A stretch of 64,000 nucleotides of DNA. Source: Phlebopus portentosus (Eukaryota > Basidiomycota > Agaricomycetes > Boletales > Boletinellaceae). Within the stretch, counting starts at the first letter, position 1, and each line of letters starts with the position of its first letter. The DNA is taken from positions 248,001-312,000 of the forward strand of contig JAYXKI010000004.1 of the NCBI GenBank assembly GCA_037892935.1, read 5' to 3'. A program made the position numbers and the translations under genes. Below are positions 1-64,000 of the stretch, piece by piece. The notes under the pieces were generated by a model. The model made no database searches and was not told the DNA's origin. It saw only the letters and a program-made list of their open reading frames with translations.

Positions 1-1
1 G

Positions 2-1270
2 GTAATGGATACGTTGAAGAGTTTTCAGGTTACGCTCGACGCCCTGAGCAAGGGGAACGTTCCACATCGACCAGGGGCGGAACGCAGCGAAACTCCGCGA
101 AACCCAGTTTGCAACTTCTGCGGCGAAGCAGGACACTATATTCAATTGTGTACAAAGGTTCTCAAGTACATCCAAGCTGGAAAGTGCGTTAGGAGCCCGG
201 ATGGAAGGATTGTGTTGCTGAACGGCGGTCTCATTACAAGGTCGCTACCGGGGAACAATCTCAAAGAACGAATCGATAGCTTTCACGCTAAAGCTCCGGC
301 AACGCACACAGTAGGAATGGTCGAGTCGGTTGCACCCACATATAGCCATCAAGCTGGTCCAGCGTACGCATATAGTCACGACGAAGAAGATCAGGACGAG
401 CAGGAAAACTATGACATCGAACGTTTGGAGATTTTGATTAACGAGGCGAAGAAGAAGGCAGCTGGTGGACGAAGAACGAAGCCCGATGGCGTAGAGATCC
501 CTAGAGTTCAGCCTCATAAGAAGGCGCAGGCGAAACCGCAGCCCACGCCACCGAGTGGCGCGCGGCCCTCGACAAGGTCACTCCAGTCACCGCAGCAGGA
601 CGACATTACCAGGAAATCACAACCCCAGTATAAATACGTCGTACCAATAGAAGACTCGAGCGCAGTCTCCAATGTTCTGACTTGTACCCTCGATACCCCT
701 ATCACCATCAGTCAACGTGAACTCCTTTTGATCGCCCCAGACGTTAGAAAACAGATGAAGGAGTTGACGACGGCGAAGAGATACAATGCGGCAGAAGTCA
801 AATATGGTGAGGTCGTGGATGATTCACTTACGTTACAAGTTGGGTGTTTCGCGTCGGAACAAGTTGAAACAGGCAAAACGCTTTCGACGGAAGAAATACT
901 GGCGCTCAGTGGACAAGGCGTTGCCGCAGAGGCATCCATGCCCCTCAGGACCGTTAGCGCGTTGATTGAAGACACTCTGGAAGTCGAATGCGTGCTCGAC
1001 CAGGGAGCCGTAGTGTGTCTGCTCCGCGAAGACGTATGGGAGAAGCTTCAGATACCCCTATCCCCTGACAAAGGGATGATCCTCGAGACAGCAGACGCAG
1101 CTAGGTCATCTACCATCGGCATGATCTCTAACGCGAAGTTCACGATAGCCGGAATTGACGTTTCGCTCCAAGTGCAAGTCGTTCCGAATGCTCCCTTCCA
1201 GGCTTTGTTGGGGAGACCGTTTTTTGCTATTACGGAGTGCGAAATGAAGGATTACATGTCAGGTGACTAA
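2..1270 (+). CDS. gag: Gag-aspartic protease of Gypsy copy A (partial, early stop)
   Basis: C-terminal part of the capsid/nucleocapsid/protease polyprotein; the reading frame enters from the left edge. A CCHC zinc knuckle (CNFCGEAGHYIQLC, CX2CX4HX4C) lies near residue 37, followed by a charged linker and a retroviral-type aspartic protease with the catalytic triad as VLDQGA and a later LLGRPFF segment. Compared with copies B and C, the stop at 1268-1270 is a CAA-to-TAA change; without it the frame would run to the TGA at 1385-1387. The stop lies about 90 nt before the putative frameshift site, so this copy should make little or no Gag-Pol fusion. Confidence 0.9.
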   Translation, partial: VMDTLKSFQVTLDALSKGNVPHRPGAERSETPRNPVCNFCGEAGHYIQLCTKVLKYIQAGKCVRSPDGRIVLLNGGLITRSLPGNNLKERIDSFHAKAPATHTVGMVESVAPTYSHQAGPAYAYSHDEEDQDEQENYDIERLEILINEAKKKAAGGRRTKPDGVEIPRVQPHKKAQAKPQPTPPSGARPSTRSLQSPQQDDITRKSQPQYKYVVPIEDSSAVSNVLTCTLDTPITISQRELLLIAPDVRKQMKELTTAKRYNAAEVKYGEVVDDSLTLQVGCFASEQVETGKTLSTEEILALSGQGVAAEASMPLRTVSALIEDTLEVECVLDQGAVVCLLREDVWEKLQIPLSPDKGMILETADAARSSTIGMISNAKFTIAGIDVSLQVQVVPNAPFQALLGRPFFAITECEMKDYMSGD

Positions 1271-4200
1271 CATATCACCTTAACGGACCTGAACAATCAC
1301 AGAAAGCAAAGCAAAGTGGCCACCGGAATTCGAATGATCACGCGAGGACCATTTCCAAAGGGTTTTCCGCAAGCGTCGAGGAACTGATTGAGAGAAATCG
1401 GCGAGACGAGAATGGTAGTAACCAATTGCCGGTTCAGGTATTTTCTTATGATTTCGAATTTATTTCACACATGATCCCATCTCTTTTCAACCAACGATTG
1501 CCTTATTTATTAAACAAAAATTGCTATACTACTGACAAAGATGAATGGTCATATCGTTCATGTGTTTTAGAAACCCCAGAAGAAGAAGAAGAAGACGCGG
1601 CAGTAATGGCTTACAAACGAGTAGCGCAGAAAGTCAGGCCGATCCCGGGAGTCCTTCCAGAAGAGTACAGGATTGTACAAAGGCAGCATCTGGATCCATT
1701 GAGAGGGATGCCCGAGATGCCAGTTGTACCGAAGCCGTTCAAACCCACGGGTCGTGTAACCACTGAAAGGATGGAAGCACTGAAGATCGACGAGAATACC
1801 TTTCTGTGGCCGGCGGAGAGGTTGTTAGTGAAGAATCTAATTATGTTGCAGGAAGAAGCATTAGCATGGACCGAATCCGAACGCAGAACACTCGATCCGA
1901 CGTATTTCGACCTGATACGCATTCCCACAATACTGCATATACCGTGGCAGCACAAGAGCATTCCAATTCCCCCAGGAATTCATGACAAGGCCCTCAAACT
2001 TATTCGAGAGAAGATTTGCAACGGGGTTATTGAACCGTCGAATTCGTCGTATCGATCCAGATGGTTTTGCTTGGTAAAGAAAGACAAAGAAATGTTGCGA
2101 TCCATCATCGACTTGCAGGATCTTAATGCGGTTACAGTTAAGGACTCGGCAGTACTACCGAACGTCGAAACGATCGCAGAGAGTAGTGGAGGACGAGCTT
2201 GTTACACGGAGTTGGATTTATTTGTTGCCTTCGACCAAAGAAAGCTTGACGAACATTCACGAGATCTTACTACATTCCAGACACCCTTGGGAACATTTCG
2301 AATGACGGTTCTACCAATGGGATACACCAATTCCTTGCAGATTATGCATAACAACGTGGCCTTTATCCTTCAGGATGAGATTCCGCACGTTACGAACCCT
2401 TTCGCAGACGATGCGCCCGGTTTAGGTCCGAAATTGCGATACGAGCTACCAGACGGTTCGTACGAGACAATATCGGGAAACTCCGAGATTCGTCGTTTCG
2501 TGTATGAGCACATATGCGATGTGAACAGGATTTTGCAGCGAATAAAGGCCGTAGGAGGAACATTTTCAGGGAAGAAGTTGGTTCCATGTGTGGAGTCAGC
2601 CGTATTCGTTGGACACAAGTTGACGTACCAGGGATGCGAGCCAGACGATTCGAAAGTACAGAAGATACGAGATTGGCTGCCATGTAGAACGCTGACGGAA
2701 GTCCGAGAATTTCTGGGAACGGTAGGAGTCCTTCAGATTTTCGTCAAGGATTATTCGAAACTCGCTCGCCCGTTGTACCGCATGACAAGGAAGAACCAGA
2801 TTTTCACGTGGACAGACGAAGAACAGAACGCAATGGACGAACTAAAGCAAGTCGTTATTATTTGCCCAGCACTGTGCGCAATCGACTACACGTCAGACAA
2901 CGAAGTAATACTGGCGGTAGACTCGTCTATTATTGGAGTTGGTTGGTATTTAGGACAAGAGCACTCGGATGGAAGGCGTAGAATCAATCGTTTCGGTTCT
3001 ATTAACTGGAATCAGACCCAGGCATCGTATTCACAGCTGAAAATCGAGTTATACGGCTTATTTTGGGCACTGCACGCGATGCGACTGTATCTCATCAGAG
3101 TCCGGAATCTAGTAGTCGAAATGGATGCTGCATACATCAAGGGGATGATCAACAATCCCGACCTGCAGCCCAATGCGACCATTAACAGATGGATCGCAGG
3201 TATCCTTCTCTTCAGTTTCAAGCTCAGACACATCCCAGCAGCCGATTTCTGGTGTACCGATGGATTATCCAGACGAAGAGCAGCTGAAGAAGACCCCCCT
3301 CTGGATGAAACGTACGAAGAATGGGTAGACGAAACGTACAGTTTTGCGATAGAAGAGCCAGTTTCGACATACCAAGTAGTGCAACAGAGCGGAACACCTA
3401 GCGAAACAGCGACCGAGAACCTATTTCCTTCTACGGAATCCGCGAGAAGGAAGGATAGCCGCTTAGATGATGTCACGAAGCTAATCACGCATCTCACACG
3501 CCCAGACAATCTTAGCGATAGTGGCTATGCAAAGCTAATCAGGTATGCAGCTGACTTCTTCGTGAAGGGAGGCCGTCTATGGAGAAAAGCGCGGAACGGC
3601 CAGCACCAAGTCGTAATAGAAGCAAAACGCAGGTGGGACCTAGTTAAGCAAGCTCACGACAATCTAGGACACAAAGGAATTTTCTGCACTCAAATGCGAC
3701 TGCTGGAGAGATTTTGGTGGCCGTCCTTAGGACAGGACGTGAAGTATTTCGTGCGCACCTGTCATGAGTGCCAGATACGCCAGACGAAGAATATTCTTAT
3801 CCCACCGAACGTACCGGAGGTAGCCCCTCTGTTTCAACGCATCCATATTGACTCGAAGGTCATGCCGAAATCGAGTGGATTCCGATATATCGTGCATGCG
3901 CGTTGTTCGTTAACCGCGTATCCCGAATTTAGACTTCTTCGTGAAGAAACTGGTAAAACCGTAGGCCAGTTTATCTTCCAGAACCTTTTGTGTCGATATG
4001 GAGCATGCCCCGAACTCGTTACCGATAACGGCACACCATTCGTTGCCGCGCTAGATTACTTGAAGACGCGGTATCACATCAACCACATTCGGATTTCGTC
4101 ATACAACTCACACGCAAATGGATTAGTCGAACGCAGACATTTCGACGTACAGGAAGCCTTGATTAAAGCTGCAGACGGTAATGACAAGCGTTGGAGTGAT

Positions 4201-4815
4201 CACGCTGACTCGGTATTTTGGGCAGAAAGAATCACGATCAACAGAGCAACAGGAATGTCCCCGTATTACATGGCCCATGGAGTTGAAGCAGTTTTGCCTT
4301 TCGACCTCGCAGAAGCAACATACCTGGCACCGCCGCTCGATTCGCCAGTTACGACGTCGGAACTCATCGTAATATGTGCGAAACAACTCCAGAAACGTCC
4401 AGAAGAGTTGGATCGCGTTGCGAAACTCATCATGAATGCAAGGCATGCATACGCGAAGCAGTTCGCCGAGGTGGAGAAGCATAGAATCAAGGACTACGAC
4501 TTTCAGCCAGGAAGCCTCGTACTCTTGCGAAACACGCGCATCAAGATGGAACTCAATCGTAAAACGAAACCCCGCTATTTAGGCCCCTACGTGGTAGTTC
4601 GACGCACCCAAGGCGGTTCGTATATCGTCGCCGAACTCGATGGAGCGGTTTCGAAACTCCGAATAGCAGTGTTTCGCCTGGTTCCGTACTTCCCGCGTTC
4701 GCATTTGACTGTTCCGGTGACCAAGCTCATTGGATCGGACGAAGATGATGACATACCCGAAATAGAAGATTCGCCAGAGAAGTTCCCTGACGATGAGTCC
4801 CAAAATTCCGATTAA
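1267..4815 (+). CDS. pol: Pol polyprotein of Gypsy copy A (RT, RNase H, integrase)
   Basis: Uninterrupted frame of about 1180 codons, -1 relative to gag and without a clear ATG at its head, which fits expression by frameshift. Numbering from codon 1426: reverse transcriptase near residues 180-400 with YTELDLFVAFDQ at about 260 and an active site written FADD (about 326) instead of the usual Y[VLI]DD. RNase H follows with AVDSS near 498 and EMDAAYIKG near 565. The integrase has the HHCC zinc module (HDNLGHKG ... CHEC, about 744-780) and a DDE core: IHID about 807, TDNG about 866, VERRH about 902. A GPYVV segment near 1055 marks a GPY/F module; I see no chromodomain. It ends in an acidic tail. 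Confidence 0.93.
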   Translation, partial: LTYHLNGPEQSQKAKQSGHRNSNDHARTISKGFSASVEELIERNRRDENGSNQLPVQVFSYDFEFISHMIPSLFNQRLPYLLNKNCYTTDKDEWSYRSCVLETPEEEEEDAAVMAYKRVAQKVRPIPGVLPEEYRIVQRQHLDPLRGMPEMPVVPKPFKPTGRVTTERMEALKIDENTFLWPAERLLVKNLIMLQEEALAWTESERRTLDPTYFDLIRIPTILHIPWQHKSIPIPPGIHDKALKLIREKICNGVIEPSNSSYRSRWFCLVKKDKEMLRSIIDLQDLNAVTVKDSAVLPNVETIAESSGGRACYTELDLFVAFDQRKLDEHSRDLTTFQTPLGTFRMTVLPMGYTNSLQIMHNNVAFILQDEIPHVTNPFADDAPGLGPKLRYELPDGSYETISGNSEIRRFVYEHICDVNRILQRIKAVGGTFSGKKLVPCVESAVFVGHKLTYQGCEPDDSKVQKIRDWLPCRTLTEVREFLGTVGVLQIFVKDYSKLARPLYRMTRKNQIFTWTDEEQNAMDELKQVVIICPALCAIDYTSDNEVILAVDSSIIGVGWYLGQEHSDGRRRINRFGSINWNQTQASYSQLKIELYGLFWALHAMRLYLIRVRNLVVEMDAAYIKGMINNPDLQPNATINRWIAGILLFSFKLRHIPAADFWCTDGLSRRRAAEEDPPLDETYEEWVDETYSFAIEEPVSTYQVVQQSGTPSETATENLFPSTESARRKDSRLDDVTKLITHLTRPDNLSDSGYAKLIRYAADFFVKGGRLWRKARNGQHQVVIEAKRRWDLVKQAHDNLGHKGIFCTQMRLLERFWWPSLGQDVKYFVRTCHECQIRQTKNILIPPNVPEVAPLFQRIHIDSKVMPKSSGFRYIVHARCSLTAYPEFRLLREETGKTVGQFIFQNLLCRYGACPELVTDNGTPFVAALDYLKTRYHINHIRISSYNSHANGLVERRHFDVQEALIKAADGNDKRWSDHADSVFWAERITINRATGMSPYYMAHGVEAVLPFDLAEATYLAPPLDSPVTTSELIVICAKQLQKRPEELDRVAKLIMNARHAYAKQFAEVEKHRIKDYDFQPGSLVLLRNTRIKMELNRKTKPRYLGPYVVVRRTQGGSYIVAELDGAVSKLRIAVFRLVPYFPRSHLTVPVTKLIGSDEDDDIPEIEDSPEKFPDDESQNSD
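1360..1366 (+). promoter_or_regulatory. Putative -1 ribosomal frameshift heptamer GGGTTTT
   Basis: The gag frame reads AAG GGT TTT here, which gives the canonical X XXY YYZ layout. A -1 slip continues as GGG TTT TCC into the open pol frame. The pol frame is open from 1267 and the undamaged gag frame would end at 1387, so the overlap of about 120 nt contains the site 18 nt before the gag stop codon. The same heptamer, in the same phase, is present in copy B (19133-19139) and copy C (minus strand, near 28520-28530). I have not folded the downstream RNA for a stimulatory structure. Confidence 0.55.
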
Positions 4816-5261
4816 ATCATTCATTTCCCTTCATATATGCTCCTTACTCATTTCCGATTCTCTCTCTCTCCTCTGATCAATTCTAATCTTCCAATTCTCC
4901 TTCTATAGTTTCGTCTCTGCTAGCGTGATCCACAATAGGATCTAACGCGTGTACTTTTACTTAATACGCAGTTCCGCACGGTTTCGCCGTTCAAAACAGC
5001 GGAACGACGGCGAAACGCCTCAATTCACTTCGTATCAGTTTCCTTTCATCTTATTCCTTGAATTCTTTGATCTATTCTTCTAGTCATCACTCAGTCTCGC
5101 TCGATCACACGAAAATTCACAAAAACCGAAACAAAATCGTATAAATTAACTATAAAAACAACTATGTACAGTACAAGTTATTTTTCTTTTTCTTTTGTCC
5201 TTTTCTTTTTCTATTTTACAAAAGTCCGACCAGGACATAGAGCATACGCGATGATTATACT
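4816..5261. other. Intergenic region between convergent pol and antisense gene
   Basis: Tail-to-tail gap of 446 bp. No ORF is evident. It contains pyrimidine-rich stretches, a T-rich run next to the antisense stop, and at about 4973-5018 a cluster of GTTCCGC/GTTTCGCC and their inverted forms GCGGAAC/GGCGAAAC around a short spacer. The same segment is present in copy B (22583-23025). It probably holds 3' ends for both transcripts, but no definite polyadenylation signal was identified. Confidence 0.6.
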
Positions 5262-7598
5262 CTATTCCCGAGCCCTACCTTTCCCCTTCGACTGACGAAC
5301 CCTCTCCACTTCCCCTCTATCTTCCTCTTCCTCGTCTTCACCTTCCCCCATCTTCACCCCAGCCAACTCGAGCAGCAGACGACGATCCGCGTGCGCCTGC
5401 GCTACGAGGACGCTGAATTCGTTCAGCATCCGGGACAGGACCTTGTCCCGGTGATCCATCCGCGCCAGCACAAACTGCAGCTCGGATTCCCCGACCTCCC
5501 GCTGCAGAGCCTCATGCTCGACGCAACCACCCACAGATCTGGCCGCCAGAGCCGTGACTTTCCGGCGTTTTGCTTCCCGATCGCGCGCCTCCCAAGCTGC
5601 CTTACGCTTTGCGGCTACAGCCCTGCCCTTCGTGGCTAGACTACAGCCCTTCGCCTGCTTCAAGCACGGAGCGCAGGTCCTCTGCGGAAGACCCACGCAA
5701 TCACGGCCACACTTCTGGCACTGGTCGCACGGAACCCGATGACGAACGCGCCCATCGCCCAATCGTTCGTCACCATCGTCGTCGTCGTCGTCGTCGTCAT
5801 TATCGTTGTCGTCACCTCCAGAACCTCCACCATTAGCCGGAATCCTAGAAGGACCAGCCTCAGGTTGAGACGACGCTCGTCGTGCCGGAGAAACGCGTCT
5901 CGCTTGCGTTTCGACAGTTTCGCGTGGAACAGCAGCAGTACCGCTATTGTTGTTGTTGTTGTTGCTGTTGTTGTTGTTGCTCGCGGTATTGAGAGCCTGA
6001 ATCTCTTCAAGGCTTGCGTCCGCCTCAAACGGCTCATTCGCCTCCATTCCCACATCACCGATATCCATTCCTCCATCGCCTGGACTCATGACAACGGAGT
6101 CTTCTCCCCGATGACCAGGAGGAGGACTCTCAGGACTTTCCTGAATCGCAGGAGTCTCCTCGTCCGAGTCCACCACTTGCCGAACACCACGAACGCGGCG
6201 AGTCCCTGCATCCAGCCGTCGTCGCATGTTGGCCTCGATTTCGGCAGCCATCCGGGAGATTTCGGCGCGTTGAGCAGCGTGTTCCTCTTCTTCACGTCTT
6301 TCACTCTCGCGAAGCTCAATCTCGAGCATTGTAGGTTCGAGTGAGGTTAAGAGTGTAGAACGGCTAGCCCCTTCCAAACGTTCCGCTCCGGTTTCGAGCG
6401 TTTCGACCGGTTCCGCGACCTCTCCGTCCTCAATCATTTCGCCAGTTTCGACCTGGAGAGGAGCGGAATCAACCTCCATTGGACTATCGACGTCCTGAGG
6501 CAGCATTTGATGTTGCTGCTGTTGTTGTTGTTGCGGAGGAAATGGTTCAGGCAGCATTGGTTGTTGCTGCTGTTGTTGTTGCGGAGGAAATGGTTCAGGC
6601 AGCATTGGTTGTTGCTGCTGTTGTTGTTGCGGTTGAGAGAAAGGTTCAGACAGCACTTGTTGGGATCGTTGTTGTTGCTGCTGTTGTTGTTGCGTTTCGG
6701 ATTCCTGAGCACGAACGAGTTGATAGAGCCGACGACGAAGAATGGAATAGCCGTAGTATTCCCAGAGGAGCCGGACCGTTCTCAATTTCACCCTGTTGAT
6801 GCGAAGGATGTGCCCTGCACGAAGGTGTCGTTGCTCGATATCCTCCCAATATTCGAACGCTTGCTGTAGGAAGGATTAGATGGAGATGATAGACAAGAAG
6901 AAGTACCTACGTGACTCCGGACAGCTTCGTCTCGCGTGTAGTCCGTGTTGCCGGTGAACCTCGCCGTTTGTTGGAACTTGGAGCTCTCCATTCTCACGTT
7001 CTCGAGAGCCTTTTCGATGTCAGGGCGCGGTTTCGGAAACATTGGAGGGAACGATTCGCCCAAGAAGAACCCACGAATCAAATCGAACGAGGCAGGATGG
7101 AATGGAACCCTGCGTCTGCGGAAGAAAGCTCGTCGTTTGGTCTCCATCCTGGCGTAAAATTCCCGTCGATCATAGTACAGCATCCGTAGGAGAGCGTCCA
7201 TGTCGCAGTAGTTGGAGTACGCCATCTCTGACCAGACTTCTTTCGTTCCTTTGGGACGGACTTGCTCCAACGCTTCCTTCCGTGCCTGTCGAATTTCGTT
7301 AACAAAAATTCTTGATTAGAGTGCGCGGTTTACGCACCGTGGTTGCCTTCCACCCATCCATCAAAGATTCCATCACCGGATTCGTCAACCACCGAACCGT
7401 CATCGAACCTGTAGGCGCGATCCATTCGACCGGTTTTGTCTTATCCGGCAGAATTACCGTCGTGACGCCATGGTCTAGTTCATCCATTGCCGACCTGGCC
7501 AAGGCCACGTCTGCCTCGAATTTCACGACCGCTGCCTTCCAGTCATCATTGGAGTTGATGGGTCCCAAGAGCGCGATGATTTCTTCGGAAGTGAACAT
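5262..7598 (-). CDS. Spliced antisense gene of Gypsy copy A: Zn2Cys6-like, Gln/Asn-rich, probably nuclear protein
   Basis: Convergent to pol, between pol and the 3' LTR. Three exons join in frame: 7598-7338, 7285-6911 and 6863-5262. The introns are 52 bp (GTGCGT...ACAG) and 47 bp (GTAGGT...ACAG), each with a plausible branch site (TTAAC, CTAAT). The product is about 745 aa. Exon 1 starts MFTSEEIIALLGP; exon 2 is basic and Arg/Phe-rich; exon 3 has Gln tracts (about 270-325), Asn runs, an Asp run (about 563-580), six cysteines at 591, 594, 601, 609, 612 and 619 (CX2CX6CX7CX2CX6C, the Gal4-type Zn(II)2Cys6 spacing), a basic KRK/KRRK stretch like a bipartite nuclear signal, a possible coiled coil and an acidic-basic tail. 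The ATG is 129 nt from the LTR, so transcription may start in or near the LTR. The function is unknown; DNA binding is an inference from the cysteine pattern. The cluster lies near the C-terminus, unlike most Gal4-type factors. Confidence 0.75.
6511..6692 (-). repeat. In-frame Gln-rich minisatellite in antisense gene A
   Basis: Units of about 48 nt encode a run of Gln followed by PMLPEPFPP or a close variant. Copy A carries two extra units relative to copy B (about 24279-24362), where one Gln block joins directly to the next segment. All length changes keep the frame. Confidence 0.8.
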
Positions 7599-7726
7599 GT
7601 TGGAGAATGAAGAAGAGATGACAGCGGAAGAAAATTTGGACGCGACGCGTTATGCTTCGAAACTCCCACGCGTCGGATTGAGATGGGAGTGACCGCGGAC
7701 GGTCACTATTTCATGAACCCGGGAGA

Positions 7727-9355
7727 TGAAGAGTAAGTCTGAAGCTTGGGAACGTACGGAGTCGTTACGACCAGTTCCGTGGTGTTCCGACTGGTTTCGC
7801 TCGGTTTCGACTGGTTTCGCTCGAATGAGTGAACTTAGCAAGAACGCCATAGTCCAAATGGCACGTGCACCGTTCTTTGATCGGCCATCAAGACGGGAGA
7901 ATCACGGCATCGAGTTTGCACGCGTCGATCACAAGTCTCCGGACCTCGGATCCGCATTCCAGACAAAGAGATTTGACCCTGCAACCTCGTCCTCAGTCCC
8001 TCTCCTTTGTTAAACATCGCAGACTTACTTTGTCAGGCTAGCCAGAGCCCTTCCGAGTCGTTTCCCCGAGTTCCACTTCGTTCCGCTCAAAGAGACCCGG
8101 TTCCGAAGGTTCCGCACATATTCTGACCTTTCTATATGCGTCCCCTTTATTCCATTATGCTCTCGTTCCAGACATGCTTAGTATTGTTTCTTTTGACCTA
8201 TATGTCCCTTAAACCATTCATATGCGCTCCTCTCCTTTGTAGATAGCGATATGCGTTCCCTTTTCTTTATGACGTAGGTTCTCTGACCGCTGGGAGGCTC
8301 AGTCTTGGACGTATATTATAAATATAGCACGACTCTCGTAGTAGAGGGGGAGCTTAGTCGGAGCTGAGTGGGGAGCTTAGCTTGCAGTTCTCACATCGTC
8401 TCAAAGCCTCTCGACCTCTAGTCTACTTGTTCGTAGTGGACTCTCTCATCTCTATAGTCTAATATACGACATTTCGTGTTCTGTACAGTCGATCGGTGAT
8501 CTCTCTTCGCAGTAGAGCCGTTCGTGCGTTCGTATAGTTCACCGTCATCGTATAAAGGCTTCTCTATCTTCTCTCACCCGAAATAAGACCCCCTCACGTG
8601 TTTCGATCCGTTTCGCCCGGTTTCGCTCGTAACCCAGTTACTCTGCGTGCCACTCGCATTCGGTCTCGCAACACCTTCCCCTCTCCAGTGTCGTCGGGAA
8701 AGGACACCATATCACCCCTTTCCTCCCGACTTTCCACTCTCCGCTTCCTCAAGACCAGCCCGGTGCTATTCCGCATCGTTTAGATCGGAAACGTTCGGTT
8801 TCATCGTCCCACACGTATCCTTTGATTCTCTCAGTCCCCTTCCGTCATCGTTTCGCACCTCCATCCCTCGCATCACATTTCGACACACTCAGCAATTGTC
8901 CTTCGTCCATCGAATCGCGTTTCGAATTGTTACGCCGTGTTCCGACACTTTAGACTACGAGTGAGATCGGCTGCAGTCGCTTACCAGTGTGTTAGCACAG
9001 TCGATTAGTCACGTTCGGGTTGGTGGTTCGACTAGCGTAGCCTAGTTAGTTTAGTTCTTGTGCCTTGGGTTAGTCGGCTTTAGTCCAGAGCTCGCAGCTG
9101 AGCCGGAGAGTCGATTTTGCCTTTGCACCGCCACCGTCGATCTCGGGAGAAGCCTACCCTCAGAATTCCTCCTCGAGCGCTTCCCTCATATCCCCGGTTC
9201 TCACCAAGCCCTTCCATTGTTTATCCCTATTTCCCTCCATTCCTTCGTGCCCTTAGCGCGGGTGTAGCTCTCTGCAGACCGCTTGAAGGTATTCTAGGGC
9301 AGCCCCTCGAACTATACACTCCCTGTCCGGCATCAGAACGTCCACAGGAGTTTCA
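7727..9355 (+). repeat. 3' LTR of Gypsy copy A
   Basis: About 1629 bp, starting TGAAGAGTAAG and ending AGGAGTTTCA (TG...CA). It follows AACCCGGGAGA, a weak polypurine tract shared with the other copies. It matches the LTRs at 25395-27021, 31021-32649 and 35855-37476 throughout. Many GGTTTCG and GTTCCG motifs lie near its start and at about 8050-8110 and 8600-8630. Short ORFs in the U5-like part are not conserved as proteins and are not called genes. Confidence 0.92.
8317..8324 (+). promoter_or_regulatory. LTR TATA box (copy A)
   Basis: TATAAATA about 590 bp into the LTR, followed by the conserved CTCGTAGTAG segment. It is found at the same place in LTRs B, C and the solo LTR, and as TATAAATA in both LTRs of the diverged element D. 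This makes it the likely core promoter for genomic RNA. Confidence 0.7.
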
Positions 9356-9639
9356 GCGTGGGGACAAACGTGCCCCAACGTTTGACGGCTCAGAACCAAA
9401 GGAACTCCCTAGGTTCTTCGAAGACATTGCAGAAATTACAAGACAGGCCGCGTGGAACGATAGAGATCACGTCCGAAAGTTCTTGTACTATGCGAAGACC
9501 GACATCGCGGAACTTTGGGAGACTACCGACGAGATTAACGACCTGAACCCTGATGTGGAGACGGTGAAGAGAGAGATTATAGCTCTATACCCGAGTCTCA
9601 CGGCAGGGAAACGCTACTCCAAGGGAGAACTGGAGCATT
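9356..9639 (+). pseudogene. gag: Gag of copy B, 5' piece (cut by transposon P)
   Basis: Starts mid-gene with residues GDKRAPTFDGSEPKELPRFF, matching copy C gag from about residue 122. It continues to GELEH, where transposon P begins. The reading frame resumes at 17413 with VVERVKKG. It is a capsid-region fragment, not expressible as an intact protein. Confidence 0.9.
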
Positions 9640-9657
9640 CATCAGGAAATCAGTCCA
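9640..9657 (+). repeat. Left terminal inverted repeat of transposon P
   Basis: CATCAGGAAATCAGTCCA. It pairs with the inverted right end (CATCAGGAAAACAGTCCA) with one mismatch. Confidence 0.85.
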
Positions 9658-9661
9658 TTTA

Positions 9662-10700
9662 AGTTATTAATGGATAGTGAGTTATAACACCATAGTAGTT
9701 CATAGTAGTGCATAGTATACTATAGTAATATATAGTAATATATAGATACATATAGATAGTATTCTATAGTAATGCATAGTATATAGATATGAATAGCAAT
9801 TAATAGTATCACATAGTTTGATACCTCTGTATAGGGCCTGGTAGACAGTTATAGGTAATAGTTCAAAGAAGTATATAGCTGTTTATAGTGGTGAGCAATT
9901 CATAACAGTATTTAGATAGCAATAGAGGTTAGTAATATATAGTCAATATATGATTAGTTATATATAGTAATATATAGTAATATATAGATGCATATAGATG
10001 ATATCCTATAGTAACATATACTACATAGATATAAATAGTAATTAATAGTAGTATATTGTCTGATATCTCTGTATAGATCCTAATAAATAGTTATAGTCCA
10101 TAGTTTAAAGAAGTATATAGTTGTTTATAGTGGTAAACTGTCTATATTACTAGATAGAGATTAGTAATACATAGTCAATATATGACTAGTAATATATAGT
10201 AATATATAAATGCATATAGATGATATTATATATCAATATTAGTACATAGTTATGAATAGCAATCAATCACTGCATATTGGAGATCCTTAACACATGCCTG
10301 TGTAGCTGAATGTACCCAAGATAAGGAAATCTACACAAAAATCTGTCTTACATCACACAGAAAATTTGTGTAGAACAAGGTACATTAGGTACACAAATAT
10401 ATGCATTTCTGTGTAGATCACCTAACATAAATGTCTGTATAGTTTCATCTAGCTGACATGGTGTTTGATTAGGTTTTGAGAGTTGATATACAAGAACTGG
10501 ACTAGATTTGCATAATAGAACTATGTAAATCTACATAGATCTACATGGGCCAGTGCCAGTATTTGACGGGCTTAGATTCATTTTGACATGTTGTCCTCTT
10601 TGTCTCTTGCCACCACTGTCATGCCACTCTTTTCACCCTCAGCACCTACAAATCATCTCCATCCCTGCTTTATCCTCCTCATTTATGACTGTTTTACAGA
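9662..10700. repeat. Left subterminal AT-rich repeat zone of P
   Basis: Two imperfect tandem blocks (about 9700-9960 and 9960-10260) built of ATATAGTAATATATAG-like units plus GAATAGCAATTAATAG. At about 10300-10460 several TGTGTAG/CTACACA motifs form short inverted pairs such as TCTACACAAA ... TTTGTGTAGA (about 10330-10375). No gene is seen. Confidence 0.6.
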
Positions 10701-11473
10701 ACTGTCACTGAGGCTGTCATCACTATTCCTGCTTACTTTAACAACTCGCAATGTCAGGCGACACCAGTGTTATCTCTAGCCTCAACTTTTTCCAACTCAT
10801 CAATGAACCCACAGTGGCTGCTATCATGTATGGTCTTGACAAGAAGCTCTAAGGCAAGTGCAATGTCCTCATTTTTGACCTTGGTGGAGGTACCTTTGAT
10901 GTATCACTCTTGACCATTGAGGAGGGTATCTTTGAAGTCAAGGCGACTGTCAGCAATAGTCACTTGGGTGATGAGAACTTTGACAATCACCTTGTAAACC
11001 ACTTTATTCAGGAGTTCAAGTGCAAGAACAAGAAGGGTATGTAATTTAAGTTATTCTGATGGCGTATGATCATGGTATTGACACTGATTTTCTTATATCT
11101 TTCATTGAACCCTTGTGTTCTTTACTGACTCCGTACTGCTTGCAAGCGTGCGAAGCGTACACTGTCATCAGCAGCACAGATGACCATTGGAATTGATTCA
11201 CTCTATGAGAGTATCAACTTTTACATCTCAATCACCCATGCACAATTCGAGGAGTTATGCCAAGATCTCTTCCGGTCTATGCTTGAGCCTGTTGAGAAGG
11301 TTCTCTGGGACTCCAAGGTTGATAAGTCCAATATACACGAGATGGTCCTTGTCGGAGGTTCCACCCATATCCTCTGTATTGTCAAGCTCTTTTCTGACTC
11401 CTTCAACAGCAAGGCGCCATGCAGGTCTGGCAACCCAGATGAGGCTGTCGCGGACATCTACATAGTAACTTGA
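10700..11473 (+). pseudogene. Hsp70 fragment 1 (nucleotide-binding domain) captured in P
   Basis: Reads like a cytosolic Hsp70 ATPase domain: AVITIPAYFNNSQ, then after a frameshift INEPTVAAIMYGLDKK, the phosphate-loop signature [16 protein letters not shown] and FEVKAT. An intron-like gap of about 100 bp (donor GTATGT near 11040) follows, then [36 protein letters not shown] and the third Hsp70 signature as [13 protein letters not shown] interrupts after DKKL and frames shift, so it cannot make a chaperone. The downstream part to about 12030 has no recognisable Hsp70 sequence. Confidence 0.88.
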
Positions 11474-12128
11474 TAGAGAAATGTATTGATTTTTTGGCAC
11501 ATACTGTCATCACCGGAGACCCAAATCTGGAACTGGACGAAGTTGCCACACTGAAGAGCATTATCATGCCTCTCACATACTAAGAAAGAGGTTAGTAGGA
11601 AGAGCATCTTGGTTGATGTGTGATTTAAATTGTTTGACAGTGACTCCATACAATATCGCGTACTTATAAGAGCTCGTGCAGAATGGATCGAGAGAATACC
11701 CTCAAGTGCAATATGTGATTCAAGATACCGGAAAGCATATAGATCTTTGGTACAATAAGCATATGGACATCTTTCTTCAGTATCAACATAGTTATATCAT
11801 CTTCAACTGACAGCCATCGTTGCACAAGATGTCTATGGTGTGTCTCCAGGTCTGACTAGTGCCCTATTTGAGTGCATACCCAACCTATATATTCATGTCT
11901 GAACTCTGACCAATTTTATGCAGGCTTTCATCTCAATCTTTCTGTCACTCCTCTGTACAATGCCGGCTTCCATAGTGATGAATAAACATGCAGTATGTCG
12001 TATTGCTTTCGCTTTGTGTTATTGTCTCTGATCTCTGTGTGGCATTCCCCAGAGCGAGGAGACTGGGGCCAAACTCAGTCAAATAGTGTGGGTCCCCAGG
12101 CAGATCATTTTGCTCCAAGCGAACAAGA

Positions 12129-12540
12129 TTGTTGGCTGCTATCCTCAAGGGCAACACCTTGGAGAAGACCCAAGACCCCTTCTTGCTCGATGTCGCTCCT
12201 CTGTCGCTCGGTATCGAGACCACTGGCAGTGTCATAACTGCATTTATCAAGCATAATATAACTGTCCCAATGAAGAAGTCAGAGATCTTCTTGACGTATG
12301 CCGACAATGATTCAAGGAGCTGTGCTAGGATCTCTTCCATTCCATGCTTGAGCCTGTTGAGAAGATTATCCGGGACTCCAAGATAGACAATTCCAATGTA
12401 CACAAGATCATCCTCGTCAATGGTTCCACCTGTATACCCTGAATTGTCAAGTTCATGCCTGACTTCTTCAATAGCAAGGAGCCATGCAAGTCTATCAACC
12501 CAGATGAGACTGTTGTGTATGGTGCCACCGTCTGCTAAGC
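12129..12540 (+). pseudogene. Hsp70 fragment 2 (rearranged) captured in P
   Basis: Starts with the linker/substrate-binding junction ([20 protein letters not shown], then KKSEIF.TYADN). It then jumps back in gene order to [31 protein letters not shown] and [13 protein letters not shown]. The EPVEK-to-PDE segment is therefore present twice in P (about 11240-11450 and 12310-12537), so the captured gene was duplicated or shuffled. In-frame stops (TAG after ELC, TGA after CIP) mark it as dead. Confidence 0.85.
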
Positions 12541-13190
12541 TTGCATGTATTTTGATAATTTCTAATCAAATATAATTATAAATTGGTCTGAAAGCGGAAA
12601 ACAAAATTTCTAACTGTTGAGGCAGCAGAGCCTGTTAACAAAGCAGAGAGTAAATGTATGCAGGCCTACACATAGAGATGTAGGTCATGTATGCATATCT
12701 ATATGTATGTACAACCTATTTCATCTAGACGGTCCGTGCTAAACCAGTGCTGGTTATACATTTGCAATTTAATACGGATCTCGTGTAGATGATGTATAAA
12801 GCTAGTGTAGTCATGGGTTACATGACCTACCCAAATACACACCTCCTAAGAGTAAGAGCAACAGATGCGTACGCATCCGAGTTTTTGAAGACTTTCCCAC
12901 AATCACATGATAGAGTTAAATAACACCTTAAATATAGTACAGTACTTTCTGGTTATGCTGACCTTCTGAGCTTGCTTTGTTTACATCAGGCAGCTTTAGA
13001 AAGTGCTATAATGATATAAATTTAGGTTCAATTTTATCAAGATTTGTTTGTTATCATTAGGACTTGTGAACATGGGGAGCATCAATCTTGTCTTTTTTTT
13101 TCGGTCTTACCCTTTTGTTGCATGTGACGAAGTTGACTTTGCAACTCGCAACTCATACAAGTCACATCCCTCCTTCCCCATCCTCACCTC
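12541..13190. other. Non-coding spacer inside P
   Basis: AT-rich, no gene seen. It contains the palindrome GATGCGTACGCATC at 12864-12877, which recurs as a longer palindrome at 16416-16435 on the far side of the Argonaute/SAC3 block. Confidence 0.5.
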
Positions 13191-13194
13191 CTTA

Positions 13195-13500
13195 CTGCCC
13201 TCGACCAGCGACATCACCTTGCACATGCTTGACTTGCCAGTAGGCTGGCAGTTTCAGGCTCACACCCTTTGTTGATGCTGACCACAGGTATGAGATTTCA
13301 TTGATGCCTTGCTGTAGGGTGTTGGGAGATAACTTCTTGTCCTTATGGAGGACGGTGTAGTGAACTGCACGAGCGATACCTTGCATGCCTGCATGAGCCT
13401 GCAAAGGGAAATTGTAGTCGTAAATTCTCGTCATGCCCTGGTCTATGCTCGTTCCCACCATAGAGCACGAGGTCTTGTCAGTCGTCGTGATGTGCAGGAT
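13195..13500 (-). pseudogene. Argonaute C-terminal (Piwi) fragment in P
   Basis: Minus-strand reading gives GTSIDQGMTRIYDYNFPLQAHAGMQGIAR, then VHYTVLHKDK, LQQGINEISYLWSASTKGVSL and PAYW, ending near GRGQ. This is the conserved end of the Piwi domain; the histidine of the catalytic tetrad is kept (AHAG). It is separated from the rest of the Piwi domain by the SAC3/GANP piece, so the gene is split. Confidence 0.85.
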
Positions 13501-13509
13501 GCGTCTGAT

Positions 13510-14115
13510 GAACTTCAGTGACTTCACGGAGACTTGGGCATTTGCCAGAGATCGCTCTCGAGCTGTACGCAACGGTTTCACAATTCAGCAAGACAACGGA
13601 CCAATAGCTATCGAGTCTCACGAACGATGTACACGTTTTCATATCCTTTCACTCTATCTCATGTACGACGTACCTACGTTTGATCGAGCTTTGGAGATCC
13701 AGCAGCTTATGAACTGTGAGTCCTCAACCTTGCCGTCAAGTTGTTGTCTGGATCTTTACGCCTGCAAAAGCTCTGCTGTCTCTAAAGGAGTTCTGTGATG
13801 ATCAAAGAGGAAAGGCTGAATCACCTAACGAATTGGAGATGCGTGTATACCGTTGTCTCAGCCTCATCCATGACCAGCACGAACGAAATGACAGACCTCC
13901 ACCACATATCGCCGCCGACCTAGCCTTCCAGCTTATATCCCGTTTCCGCAGTGAAGTCCAGGCTGCCACAGTCCGATCACGAAGACTTTGAAGCTCAGAG
14001 TCAATGGGGCTGCCATGCAAACGTTTGCCGAACTAGCGACCACCACTGACGGTCGTCAACATCATCGACACTTGTTTGACGGGCAGCCTCGGGAATATGC
14101 AAGTTCCAGTGTTTT
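13510..14115 (+). pseudogene. SAC3/GANP-family fragment captured in P
   Basis: Plus strand: ARDRSRAVRNGFTIQ, then IAIESHERCTRFHILSLYLM, an intron-like break (donor GTGAGT after LMN, near 13715), then LKEFCDDQRGKAESPNELEM and KLRVNGAAMQTFAELATT. This pattern (DR[TS]RAVR..FTIQ, HER..RFHIL, PNE.E) is typical of the SAC3/GANP helical domain of mRNA-export factors. Only a part of the domain is present. It sits exactly between two Argonaute pieces on the other strand, so it entered that sequence secondarily. Confidence 0.75.
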
Positions 14116-14149
14116 CGTACAGCAACTCAAGGAACTGTATAGGGGCATT

Positions 14150-16255
14150 TCGAACTTAGGATCGTCTGCGGCTAGGGTAGAACCGAGTCTGATGACCTTT
14201 GCTACAAGTGATGTAAGTCAACTTCGGTTTGTATTTCTTCAGTTCACCAAATGCTTCGTTCAGCTGCTTGATCTCGGTGGCCATTACCCGCGCGTGCTGG
14301 CCGTCTGAAATACTGGCACGGAATATAAGGATCCGTTCGGGGAACGAGCCCATGCTTTGACACGTAAGTTTTCAACTGTCTATGAATAGCTGCATCAGGC
14401 GCCTGCATAATAGCATAAAAACGAGAGCTCACCTCTTCTTTTACTCCCTGAAGGGAGACACTTGCATGGCACTGGGGTGAAGTTCATGTCGCACGACACC
14501 ACGACCGCTGCGATACCAGGCGCACCCTTGACCGCATTCCCACCCGGCTTAATCACATCGAACCCGACCACCATCGTGTTTGCCAGCCGTTTCAGAGAAG
14601 CAGGCTCCAGCCGATGGTTGACCCCACCGAGCTTTGTGTTAACCTTGAGCGTGAGATTCGGCAGATACTGATCGTGGCCCTCCTTGTCGAGCATGTTCTC
14701 GATGAGGCCAATCACGGACCGGAGGCCCTGGCTGACGTCAAAGTACCGGTGGAGTCCCGCATAGATGTGCTGTTTGACATGAGGGCAAGAACCATCTGGG
14801 GCCTGCCTGGCAGCGATTCGAACAACCTTGATACTTTGTCCACATCCTCATCGCGGTATGGATCCTCTCGACTCGGACGGTGGAGCTGCAGGACCTGCAT
14901 GATGAAGTCCGAGTTGACGTTCATTCCACGTGCGTGACATTTTCCGATCAGAGCCTTCACCGCCTCGCGCACCTGCACCTCGAGCGAGCTGTCGGACTCT
15001 TCTATATTCCCATCCTTTAAGACCACAACTGCAAGGCGTTTAAGCTCTGCAAGCCTCGCGAACTGAATGCCATGCGCCGTCCAAGATCCATTGACAATTT
15101 GTGCACGGCCCGAAGGATAAATCACCAACGGTGCGGGGAGAACGCGAGCCGCGACAATAGCCATATTTGTCGAGATTTTGATTCCGAAGCTGACCATTGG
15201 AGGTGTGCCCTCCTCGAAGCCTAGGAGACGGAGACCCTTGATAGTGATTGTCTGTGTGTGACCGGCTGGCGTCTTGTTGTTTGCAGCACACAGGGCTGCG
15301 CTCTCCCCAGACTTCAGCTCACCCGCGAAAAGGGTCCCTGGTACAATCTTGCACAGCTCGGCTGGTACGAAAACGTCCTTGCCCTCTTTCCCGACATTCA
15401 CCACGGGCAGGTCATCTGCGTGGTGGAGTGTGATGTGGAACTCTGTGCGATAGTCAGCACGATTCCTATTCGATCCACGGATGACTTACTTTTCTGGAAA
15501 TATTCCTCCACTGTGATATTGCCGAATTTTTCACTCTGGATCTTTGTCCGTCTCGCCGTACCGGGTCCAATCGCCTTCACGGTGTTGCGCCTATCGTACC
15601 CGAGGTAACTTGTAACTACCCTCATATTACTGAAGAATTTCTGAGGTACGGCACCGCAAGATTGCTGCATGAACTCGCGCAGCGCATCGGCCATGCTTCG
15701 TGGGACGTGGAACGCGCTCATGCATGTATTCACGCTGACCATGAGGGACTTGTGAACTGGACGGACGGAAGCGAAGAAGCTGTTGACGACCTTGATGCTA
15801 GGGTGAGTAGGCACGCCCGTATCCGCATTGGGGTCGAAATAGTATGCATCCTTGGTGAGTGCGCGAAAACCAGTGTGAGCGGCATGCGCCATAACGATCA
15901 GGTTGAAGGCCGAGACGATAGGTGCAGGATCGTAGTCGGGATTCTCACCACGTAGGTACCTGTTGAAGAAAGAAGTCAGTATCACTATTAGATTACGGTC
16001 GAAGGGCAAGCCTTACCCAGCGAGGTCCGCTGATTTAAGAGGATTAGGTCCGACAAGTGTGACAAAGTACGGGATATCGTGCGTGCGTGCGCCCAGTTCC
16101 TCGGACGACGGGGCCGGTGCCGTCACCGTGACCTGAAAGTTTTTCGGCAGCGGCAGCTTTGCGACGAGGCGACCGACGCCATCATGCGCGATGCCCTGCA
16201 CATTCTGCGATAGTTCCTGAGACTGAGCAAATTCGGCAACAATGTGCCTGCGCAA
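14150..16255 (-). pseudogene. Argonaute fragment (N, L1, PAZ, Mid, part of Piwi) in P
   Basis: Minus strand from 16255: an N-domain-like start (DGVGRLVAKLPLPKNFQVTV), a 58-bp intron (about 16017-15960), then YDPAPIVSAFNLIVMAHA and AFHVPRSMADALREFMQQ. A second intron (GTAAGTC..CGCACAG, near 15490-15440) is followed by PVVNVGKEGKDVFVPAELCKIVPG, the PAZ/L2 hallmark. Further on come NLTLKVNTKLGGVNH, GFDVIKPG (first catalytic Asp) and LTYITCSKGHQTRFYP. The usual RDG segment reads RASISDGQ, so the second catalytic Asp is lost. Introns are retained. This is an RNA-silencing effector gene, but broken; any activity would have to come from antisense or hairpin RNA. Confidence 0.9.
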
Positions 16256-16269
16256 GTCGACGGCCTCCT

Positions 16270-16380
16270 AGGTACGGCACTGCAAGATTACTGCATGAAC
16301 TCGCGCAGTGCATTGGCCATGCTGTGTGGGACATGGAATGCACTCATGCACGTCTCCAGGCTGGTGCTGAATGGACCTGT
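16270..16380 (-). repeat. Duplicate of an Argonaute exon segment
   Basis: About 111 bp repeats 15643-15754 in the same orientation with mostly transition differences. It encodes the same MADALREFMQQ-type stretch and abuts the N-terminal piece of the gene, out of normal order. Confidence 0.8.
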
Positions 16381-16415
16381 AAGGTAATTGGCTCCTTATG
16401 TTGAGCCACCGAATT

Positions 16416-16435
16416 GTGGATGCGTACGCATCCAC
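16416..16435. repeat. 20-bp perfect palindrome GTGGATGCGTACGCATCCAC
   Basis: The core GATGCGTACGCATC recurs at 12864-12877, so the two palindromes flank the Argonaute/SAC3 block. It may be a relic end of a smaller mobile element or a junction of capture. Confidence 0.6.
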
Positions 16436-16439
16436 ATTC

Positions 16440-17392
16440 TGAACCGTCTCTCACCTTGCAGATTGCAATGGCTTCAGGCCACTTCATTACCTTTTCTTTT
16501 AATTGTTGTTCTGGCTGTTGGGAGGTCTGTGGTTCTTGGATACCTCTGTCCCTGTCGCAGCGGGCAGCCCAGGTGTAGAGGCAGTATGTTGAGTGCTGCT
16601 GAACCTGTGCACTTAGCCAGGGCGGCACCTATTATACTGTGGCTGTTTGCCAGCCAGCTGGAGGTGTGCTATGCGCTGCTGAACCTGTGCCACTTAGCTG
16701 GGGCGGCGCTAGTGCACTCTGACCTTGTGTTAACCAGTTTGGGCCTTGAAGCCAGTGGAAGTTCCTTTGTCCTGTCAACAGTGTCTAGTGTTAACACTTT
16801 TGACTATTTATTATCTCCGACAAGTAGCATTGGTCTATATTAGTATAGATGTATATGAGTGTACGCCTAGCTCACATAGATTCTGTAGTAAGCTGTACAT
16901 GTAATTAGTTACATGCTTGTATGGGTCTGTAAGTAGTATACTATCAATATATTTAAATTTAATAAAAATTAAATATGTTCTCCGATATGCTTGTGGTCTC
17001 TAATAAGTGCTATCTATGATAATATATGACTATCTATATCTTTAATATGCTATGGCAATATATCACCTATAAGAACTATCAACTATAAGCATCTAGTATC
17101 AGCTATAAACTCATACTAATTACTATAAGGCACTATGCACTATGCGCTAGTAGTACTATAAATCTGTATCAATTGCTACAGGTTGCTATATATTATGCAC
17201 TATTCATCTCTTTCTAGTACTATGAATAAATATTAACTATAGCATCTATACACTGTTACAGCCCTCTATATAGTAGGGGGGTCACGATAAATCACTATGG
17301 ACTACTAACCTACTATAGGCTGCTATATAGCAGCCTATAGTAGTGAGTAGCTATGAGTAGCTATGGGTAGCTATGGGTAGCAGTGGATAATT
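16440..17392. other. Right part of P: unassigned DNA and subterminal repeats
   Basis: 16440-16850 has a plus-strand open frame that I do not recognise; a CTGCTGAACCTGTGCACTTAG-like unit occurs twice (about 16598 and 16678). From about 16850 the DNA is AT-rich with many CTATA units, mirrored from the left end. Confidence 0.5.
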
Positions 17393-17410
17393 TGGACTGT
17401 TTTCCTGATG
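17393..17410 (-). repeat. Right terminal inverted repeat of transposon P
   Basis: Reads CATCAGGAAAACAGTCCA on the minus strand and is followed at once by TTTGGTCG of B gag. Confidence 0.85.
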
Positions 17411-17412
17411 TT

Positions 17413-19160
17413 TGGTCGTAGAACGGGTGAAGAAAGGGATCAAGAACCGAGAAGACCTAGGCGAATATCATCGAGAATTCGTCAGGTGCTCTAAGTATCT
17501 TATATCGAACGGAAAGATCTTAGAGTCCCAAGCTGACGAGATGTTCCTGATGGGAATTACAGGAGACCTTAGAGAGGCGCTCATTTGTCGTATCGAGATC
17601 AAGCTACCAGACCATGATTCGTCTACGCCTTACAAGATTAAGGACGTGCTCGAACATTCGAATTTCGTGCTGGGAGGAAAGATTGTGGGCAGTTTCGGCA
17701 GTAACTTTCCACCCCCAGCTACCGGAGAAGCTTCGACAAGTATCGTAAAGAAGGAAGAAGTGGATTTGGCCAAGGTAATGGATACGTTGAAGAGTTTTCA
17801 GGTTACGCTCGACGCCCTGAGCAAGGGGAACGTTCCGCATCGACCAGGGGCGGAACGCAGCGAAACTCCGCAAAACCCAGTTTGCAACTTCTGTGGCGAA
17901 GCAGGACACTATATTCGATCGTGTACGAAGGTTCTCGAGTACATCCAAGCCGGAAAGTGCGTTAGGAGCCCGGATGGAAGGATTGTGTTGCCGAACGGCA
18001 GTCTCATTACAAGGTCGCTACCGGGGAACAATCTCAAAGAACGAATCGATAGCTTTCACGCTAAAGCTCCAGCAACGCACACAGTAGGAATGGTCGAGTC
18101 GGTCGCACCCGCATATAGCCATCAAGCTGGTCCAGCGTATGCATATAGTCATGACGAAGAAGATCTGGACGAGCAGGAAAACTACGACATCGAACGTTTG
18201 GAGATTTTGATTAACGAGGCAAAGAAGAAGGCAGCTGGTGGACGAAGAACGAAGCCCGATGGTGTAGAGATCCCTAGAGTTCAGCCTCATAAGAAGGCGC
18301 AGGCGAAACCGCAGCCCGCGCCACCGAGTGGCGCGCGGCCCTTGACAAGGTCACTCCAGTCACCGCAGCAGGACAACATTACCAGGAAATCACAACCCCA
18401 GTATAAATACGTCGTACCAATAGAAGACTCGAGCGCAGTCTCCAACGTTCTGACTCGTACCCTCGATACCCCTATCACCATCAGTCAACGTGAACTCCTT
18501 TCGATCGCCCCAGACGTTAGGAAACAGATGAAGGAGTTGACGACGGCGAAGAGATACAACGCGGCAGAAGTCAAATATGGTGAGGTCGTGGATGATTCAC
18601 TTACGTTACAAGTTGGGCGTTTCGTGTCGGAATAAGTCGAAACAAGCGAAACGCTTTCGACGGAAGAAATACTGGCGCTCAGTGGACAAGGCGTCACCAC
18701 AGAGGCATCCATGCCCCTCAGGACTGTTAGCGCGTTGATTGAAGACACTCTGGAAGTCGAATGCGTGCTCGACCAGGGAGCCGTAGTGTGTCTGCTCCAC
18801 GAAGACGTATGGGAGAAGCTTCAGATACCCCTATCCCCTGACAAAGGAATGATCCTCGAGACAGCAGACGCAGCTAGGTCATCTACCATTGGCATGATCT
18901 CTAATGCGAAGTTCACGATAGCCGGGATTGACGTTTCGCTCCAAGTACAAGTCGTTCCGAACGCTCCCTTCTAGGCTTTGTTGGGGAGACCGTTTTTCGC
19001 TATTACGGAGTGCGAAACGAAGGATTACACATCAGGTGACCAACATATCACCTTAACGGACCCGAATGATCGCAGAAAGCAAAGCAAAGTGGCCACCGGA
19101 ATTCGAACAATTGCACGAGGACCACTTCCAAAGGGTTTTCTGCAAGCGTCGAGGAACTGA
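17413..19160 (+). pseudogene. gag: Gag-protease of copy B, 3' piece (two stops)
   Basis: Continues the capsid region after P, with the zinc knuckle CNFCGEAGHYIRSC and protease VLDQGA. Two stops are visible against copies A and C: TAA at 18633-18635 (CAA in A) and TAG at 18972-18974 (CAG in A). Unlike A and C, the far end of the frame is open through the GGGTTTT heptamer (19133-19139) to the natural TGA at 19158-19160, which shows the full length of gag in this family. Confidence 0.92.
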
Positions 19161-22100
19161 TTGAGAGAAATCGGCGAGACGAGAATGGTAGTAACCAATT
19201 GCCGGTTCAGGTATTTTCTTATGATTTCGAATTTATTTCACACATGATCCCATCTCTTTTCAACCAACGATTGCCTTATTTATTAAACAAAAATTGCTAT
19301 ACTACTGACAAAGATGAACGGTCATATCGTTCATGTGTTTTAGAAACCCCAGAAGAAGAAGACGTGGCGGTAATGGCTTACAAACGAGTAGCGCAGAAAG
19401 TCAGGCCGATCCCGGGAGTCCTTCCAGAAGAGTACAGGATTGTTCGAAGGCAGCATCCGAATCCATTGAGAGGGATGCCAGAGATGCCAGTTGTACCGAA
19501 GCTGTTCAAACCCACGGGTCGTGTAACAGCTGAAAGGATGGAAGCACTGAAGATCAACGAGAATACCTTTCTGTGGCTGGCGGAGAGGTTGTTAGTGAAG
19601 AATCTAATTATGTTGCAGGAAGAAGCATTAGCATGGACCGAATCCGAACGCGGAACACTCAATCCAACGTATTTCGACCCGATACGTATTCCCACGATAC
19701 CGCATATACCGTGGCAGCACAAGAGTATTCCAATTCCCCCGGGAATTCATGACAAGGCCCTCGAACTTATTCGAGAAAAGATTTGCAACGGGGTTATTGA
19801 ACCGTCGAATTCATCGTATCGATCCAGATGGTTTTGCTTGGTAAAGAAAGACAAAGAATCGTTACGATCCATCATCGACTTGCAGGATCTTAATGCGGTT
19901 ACGGTTAAGGACTCGGCAGTACCACCGAACGTCGAAACGATCGCGGAGAGTAGTGGAGGACGAGCTTGTTACACGGAGTTGGATTTATTCATTGCCTTTG
20001 ACCAAAGAAAGCTTGACGAACACTCACGAGATCTTACTACGTTCCAGACACCCTTGGGAACATTTTGAATGACGGTTCTACCAATGGGATACACCAATTC
20101 CTTGCAGATTATGCATAACGACGTGGCCTTTATCCTTCAGGATGAGATTCCGCACGTTACGAACCCTTTCGCAGATGATGCGCCCGGTTTAGGTCCGAAA
20201 TTGCAATATGAGTTACCAGACGGTTCGTACGAGACCATACCGGGAAACTCCGAGATTTGTCGTTTTGTGTATGAGCATATATGCGATGTGAACAGAATTT
20301 TGCAGCGAATGAAGGCCGTAGGAGGAACGTTTTCAGGAAAGAAGTTGGTTCCGTGTGTGGAGTCAGCCGTATTCGTTGGGCACAAGTTGACGTACCAGGG
20401 ACGCGAGCCAGACGATTCGAAAGTACAGAAGATACGAGATTGGCCGCCATGTAGAACGCTGACGGAAGTCCGAGGATTTCTGGGAACGGTAGGAGTCCTT
20501 CGGATTTTCATCAAGGATTATTCGAAACTCGCTCGCCCGTTGTACCGCATGACAAGGAAGAACCAGATTTTTGCATGGACAGACGAAGAACAGAACGCAA
20601 TGGACGAACTAAAGCAAGCCGTTATTCTTTGCCCCGCACTGTGCGCAATCGACTACGCGTCAGATAACGAGGTAATCTTGGCAGTAGACTCGTCTATTAT
20701 TGGAGTTGGTTGGTATTTAGGACAGGAGCACTCGGATGGAAGGCGAAGGATCAATCGATTCAGTTCTATTAACTGGAATCAGACCCAGGCATCGTATTCA
20801 CAGCCAAAAATCGAGTTATACAGCTTATTTCGAGCATTGCACGTGACGCGACTGTATCTCATCGGAGTCCGGAATCTAGTAGTCGAAATGGATGCAGCAT
20901 ACATCAAGGGGATGATCAACAATCCCGACCTGCAGCCCAATGCGACCATTAACAGATGGATCGCAGGTATCCTTCTCTTCAGTTTCAAGCTCAGACACAT
21001 CCCAGCAGCCGATTTCCGATGTACCGATGGATTATCCAGGTGAAGAGCAGCCGAAGAAGACCCCCCTCCTGATGAAACGTACGAAGATTGGGTAGACAAA
21101 ACGTACGGATTTGCGATAGAAGAGCCGGTTTCGACATACCAAGTAGCGCAACAGAGCGGAACACCTAGCGAAACAGCGACCGGAAACCTATTTCCTTCTA
21201 CGGAATCTGCAAGAAGGAAGGATAGCCGCTTAGATGACGTCACAAAGCTAATCACGCATCTCACACGCCCAGACAATCTTAGCGATAGTGGCTATGCAAA
21301 GCTAATCAGGTACGCAGCTGACTTCTTCGTGAAGGGAGGCCGTCTGTGGAGAAAGGCGCGAAACGGTCGGCACCAAGTCGTAATAGAAGCGAAACGCAGA
21401 TGGGACCTAGTTAAGCAAGCTCACGACAATCTAGGACACAAAGGAATTTTCTGCACTCGAATGCGACTGCTGGAGAGATTTTGGTGGCCGTCCTTAGGAC
21501 AGGACGTGAAGTATTTCGTGTGCACCTGTCATGAGTGCCAGATACGCCAGACGAAGAATATTCTTATCCCACCGAACGTACCGGAGGTAGCCCCTCTGTT
21601 TCAACGCATCCATATTGACTTGAAGGTCATGCCGAAATCGAGTGGATTCCGGTATATCGTACATGCACGTTGTTTGTTAACCGTGTATCCCGAATTTAGA
21701 CTTCTTCGTGAAGAAACTGGTAAGACCGTAGGCCAGTTTATCTTCCAGAACCTTTTGTGTCGATATGGAGCATGCCCCGAACTCGTTACAGATAACGGCA
21801 CACCATTCGTTGCCATGCTAGATTACTTGAAGACGCGGTATCACATCAACCACATTCGGATTTCGTCATACAACTCACGCGCAAATGGATTAGTCGAACA
21901 CAGACATTTTGACGTACAGGAAGCCTTGATTAAAGCTGCAGACGGTAATGACAAGCGTTGGAGTGATCATGCTGACTCGGTATTTTGGGCCGAAAGAATC
22001 ACGATCAACAGAGCGACTGGAATGTCCCCATATTACATGGCCCATGGAGTCGAAGCAGTTTTGCCTTTCGACCTCGCAGAAGCAACATACCTGGCACCAC

Positions 22101-22582
22101 CGCTCGATTCGCCAGTTATGACGTCGGAACTCATTGTAATACGTGCAAAACAACTCCAGAAATGTCCAGAAGAGTTGGATCGCATTGCGAAACTCGTCAT
22201 GAATGCAAGGCATGCATATGCGAAGCAGTTCGCCGAGGTGGAGAAGCATAGAATCAAGGACTACGACTTTCAGCCAGGAAGCCTCGTACTCTTGCGAAAC
22301 ACGCGTATCAAGATGGAACTCAATCGTAAAACGAAACCCCGCTATTTAGGCCCCTACGTGGTAGTTCGACGCACTCAAGGCGGTTCGTATATTGTCGCCG
22401 AACTTGATGGAGCAGTTTCGAAACTCCGAATAGCAGCGTTTCGCCTGGTTCCATACTTCCCGCGTTCGCATTTGACTGTTCCGGTGACCAAGCTCATTGG
22501 ATCGGACGAAGATGATGACATACCCGAAATAGAAGATTTGCCAGAGAAATTCCCTGACGATGAGTCCCAAAATTCCGATTAA
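19040..22582 (+). pseudogene. pol: Pol of copy B (two nonsense mutations)
   Basis: Collinear with A pol apart from a small in-frame length difference in an early Glu run. It is interrupted by TGA at 20066-20068 (in RT, before MTVLPMGYTNSL) and TGA at 21041-21043 (end of RNase H), both CGA in A. The motifs are kept: FADD, AVDSS, HHCC, TDNG. The integrase Glu context reads VEHRH instead of VERRH. Confidence 0.92.
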
Positions 22583-23025
22583 ATCATTCACTTCCCTTCA
22601 TATATGCTTCTTACTTATTTCCGATTCTCTCTCTCCTCTGATCAATACTAATCTTCCAATTCTCCTTCTATAGTTTCGTCTCTGCTAGCGTGATCCACTA
22701 TAGGATCTAACGCGTGTACTTTTACTTAATACGCAGTTCCGCACGGTTTTGCCGTTCAAAATAGCGGAACGACGGCGAAACGCCTCAATTCACTTTGTAT
22801 CAGTTCCTTTCATCCTATTCCTTGAATTCCTTGATCTATTCTTCTAGTCATCGCTCAGTCTCACTCAATCACACAAAAATTCACAAAAACCGAAACAAAA
22901 TCGTATAAATAAACTATAAAAACAACTATGTACAGTACAAGTTATTTTTCTTTTTCTTTTGTCCTTTTCTTTTTCTATTTTACAAAAGTCCGACCAGGAC
23001 ATAGAGCATACACGACGATTATACT
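22583..23025. other. Intergenic region between pol B and antisense gene B
   Basis: Equivalent of 4816-5261. No gene. It keeps the GTTCCGC/GCGGAAC and GGCGAAAC cluster (about 22735-22785). Confidence 0.6.
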
Positions 23026-25266
23026 CTATTCCCGAGCCCTACCTTTCCCCTTCGACTGACGAACCCTCTCCACTTCTCCTCTATCTTCCTCTTCCTCGTC
23101 TTCACCTTCCCCCATCTTCACCCCAGCCAACTCGAGCAGCAGACGACAATCCGCGTGCGCCTGCGCTACGAGGACGCTGAATTCGTTCAGCATCCGGGAC
23201 AGGACCTTGTCCCGGTGATCCATCTGCGCCAGCACAAACTGCAGCTCGAATTCCCCGACCTCCCGCTGCAGAGCTTCATGCTCGACGCGACCACCCACCA
23301 ATCTGGCCGCCAGAGCCATGACTTTCCGGCATTTTGCTTCCCGATCGCGCACCTCCTGAGCTGCCTTACGCTTTGCGGCTACAGCCCTGCCCTTCGTGGC
23401 TAGACTACAGCCCTTCGCCTGCTTCAAGCACGGAGCGCAGGTCCTCTGCAGAAGACCCACGCAATCACGGCCATGCTTCTGGCACTGGTCGCACGGAACC
23501 TGATGACGAACACGCCCATCGCTCAATCGTTCGTCACCATCGTCGTCGTCGTCGTCGTCGTCATTATCGTTGTCGTCACCACCAGAACCACCACCATTAG
23601 CCGGAATCCTAGAAGGACCAGCCTCAGGTTGAGAAGACGCTCGTCGTGCCGGAGAAACGCGTCTCGCTTGCGTTTCGACAGTTTCGCGCAGAACAGCAGC
23701 AGTACCGCTATTGTTGTTGTTGTTGTTGCTGTTGTTGTTGTTGCTCGCGGTATTGAGAGCCTGAATCTCTTCAAGGCTTGCGTCCGCCTCAAATGGCTCA
23801 TTCGCCTCCATTCCCACATTACCGATATCCATTCCGCCGTCGCCTGGACTCATGATAACGGAGTCTTCTCCCCGATGACCAGGAGGAGGACTCTCAGGAC
23901 TTTCCTGAATCGCAGGAGTCTCCTCGTCCGAGTCCACCACTTGCCGAACACCACGAACGCAGCGAGTCCCTGCATCCAGCCGTCGTCGCATGTTGGCCTC
24001 GATTTCGGCAGCCATCCGGGAGATTTCGGCACGTTGAGCAGCGCGTTCCTCTTCTTCACATCTTTCACTCTCGCGAAGCTCAATCTCGAGCATTGTGGGT
24101 TCGAGTGAGGTTAAGGGTGTAGAATGGCTTGCCCCTTCCAAACGTTCCGCTCCGGTTTCGAGCGTTTCGACCGGTTCCGCGACTTCTCCGTCCTCGATTG
24201 TTTCGCCAGTTTCGACCTGAAGAGGAGCGGAATCAACCTCCATTGGACTATCGACATCCTGAGGCAGCATTTGATGTTGCTGCTGTTGTTGTTGTTGCGG
24301 CTGAGAGAAAGGTTCAGACAGCACTTGTTGGGATCGTTGTTGTTGCTGTTGTTGTTGTTGCGTTTCGGATTCCTGAGCACGGACGAGTTGATAGAGCCGA
24401 TGACGAAGAATGGAATAGCTGTAGTATTCCCAGAGGAGCTGGACCGTTCTCAATTTCACCCTGTCGATGCGAAGGATGTGCCCTGCACGAAGGTGTCATT
24501 GCTCGATATCCTCCCAATATTCGAACGCTTGCTGTAGGAAGGATTAGATGGAGATGATAGACAAGAAGAAGTACCTATGTGACTCCGGACAGCTTCGTCT
24601 CGCGTGTAGTCCATGTTGCCGGTGAACCTCGCCGTTTGTTGGAACTTGGAGCTCTCCATTCTCACGTTCTCGAGAGCCTTTTCGATGTCAGGGCGCGGTT
24701 TCGGGAACATTGGAGGGAACAATTCGCCCAAGAAGAACCCACGAGTCGAATCGAACGAGGCAGGATGGAATAGAACCCTGCATCTGCGGAAGAAAGCTTG
24801 TCGTTTGGTCTCCATCCTGGCGTAAAATTCCCGTCGATCGTAGTACAGCGTCCGTAGGAGAGCGTCCGTGTCGCAGTAGTTGGAGTACGCCGTCTCCGAC
24901 CAGACTTCTTTCGTTCCTTTGGGACGGACTTGCTCCAACGCTTCCTTCCGTGCCTGTCGAATTTCGTTAACAAAAATTCTTGATTAGAGTGCGCGGTTTA
25001 CGCACCGTGGTTGCCTTCCACCCATCCATCAAAGATTCCATCACCGGATTCGTCAACCACTGAACTGTCATCGAACCTGTAGGTGCGATCCATTCGACCG
25101 GTTTTGTCTTATCCGGCAGAATTACCGTCGTGACGCCATGGTCTAGTTCATCCATTGCCGACCTGGCCAAGGCGACGTCTGCCTCGAATTTTGCGACCGC
25201 TGCCTTCCAGTCGTCATCGGAGTTGATGGGTCCCAAGAGCGCGACGATTTCTTCGGAAGTGAACAT
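23026..25266 (-). pseudogene. Antisense Zn2Cys6-like gene of copy B (second splice donor mutated)
   Basis: Same three-exon layout as copy A. Intron 1 is at 24954-25005 with intact sites. Intron 2 is at 24532-24578, but its donor reads ATAGGT where A has GTAGGT, so normal splicing should fail. All three exons stay open. The Gln-repeat block is shorter than in A. The cysteine cluster reads CDQCQKHGRDC then CAPCLKQAKGC: the six Zn2Cys6 positions are kept, while the extra cysteine of A (residue 597) is His here, so that one is not part of the pattern. Confidence 0.75.
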
Positions 25267-25394
25267 GTTGGAGAATGAAGAAGAGATGACAGTGGAAGAA
25301 AATTTGGACGCGACGCGTTATGCTTCGAAACTCCCACGCGCCGGATTGAGATGGGAGTGACCGCGGACGGTCACTATTTCATGAACCCGGGAGA

Positions 25395-27021
25395 TGAAGA
25401 GTAAGTCTGAAGCTTGGGAACGTACGGAGTCATTACGACCAGTTCCGCGGTGTTCCGACTGGTTTCGCTCAGTTTTGACTGGTTTCGCTCGAACGAGTAG
25501 ACTTAGCAAGAACGCTATAGTCCAGATGGCACGTGCACCGTTCTTTGATCGGCCATCAAGACGGGAGAATCACGGCATCGAGTTTGCACGCGTCGATCAC
25601 AAGTCTCCAGACCTCGGATCCGCATTCCAGACAAAGAGATTTGACCCTGCAACCTCGTCCTCAGTCCCTCTCCTTTGTTAAACATCGCAGACTTACTTTG
25701 TCAGGCTAGCCAGAGCCCTTCCGAGTCGTTTCCCCGAGTTCCGCTCCGTTCCGCTCAAAGAGACCCAGTTCCGAAGGTTTCGCACGTATTCTGACCTTTC
25801 TATATGCATCCCCTTTAATCCATTATGCTCTCATTCCAGACATGCTTAGTATTGTTCCTTTTGACCTATGTGTCCCTTAAACCATTCATATGTGCTCCTC
25901 TCCTTTGTAGATAGCGATATGCGTTCCCTTTTCTTTATGACGTAGGTTCTCTGACCGCTGGGAGGCTCAGTCTTGGACGTTTAGTATAAATATAGCACGA
26001 CTCTCGTAGTAGAGGGACAGCTTAGTCGGAGCTGAGTGGGAGCTTAGCTTGCAGTTCTCACATCGTCTCAAAGCCTCTCGACCTCTAGTCTACTTGTTCG
26101 TAGTGGACTCCCTCATCTCTATAGTCTAATATACAATATTTCGTGTTCTGTACAGTCGATCAGTGATCTCTCTTCGCAGCAGAGCCGTTCGTACGTTCGT
26201 ATAGTTCGCTGTGATCGTACATAGGCTCTTCTTACTTCTCTTACCCGAACCGAAACCTCCTTTCGTATTCCGAACTGTTTCGCCCGGTTTCGCTCGTAAC
26301 CCAGTTACTCTGCGTGCCGCTCGCATTTGGTCTCGCAACACCTTCTCCTCTCCATAGTCGTCGGGAAAGGACACCATATCACCCCTTTCCTCTTGACTTT
26401 CCACTCTCTGCTTCCTTAAGACCAGCCCGGTGCTATTCCGCATCGTTTCGATCGGAAACGGTCGGTTTCATCGTCCCACACATATCCGTCGATTCTCTCA
26501 GTCCCCTTCCGTCATCGTTTCGCACCTCCATCCCTCGCATCACATTTCGACTCACTCTCCAATTGTCCTTCATCCATCGTATCGCGTTTCAAACCGTTAC
26601 GCCGCGTTCCGACACTTTAGACTACGAGTGAGATCGGCTGCAGTCGCTTACCAGTGTGTCAGCACAGTCAATTAGTCACGTTCGGGTTGGTGGTTCGACT
26701 AGCGTAGCTTAGTTAAATTAGTTCTTGTGCCTTGGGTTAGTCGCTTTAGTCCAGAGCTCGCAGCTGAGCCGGAGAGTCGATTTAGCCTTTGCACCGCCAC
26801 CGTCGATCTCGGGAGAAGCCTACCCTCGCAATTCCTCCTCGAGCGCTTCCCTCATATCCCCGGTTCACACCAAGCCCTTCCATTGTATATCCCTATTTCC
26901 CTCCGCTCCTTCATGCCCTTAGCTCGGGTGTAATTCTCTGCTGACCATTTGAAGGTATTCTAGGGCAGCCCCTTGAACTATACACTCCCTGTCCGGCATC
27001 AGAACGTCCAAAGGAGTTTCA
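25395..27021 (+). repeat. 3' LTR of Gypsy copy B
   Basis: TGAAGAGTAAG ... AGGAGTTTCA, 1627 bp, after the same GAACCCGGGAGA tract as in A. It differs from LTR A mainly by transitions. Confidence 0.92.
25985..25992 (+). promoter_or_regulatory. LTR TATA box (copy B)
   Basis: TATAAATA, same position and downstream CTCGTAGTAG context as in LTR A. Confidence 0.65.
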
Positions 27022-28580
27022 GCGCACAGCGCAGGGCAAAGAATAACGGCTTGCTTTAGTTTGTCCATTGCGTTCTGTTCTTCGTCTGTCCACGTGAAAA
27101 TCTGGTTCTTCCTTGTCATGTGGTACAACGGGCGAGCGAGTTTCGAATAATCCCTGACGAAAATTTGAAGGACTCCTACCGTTCCCAGAAATCCTCTGAC
27201 TTCCGTCAGCGTTCTACATGGCGGCCAATCTCGTATCTTCTGTACTTTCGAATCGTCTGGCTCGCGTCCCTGGTACGTCAACTTGTGTCCAACGAATACG
27301 GCTGACTCCACACACGGAACCAACTTCTTTCCTGAAAACGTTCCTCCTACGGCCTTCATTCGCTGCAAAATTCTGTTCACATTGCATATATGCTCATACA
27401 CGAAACGACGAATCTCGGAGTTTCCCGGTATGGTCTCGTACGAACCGTCTGGTAACTCGTATTGTGATTTCGGACCTAAACTGGGCGCATCATCTGCGAA
27501 AGGGTTCGTAACGTGCGGAATCTCGTCCTGAAGGATAAAGGCCACATCGTTATGCATAATCTGCAAGGAATTGGTGTATCCCATTGGTAGAACCGTCATT
27601 CGAAATGTTCCCAAGGGTGTCTGGAACATAGTAAGATCTCGTGAGTGTTCGTCAAGCTTTCTTTGGTCGAAGGCAACGAATAAATCCAACTCCGTGTAAC
27701 AAGCTTGTCCTCCACTACTCTCTGCGATCATTTCGACGTTCGGTAGTACTGCCGAGTCCTTAACCGTAACCGCATTAAGATCCTGCAAGTCGATGATGGA
27801 TCGCAACGTTTCTTTGTCTTTCTTTACCAAGCAAAACCATCTGGATCGATACGACGAATTCGACGGTTCAATAACCTCGTTGCAAATCTTCTCTCGAATA
27901 AGTTCAAGGGCCTTGTCATGAATTCCCGGGGGAATTGGAATGCTCTTGTGCTGCCACGGTATATGCGGTATCGTGGGAATGCGTATCGGGTCGAAATACA
28001 TCGGATCGAGTGTTCCGCATTTGGATTCGGTCCATGCCAATGCTTCTTCCTGCAACATAATCAGATTCTTCACTAATAACCTCTCCGCCGGCCACAGAAA
28101 GGTATTCTCATCGATCTTCAGTGCTTCCATCCTTTCGGCGGTTACACGACCCGTGGGTTCGAATGGCTTTGGTACAACTGGCATCTCGGGCATCCCTCTC
28201 AATGGATCCAGATGCTGCCTTCGTATGATCCTGTATTCTTCTGGAAGGACTCCCGGGATCGGCCTGACTTTCTGCGCTACTCGTTTGTAAGCCATTACTG
28301 CCGCGTCTTCTTCTTCCGGGGTTTCTAAAACACAGGAACGATATGACCGTTCTTCTTTGTCAGTAGTATAGCAATTTTGGTTTAATAAATAAGGCAATCA
28401 TTGGTTGAAAAGAGATGGGATTTTGTGTGAAATAAATTCGAAATCATAAGAAAATACCTGAACCGGCAATTGGTCACTACTATTTTCGTCTCTCCGATTT
28501 CTCTCAATCAGTTCCTCGACGCTTGCGGAAAACCCTTTGGAAGTGGTCCTCACACGATCGTTCGAATTCCGGTGGCCACT
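27022..28580 (-). pseudogene. pol: Pol of copy C, 5' part (RT), truncated
   Basis: RT domain with FADDAPSLGP. It stops being pol at CPALCA, where LTR B starts. A TGA at 28398-28400 (CGA in A, in the NQRLPYLL stretch) blocks the early frame. Confidence 0.9.
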
Positions 28581-30901
28581 TTGCTTTGCTTTCTGCGATT
28601 GTTTGGGTCCGTTAAGGTGATATGTTGGTCACCTGATGTGTAATCCTTCATTTCGCACTCCATAATAGCGAAAAACGGTCTCCCCAACAAAGCCTGGAAT
28701 GGAGCGTTCGGAACGACTTGGACTTGGAGCGAAACGTCAATCCCGGCTATCGTGAACTTCGCATTAGAGATCATGCCAATGGTAGATGACCTAGCTGCGT
28801 CTGCTGTCTCGAGGATCATTCCTTTGTCAGGGGATAGGGGTATCTGAAGCCTCTCCCATACGTCTTTGTGGAGCAGACACACTACGGCTCTCTGGTCAAG
28901 CACGCATTCGACTTCCAGAGTGTCTTCAATCAATGCGCTAATAGTCCTGAGGGGCATGGATGCCTCTGCGGCGATGCCTTGTCCACTGAGCGCCAGTATT
29001 TCTTCCGTCGAAAGCATTTCGCCTGTTTCGACTTGTTCCGATGTGAAATGCCCAACTTGTAATGTAAGTGAATCATCCATGACCTCACCATATTTGACTT
29101 CAGCCGCGTTGTATCTCTTCGCCGTCATCAGCTCCTTCATCTGTTTCCTAACGTCTGGGGCGATTGAGAGGAGTTCTCGTTGGCTGATGGTGATAGGGGT
29201 ATCGAGAGTACGAGTTAGAACGTTGGAGACTGCGCTCGAGTCTTCTATTGGTACAATGTATTTATACTGGGGTTGTGATTTCCTGGTAATGTCGTCCTGC
29301 TGCAGTGACTGGAGTGACCTTGTCGAGGGCCACGCGCCACTCGGTGGCGCAGGCTGCAGTTTCGCCTGCGCCTTCTTATGAGGCTGAACTCTAGGGATCT
29401 CTACGCCATTGGGCTTCATTCTTCGTCCACCAGCTGCCTTCTTCTTCGCCTCGTTAATTAAAATCTCCAATTGTTCGATGTCGTAATTTTCCTGCTCGTC
29501 CTGATTTTCTTCATCGTGACTATATGCGTATGCTGGACCAGCTTGATGGCTATATGTGGGTGTGACTGACTCGACCATCCCTACTGTGTGCGTTGCCGGA
29601 GCTTTAGCATGAAAGCTATCGATTCGTTCTTTGAGATTGTTCCCCGGTAGCGACCTAGTAATGAGACCGCCGTTCGGCAACACAATCCTTCCATCTGGGC
29701 TCCTAATGCACTTTCCGGCTTGGATGTACTCGAGAACCTTTGTACATGATTGAATATAGTGTCCTGCTTCGCCGCAGAAGTTGCAAACTGGGTTTCGCAG
29801 AGTTTCGCTGTGTTCCGCCCCTGGTCGATGCGGAATGTTCCCCTTGCTCAGGGCGTCGAGCGTAACCTGAAAACTCTTCAACGTATCCAATACCTTGGCC
29901 AAATCCACTTCTTCCTTCTTCACGATACTTGTCGAAGCTTCTCCGGTAGCTGGGGGTGGAAAGTTACTGCCGAAACTGCCCACAATCTTTCCTCCCAGCA
30001 CGAAATTCGAATGTTCGAGCACGTCCTTAATCTTGTAAGGCGTAGACGAATCGTGGTCTGGCAGCTTAATCTTGATACGACGAATGAGCACCTCTCTAAG
30101 GTCTCCTGTAATTCCCATCAGGAACATCTCGTCAGCTTGGGACTCCAAGATCTTTCCGTTCGATATAAGATACTTAGAGCGCCTGATGAATTCTCGATGA
30201 TATTCGCCTAGGTCTTCTCGGTTCTTGATCCCTTTCTTCGCCCGTTCTACGACCAAATGCTCCAGTTCTCCCTTGGAGTAGCATTTCCCTGCCGTGAGAC
30301 TCGGGTATAGAGCTATAATCTCTCTCTTCACCGTCTCCACATCAGTGTTCGGGTCGTTAATCTCGTCGGTAGTCTCCCAAAGTTCCGCGACGTCGGTCTT
30401 CGCATAGTACAAGAACTTTTGAACGTGATCTCTATCGTTCCACGCGGCCTGTCTTGCGATTTCTGCAACGTCTTTGAAGAACCTAGGGAGTTCCTTTGGT
30501 TCTGAGCCGTCAAACATTGGGGCACGTTTGTCCCCACGCGAGGGCAGTTGGTACGCCATTGCGGTTTGTCGATTTGTAAGTTGTTGTAATACGTTAGTGT
30601 TAGCAGACAGACGAGCTATTATCGCTGCGTTGCTGGCTAAGATCTGTTGAGTTCCGGTAGGTAGTTGATAATTGGTAGGCGGGCTAGCTGGTCTGTTCGG
30701 TGATCCTGGGGTGGAAGCTAGCACGGATGAGAGGTTGGGGAGTTCTGAATCGGCGATGGTAGATGGGAAATGATCTAGGGAATCGGTGTTGAAAGGAATG
30801 GCACTAACGGATTGTCGCAAGGGTGTTTTGCTGTGTTCCGCGTTTTCTGTAGTGGAACGTAGATTGCGATTGACAATCCTCGGCCTTCGAGTCGGCGGCA
30901 A
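28550..30901 (-). CDS. gag: Gag-protease of copy C (most complete gag; early stop)
   Basis: About 780 codons. The N-terminal part (PPTRRPRIVNRNLRS..) is Ser/Pro-rich; the capsid region starts near residue 122 (GDKRAPMFDGSEPKELPRFF); the zinc knuckle is CNFCGEAGHYIQSC and the protease site VLDQRA, where the Gly of the DxG motif in A is replaced by Arg, so the protease may be inactive. The stop at 28550-28552 is CGA-to-TGA and lies before the GGGTTTT site. No ATG was found at the head: the frame is open further up to a TGA in the leader, and HQxLP just before it is also kept in element D, so the true start is unresolved. Confidence 0.85.
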   Translation of the reverse strand: MPPTRRPRIVNRNLRSTTENAEHSKTPLRQSVSAIPFNTDSLDHFPSTIADSELPNLSSVLASTPGSPNRPASPPTNYQLPTGTQQILASNAAIIARLSANTNVLQQLTNRQTAMAYQLPSRGDKRAPMFDGSEPKELPRFFKDVAEIARQAAWNDRDHVQKFLYYAKTDVAELWETTDEINDPNTDVETVKREIIALYPSLTAGKCYSKGELEHLVVERAKKGIKNREDLGEYHREFIRRSKYLISNGKILESQADEMFLMGITGDLREVLIRRIKIKLPDHDSSTPYKIKDVLEHSNFVLGGKIVGSFGSNFPPPATGEASTSIVKKEEVDLAKVLDTLKSFQVTLDALSKGNIPHRPGAEHSETLRNPVCNFCGEAGHYIQSCTKVLEYIQAGKCIRSPDGRIVLPNGGLITRSLPGNNLKERIDSFHAKAPATHTVGMVESVTPTYSHQAGPAYAYSHDEENQDEQENYDIEQLEILINEAKKKAAGGRRMKPNGVEIPRVQPHKKAQAKLQPAPPSGAWPSTRSLQSLQQDDITRKSQPQYKYIVPIEDSSAVSNVLTRTLDTPITISQRELLSIAPDVRKQMKELMTAKRYNAAEVKYGEVMDDSLTLQVGHFTSEQVETGEMLSTEEILALSGQGIAAEASMPLRTISALIEDTLEVECVLDQRAVVCLLHKDVWERLQIPLSPDKGMILETADAARSSTIGMISNAKFTIAGIDVSLQVQVVPNAPFQALLGRPFFAIMECEMKDYTSGDQHITLTDPNNRRKQSKVATGIRTIV

Positions 30902-31000
30902 AACCTGATGTTCTACAGGGACTCGAGCGGATTGGCTACGTGTAACTCATCTGCTAGATAAATTTGGCGGGGTATTCGTAATGGTTGGACAGTGAAATCC

Positions 31001-31018
31001 CCCTCGCTGTGGGCTCCA
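31001..31018 (-). promoter_or_regulatory. Candidate primer-binding site (copy C)
   Basis: Two bases after the LTR end (TTTCA AG), TGGAGCCCACAGCGAGG begins with TGG as expected for pairing with a tRNA CCA end. The complement ends TGGGCTCCA, with a U discriminator, which would suit tRNA-Cys; this is tentative. Element D has TGGAGCCCACTGTGAGG at the same place (about 43839-43855). Confidence 0.5.
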
Positions 31019-31020
31019 CT

Positions 31021-32649
31021 TGAAACTCCTGTGGACATTCTGATGCTGGACAGGGAGTGTATAGTTTGAGAGGCTGCCCTAGAATACCTTCAAGCGGTCA
31101 GCAGAGAATTACACCCGAGCTAAGGGCATGAAGGAGTGGAGGGAAATAGGGATATACAATGGAAGGGCTTGGTGAGAACCGGGGATATGAGGGAAGCGCT
31201 CGAGGAAGAATTCTGAGGGTAGGCTTCTCCCGAGATCGACGGTGGTGGTGCAAAGGCTAAATCGACTCTCCGGCTCAGCTGCGAGCTCTGGACTAAAGCC
31301 AACTGACCCAAGGCACAAGAACTAAACTAACTAAGCTACGCTAGTCAAACCACCAACCCGAACGTGACTAATCGACTGTGCTAACACACTGGTAAGCGAC
31401 TGCAGTCAATCTCACTCGTAGTCTTAAGTGTTGGAACGCGGCGTAACAGTTCGAAATGCGATACGATGGACGAAGGACAATAGCTGAGTGTGTCGAAATA
31501 TAGTGTGAGGGATGGAGGTGCACAACGATGATGGAAGGGGACTGAGAGAAATGAAGGATATGTGTGGGATGATGGAACCGACCGTTTCCGATCGAAACAA
31601 TGCAGAATAACGCCGGGCAATGACTTGAGGAAGCGGAGAGAGGAATGTCAGAAGGAAAGGAGTGATATGGTGTCCTTTCCCGATGACAATGGAGAGGAGA
31701 AGGTGTTGCGAGACCAAATGCGAGCGGCACACAGAGTAACTGGGTTACGAGCGAAACCGAGCAAAATGGTTCGGAACACGTATGGAGGTTTCGATTCGGG
31801 TGAGAGAAGTAAGAGGAGCCTTTACATGATCACAGCGAACTATACGAACGTACGAACGGCTCTGCTGCGAAGAGAGATCACCGATCGACTGTACAGAACA
31901 CGAAATGTCGTATATTAGACTATAGAGACGAGGGAATCCACTACGAACAAGTAGACTAGAGGTCGAGGGACTTTGAGATGATGTGAGAACTGTAAGCTAA
32001 GCTCCTACTCAGCTCCGACTAAGCTGTCCTTCTACTACGAGAGTCGTGCTATATTTATACTAAACATCTAAGACTGAGCCTCCCAACAGTCAGAGAACCT
32101 ACATCATAAAGAAAAGGGAATGCATATCGCTATCTACAAAGGAGAGGAGTGCATATGAATGGTTTAAGGGACACATAGGTCAAAAGAAACAATACTAAGC
32201 ATGTCTGGAACGAGAGCATAATGGATTAAAGGGGACGCATATAGAAAGGTCAGAATATGTGCGAAACCTTCGGAACCGGGTCTCTTTGAGCGGAACGAAG
32301 CAGAACTCAGGGAAACAACTCGGAAGGGCTCTGGCTAGCCTGACAAAGTAAGTCTGCGATGTTTAACAAAGGAGAGGGACTGAGGACGAGGTTGCAGGGT
32401 CAAATCTCTTTGTCTGGAATGCAGATCCGAGGTCCGGAGACTTGTGATCGACGCATGCAAACTCGATGCCGTGATTCTCCCATCTTGATGGCCGATCAAA
32501 GAACAGTGCACGTGCCATCTGGACTATGGCGTTCTTGCTAAGTCTACTCGTTCGAGCAAAACCAGTCGAAACTGAGCGAAACCAGTCGGAACACCGCGGA
32601 ACTGGTCGTAACGACTCCGTATGTTCCCAAGCTTCAGACTTACTCTTCA
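31021..32649 (-). repeat. 5' LTR of Gypsy copy C
   Basis: 1629 bp, the same ends as the LTRs of A and B. TATA box as TATTTATA on the plus strand at 32052-32059. Confidence 0.92.
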
Positions 32650-33486
32650 CCGCAAAATCACCTATCGCAGACTAGAAGTTTTCTCTTTCCTCTTTTTTGC
32701 CACCTTAAACATATCATTTGCATAGCCTATAATGTGCCGCTGCAGAGTAAGGGGAAATGAAACCATTTGTGACCCATCACGCATTATCGTGTCGACAATA
32801 TTGAACAATTCTTGTCCATCATCCGCTGCAGAAAGAGTCATCAGAGTGATGGTCAAAATGATATGGCAGACAGTAACATACAATCCAAACGAATGTCTGA
32901 TATGTTGTATATCTGAGTTTCCCCAGAAGGCAGGTGAAGAGTGTATTGCTCCTACAACATTTTAACAAAAATTATAAGATCAGATATCGAAAACCTCAGG
33001 GATGGAGGAGAGGAAAGTGGGAGGACTGATGGGGATAGGGACTTTGGGTGGCATCGCTCACCTATCTCATATAATGGAAATGCGGTGGGAGTTAAAAGCG
33101 ATCGGAGGTAGTTAAAAGCACTTCTCTTTCTGCTCGGAGAATATATATAGTGCATGAGAAGTGGTATCATCTCCGATATCTCCCTCATGTGGCACTTGAA
33201 TGTTACTAGAATTCTTTTAGACGCCGCTTGAAAATCAAAAGGTAATAGAGAAAGTCGGAGTTTCAAGTAGTCAAAATTGAGCGAATAAAAGAACTCTATA
33301 CAGGGTCCTTTGGCCTTTGGAAGGGTGGGTCCTGAATGGATGCACCACAGAGCTCTATAATATGAACCAGTAGACTTATCTGCCATACATAGGCAGATTA
33401 CGGGCAGTGTTGAACCAAACTGCAAAGCAAAAATCACATTTTGCATTTTTTTCTCAGGCTCAGGTTGTTTCCTTCATACCATCAAC
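32650..33486. other. Flanking DNA right of copy C
   Basis: Short minus-strand open stretches (32662-32883 and 32952-33446) show no motif I recognise. No supported gene. Confidence 0.4.
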
Positions 33487-35436
33487 AATGCCTCCTTCTC
33501 ACAGCAAAAAGCTCACTGAAAAGGCCAAGGCAGCTCAGGATGCTGAGGCCCTTAAGAATGAGCCAAAAGTCAAGAGGGGTCCTGGGCGACCATGCAAAAA
33601 CGATAAAGCGCCAGCAACTCCGGAAATGCCACAGAAGAGCCCTTGTAAGAAAAAGAGGAAAGGCCCATCAAAAAAGGTGTATTCCTAGTGTGGGTGGTGT
33701 CTAATTAATTGTACTGACACCTCTCCTCAGTTGCACAGTTCTGATAATACTATTGATTCAGATGATGATAATAACTCCAATGATGACTACCAGCCAGATG
33801 GAGACGTATCTGTCAATGATGTGGTGCAAGTCGTGAATGAAACTGGCCCAGATGAAATAACACAGTATAGGGAAGAACCGGACTTCTCCATACTAGAACG
33901 CGAGCAAGGAAATAATGTCGAAGGTGAGGGCTGTTAGCCACCGTCCAATGATGAAAGGAAGGCTTATCATCTATCAAAGCAAATAATGACAGCATTTCAT
34001 TTAGAATGGCCATGGCTCGGGGTCTCCTTGACCCCATCACTTCGACTCTCGCAAGGAGGAAAGACCCTATTACTTCAACTCCAGCTGTACGGAAGAGCAA
34101 ATGTGACACTATTACTGTGAAAGTCTTGGTTTCCAATGGGGTTGGCAGATGGGAACTGCTTTTAAGTTCTGACATGTTCCTGCATGAGGTCATATCCAAA
34201 ATCACAGATCTGACATGAGGTTCCTGCACCATTTCCCACTTAGGCGTTGAAGGTTCATAGTGTAGGAAAGAAGGCCCAAACAAGTATCTTCCAGAGTATC
34301 TTGATACCTAAGCAGCTTTGAACAAAATTTTCGATGAAGTACGCAAGCACCGGAAGGAACAGAACAAAAAGAAGACAAATGCACCCAATCCCAAAATCAT
34401 TGTCAGAAATCTTCCTGGGTTTGATGTTTGTCTACATAAAATCTCAATTATCTTATTTGACTGGACCAATCTTTACAGAACACAAATGCAATGAAGAAGA
34501 AAGAAAAACAGGCAACGGCAACAAAATCAGTGCCCGCATAGCTCAATAACACTCAGGACACCTATAAGGAGTTGATGGCCAAAATTGTGGCCAAATTGGA
34601 AGCAAGTTTCAAATGTGATGAGCACAGACGTTTGTATGCAAGATTACCAGGTGCACGCAACCATATTACATACACCCATCGGGATATTGAAGAACATGCA
34701 AGACTACTTGTGAGTGGGTTGCCAATATGCTGTGTGCTTTTCACACATATGCTTCTCAATCTAGTACCAGAATGCCCCTGGTGTAACTTACAATGCTCCA
34801 CCTGAGGCACTTAAACTTCTAGATCAGAAGCCTCTGGATTCATACTCAGCCAGAGCTGCTAATGAGAGGGTTCTGAAATCATCATCTGCTCCCGCATTTA
34901 GTCCATCTGAAGCAGGACAGCCACTGACCCAACCAGCCACCCTTGGTATACAAACAATGCCTGCAGAGCCATCTGCAGTTGCAGCATAGCACCTGCCAAA
35001 TATGCAATTCCCAGATTTCATACACCCGGCAATAATCTAACAAGCACTGTCCTCAATGCAATTCCCATCCATAATGCCACCCATTTACCCATTCATGATG
35101 CCGCCACTGACCCCTATGCAGCTTCCATTCATGGGACCAGCTGTGCATAATAATGCAGCTAGAAGAAGACTCAGAGATTGGCCACTGGTTGGCAACTGGC
35201 TTGAGTCTCTCCATGACAACATCGAAAGGGGCAAGGAACCATGTCCTCCATATCATACATTTTGCGAATCATTCAAAAAGAGAGGCTACCTTCGACTCAA
35301 TGATATTCAACACATCATCAAAGAAGAGCTGCAGGAGATAGCCAATGCAGACAATTTAGATGTGACAATCAGGCTCATTAATCAGATTCTTTGCTATGCA
35401 GAACAAGACTGCACTACAATTCAATCTAGCTCATAG
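33487..35436 (+). pseudogene. Decayed multi-exon gene of unknown family
   Basis: Starts MPPSHSKKLTEKAKAAQDAE with an AT-hook-like KRGPGRPCKN and Lys-rich stretch. An intron (AAG|GTGTAT ... CTCAG, about 33676-33730) leads to an acidic Asp/Asn/Ser exon. After a further gap come ITVKVLVSNG.GRWELLL and a Lys-rich segment (EVRKHRKEQNKKK in a shifted frame), a Pro/Met/Gln-rich stretch (about 35050-35150) and a final helical module (RRLRDWPLVGNWLESLHDN ... LQEIANADNLD). Several stops and frame changes make it a pseudogene. The end resembles a SAM-like module, but I cannot name the family. It lies beside a transposase relic and may belong to the same mobile element. Confidence 0.5.
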
Positions 35437-35508
35437 ATGAACATAGTTGCTTATCTACATAAACCACATTCACCTATAGTCACAGTAATAGCATAGAATG
35501 TAAATCAG

Positions 35509-38364
35509 TTATCCCTCCCAATCAATCAGAAACCAATGAATGAAGACTACACACCAGCCATATCTGCAGTGTTTATAGAAGGTGCAGCAGTCAGCTACAC
35601 CGATTGACATAACCTCTCCATAAAGCCTGGCGTAGACTGCAGCATCACCTCCACCCTCTGGCAGAGGAATGTGCTGAAGTTGGGATTTGAGCAACGAAAA
35701 TGCCAGCTCAATTGGATTGAAGTCAGGAGAGTATGCCAGCAAGAACTCAAGCTTCATGCCCCTAAACAGATGCGGCATGATGAATAGCCTGCACACGATG
35801 ATCCAGCAGGAAGATTATCTCATCTGGATTCAATGAGTTGGTGCACGTCATCAGTGAAACTCCTGTGGACGTTCTGATGCCGGATAGGGAGTGTATAGTT
35901 TGAGGGGCTGCCCTAGAATACCTTCAAGTGGTCAGCAGAGAATTACACCCAAGCTAAGGGCACGAAGGAATGGAGGGAAATAGGGATACACAATGGAGGG
36001 GCTTGGTGAGTACTGAGGGATGTGAGGGAAGCGCTCGAGAAAGAATTCCGAGGGTGAACTTCTTCTGAGATTGACGGTGGTGGTGCGAAGGCTAAATCGA
36101 CTCTCCGGCTCAGCTGCAAGCTCTGGACTAAAGCCAACTAACCCAAGGCACAAGAACTAAACTAACTAAGCTACGCTAGTCAAACCACCAACCCAAATGT
36201 GACTAATCAACTGTGCTAACACACTGGTAAGCGACTGCAGTCGATCTCACTCATAGTCTTAAGTGTCAGAATGCAGCGTAATGATTTGAAACGCGATACG
36301 ATGGACAAAGGACAATTGTTGAGTGTGTCGAAATATGATGCGAGGGATGGAGGTGCAAAATGATGATGGAGAGGGACTGAGAGAATCGAAGGATATGCCT
36401 GGGACGATGGAACCAACCATTTCTGATCAAAACGATGCAGAATAACACCAGGCAATGACTTGAGGAAGCGGGGAGAGGAATGTCAAGAGGAAAGGGCTGA
36501 TATGGTGTCCTTTCCCGATGACAATAGAGAGGAGAAGGTGTATCAAGACCAAATGCAAGTGGCACGCAAAGTAACTGGGTTATGAGCAAAACTGGGCGAA
36601 ATGGTTCGGAACACATAAGGAGGTTTTGATTCGGGTGAGAGAAGTAAGAGGAGCCTTTGTACAATCACAGCAAACTATATGAACATATGAATGGCTCTGC
36701 TATGAAGAGAGATCACCGATCGACTGTACAGAACATGAAATGTCATATATTAGACTATAGAGACAAGAGAAGTCCACTACGAACAAGTAGACTAGAGGTC
36801 GAGGGACTTTGAGACAATGTGAGAACTGCCTAGCTAAGCTCCAACTAAGCTGTCCCTCTACTACAAGAGTCGTGCTATATTTATACTAAATGTCCAAGAC
36901 TGAGCCTCCCATCAGTCAGAGAACCTACATCATAAAGAAAAGGGGAACACATATCGCTATCTACAAAGGAGAGGAGCACATATAAATAGTTTAAGGGACA
37001 CATAAGTCAAAAGAAACAATACTGAGCATGTCTGGAATGAGTGCATAATGGATTAAAGGGGATGCATATAGAAAGGTCAGAATATGAGTGAAACCTTCGG
37101 AATTGGATCTCTTTGAGCAGAATGAAGCGGAACTCGGGGAAACGACTCAGAAGGGCTTTGGCTAGCCTGACAAGGTAAGTCTGCGAGGTTTTACAAAGGA
37201 GAGGGACTGAGGACAAGGTTGCAGAGTCAAATCTCTTTATCTGGAATGCAGATCTGAGATCCGGAGACTTGTGATCGATGCGTGCAAACTTGATGCCGTG
37301 ATTCTCCCATCTTGATGGCCGATCAAGGAACGGTGCACATGCCATCTGGACTATAGCGTTCTTGCTAAGTCCACTTGTTCGAGCAAAACTAGTCGAAACC
37401 GAGTGAAACTAGTCGGAACACTGCGGAACTGGTCGTAACGACTCCGTACGTTCCCAAGCTTCAGACTTACTCTTTATCGGACTTGTGAATAGAGCAATTG
37501 TCCATAATAACAACTGAATTCCTTGCCGGCCAGGGCTACATGCTGTCCAGGAGGGTATTAATAAATACTGCAAAGGAGTCCACATTGAATGAGCCTTTCA
37601 TAATAATGCATTCAAGCATCCCATCCAGAGAGATGGCAGGAAGAACTGAATACCTATGCGAATTGAGTTCCGGCTTGTGTAATTTTAAGAACATAATGCA
37701 GCACACCTTTTTCCCCTAGCAAAGAACTGTTTCTGAGTAGCGTGATGGCCACGCAAGGCCCACACCTTGTTTTGTAAGAAGGTTCAACGGTCACAGGCAC
37801 TCTCATCGATAAATATGAGTTGCTCAGGGGTGTACTGTGAGCTCATCCTGAGGCGGTATTCAATTCGCATAGTTTCACTTTGTTCTTGTGCTTTTTTCAT
37901 GATCTGGACCTGGTCAGATAGATATGAACATCTCTGCATGCCAAAGAAGGCCGCACCTTCTTCATTGTGAAGCCTGCACACTCTAGCGTCCACTATACCA
38001 TCGAATCTGAGACAAATTTACCAGATGCTCCACCTAACATGTTCTTGAGTTTGTCAAGAAACAGATCCCTACAGAAGTTGATGGCACTGAGTAGATACTG
38101 ACAGTGCAATGAGCAGCTCAGCAGGCAACAATACACTCAGAGGCTCACATGGACATCTGGATATTCCAGTATCCTTAGCCTTCCTGTCCACAGAACGTCT
38201 CTCTTAACGCTGCCAGTCTCCTGAACCTGCTGGTTGATGCAGAATATTGTCCAGCGGTTGATGCCCATCAGAGTGGAAAGATGATTTGCACTGAACTCCT
38301 TGGTCTCAAACAGATTCTATATGATCTGTCGGGCATTTTTTGAGAGAGCCTTTCTGCAGGCCAT
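35509..38364 (-). pseudogene. Tc1/mariner-like transposase gene, split by a solo LTR
   Basis: Minus strand from 38364: MACRKALSKNARQII, a helix-turn-helix region (FSANHLSTLMGINRWTI.. ETGSVKRD), then GASGKFVSDSMV, YRLRMSSQYTPEQLIFIDES (first catalytic Asp), and VVIMDNCSIHKS (second Asp) directly before the solo LTR. After the LTR come the continuation and LLAYSPDFNPIELAFSLLK (third catalytic acidic residue), ending at 35509. Stops and a frame change between the domains show it is dead. Removing the LTR and one 4-bp duplication rejoins the frame across the site. Terminal repeats of the transposon were not found. Confidence 0.85.
35855..37476 (-). repeat. Solo LTR of the A/B/C Gypsy family
   Basis: 1622 bp, TGAAAC...TCTTTA on the plus strand (the outermost base of TG/CA is mutated at one end). 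It is flanked by TCAG (35851-35854) and TCGG (37477-37480), a 4-bp target duplication with one transition. TATA box at 36878-36885 (TATTTATA on plus). More diverged than LTRs A-C. Confidence 0.9.
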
Positions 38365-41300
38365 GGTGGTTATGCCAAAAGCAGAAGGGTGTCACACACT
38401 TACACAGCACGATACATATGCCATAACCACTTCTCCCCTCTTTGGTTTACATCCATGTCTGTCGTGTGTCTTTTGGCTCCTGCACGCACTGTGGGTGGCT
38501 CTAGAGGTGGTTCAAATAGATTATTCCCATAAGTCTGAACAGATTCCCAGTGGCAATAGAAACAAAACAGAATGATCTCTGGCTAGTGGAAGCCTGGGTG
38601 AAGTTACGATGATGCATATGCTCAGGCGGCTTTGACTGGTCCAGATACACCTTTTTGTTTATTGCAGATGGGGGCAGCTGAGTGCATCTACGACAACTAT
38701 GAGCTAGCTCCTGTATAGCTCAATCTAAGTGCTTTACTTGCACCGTATTTGTTACTGTTCTATGGTCCCTGTGGCCCCCTATTGCTTCATCGGTGTTGGT
38801 ATGTCTCTTCTTCTATCTCATCTCTCTGCTATAGGTGCTGATGCAGACTCCCTGTCTCTATATACGAGATTGCATGAAGATGTGTGGAGCCTGGTAAGCT
38901 GTCCCTATCCTCAAAACATCCAACTTTTCTAGGAGCATAAAAGAGCATCTCTGTCAGACAAAGGCCTACTTGGTGAATCAAATGGAGAAAGCAGATGACT
39001 ATAATGGCAATGGTTCACTTGCTGCAGATTCTATTCTAGGAAGAGCATGCACAAGGGCCCGAGAGGCCTGTAGAAATAGAAGATCAATTTACACTAATAG
39101 AATGTGTGGCAATTTGACTTGGAGGCTCTATTAGAGAAAGTTCGATTGCAATGACCACGGCGTTTGCACAGGACATAGTGATACCATTGGCACCATCACT
39201 TGCTTGACCATTGAATGGTGAGTGGATATGATACAGTCGCAAATGCTAAGGTATGTACTACTTACCTAGCTTGCTGCTTCTCACCTCTTAGTTTATAGTG
39301 GCGCAGCTGAGATAAGGTCAGATGTATGGAATGACCCACTGTGGTGGCAATGGGGAAGAAAAGAGAAGTAGGTCAAGGCGCAGCTGGGTGTCTGTGATTG
39401 TGAGCGGAATTGATGGTGGGTCCACCGGATTTGTTGTCTGACTGCAACTCTAGACTATGTCAATCCTGTACTGTCACCTGTGGCAGTATAGCATTCACTG
39501 CCCCTCGTTCTGCTCATGCATACTAGATATGTTATCTGGCTGTGGCAGAGAAGCATTGCGATGATCCAGATATGACAGAAAGGTGTGGAAATTGATGCAG
39601 GTAGGAGTGAGCCACAGTCTCTCATAGATTGCATAAATAGAAGCACTACATCGTGCATATGGAATGAATACCATAACAATTTCTTCAGATACAAGCAAGT
39701 TTAGAATCTGTTGCTTTCAGGTGACAGTTTTTGAGAATGCTGCAAAGACAAAAGACACTTGCACTGTTGCACAAATACTGCACGGAACAGATCGAAAGCT
39801 TACTAGAGTATTGCAAGGTATATAGACCTAATTTACAGATTAAGAGAAAAACTATGATGGCTTGTGTAAAGAGGAATGATTTTTTGAACAGTCCAGATGA
39901 CCCGCTAGAACAAGGGTTGATAAAATTGTCTGATATTTTCTATACAAACACTAGACGAAATGACACAAAACTTCGTCAGAGCAGTGCCATGTATATAGAC
40001 TTAATTTACAGACCAGAAGAAAAAATTATTATAGCTTGTATGAGGAGAAATAATTTTGTGAGCAGTCCAGATAATCCTTTAGAGCAAGGCTCAGTGAAGT
40101 TGTTTGTTTTGTTCCAACACACACAGACAACAAATTACAAATATTTCTACATACATCTACATGCATGAGCTAGTGCTTTTTTTTGAGTGCTAACTGGTCA
40201 TGAAACATGCAGAATTGACAGAGAAAAGTGTCATTTACTTGAGTTTTTACTGTTTTAGCTCAGATGCGTCAGAGCACATGAGATGCGAGGTGTGATAAAA
40301 CTTATGAAAAAGGCAGTAATAGTCAGTGTAAGCCCAGTTCTGGCTTACCATATGTGAATACTAGAGTAACATATGCTTATATACAGTGCAGAGTAGAGAC
40401 TACCAGTTTGTAGTCATACTAGCCTTTTGGTATAACAGTTTAGATGGCTACATTATTCTTTACCACTTATAGCATTTTTCATAAGTCTTGTCACACATGC
40501 TTTTCACATGATTTGAGCCACAAGATAGCTAAAAGTATAAAATTGCAAGAGAATATAAGATTTTATTGCAACAATGCACTTATCTCTTAGAATATAGGTA
40601 CTAAAAAATTTTATAGTATAATAAGAGTAGATTAGTGTAAAAATTGAGCTGTATTACTATTTGAACATTAAGGAATAGTACAAGAAATGCAGTTATGCCT
40701 GATCTACAACCTGAATTTACAAAACTTTTAAAATTTTAGACAGTTAATCTATAAAGGATTCTTCTTACAAAGTACACTGAAAATTAGATTGGATATATAA
40801 GAGATGTCCAAGCAAATTCTATGGCTCTCTGTGCTGGACTCATTAAGCAGAAGATGCATTTGTCTACTTTTACTTTGTTCTGATCAGCTCTCATTTTTAG
40901 AAAATATATAACTTAGACATTACTTCTAAATAAATCTGTGCACCATGCTTAGTAAACTGTGCTTGCAACAATACTGTGATCTTATAAGGAAGAGACAGAA
41001 GGTGTATATAGCCTCACAACATTACTAGGTGGATAAATGCACTGGAGATATACATATGTTTTGAGTGTACTACTTTTCTTATACTATTATTATCTCTTAT
41101 CATTTGCATAATGGCTCAGAGCAAATTGCTCTTGAATGATGCATGAAAGATTTTGCTTAAACTGCATCACTTAAGATAGTTCACTGTTAGAACCAGCATT
41201 TTTGGATAAAGTGGTCAGTCCAAGCATACTAAAACAAGTCCCTGCTTCCTCTTTCTAACAATATATAATTGGAGAGTAGAGTAGCAAAGATTAGATGTAC

Positions 41301-42463
41301 TACTTAGAAGTGAGCTATAAGCTTAAGCTTAACCCAGCAGTAGAGTAGAGTTTCAATCAAAAGGTTACAGTTATGATTGAGAGTACAAAATAATTTTGCT
41401 TAGGGACAATACTCCACTCAGCTAGTGCCTTAAATAAACTTTTTACTAAATACTACTAACTACCAAATACTACTGACTACTGCCTTACCATTAGTCAGAA
41501 CAACATATTTCAACAGGTGTCACCATCACTGGCTAGCACCTGTGTCACCATCAAGTCCTAGTATCTAGTGTCACCACTGCTTCTAGAGACTGATGGTATT
41601 ACTATCTGCTTCCTTCTATATTAGGCCAGCTTCTATTTACCTTCATTGCTCTAAAGCTTCTTTTGCACTTCTTCTGATCACCATTCTTATCACATATTAA
41701 TTCTGTCTGCAAATCCTCCCATGAGAGACTTCTTTTATATGCCAAGATCTCACTTCTCTAGTGCTCTATTATCTTGGCCAAGCTTCTGTCACTACTCTTC
41801 TATCATGGGGCTAACTATGATCTCAGGGTTTAAAGTCAGCAACCTCTGCCGATCTTCTGAGATTAATCTCGGCAGCTGTGTAAACTTGGCAGATATCCTT
41901 CTGTGTCTTGCTACTATACTAATATCAATGTACTGTAGTCTGGTGTTTGTTGTTAACTTGAATTATTGTCCCAGGTAATTCATCTACTGTGATAACTTAT
42001 TAGAGGTGTAGGTTCAGGATTACACTAGTTTTAATCCTTTTGTCTAAGCAATGGTATATTGTACAGAGGTGATCTATCTACCCATGTTTAGCTGTACCAT
42101 ATAGTCCCTTTACTAACCTTTCTATTCACAGTTCTGGTTAAGGATGCTTTCAGAAATGAGATAAAGTAAGAGCAGATTGGGATTTTCAAGAGGTATAGTA
42201 GTACAAAGCACACAGTAGATAGTGTGTTTAGACACTGTCACTATATGTTAGAAGGATCAAAAGATGGGGGAAGGAGGGCCTACTTCTAATGCTATTTATG
42301 CTTTCTAGATAATTTATTTTACATCCTATTTCTTACTTATCTTCTCTTTACTTTACTCTACCTTGCTTCACCTTTCTTCACTTCTCTCTACTATTACATC
42401 ACTTCCTTTATCATTCTGCTCTACTAAGTGCCACTTTGCTCTAACATATCTTCACTGTGACAG
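38365..42463. other. AT-rich flank without supported genes
   Basis: Many stops in all frames. Notable items: the short ORF at 39731-40168 (listed separately) and an imperfect inverted repeat near 40257-40330 and 40465-40515 built around GTGTGAYAARACTTATGAAAAA. The latter could be a small MITE, but no target duplication was found. Confidence 0.4.
39731..40168 (+). CDS. Short ORF with an internal duplication, unknown
   Basis: 145 codons from an ATG. A 97-bp direct repeat (39819-39915 and 39992-40089) makes the protein repeat MACVKRNDFLNSPDDPLEQG as IACMRRNNFVSSPDNPLEQG, with related flanks. Base changes between the units include silent and conservative ones. The family is not recognised. It lies alone in AT-rich DNA, so it may be a chance frame through a repeat. 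Confidence 0.25.
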   Translation: MRMLQRQKTLALLHKYCTEQIESLLEYCKVYRPNLQIKRKTMMACVKRNDFLNSPDDPLEQGLIKLSDIFYTNTRRNDTKLRQSSAMYIDLIYRPEEKIIIACMRRNNFVSSPDNPLEQGSVKLFVLFQHTQTTNYKYFYIHLHA

Positions 42464-43836
42464 TGTAAGAAGCATCAACACATTAGGTCTGAGATCATGC
42501 ATGTGACACATATTCTGCAGTAATCTGCATCATAACAGCAGAACTCAGTGGAGATCGACTCAATTCAAAGTAGAATGGACTACTGTAGTCTCTTACATTT
42601 GACCACTGTGTAGGAAGAACTTTCAACACTCAGAATCTACTAAGAGCAGCCAATCAGACATTTGAGCTACCCAGCCGAAAACTTACAAAGGCTGACTTAG
42701 CTAGCCCATCTTACTAAAACCCAGGCATGAGAGATAAATTGAAGGATCTGCAATTAGCCCCCAATGCTCCCAAGCTTCAACCCAATGTAATTCACTCCAG
42801 CTTTTCCCTTTTGAGTCTCATATGCATTCATATTTTGTTTTGTCTCCCTATAATCCTTATGCTCATCATTCTGTATGTACTTACATTTCGTATTGTACTC
42901 TATAGTTATTGTGCTCATTACCTTCCAGATATGCTCATCTCGTCTTTTGTTTCTCATGTATTCCCTTATGTTTATCACTTTCAATTTCTTTTCGTTATGC
43001 TCCCTGATGTCCGAAGGCTCAGGTTCAGATAATGTTATAAATAGATATGCTACTTGTAGTAGGAGCTCAGTTTTGGAGCCTGAAACAGCTCAGTATAGAG
43101 TTCAGTTCAGACTAGAAACCCACTCTTGCTACAGTTGAGATCAATTCAACTTTTCCTGTACTCACTTTGACTCTCTATCTCCTGCAAATACATAATAGTT
43201 CTGACTTATACATCTTGAGTCTTCTGCTCTGCAGTTGTACCTAAGCTAAGTGCAATCAGTTTGACCCATGTTGAAGTTTGAGACCCTCGTCACTTTTTCT
43301 TACACCCCTACACAAAGTCTCACTTAAGTCTTTTGTATATCACTTCATTCTATATCGTATTGCTTTATTTTATTTTAAAACCCATCGTAACTTATCATAA
43401 CTTGTTATAACTCATTATATCATATTGGATCCTCATAAGGATTACCTCCATATCATCATTGCTTAGGAGAAGTCCTTCTCTAAGCTTCATCTCATTGACT
43501 CCTGCCTCTAGAGTTAGAATTCATCAAGGGATTATCTGTGAGGACATTATTTACCTTTGCACCACTACCATTGATCCCCCTCACTTTGACTTCTCTCGCT
43601 TTGCTTCTTTGCCTATCTCCTTTGATCCAATCCCCCCCTTGTATACATTCAGCAGCCTTCAATCTCATTTCTTCTCCATCCCTTCCAGAACTGCTCTGGA
43701 AACTAGATCAACACATCAGTCCTACTAAAGTATTCTCCTAAAGTCACCCTTCTCTTTCCCACTCGTCTTGATCTTACTAAACAGCCCCCAAGAACTGTGA
43801 CACTCCTCAGCTATCAGACTGTTTATAGGAGTTTCA
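42464..43836 (+). repeat. 5' LTR of element D
   Basis: 1373 bp. It shares the end AGGAGTTTCA and the downstream AGTGGAGCCCAC with the A/B/C family, but most of the body is unlike theirs. TATA box TATAAATA at 43036-43043. Confidence 0.92.
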
Positions 43837-43956
43837 AGTGGAGCCCACTGTGAGGTAGAAAATTCACTATTCCTCCAAGACAAGTAACTAAACTCTAGGT
43901 AGTACTTAAACTACCTGTAGCCAATCAGCTCATATCTCCATAGTTCACCAAGCCTT

Positions 43957-46322
43957 ACCCCAAGTCACACCTAGAACACCTAGGCAGAGAGCAAGCACTA
44001 GAAGCACCACAGCATTGTCACTAAGTTCTTCAGTAATTCAACCTTCATCTCTAACTGAGTCTAGTACTCTATCATCATTTGAGGCCTCAGCCAAATTGTC
44101 TCCTTTTAGTTTCTAAGAAACTGATCTACCTACCGAATTCTCCAAGCTAGAATCCTCGTCACCAGAGGATATTACTGTTCAACTTAATTACCCAGACCCT
44201 GCTAGGCTCCAACAGCCTCAGACCTTCAATTAAGCAATCTAAGTTGATCTGCTTATGCAACAGTTGTGACTAAGTGGATTAACTTTTGCTCACCATCTCC
44301 AAGGACTAGGAAGTAACCTACAGATCCTTAAACAACTTCTGACCAACTATTAGCAGTTGTAGCATATATCAAACCAGATGGCTATAACTAGACTGCCTCT
44401 TTGAGGTGACAAGAGAGCACCAGTACTTGACAGTTCTAACCCAAAGGAACTGTTCCACTTCTTCAATAATGTGGATGTGATTGCAATAGATTCCAACTGG
44501 AATACATTGACTAATCAGATGTGAGTACCTGTACTATGCAAAGACTGACATTGCAGAAGTATGGAAAACCCTCCCGGAAGTTTCTGCCACCCCTGCAAGC
44601 GTTAGAGATTTCAAAATAGCCATTAAGAAGCTTTATCCAAGTTTGGCAGATGGCAAGAGATACTCTAGGGGCAAATTAGAGCAGTTCATCACCGAATGGG
44701 CTGAGAGAGGTATTCACACTAGAGATGAATTCAGCACTTATCATTGTGAGTTCCTATATAGAGCCAGGTATCTCATTGCCAGCAACAAACTTACCAAGAA
44801 TGACTCAAAATTTGCATTTCTTCGAGGCATATTAGGCCAGACTAGGAAGGATATCCTGGAGAGGCTCAAAATCAAGGACCCAGACCACGAGAGGGGCGAC
44901 CCCTACAATATCAAGAAAGTAGCAAATATAGCTATATACATTCTTTTGAGATCTACAGTCGATCAGATCAGATCTGACCCAATGAGTGGCAGAACAAGCG
45001 CAACGATGAGCACATCATCAGGAGAATATGGAGTGGCTGTCAAGAAGGAAGAAATGGACTTGAGTAAAGTTTGAAAAATGCTGAAAGGTTTTCAGGTAAT
45101 ACTGAAATCACTCACTAAAGGCCAGGGCTCTTGAATCGCAGCAGGTCTGCAACCAGCCCCATTGGCTTGCATGCCTGGATGTGCATTCTGCAGCAATCCC
45201 AGCCACTTTATAAGGTCATGCCTGAAGGTACTTGAGTATATCTAGGCTGGGAAGTGTCTATGTGACTCAAACGGATGAGTAGTCATGCCAAACAGAGCAT
45301 TCGTATTGAGTATGGTTCTGGGCCAGAACCTGATAGAACAAATTAACAGCCTGCTAAAGCCAAACCCATCATATCCAGTCAACATTATTGAAGTCACCGA
45401 GCACCCAGAAACCCTGGCTGAGCTGATAGCATCAGCTATGCTTCAAGAAGTCAGTGAAGATCAGACAGAAGAAACTAATTATGAAGTAGAACATTTGAAA
45501 ATCTTGCTTAATAAGACAAAGAAGAAAGTAATAACTGGTAAGAGGCAGAAGTTTGATGAGGTAGTCATTCTGACTAAGGTAGGACCACTGGGAAGAGGGG
45601 CTTCAAAGGTGCAGCAGTTGCCACCCCCTAATTCTAAGCCTCTGGCAATTTCACATTTGTCACTGCAGCGGGATGATATTAGAAAACCCTCAAACCCCCA
45701 ACCCCAGTACTGCTATGTAGTTCCCATTGAAGACTCTAATGTAGTCTCTAATGTGCTCACTTGGATACTCAACACGAGCATTATGCTTAGCCAAAGGGAA
45801 CGATTATCAATTGCCCTCAAACTATGAAAGCAACTAAAGGAACTCACTACTATAAAGAGATATAACACTGCTGATGTGAATCTTATTGAATTGCCAAGTT
45901 ATGCTACGCAACTATGTGGAACCACATCACAATGACCTGAGGACTTAATTCTGTCCATCAGAACATCGGAGATGATCGCAGAAGCAACTCTCCCCCTTTG
46001 TATGGTTATAGCTGTAGTAGAGGATGCGATGAAAGTAGAGTGCATACTTGATCAAGGTACAGCAGTGTGTCTAATTAAGGAAGATGTTTGAGAGAAACTT
46101 CAAGTGCCACTATCGCCAGACCAGAGTATGACTATCAAGATGGCAGACACAATGAAGTTGGCCACTATTGGACTAATTCCGAATGCTAAGTTTACAACAG
46201 CTAGGATTGATCTTTTCCTGCAAGTGCATGTCGTTCGTCAGACACCATTCCAAGTACTACTTAGACAACTCTTCTGTGCAGTCATAGAATGTAAAAGTAA
46301 GGATTATATCTCAGGAGACTAG
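43957..46322 (+). pseudogene. gag: Gag-protease of element D (decayed)
   Basis: Begins near HQALPQVTPR, aligned with copy C. The capsid segment has RGDKRAPVLDSSNPKELFHFF and, from 44643, an open stretch of 143 codons (ADGKRYSRGKLEQFITEWAE). The zinc knuckle is CAFCSNPSHFIRSC (about 45180) and the protease ILDQGT (about 46045). It ends with KDYISGD and TAG at 46320-46322. Stops are mostly TGA and TAG/TAA at positions that are CGA, CAA, CAG or TGG in A. Confidence 0.88.
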
Positions 46323-46479
46323 CATATAATGCTATCTGACCCCAATGACAGGAATTAACATAGTAAGGTTGCAACAGGGATTTGAAATGTATTGCGTAAT
46401 GTTATGCAACAGAATTTTTAGCAGACGTCAAGGAACTAATACTGAGACGTCAGTGAGATGTAGGTAATTATTTATATTC

Positions 46480-49400
46480 AAGCCTCAATAATGCATTTTC
46501 TATCTATTCTATTGATGTCCCTAACACTTTTACCTCTTTATTTAGTAACTAGCTTTGGAAGCTGATGAAAGACCTAATGCATTTCACTACTGACTATTTA
46601 AATTGACCTTATAGATCATATACTCTAGAGACCCCAGACAACAATGACCCAGCAGTACTCATGTACAAACACATCACTCAAAAAGTACAGCCTATCCCCA
46701 AGGTACTACTAGAAGAATTTCAGATTGTTTGAAGGAGACATTTGAACCCACTCGGAGGACTACCTAAAATACCAAAGAGACCAAAACTGTTTATGCCTGC
46801 AGGCAGACTTATGAAGGAGCAGTTTGAAGCCCTCAAATTTGACGAGAATCAGTTCTTATAGCCCAAGGAAAGGTTGCTAGTTGCTAACCTACTTATGCTA
46901 CAGAAAGGAGCACTAGCGTGGACAGAAGCAGAAAGAGGTAGTTTTGATGTGCAATACTTCAATCTGATTTACATCCCAATGGTACTGCATGTACTGTGGG
47001 TATACAAGAACATATCAATTCCCCTGGGTATTCTCGAGCATACCATCAACCTAATTTGTAAGAAAATCAAGAATGGAGCCATTGAACTGTCCAACTCCTT
47101 ATACCAATCGTGATGGTTTTGCCTAGTCAAGAAGGATGGAGTCTCTCTTTAATTTATACTCAACCTGCAAGACATGAATAGCATTTCTATCTGAGATTCA
47201 GCCATTCTGCCAAATATAGAGACTATTGCAGAGCGTTACAGTGGATGAAGTTGTTATTCAAGCCTCAATTTCTATGTGGCTTTTGACCAGCGAGTTCTAG
47301 ACAAACACTCTCGAGATCTTACAACCTTTCAGACTCCCTTGGGAATGTTCAGAATGACAGTTCTCCCAATGGGATACACAAATTCCCTTTAGATTATACA
47401 CAATGATATTGCCTTTATTCTACAAGATGAGATTCTACACTGTACCAATCTGTATGCAGATGATTTGCCCAGGTTAGGTCCCAAAATACATTATAAACTC
47501 CCAGATAGCTCTTACAAAACTCTGCCAGAGAATCCAGGAATTAGGTGATTTATTTACGAGCATATATACAATGTAAATCAAATTTTGCAGTGAGTCAAGA
47601 CAGTAGGAGGAACATACTCAGGAAAGAAAATGAAGATCGGCATTGAGTCAATTATATTTCTTGGACATAAACTGATATATTATGGATGAGAACCAGATGA
47701 ATTGAAAGTCCAGAAGGTCAGAGACTGGCTGCCATGCCGATCAGTAACTAAAGTCAAAGAATTTCTTGGAACAGTGGGAGTCCTATGAATTTTCATTAAG
47801 GACTTTGCCAAGATTGCATGCCCCCTCAATCAACTCACTCAGAAGAACAACATTTTTGATTGGACAGATGAAGAACAGGAATCAATGGACAAATTGAAGG
47901 AAGCGGTCATTAAATGTCCAGCTCTATGCACAATAGACTATCAATCGGAACTCAAAGTCATACTAGCAGTGGATTCATTGATTATTGGAGTAGGATGGTA
48001 TTTGGGTCAAGAACATATAGATGGACAAAGAAGGATTAATCACTTCAGTTCCATAAACTAGAATGCCATGCAAGCAACATACTCTTAACCGAAAATCAAA
48101 CTTCATAGACTATTTCATGCGTTACATATCATGCGACTATATCTCATTGGAGTATGCAAGCTTGTCATAGAGATGGACACAGCATACATTAAAGATATGA
48201 TTAACAACCCAGACTTACAATCTAAAACTATGATCAATTGCTGGATCACTGGGATACTTCTATTCGACTTCAAGATTCACCACATCCTGGCAGCAGACTT
48301 CAAATGCACTAACAGACTCTCTTGGTGACCCCTGGCACCCAAAGATCCACCTCTAGATGAAGGATACAAAGAGTGGATAGATGACATGTATGGATTCTAT
48401 AATGAAAACCCAGTTACGATGTATTGTGCAGGCTTATGTGCACACAATCAAGTGAAACAACTCTCATCGAGCCTGGTGATGCACAAGCAACTCTCAGATC
48501 AGTAGGATACCTTGAGGGATCAAACAGGAAATGCTGGGAGAGAAACAGTGACTCTGACTTCCCAAAGATGACTGACATTACGTTGACCTTATTTCTCAGC
48601 TCCGAGAAAGCTAACCCAAAAGATGCTTGCTTAGATGATGTCAAGAACTTCTTGACCAGCCAAAAGCAACCAGACCAATTAGATGATTGTGGCTATGCAG
48701 CACTGATCAGGTATGTGACAAATTTCTTTGCTAGAGATGGTTATTTGTGAAAGAAGGTGCAGAACAGATGACATCAAGTTGTAATTGAACTGGAACACAG
48801 ATGAAACCTCATAAAGTAAGTGCATGACAATCTAGGCCATAAGGGAGTATACTCTGTTTGAATTTAACTACTGAAATGATTTTGGTGGCCTACTCTTGGA
48901 CTAGATGTCAAATACTATGTATGTACCTGTCATAAGTGCTAAGTTTGCTAGATGAAGGACATTCTAATCCCCCCGGTTGTACCAACAATACCATTGATTT
49001 TCTAGTACATACACATCGACACTAAGGTAATGCCAAAGTCTGGAGAATACCAATACATTGTACAAGCCTAATGCATTTTATCTGGTTACTCTGAATTTCG
49101 ACTCTTATGTGAAGAAACCGACAAAGCAATTGGCCAGTTCATTTTCCAAGATCTCCTTTGCAGATACAGCACTTGTCCCAAGCTTGTAACAGATAATGAG
49201 AAACTGTTCATTGCAGCACTTGATTACCTCAAGGACCAATATTACATCAATCACATACGTATATCAGCATACAATTCTCATGCCAATAAAATTGTAGAAA
49301 GATGCCACTATGATGTGCAGGAAGCCCTGATAAAGGCTGTAGATGGTAATGACAAATGATGGAGCAATCAAGCTTACTCAGTATTTTGGGCAGAAAGAAT

Positions 49401-50004
49401 CACCATCCAGAAAGTGACTGGAATGTCCCTGTACTACATAGTTTATGGGGTAGAGCCTATTCTACCATTTGACCTCTCTGAAGCCACGTACTTAGCCCCC
49501 CCAGTCGATATGCCTGTTCTGACTGCGGAACTCATCACAACTCATGTGAGACAGCTCCAGAAGCATCCTGAGGAACTGGATTGAATTGCCAGACTAGTTT
49601 CAGATGCCTGGCATGCATACGCGCAACAATTTAAAGAGATCAACAAGGCCAAAATCAAAGATTATAACTTCCAGCCAGGATGACTTGTTTTGTTGTAAAA
49701 TATGTGCATCAAAATGGAACTTAATTGCAAGACGAAGCCCTGATACCTAAGACTCTACATTATAGTATGCAAAACAAAGGCCGGCTTGTATTTCATTGTG
49801 GAACTTGATGGATCAGTCTCAAAGATCCAAGTAGCTGTATTTCACCTGATTCCTTACTTTCCTCATTTGAATCTCTTTGTATCCATTACTAAACTCATAA
49901 ACACAGTAGATGATGAACTTGAGGATGATGACAAACCCCCAATCAAACCAGAAGAAGATGATGTTTCCAACACCCAGTTGGAATCTGGAAGCCTTGACTT
50001 ATAA
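46480..50004 (+). pseudogene. pol: Pol of element D (decayed)
   Basis: Collinear with A pol. The RT active site reads YADD (about 47455). RNase H has AVDSL and EMDTAYIKDM. Integrase remnants include HDNLGHKG, CHKC and TDNEK in place of TDNG. The end is VELDGSVSKIQVAVFHLIPYFP followed by an acidic tail. There are numerous in-frame stops. No intact domain remains. Confidence 0.9.
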
Positions 50005-50587
50005 ACACCTTTCAGTTATGATACCCTCTATGCAAACCATTGGCATTCCTCTTCTACTAGATCTCTTTCAATTTATTCATTTCCTTTCCTTCCTCTTCCA
50101 ATTTTCCTCTCAATTTTTCCTTCCTTTGAATTACTTGTGTTCAACTGCATTTAGACCCTTGGAAAGTGTTCACACAAACTGAGATATGCATTCAACCACA
50201 TTTTCACCTTTATACACTTAGTTGTGAATCACAACCCGGTGTAACGTTGCACAAAATAGTGCAACTAGCTTATTTCTTTTCCTAGTCTTTTCAACTCAAT
50301 GATCACTGTTTATATTTTTTCTAATCCCTTATTTTCTCATATCTCTCTCTCCTCATTCTTCCATTATTCTTCAACCTCGCCTCATTTTACCTTCATCCCA
50401 AAACATCAAAACTGCAAACAAAAATTTATAACATTTAAAAACACATAAAAACTATATACATACAAAAGTCCAAATTATTTTTTTCTCTTTCTTCTTTTTC
50501 TTTGTTTTTATTCGTCCCATGAGGGAACACTAGATGAAAAGTGTCATTTTGATACACTTAACCCTCTCTTCTTACTCCTTTTACTCT

Positions 50588-51390
50588 TTACTCTTCCTCC
50601 TCACCCCTTACCACTCTTCCTAGTGTACTAGTCTTGGCTAGCATCTCCTCCGCCAGATTGTGCAGTTGATCTACAGTATGGAACAACACGCGCATGTGCC
50701 TCTTTAAGGCCACCATCCATAAATGGATGGCACTCTCATCTGTCCCAGCAACCAACTTCTCAATGTCACTCACCTCGAGGATAGGTACAACTGGCATCCT
50801 CAGCACCTGTACCATTATGTGCTGATGAGCTTCGGGCATCTTGCATTCTATCTGCTTATTCTGCAGGTGACATGCAGCCCTCCTGTATATAGCCAGCTTG
50901 TATCGCTGTCTGGACTTCATGTGACAGTAATCACAGGCCAGCCCAGAGAAACCCTCACAGACCTGGCCTGCCCTCACACACCTCTCACACCCCTTATTAT
51001 GCATAACCTAGCCACTGGCAGCAGACGAATTGCTGCTACTACTGCTACTACTGCTGCTATTCCCACCATCTCTTTGGCTTCCCTTGTCCTCTTCCACTTG
51101 TTTTGCACTCAGAGACTTGCTTGCAGCCAGAGGATTGCTCTTGCTGCTCTTGCTCTTGCTGACAGCACCATCTAGAAGAAAGAGAGGCACGTCATCAAAA
51201 GCTCCAAAATTGTCATCACCAGCTGGACCCCAACAGCTAGACCCCCAGAAGAGAAACCATTAGCAGCAGAAGGAATGTTGTTATTGCTGTTATTGTTGCT
51301 ATTATTGTTGCTGTTGTTGCTGTTGTTATTGCTATTGTTGGGACATAACGGAGAGAAGAGAGGATAGATAAATGGAACGTATTGCAAACT
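50588..51390 (-). pseudogene. Antisense gene of element D (short, Zn2Cys6-like remnant)
   Basis: Same position and orientation as the antisense genes of A and B. The open 3' part (51004-50588) reads KGCERCVRAGQVC then CDYCHMKS, i.e. CX2CX6CX7CX2C, exactly the spacing in A for the first five cysteines; the sixth is lost. A helical C-terminal half ends in EEEE. Upstream (51390-51010) are Asn/Ser-rich and Ser/Lys-rich stretches in other frames, matching the Asn-rich linker of A. Exons 1 and 2 of A have no visible counterpart. Confidence 0.65.
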
Positions 51391-51479
51391 GCATTTTATA
51401 CATCAAGAATTTTGAGATGCTGAGTCTAACCCTATAGGAGTGTGACTGCAGATAGTCACAATTTCAAGAACCTAGGAGA

Positions 51480-52832
51480 TGTAAGAAGCATCAACACGCT
51501 AGGTCCAAGATCATGCACGTGACATATGTTCTGTGGTAATCTATATCGTAACAGCAGAACTCAGTAGGGATTAACTTGATTCGAAGTAGAATAAACTACT
51601 GTAGTCTCTCATATTCGACTGCTGTATAGGAAGAACTTTCAACACTCGAAATCCACCAAGAGCAGCTAATCAGATGTTCGAGCCACTCAGCTAAAAACTT
51701 ACAAAGGCTGACTTAGCTAGCCTATCTTACTAAAACCCAGACACGAGAGATAAATTGAAGGATCTGCAATCAGCCCCCAACACCCTCAAGCTTCGACCTG
51801 ATGTGATGCACTTCAGTGTTTCCCTTTTGAGTCTCATATGCATTCATATTTTGTTTTGTCCCCTTATGATCCTTATGCTCATCATTCTATATGCACTCAC
51901 ATTTTGTATTGTGCTCTATGATTATTGTGCTCACTATCTTCCAGATATGCTCACCTCGTCTTTTGTTTCCCATGTGCTCTCTTATGTTTATCACTTCCAA
52001 TTTCTTTTTGTTATGCTCTCTGACATCCAAAGGCTCAGGTTTGGACAATGTTATAAATAGATATGCTACTCGTAGTAGGAGCTTAGTTTTAGAGCCTGAA
52101 ACAGCTCAGTATGGAGTTCAGTTTAGACTAGAAACCTACTCTTGCTACAGTCAAGATCAATTCAACTTTTTCTATACTTACTTTGACTCTCTATCTCCTG
52201 CAAATACATGATAGTTCTGTCTTATACACCTTGAGTCTTCTGCTCTGCAGTTGTACCTAAGCTAAGTGTGATCAGTTTAACCCATGTTGAAGTTTGAGAC
52301 TCTCGTCACTCTTTCTTATGCCCCCATGCAAAGTCTCACTTGAGTCCTTTGCATATCACTTCATTCTGTGTTATATCACTCTATTTTATTTCAAAACCTG
52401 TTGTAACTTGTTATATTGTATTGGATCCTTGTAAGGATCACCTCTGTATTATCAGTGCTTAGGGGAAGTCCTTCTCTAAACTTTATCTCATCAACTCCTA
52501 CCTTCAGGGTTTAAATCCATTGAGAGATTACCTGTGAGAACATTGTTTACCTTTGCACCACCACTGCTGATCCCCCTCACTTTAACTTCTTCTGCTTTAC
52601 TTCTTTGCCTATCTCCTTTGATCCAATCCCCCCCTCGCATGCATCCAGCAGCCTTCAATCCTATTTCTCCTCCATCCCTTCTGGAACTGCTCTGAAAACC
52701 AGATCAACACATTAGTCTCACTCAAGTATTCTCCTAAAGTCACCCTCCTCTTTTCCACTTATCTTGATCTTATTGAACAGCCCCCAAGAACTATGACACT
52801 CCTCAGCTATCAGACTGTTCATAGGAGTTTCA
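51480..52832 (+). repeat. 3' LTR of element D
   Basis: 1353 bp, preceded by CAAGAACCTAGGAGA, the equivalent of the polypurine tract of A. TATA box TATAAATA at 52052-52059. It is clearly diverged from the 5' LTR, almost only by transitions in the part I compared. Confidence 0.92.
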
Positions 52833-52836
52833 ACAG

Positions 52837-55025
52837 AATTCCGTAGAGTTGCTAACTGAGACAATAGAGGTGCTGCTTCAGTATAGAAAGCTTCATTGTT
52901 AGTGCTCCATTATGATGTCAAGTTTATCTTCAGATGGGATTGTAGCTCTTGATGTAATGTAGGCAGCTCAATATATGACTCTTCACTGTTTACCTTGTGG
53001 TCCAAAGAGTGTAAGTACAACTCGCACATCAGTATTGAGATGTTAGGTTGATGTGGAGTATGATCTAATGCATACTATAAACTGTATAAGTTTCACTAGG
53101 AGATGCAGTTGCATTCGAGTGACTAGCCATGCTTTGCCAGGAAGTCAAATGTTGTAAATATAATGCTATATCTTTTATTAGAGTGCTAATTATAGTTGCT
53201 TAGTGTCCAGGTTTGTGTTCCTTAGTAAATAAAGGTTTGTTTGTACTGTAGAAGCTAGATATGGATTGTATAGCTTTAGCTTATACCATTCTAGTATCCT
53301 CCAAGTTATTGGGTCTGCAGCTCAAGGAGTTTGAGTTATAACAATGAGTTTTTCATATTACTTGGGTACTATAGGATTTGGTAAATTAGCATATAACACT
53401 TCTTACATGTGATGTTGGACTTTAATCTGGCAGTCACATGTTTCATTTGTAATATGGCATACCACAAAGTATATCTCATAAAGGACCATGTATACTTAGG
53501 CATAAGTCTAACAGTGCTGAAATGCCAGTGATATCTCTATTGGGCTCAGATTAGCCTTTAGACTTTAGTTGTCAGACATTAGACATTGATAGTCATGTTC
53601 TAAGCTTTTTGAGCTTCTAGTAGTTTGATCACTTCTTGACTTCTTTTGATCAAGTTAGATTGGGTGCTTGGTCAGCAGTGTTAAGGTGATGGTCAGCAGT
53701 AATAAGTCAGCAGTAGTAATTACCAGTCAGTGGTGTTAAGTAGTTCACAGTATTATATACTTGTAGTGTGCTTCTTAGGCACTCGTATATTGCTATTGAT
53801 GTCTGTGACTATTACCTTAGTCATATGAACAGTAGTTTAGCTCTGGTAATTGCTGGACCTGTTACTAGTCATGTTTAGAATGCTGATCCTGTTGATCTGC
53901 TAATTATGTCACTCTTGATGCAAGTTTTTGAGCAGATCCTTTTACTACCCCTCTCTTAAGATGAACTTTTAGAGAAATATTCATTCTAATCTATAAGAAA
54001 GCTTAGATAAGGGAGTCACCTAGTGATAGTTGATGTTGCTATCAAACCATCATTATCACTGTCCAGTTATGTCCAAAGTCACCACTATTTGCATTATTTT
54101 CATTATCCTTATTGTAATTTTTAGTATGAATCTTTAGATTCTAGAGTATAGGAGGTATAATGAGGTGAGTTCTCTTGCCTCTGTTTGCAGGTTGTAGTTA
54201 CTGATAATCTTATAGGATGATGACTATAAGATGCAATCAATTTCTGAAGAGACTACAGCAATTTAGTAGCATGTTAACTGCATATTTTCTAACCCTGATG
54301 CACATTCTAATTCAGCTAATGCTGTTAATAAAGTGAGTATTTTGGTGCAGGAAAGTTATGAGAAGAGTGTCTAGAAAGTTGTAAAGGGTGGTAGAAAGGG
54401 ATGGGAATATGAAATGTAAAATGTAAAAGAGTTATAATGCAATTGAAAGTAATAAGAAAGAAAAAGTTGTAAAGTCATTACTGAATAAGTTTTTATATCA
54501 TTTGGAAGTGACTTGCCTAGTGTATTGACTGGGCAAGGGGTAATATTTAACTGACCCAATGTACAGCAATAGGTTCACCTACAGTTCATTAGCCCTCAAA
54601 GTAGTTTTCAAAAAGTAAAATAGAGTTAGAGTGTCTATTTATCACATTGTTTTCTTTACCTAGACAAAGCAAACCATACAATAATTGACTTGGCTCTTCT
54701 TCCTCTACATAAAAGATAAGAAAAGGGTGTATAATGCACCATGTATCACTGGCATACACAAGAAGTGCAACAGTAATTAGTTAGTTAAACCAAGTAGGCT
54801 TAAACCGCTCATTAACTTATTTATAACTTGGCATTTCAGTGAATATGGTGTATAAATATCATAGTGAGTTGGGAATGATGGTTGCATAAAGGCATAATTT
54901 GGTCAGATGAGATCATAGATATCATAGAAAAGATTAGAATGCATAATTGATCATGTCAGATCATGATGTAGAAAAGGGGTTGCATAAAAGAGTAATAAAA
55001 AGCTTGCATAGATCATAGTTCTTTG
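52837..55025. other. AT-rich DNA without recognised features
   Basis: No open frame longer than about 60 codons and no clear repeat ends. It may include the lost 3' end or LTR of element E, but I cannot delimit it. Confidence 0.4.
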
Positions 55026-55029
55026 CTCT

Positions 55030-56060
55030 CAGATATAATTTCCTATAAGTTCATCAGCATAGGTGATAGTTTGTTAACCTCATCTTCTTCTTCTGAATCA
55101 GTTTCATCTGATGAACTAAATTCCTCATCCTGCTTTATAATAGTGAGCATGTTGTCTGGCTAGTAGATCTCACTTGGATACTGATAGATGGTGATCATCA
55201 TATCCTTCAGCATCAGATATCTTATCATCTATAGTCTTTTCCTTGCTTTCTCTTCTCACCCATTGAGTTTTATAAAGTATTGTAGATTGTAGTTGACTAT
55301 CCTTCCTTTAACTAGATGGTGCATGATGTCGTCAATTGATAGATTATTTACTTAGTCTGTAGATTGTCTGGCTCTAATGAGCTCCTGGTACCTAGTACCT
55401 TCATAGTATTTCATCATATTAAGTACAACCATGAACTGCATAGTGTGAAAAGTATAAAAGCCTGTCTTATTGGCTAAGTGGTTTATATACTTCATCACAT
55501 TTATGCTGATGAGATGGTAGTAGCTCCGTTATATTATTCAGTTAAGAATTGCAATTGTCAGGCCTCGTCTGTAGGCACAAATTTGAATTGCTAAATAGTA
55601 GATGCTTATGACATTCTTATATGTTAGTTCATGGCTAAAGTCAATTTGTCCTTGATGTAAGGCTCATATCTCAAGTTTGACTGCATAGGTAAGGAATGCA
55701 TTATCATTAAGTCATCGGACTACTGCATCTCAAGGATTACTAAGTTTAAGTAGTTCTCCTTCTAGTTGCTTTAATATCATAAAATAAGATTGTCCTTTAT
55801 CTGGATGATAGACTACATTTCATTTGTTAAATAGGTCATTGAAGTATTTCTCTGAGTATAGGGGTATGATCTCTTCTTTATAGTTCTCTTAGTTAAAGTA
55901 GTTGTATAGCTGTGGCTATTGATAATGTTTGATAGGTAGCCTTAGTGCAAATGTTCAATCAGGTGCATCTTTGGGTGCACTGAATGCTTGGAGTTTATCA
56001 AAGATAGGTATATCTGAGTAGTAGTTGTCTTTAATAGATGACTAGCTGTTAAGATTTAAG
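55030..56060 (-). pseudogene. Decayed unrecognised gene, minus strand
   Basis: One minus frame reads as protein over more than 900 bp with scattered stops (mostly TGA/TAA): PLYSEKYFNDLFN, NVVYHPDKGQSYFMILKQLE, GFYTFHTMQFMVVLNMMKYY, RYQELIRARQSTD, then a strongly acidic Ser/Asp/Glu run (EEFSSSDETDSEEEDE). It lies just downstream of the chromodomain end of element E on the same strand, so it could be an extra ORF of E or a separate gene. The family is not recognised. Confidence 0.4.
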
Positions 56061-56379
56061 TTGATGATTCTTAAACTCGAGTTTCTTTATTTTTTATACT
56101 ATCTTATTGGTATGTTACCTCTCTCTTGTCTAATTTATCTTCTTCTACCTTTGCTTTAAGGTGCCACTATGATGTTATTACTTGGTAAGGTCGTTAGATA
56201 CCTTACTCATCATCTCTATTATGGCTCTATATGCAGCTCGATCGGATGGAGTGCATATGATGCAATTATCTTCTAATTTGTCTGTATTTAGCAATTCATT
56301 AATTAAGGTTTAGTGACCTTATTGCCTGAGGGTATCTTTTGTAAAACTCTTCTATCATTTGATAAGAGTTCTTGAGGTT

Positions 56380-59220
56380 GTTGAGTAGCTCCTATATTCA
56401 CTCTTAATATCCTTTCCATTAAATAAGATATTATATTTTATTTTGATAATACCGTGTGTTATGAATTGTCTCCACTTCATATCTGGCTTGGCCCTCTATT
56501 CAATAGGTGGTGGTTCATTCAAAGTGGGTCTTCCAGGGTAGTCCTTTTACTTGTAAGGCCTAAAAAGACTTGCATAAAATACTAGGTGTATCGGAAGGGT
56601 TTCAGGTAAACATAATCTAAATGACACTTATCTGACTGCATTCTCAACTTTATAAAGGCCTGTTCACTTTATTGCAAGTTTTTTTGTCAGTTCCAGTCAA
56701 CTGAGATTCCTTATATCTAGTAACACTTCATCTCCTGGCTTGTACTCTAGCAGTTTGCCTTGATGCAGATCTGCATAAAGCTTCATTGCCTCATTCACTT
56801 GCCTAATTGAATTATAGGCTTTTTGCTGTACTTATCAAAGCTCCTCTAGGTGATTTATTGCTTCTGAGATATTTAAATTGCCAGTCTCCACTATATCCAG
56901 GTGAGGGTACTATCTATATAGTATATAAAATGGTGACTAATAAGTGATTCTGTATTTGCAATTATTGTAGGCAAATTCTGCCATATTGATGTACTTTACC
57001 TAATCTGTTTAGTGGTAGGATACATAGTAATGTAGGTACTGTTTGAGTTCTTGATTGAGTCACTCAGTTTAACTATTAGTTTGTAGGTAATGCACTGTAC
57101 TAGTTTTCCAATCAACATCAATGAATCTGCAAAACTCTTAGAAAAATTGCACAGTGAAGTTGCTACTTTAGTTGGAGATTACTTATTTAGAGGCCCCATA
57201 GTATTTAACGATGTGTTAGCAAAACAAGCATGCCAACTGCTTAGTATTAAGTATCTCCTGGCAAGGAATGAACTTCCTTATTTTAGTGAGTTTGTCCACT
57301 ATAATAAGTATTGAACTGTAGCCTTCATTGCTCACTGGTAAATTAGTAATCAGGTCACAGGTTATAGTTTCCTATGGTTAATGTAGTGCTGTCAACAGTT
57401 GGAGTAGCGGATTTCAAAACTGTCAAATTAGTTTTGCACATTGACATATGTTACAGGATGAGATATATTCTTGGATTATCTCTTCCATCCTCAGCCAATA
57501 GTACGATCATTTTACAAGCTCTATGATCTTTTCTGCTCCTGGGTGGCCTGTGAGCTTATGATCATAGTGTCTTCAGATTAGCAACACTTTTAGATTGGCA
57601 GATGGTAGGACATATAATGCATTAGTTATGTAGTACAAGCCATTTCTGTAACTGTAGCTATTGCTCTTCTTGATTGCCAAAATTTCCTTCCTGGCCTCCT
57701 CAGTATTGTAATGTCTCTTGATCATTCAAATGATCAGATCAGAGATAGTAACCATTTCTGTTTCTAGTCTGTATAGATATTGATCTTAGTTTATTACAAT
57801 ATCTGCTGCTTGATTATATTGGGTGATAGCAAGGTAACACCTAAGTTATTCTTGTCTTCTGGCATATAATCAGCTCATCATGATAGTGTATCTGTCTGAT
57901 TCTTCTTGCCTAGCCAATGGAGAATCTTAAAATTATATCATAATAACTCTAGTGCCCATCTCACTTGACATCTTGTTAAATTCTAAGCTGTCATGAAGTA
58001 TCAGAGGTTTGCATGATCACTTTAGATAGTTATTGATTCCTTTGTTCCTTCTAATAAGTGTCTCCAATGTTTGAGTGCTTCTATAATTGCTAGCATTTCT
58101 TTGTCATGCATCAAATAATTTTATTGAGCACTTGATAGTATCTTCAACATCTCAGTTCTCCTTGGTCATCTTCTTGTTGTAAGACTGCACCAATTGCTAC
58201 ATCAGATGCATTAGTTTTTAATGTATATAGTTTGTCTGGCTTTAGCATTGCCAATGGTGCTTCAGTTTTGAATGTCTTCTTGATGCTTTCAAAAGCTTTG
58301 TTCTGTGCTTCTGTCCAAATAAACTTGTGATCCTTTTTGATAAGTTTGTCAATAGGTGTGTATAAATCAGTATAGTATTTGATAAATCTTTGGTAGAAGT
58401 TGCAAAAGCCTTGGAACTTTCAGATCTGTTGTTTTGTCTTTGGTGTTAGCCATTCTCATATTGCTTTAAGTTTGTAAGGATCTATTTGGATGTCTTTTGT
58501 TCCTACTACAAATCTTAGATAGTTGAGTTGGGTTTGAAGGAAGTGACATTTCTCAATTTTGAGATAAATATCAAGTTCTCAGCATTTCTGTAGAATTGCT
58601 CTAAGGAGTGTCTAGTACTCTTCTTCAGTTTACACTTGGCCAATAAGGTCATCTAGGTAGTTTAGTGCCTTTTCTGTTCTGAGCCAATATTTAAAGTTAT
58701 CATTCATGAATTATTAGAATACTGCAGATGAGTTCTTTATTCCAAACATTATAACCTTTGGTTTGTAGACTGCATTGTCAACTCAGAATGCTGTCTTCCA
58801 TTTATCTCCTTCTCAAATTCTCAGATTGTTATATTTTGATTGCATATCAAGTGTGAAGAAGAATTTGCCTTTCTCCAGTTTCTCTGGTAGGATGCTCATA
58901 ATTAGTATTGAGTATAGATCTGATATTGTCACATTGTTGATGTCTTAGTAATCAATTCCTGCTCATGCTCCTTTATCTTTCTTTCTAATAAAGAAGACTG
59001 GTATTGTTACCGGACATGGTTCATGTGGATGAATCTTTTTAATTTATCCATTATCCAGTAATTCTCAGACATAGACATTGAGTGCTGCCTGCTCTTTTTG
59101 TGTGAGCTTGATAATAGGCCTCAGTTTTGATAATGGTACTTCTTCCTTAAGGTTTATTGCTATATCCTATTTCATATACTTAGGTAACCTCCTTAATCTA
59201 TCTAGATCAAATACATTTGC
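56380..59220 (-). pseudogene. pol: Pol of element E (RT, RNase H, integrase, chromodomain relic)
   Basis: RT: VTIPVFFIRKKDKG, FFTLDMQSKYNNLRI, MFGIKNSSAVF and YLDDLIGQ (about 58643-58660). RNase H/connection: FQGFCNFYQRFIKYYTDL and TEAPLAMLKPDKLYTLKTNASDVAIGAVLQQED. Integrase zinc module: GHPGAEKIIELVK with SCNICQ.AK (about 57640-57480). End of pol: NMAEFAYNN, YKPGDEVLLD and the chromodomain-like segment. Every stretch is broken by TGA/TAG/TAA, typical of C-to-T decay. Confidence 0.82.
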
Positions 59221-60279
59221 ATAGTTTATAATTTACTTCAGTAGGAGTTTTTGCCAATCTCATTTCTGTATACTGAGTAATCCTTCTGCAGCTGCCTTCT
59301 ATTGTGAATACCGCTATGATACTAAACTTGCTTTGTTCAGTGGTTGTGATACTTAGTTCTGCTGCCTTGGTAACCAATTTTGTTTAAGATCTAGCTTTAG
59401 CTTTTCAGCGAGCTCTTTTTTTCTCCTAAGGGTAATTGGTTGATTAGTTATCCTGAGCCTTTTGATGTCTAGTAGCTCTATATTGTACATAGAAGTGTCT
59501 TCTGTTGTCTCCTGCTCATCTTGCATATCAATATTGCTATCTTTAGCTGCTCATCTTGTATGCTTTGGGTATAGGAGTTACTTCTCTAAGTAGTATTAGT
59601 CTTGGTGTCTAATTTCATTTTGTTCCTGCTATTTATTTATTATGATATCATCCCTCTGGTGGATGTATTCTAGTTGTCATCCTAGAGTTTCCCTTTGGTA
59701 CTGGCTGGATTTCTGTACTATCTAGTTTCTTCAGTTCTAATAGTCATTGTCTTTGTAGTAGCTGTTTCTTTTATTACTTAGAAGAGTCATTTATTTTCTC
59801 CTGCTCAACTCAGTTATGTTTGCTTATTACTTTGGTAATTTCACCTTTGGATATCTGATATAATTACTGTGCTGAGATCATTCTTCTCAGTATGTGCCTT
59901 GTTCATCATTACACTATACTTGTTATTTCTAGTAGTTGCTTTGATATGGAGTCTGATATAGTTTCCATACTTGGACTCTTTGCTTCATCTACCTTCTTTA
60001 GCTGTTCTAGTTTTAGTGTTACTAATCAACCTTTCAGTTTTACTTGCGGCTTTGTCTCTTGAGGGTGTCTATTGTTACTTTCTCTTCATGATGTAAATAG
60101 TTTTTTTGGTGCTCTAGAGTGTCAATAATTATCTCTATTCTGAGCTTGTTGCTTCATGTTATATCTAGGTCTTGTCCTGTCAGATTTGTCTTTCTTTTGC
60201 TGCTTTTGCTTATGCTTCCTGCACTTTTACTTCTTGATAGCTCATATGATGCTGAGCTCAAATAGTATCACATTATCAT

Positions 60280-61060
60280 TCTGATTCTATATTTGATTCT
60301 TCCAATCAATTTCTGAATTGACTTTGGCTAAATAGTCAATACCTAAGATCACTTTATCCTATCCTGTAGTTGTTACTGCCAGCATTTGTAGCTGTAGCTT
60401 AGATCTATTAAAGATCAATAAGTAGATCTCATGTGTGATTGTTTCTTCTTAGTTTGAGCTTCTATCAGCATTATTCAGGGGTTGAGGGTAAACAAGTTTC
60501 TTCTTGAATAGATTATGATATTGTACCAAGTTGGAGTGTATTGTACTATATGTTACTCTAGAATTGGACTGCTAGGGTCTTTATTTCAACCTTCACTTGA
60601 ATGAGTAATTGAGGATACAATGCATGTATTAGCAATTACTTATTATATATCATTTCACTGAGGTTAAATCCAGAAGGTATGAAACTCTGGTTGTTGAAAC
60701 TATTCTTGCTACTCTTCATACTCTCGCATTGTGTAGTCTCATTCAATAGAGATTCTAGTCTTTTCCCTATTGCTCTTTACTTATAAGGGAATTTTAAAAG
60801 TTGTTTTGGTATTTTTCATCATGCTTGCAGGTGTAGCCTGTTAATTTGTCTCCTTTAGCCTATGTTATGTGATTATAGTAGACTAGCCTTTAACAATACA
60901 GATCAGAACATGTTTCCTTAAAATTCACAGCTCGTGCTGTTATCAACTTTTATTTCTAACCATTTGTTCTCTTCTTCAACTGTTCTAAGGAAGAACCCTT
61001 TTACTTTCTTGGTGCTTTGCAATTCTTTGAGTAATGTCCAATCTTTCTACAGTTATAGCA
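60280..61060 (-). pseudogene. gag: Gag nucleocapsid and protease relic of element E
   Basis: Zinc knuckle CYNCRKIGHYSKNC (CX2CX4HX4C) at 61060-61019 is followed by KAPKKVKGFFLR. About 700 bp further on is a protease C-terminal motif (VILGIDYLAKVNSEIDW). No continuous frame. Confidence 0.7.
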
Positions 61061-61223
61061 TTTAGCTCTCTTTTTCAGCAAGCCTCAGAGAGCATCTACA
61101 TTCATAGCATCTAGATCTCGTTTTGATTATTGTATTAGTAATTGAAATGATGATTACCGATTTATTTTAAATCTCAGAGTATATGTCTAACTTTCAATCA
61201 GCTTCTGCCTGGCATTCATATCT

Positions 61224-61739
61224 TGTTAGATCACATAAATCCAGCAAAGGACTATTGAGTCCAGTGGTGAGTACACTTGATGTAGAGTACTCACCAATGG
61301 ACTGTGCCACTTTTATAAGAGATTACATAAGCATCACATGATCAAGAAAGCGGACATAAGGAAGCACTACGGGCAATTTAGTATTTTACATCGCATGATA
61401 AATGGATTGATATCTAATTTGATATTTTCAATATCATTCAATATCATTATGCATATCCTCATTAGGGATATTTAGAATATCATCGAAGCAGATATCCCTA
61501 AAAATTATCCCGATTGGTCAATCAGAATATCTGCTTTGATGATATTCTAAATACTTCGATGATATTCAAAATATCCCTAATGAGAATATGCATAATGATA
61601 TTGAATGATATTGAAAATATCAAATTACATATCAATCCATTTATCATGCGATGTAAAATACTAAATTGCCCGTAGTGAAGAATATAAACAGAACAATAAA
61701 CTACAAAATACTAAGAGTGTCAGAATCACACTTCTAACA
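61224..61739 (-). repeat. 3' LTR of Copia element F, carrying a MITE
   Basis: TGTTAGATCACA ... CACTTCTAACA on plus. Without the MITE and its duplicated 3 bp it would be about 200 bp, against 252 bp for the LTR of G; the difference equals one 52-53 bp internal repeat. Confidence 0.88.
61365..61677. mobile_element. CACTA-ended foldback MITE (313 bp)
   Basis: The two halves are long, nearly perfect inverted repeats beginning CACTACGGGCAATTTAGT at both ends. The 3-bp duplication AAG flanks it (61362-61364 and 61678-61680). CACTA termini and a 3-bp duplication fit the CACTA/EnSpm (CMC) superfamily. No coding capacity. Confidence 0.9.
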
Positions 61740-61752
61740 CTCCCCCCTGATC

Positions 61753-62050
61753 TGATACTCTTTCCTTCAACATAATCTCAACATCTTACACATCTCCTGC
61801 ACCTTTACTCTACTTAGTGCTTTGGTCATAATGTCTGTTGGCATAGTTTGAGTGGTCAAGTAATGCACTTTGATATGACCAGCCTCTACAACATCTCTCA
61901 ACTAGTAGAAGCGCAGATCTAGGTGTTTCATGCGTCCACAATGCTCAGGATTATTTGCCACAGACAGAGCAGACTGGTTATCAATGTACAGAGAGGAGGG
62001 TGCATCAAACTTGTAGCTAAACTCTATAAAGAGATTTCTTAGCCACATAA
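61753..62050 (-). pseudogene. Copia pol C-terminus (RNase H) of element F
   Basis: WLRNLFIEFSYKF, IDNQSALSVANNPEHCGRMK, HLDLRFY, one stop, then a stretch with MPTDIMTKALSR and a terminal MLRLC. This is the standard Ty1/Copia RNase H end. The single stop is a TAG where family members usually have Trp. The N-terminal part is lost beyond 62051. Confidence 0.88.
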
Positions 62051-62051
62051 T

Positions 62052-62303
62052 TGTTAGAAGTGTGATTCTGACACTCTTAGTATTTTGTAGTTTATTATTC
62101 TGTTTATATTCTTCCTTATGTCCACTTTCTTGATCATGTAATGCTTATGTAACCTCCTGTAAAAGCGGCACAGTCCATTGGTGAGTACTCTACATCAAGT
62201 GTACTCACCACTGGACTCAGGTATGTAGTTAGACTGCTAATATACATCAAGTGTACTCACCACTGGACTCAGTGGTCCCTTGCTGGATTTGTGTGATCTA
62301 ACA
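62052..62303 (+). repeat. 5' LTR of Copia element G
   Basis: 252 bp, TGTTAGAAG...GATCTAACA. It contains a direct repeat of ACATCAAGTGTACTCACCAC plus TGGACTCAG (62193-62222 and about 62246-62274), a 53-bp unit that is single in the LTR of F. Confidence 0.9.
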
Positions 62304-62323
62304 GGTTATGAGCCTTGAGCTCT
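62304..62323 (+). promoter_or_regulatory. Primer-binding site for an initiator tRNA-Met fragment
   Basis: GGTTATGAGCCTTGAGCTCT directly follows the LTR. GGTTATGAGCC is the complement of the anticodon stem-loop side of initiator tRNA-Met (GGCTCATAACC), not of a tRNA 3' end. This is the half-tRNA priming known for Drosophila copia and yeast Ty5. Confidence 0.7.
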
Positions 62324-63488
62324 AGCTGTCTGCACTGCCGCATTTTTGAGTTGTTTAGGTTTGGAGAGCTGCTGCTGTTGTTAGAGAAGCTTTTGGTGTT
62401 CTGGACTGGCCTTTTGGTGTGTTCCTAGTATTCCCATCATCTTCTGCACCCTTCTGTGCAGTTTCCACAGTCCTAGAGCCCTCTGCCTTCTTCTTTGGCT
62501 TTTATTAGTGCCAAATCTCCCTAAAACTCCGCCGCTTGATTGCTCCACAACTGTCTAGCTGTTTCTGACGCCCTTTAGCATGTTTACTTGGCCCATATAG
62601 GCCTACTGTCCTGCCGAGTTTCAGTCTGATCCGTCGCGATTTGACACCGCTATAGCCCTATCACTTTTGGCTATTTTCAAAGTTGCATTGCCTATCCTGG
62701 GTGAACCGCTGATCCGTATCTCACAAAATTTGGCACGTCTATTTTCCTATTTCCTTGTCCCCTGTCGCAAAGTTTCAGCCAAATTGGTCAAGAACTCGCT
62801 GACTTATTGAAGGATCTTTGTTTTACACTCTATTTTGGCAACTTTTGATTTTCTCAGCAACTGCTGATCCGATCCGGATGCCCCTTGGTGTGCATATGGC
62901 TCCCATACCTGTGCATACTTCCACCAAGTTTCAGTTTAAGCGGCTGCAGTTTAACTGCGCTGTGGGCTTTTCTTGTGTCAATGGAAATTGTTGATTGCTG
63001 CTGATCCGCTGATCCGATCTGCATGCTATTTGCACCGTTCGATTTTCTCATCGTCCTCTATCTGCATGCTAATTTGCGCACCATTCCACCTATCCGTTCC
63101 TTCTCTGTGCTGCATTTTGTGTCTGGCAGCTCTGGTGTTAATTGGTGTGTGGCTCTATCACTGTTGTTGGATCAGCCTAGCCTACAGACTGTGAAGCTTG
63201 CCTGCCTGGCCTTAGTTTGCTAGTTGTAGTCACTCTTTGAGTGTCTACTTAAGCCTAGAGCCTCTCTCAGTTAGCGGTGCCTGCGGGGTCTTAGCAGACC
63301 AATAGACCAGCACTGTCTTGTGGCAAATCTGTGTATACTTCAGTGACTGTAGAAGACTGCACTGGTTGGCATTGATCTGTCACCTCCAGGCATAAATTTG
63401 TTAGCGCTCTCTCCCTCATTGCTCCCTCACTGCTTATTTCTTCTAAGCATCATCTGTTCACTCTCATCCACACCTCATTTCAACTATC
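62324..63488 (+). other. Leader of Copia element G
   Basis: About 1.17 kb between the primer site and gag, with no convincing gene. The motif GCTGATCCG recurs (about 62709, 62867, 63000, 63009), often as GCTGATCCGATC. Ends in a pyrimidine-rich stretch before the gag ATG. Confidence 0.5.
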
Positions 63489-64000
63489 ATGTCTGATCCT
63501 GTCACCTCTGAGATGCTATCCACTATCACCAAGCTCAATGACAGCAACTACTCTGTCTGGAAGCATGATATGCGTGCTGCACTTCAAGTCAAGAAGTTGT
63601 AGCACCTGATCTCTGGTCAGGAAGCTAAGCCTAGTGCTCCAGCAGAGGCTGTCCAGCTCTAAGAAGAGAAGGCTGAGCAAGCTGCAGGCCTGATCTATCA
63701 GAGACTTGAGCATAGCATGCAGGTTATGGTGCAGGACTACATGGATGATCCAGTCAAGATGTGGACTGAGCTTCAGAAGATCAATAAGCAGGACAACCTA
63801 GCTGCATGCTTTAATGCCTATGATGAGTTCTTCAACATCACTAAGAAGGAAGATGAGTCCCTCACCAATCTGGTGAGCAGGGTTGAGCTAGCACTACACA
63901 AGATCAGAAGCACTCATTCTAGCACCCTCAAACTTGAGGAGTTTGAGAATGAGCTTGCATGTGAATGTCTAATTCATGCTCCTCCTGAGGACTATGCTTC
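63489..64000 (+). pseudogene. gag: Copia gag (UBN2-type) of element G, partial, two stops
   Basis: MSDPVTSEMLSTITKLNDSN, YSVWKHDMRAALQVKKL, then TAG (63600-63602), further sequence, TAA (63660-63662), then IYQRLEHSMQ, KMWTELQKIN and LTNLVSRVELALHKIRS. The N-terminal tryptophan motif and helical pattern fit gag-polypeptides of Copia elements. It runs off the window. Confidence 0.85.

Follow-up and report, generated by a model that had tools for sequence, protein, structure and literature searches.

A Ty3/Gypsy-type LTR retrotransposon of the bolete Phlebopus portentosus carries, on the minus strand between pol and the 3′ LTR, a three-exon gene for a protein of 745 amino acids. It is a real protein-coding gene under purifying selection, kept functional during the copying of the element, and it is found with pol in three groups of related elements, with conserved cysteines in its product and a conserved block upstream. 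From the protein and its flanking DNA, the reading that we favour is that the gene encodes a nuclear DNA-binding regulator that would act on the element's own copies. The window referred to below is the whole stretch of 64,000 nucleotides that was analysed, which belongs to a genome of 38.4 Mb in 23 contigs.

Results

The host element and the structure of its antisense gene

The element enters the window with a gag-protease ORF (positions 5–1270, plus strand), in which Pfam recognizes DUF4100, a zinc knuckle and an aspartyl protease. The element extends leftward beyond the window start. The pol ORF follows at 1426–4815 on the plus strand and contains reverse transcriptase (RVT_1, 218–331), RNase H (462–558) and the zinc-binding domain of integrase (Integrase_H2C2, 733–787); no Pfam row for the integrase core was obtained in it. 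The resulting domain order of protease, reverse transcriptase, RNase H and integrase is that of Gypsy elements. The 3′ LTR occupies 7727–9355 (plus strand, 1629 bp) and has TG...CA ends, as does the LTR at 31021–32649, and the LTR at 25393–27021 agrees with them; the 5′ end of the LTR at 35855–37478 is TA, not TG. The sequence GGGAGA at 7721–7726 (plus strand) directly precedes the 3′ LTR and is, from its position, a possible polypurine tract.

A preliminary description of this DNA had proposed an antisense gene with three exons, two introns with good splice sites and a joined frame of 745 codons, convergent to pol and 446 bp from it, and these coordinates held on re-examination. All parts of the gene lie on the minus strand: exon 1 at 7338–7598, with the first base of the ATG at 7598; intron 1 at 7286–7337 (52 nt, GTGCGT...CAG, with an in-frame TAA); exon 2 at 6911–7285; intron 2 at 6864–6910 (47 nt, GTAGGT...CAG); and exon 3 at 5262–6863, which encodes Gln tracts, an Asn tract, an Asp tract, a cysteine cluster, a basic run and a putative C-terminal helix. 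The stop of pol at 4815 and that of the antisense gene at 5262 enclose a gap of 446 bp (4816–5261).

Both introns are short, and their acceptors are preceded by CTAAT, which we take to resemble fungal branch sites. Among 26 genomic copies, intron 1 has GT..AG in all 26, with a 1-nt length change in three, and intron 2 has GT..AG in 23, the other three having AT for GT, a CpG change. Database gene models of relatives from Sanghuangporus, compared by eye, are consistent with these junctions: P0002 (S. weigelae) and P0003 (S. sanghuang) cross both like the joined frame, the P0003 model being without one stretch within exon 1; P0004 (S. baumii) agrees at the second junction and has one extra residue at the first; and P0005 and P0006, whose models start only in exon 2, match the second junction. 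In vivo, both introns would be removed from a putative antisense transcript. The element can retain such introns only because the antisense strand carries them.

Two further antisense genes lie in the window, both on the minus strand. A second copy at 23026–25266, in an element that runs from 17411 or earlier to 27021, has an internal stop and has lost the intron-2 donor. A decayed homologous gene of a third Gypsy group lies at 50588–51004, inside an element with LTRs near 42464 and 51480.

Coding status and selection

A genome search with the 2337-bp query gave at least 43 matches, of which at least 33 are full-length (40 of 85 candidates scored); these are the window's own at 100% and at least 32 others at 90–98%. 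Twenty-six of the full-length matches were analysed. The joined exons are free of internal stops in 19 of the 26 copies, 17 of which also have GT..AG at both introns. Joined exon length varies from 2142 to 2262 nt and is a multiple of three in 25 of 26 copies; likewise, 18 of the 19 distinct gap runs in exons are multiples of three, and both gap runs in introns are 1 nt long.

Pooled pairwise dN/dS in the antisense frame, computed with no reference sequence from 25 of the 26 copies (the frameshifted copy L022 was left out), is 0.30. The preliminary description had proposed this comparison between copies as a check and named a neutral ratio among the findings that would speak against its proposal; the outcome was the opposite. 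The other two minus-strand frames gave 1.12 and 0.85, and the three sense frames 0.87, 0.34 and 1.04. The sense frame at 0.34, for which another estimate is 0.25, is the mirror of the antisense frame, with common third codon positions; its longest open stretch is 95 codons. The corresponding values for pol and gag-pro (22 copies each) are 0.11 and 0.09.

Variants present in at least two of 22 copies, with CpG sites excluded, comprise 22 nonsynonymous and 38 synonymous changes in the antisense frame, or 0.22 of the expected ratio, a value as low as which was reached in none of 1000 simulations. The same ratio is 0.07 for pol and 0.04 for gag-pro, and 0.23 for the antisense frame when all 26 copies are used; in the 22-copy analysis, L032, L039 and L040 cover only 56–72% of the reference. 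For singletons the ratios of the antisense gene, pol and gag-pro are 0.54, 0.26 and 0.45 with CpG sites excluded, and 0.76, 0.57 and 0.52 with CpG sites included; singletons are under weaker constraint yet not neutral, against an expectation of near-neutrality. The antisense gene is thus constrained, but less so than pol and gag.

Low variation in noncoding parts was considered as a further sign of constraint and set aside. No shared non-CpG variants occur in 88 intron sites; the neighbouring exons 1 and 2 are also low, at about 10 per kb, and local low diversity may account for the variant-free introns. The same caution applies to the 128 bp between the antisense ATG and the 3′ LTR, where shared variation is 9.8 per kb (68.6 in the LTR) and singletons reach 78.4 per kb.

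Distribution with pol and among relatives

Querying the genome with the C-terminal region of pol returned 133 matches, of which 120 were tabulated and 13 short pieces omitted. Sorted by pol identity, the places fall into four groups, at 85–100%, 69–79%, 59–63% and 50–54%. Within 4 kb, pol is followed on its 3′ side by a convergent antisense gene at 60 of 61 places in the first group, 23 of 25 in the second (pol at about 76%) and 3 of 3 in the third (about 60%), that is, at 86 of the 89 tabulated pol places of the three groups. In the fourth group, a homology search found a match to the antisense gene adjoining pol at 0 of 31 places. Conversely, 14 of 100 tabulated antisense loci are without a pol partner. 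Most simply, the gene would have been gained once by the common ancestor of the three groups, or the fourth group would have lost it. The proposal that a Gypsy element carries an antisense, intron-containing gene is borne out by the Pfam domains, the dN/dS values and the association with pol.

The antisense protein of the second group (L045), which has an annotated relative of 577 amino acids (P0007), shares with that of the first group the six cysteines, a Gly and a Pro in the loop, and LA..GRA. Identity between the groups is 33–36% in the cysteine region, where the six cysteines, the loop Gly and the Pro are invariant. In a profile–profile comparison the C-terminal halves match with 97% probability (E = 3.2e-11); of the N-terminal halves only the Gln tracts matched.

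Homologue searches, which need shared 5-residue words and which distant relatives may therefore escape, returned only hypothetical proteins of Sanghuangporus (Hymenochaetaceae): five for residues 1–270 (E ≤ 0.001), five for residues 580–730, and three for the second-group protein. Annotated relatives of one or other of the antisense proteins are present in four Sanghuangporus species; the genome papers for S. sanghuang and S. weigelae are PMC8537844 and PMC10803629. A weak single match on contig C3 (2959521–2959769; 31% identity, E = 1.7e-4) has no pol.

A cysteine cluster resembling Zn(II)2Cys6 domains

The Zn(II)2Cys6 domain of fungal regulators follows the pattern CX2CX6CX5-12CX2CX6-8C. The antisense protein had been described as having the spacing CX2CX6CX7CX2CX6C, and this was found at residues 591–619 (5643–5729, minus strand), with the correction that the window copy has an additional cysteine within the cluster (CQKC). 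The spacing in the second group is CX2CX6CX7CX2CX7C, and that of both groups fits the Zn(II)2Cys6 pattern. The motif was detected in 21 of 26 copies, as CQKC in two (the window copy and L042) and as CQKR in 19; the pattern expression gave no output for L022, L040, L030, w2 and L043. All six cysteines are invariant across six aligned sequences.

Pfam Zn_clus (PF00172) was the sole family matched by the excised cysteine domains, at 11.9 and 8.7 bits (E = 0.25 and 2.6), below the cut-off of 21, the second match covering half of the domain. The whole joined protein gave no Pfam row at E ≤ 1, and of the 27 Zn_clus matches in the genome none, by eye, lies at a tabulated antisense locus. A profile of the six sequences searched against the PDB at E ≤ 10 retrieved Pho7 (0.15), C27B12.11c (0.2) and LAC9 (8.3), none of them significant; we take all three to be zinc-cluster proteins and fungal regulators. 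The class assignment of the preliminary description thus stands in part: spacing, invariant cysteines and the non-significant PDB matches speak for it, and the Pfam scores against it. On its sequence the domain appears to be Zn2Cys6-like, not a member of PF00172, and the cluster may bind zinc and DNA. Like the fungal regulators LAC9, Pho7 and Gal4, it has six cysteines at allowed spacing, a loop proline and a basic run after the cluster. It differs from them in scoring below the Pfam cut-off and in lying near the C-terminus, the Zn(II)2Cys6 cluster being usually N-terminal.

AlphaFold modelled the relatives P0002 and P0007 poorly, at a mean pLDDT of 45.7 and 42.0; locally, the score is 45–64 over the P0002 cluster and 73–84 over residues 441–500 of P0007. 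Both models place a short helix at the first CX2C and a helix at the second, at local pLDDT of 45–64 and 80–84. Foldseek, and VIA run on the P0007 model only, gave no usable fold match and no zinc-cluster regulator among the matches listed. After the cluster, the basic run (residues 625–648; 5556–5627, minus strand) is predicted to be helical in the models of both relatives, and the C-terminal region (residues 672–714; 5358–5486, minus strand) corresponds to a long helix predicted with low confidence in P0002. A TFIIA row for P0003 (E = 3.2e-7, below the cut-off) was taken as a low-complexity match. Transposase 28 (PF04195) gave no row for the joined protein at E up to 1, or for the relatives at E up to 10, a range in which few matches above about 0.1 pass the filters.

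A palindrome and ACGCGT boxes upstream of the gene

The 128 bp between the antisense ATG and the 3′ LTR contain ACGCGT boxes 52 bp (7645–7650) and 75 bp (7668–7673) upstream of the ATG and a palindrome, GTGACCG-CGGA-CGGTCAC, at 7689–7706. Its second-group counterpart is GTGACTG-CGGA-CAGTCAC, with both arms altered, symmetry preserved and the loop CGGA identical. Irrespective of the number of copies in which it is seen, this symmetric change counts as a single event in evolution. The third-group element in the window has a decayed form (GTGACTGCAGATAGTCAC) at 51442–51459.

The preliminary description had suggested that the regulator might act on the LTR of the element; the candidate palindrome, for its part, is absent from the LTR and belongs to the antisense gene's own upstream region. 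Allowing up to two mismatches, the 38.4 Mb contain 82 sites, of which 81 lie upstream of an antisense gene and one elsewhere; 64 of the 81 belong to the first group and 17 to the second, all 17 with GTGACTG/CAGTCAC. Such sites are present at 64 of 66 first-group and 17 of 24 second-group tabulated antisense hits, and four of the seven second-group hits without one have, by eye, a three-mismatch site at similar distance. With three mismatches allowed the count rises to 102, as against 10 for a control pattern. The palindrome is intact in 21 of 22 first-group copies.

Two ACGCGT boxes occur in each of the two promoters read, one from the first and one from the second group. When these promoters were shuffled, a 7-4-7 palindrome arose in 22 and 27 of 5000 shuffles and at least two ACGCGT in 1 and 7 of 5000, figures that serve only as a guide because the features were chosen post hoc. 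The palindrome and the purine tract form one 40-bp block, in which 35 positions are identical between the two groups, and as RNA the palindrome folds into a hairpin in both (–10.1 and –8.6 kcal/mol). Among the matches listed for the pattern of this LTR-adjoining block, none was seen by eye near the fourth-group pol places.

Zinc clusters usually have a CGG half-site, and CCG-N4-CGG, as in the first-group palindrome, fits an everted site of the Leu3 type. The second-group sequence CTG-N4-CAG has the half-site CAG, not CGG, and misfits such a site, a further departure from the fungal Zn(II)2Cys6 regulators.

Discussion

A possible element-encoded regulator

We rate the chance that the antisense product is a nuclear DNA-binding regulator acting on the element's own copies as somewhat better than even, and regard it as the best reading of the gene. 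Transcription of the antisense strand would start from a promoter located either in the 128 bp that separate the ATG from the 3′ LTR or at the edge of the LTR, and the transcript would be spliced and translated into a nuclear protein. Towards its C-terminus this protein has a Zn2Cys6-like cluster; it also has a basic run, stretches rich in Gln, Asn and Asp, and a putative helix that could pair two chains. The protein would bind DNA of the element's own copies, first at the palindrome beside its promoter, and binding there would tune the regulator's own level and set transcription of the element. That the gene is transcribed and spliced, that its product is nuclear and binds zinc and DNA, and which target it has are all deduced here from sequence features. 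The sub-threshold Zn_clus scores, the poor models and the CAG half-site weigh against such a regulator, and the palindrome, being close to the possible polypurine tract and able to form a hairpin, may serve reverse transcription instead. Also on the negative side are the absence of the palindrome from the LTR, its lack at seven of 24 second-group hits, the origin of the symmetric change in a single event, the non-neutral singletons and the weaker constraint on the antisense gene than on pol and gag.

A more specific form of the proposal is possible, if on balance doubtful. The product would be a self-encoded dimeric zinc-cluster regulator, the protein of each group would recognise the palindrome of its own group, protein and site would have changed together, and the ACGCGT boxes, which resemble the MCB boxes of S-phase genes, would time expression to DNA replication.

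Alternative explanations

That the open frames arose by chance and form no gene, or only a shadow ORF, is refuted. Low-complexity stretches can stay open, and the ratio of the mirrored sense frame is close to that of the gene (0.34); against this stand the frame-specific dN/dS, the frame-keeping gaps, the 16 stops of the mirrored frame in exon 3 and the annotated relatives in Sanghuangporus. Selection in the antisense frame and the gaps that preserve it likewise make it highly improbable that the antisense RNA is what matters, through double-stranded RNA, through RNA interference or by hindering sense transcription, and that the protein is incidental, even though PMC7264820 discusses antisense transcripts as regulators of other retroelements. 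It is barely plausible that a captured host gene rides as a passenger useless to the element: the contig C3 match without pol could be a host relative, but the gene is present at nearly all tabulated pol places of three groups, and it is selected.

Two further possibilities leave the protein a function in the element. One is that it acts in retrotransposition, for instance by bringing the pre-integration complex into the nucleus, chaperoning nucleic acids or choosing the target, the palindrome being a separate plus-strand priming signal. The joining of palindrome and purine tract in one conserved block beside the LTR, and the hairpin with its identical loop in both groups, would fit this. We nevertheless think it unlikely, as Gln, Asn and Asp tracts and zinc-cluster-like domains are found more typically in regulators, and separate antisense expression seems an odd supply route for a particle protein. 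Functions of this kind have been proposed for antisense ORFs in PMC7264820. The other possibility is an anti-silencing factor, a DNA-binding protein that would lift host methylation or chromatin silencing at family-specific sites. Across 22 copies, C-to-T changes at CpG amount to 0.025 per base, against 0.0089 at other C/G positions; this excess of about 2.8-fold is as expected of methylated copies and would make host methylation a plausible opponent of the element. Site and protein have, moreover, both diverged between the groups. The palindrome, however, occurs once per copy, against the many targets of VANC, and we consider an anti-silencing role quite improbable.

Comparison with known systems

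The VANC proteins of Arabidopsis VANDAL elements are element-encoded DNA-binding anti-silencing proteins with many target sites. The same principle would apply to a DNA-binding element factor whose divergence goes along with that of family-specific motifs; VANDALs are plant DNA transposons, whereas the host here is a Gypsy LTR element for which anti-silencing is a hypothesis.

The preliminary description called the arrangement unprecedented to its knowledge, which was too strong in view of the antisense ORFs of plants and of Boty and of the HTLV-1 gene HBZ. PMC7264820 and PMC11963269 describe an antisense ORF that separates pol from the 3′ LTR (aORF-3R) in Grande (gene23), RIRE2, Retand (ORF4) and PvRetro13, and the former includes a fungal case, Boty of Botrytis/Sclerotinia (Zhao 2011, as reviewed there). 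The Grande ORF encodes a nuclear protein and has its own promoter (Gomez-Orte 2013, as reviewed in PMC7264820), and for the TRP28 domain of Retand DNA binding is predicted (PMC7264820). The gene reported here resembles these in its orientation opposite to pol, its place between pol and the LTR, its presence in most copies and its coding conservation. It is set apart from the plant aORF-3R and Boty, on a comparison of descriptions rather than of aligned proteins, by two introns, a six-cysteine cluster, the lack of a TRP28, SMC or other Pfam match above the cut-off, and a basidiomycete lineage.

HBZ is expressed from a spliced antisense transcript near the 3′ LTR of HTLV-1 and is a nuclear regulator that damps LTR transcription; antisense proteins also occur in HTLV-2 to -4 (extracts of PMC3185765). 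The likeness, an antisense gene adjoining the 3′ LTR with splice sites present, is here known from sequence alone and is an analogy only: transcripts of HBZ begin within the 3′ LTR, and their product belongs to another sequence class, the bZIP proteins. In the titles and abstract beginnings of the open-licence PMC literature, no description of a spliced or zinc-cluster antisense gene in a fungal Gypsy element was found. The position of the gene was already known; as far as this literature was searched, its introns, cysteine domain, upstream palindrome and basidiomycete lineage are new.

The role of antisense genes in Gypsy elements is a standing question in the plant literature, and a 2020 review calls for a search for antisense and spliced transcripts (PMC7264820). 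In vitro tests of this question become possible with a fungal antisense gene that has introns, quantified selection, a putative DNA-binding domain and a short putative target. If the more specific reading is true, in which each group's dimeric protein recognises its own palindrome, these elements would possess a fungal self-recognition system that follows the same logic as HBZ or as VANC anti-silencing.

Elements within the window

Besides the main element of the window, which belongs to the first Gypsy group (pol 85–100% identical), nested copies of the same family occupy positions 17411–37478. They comprise a second element (17411–27021), an inverted partial copy abutting it directly (27022–30539), and two additional LTRs on the minus strand (31021–32649 and 35855–37478). 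An older Gypsy element of the third group (pol 59–63% identical) lies at 42464–52690; its pol contains stops, and both its antisense gene, the minus-strand gene that in the main element lies between pol and the 3′ LTR, and its palindrome are decayed. The window's right end carries inverted repeats at 61256–62219, one with 124-nt arms (98% complementary, 65-nt spacer) and another with 109-nt arms (94% complementary, 746-nt spacer).

The Gln-tract region of the antisense gene (window 6480–6700) is made of repeat units spaced about 48–51 nt. Gap runs between genome copies, taken over the antisense exons as a whole, include some of 42–63 nt, each a multiple of three. A CACGTG box lies inside the first-group LTR at window position 7862, 135 bp from the LTR start, and another occurs near the LTR edge in the second-group sequence L046.

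Antisense gene matches across the genome

A weak match to the antisense cysteine domain, the six-cysteine Zn2Cys6-like cluster, was detected on contig C3 (2959521–2959769; 31%, E 1.7e-4), with none of the tabulated pol places within 4 kb. This locus is a possible host relative.

Among the first 15 second-group antisense matches listed in the genome (e.g. C1:2061526, C10:606180, and C18:5251), protein identity is 98–100% and 12 are stop-free, which points to recent transposition.
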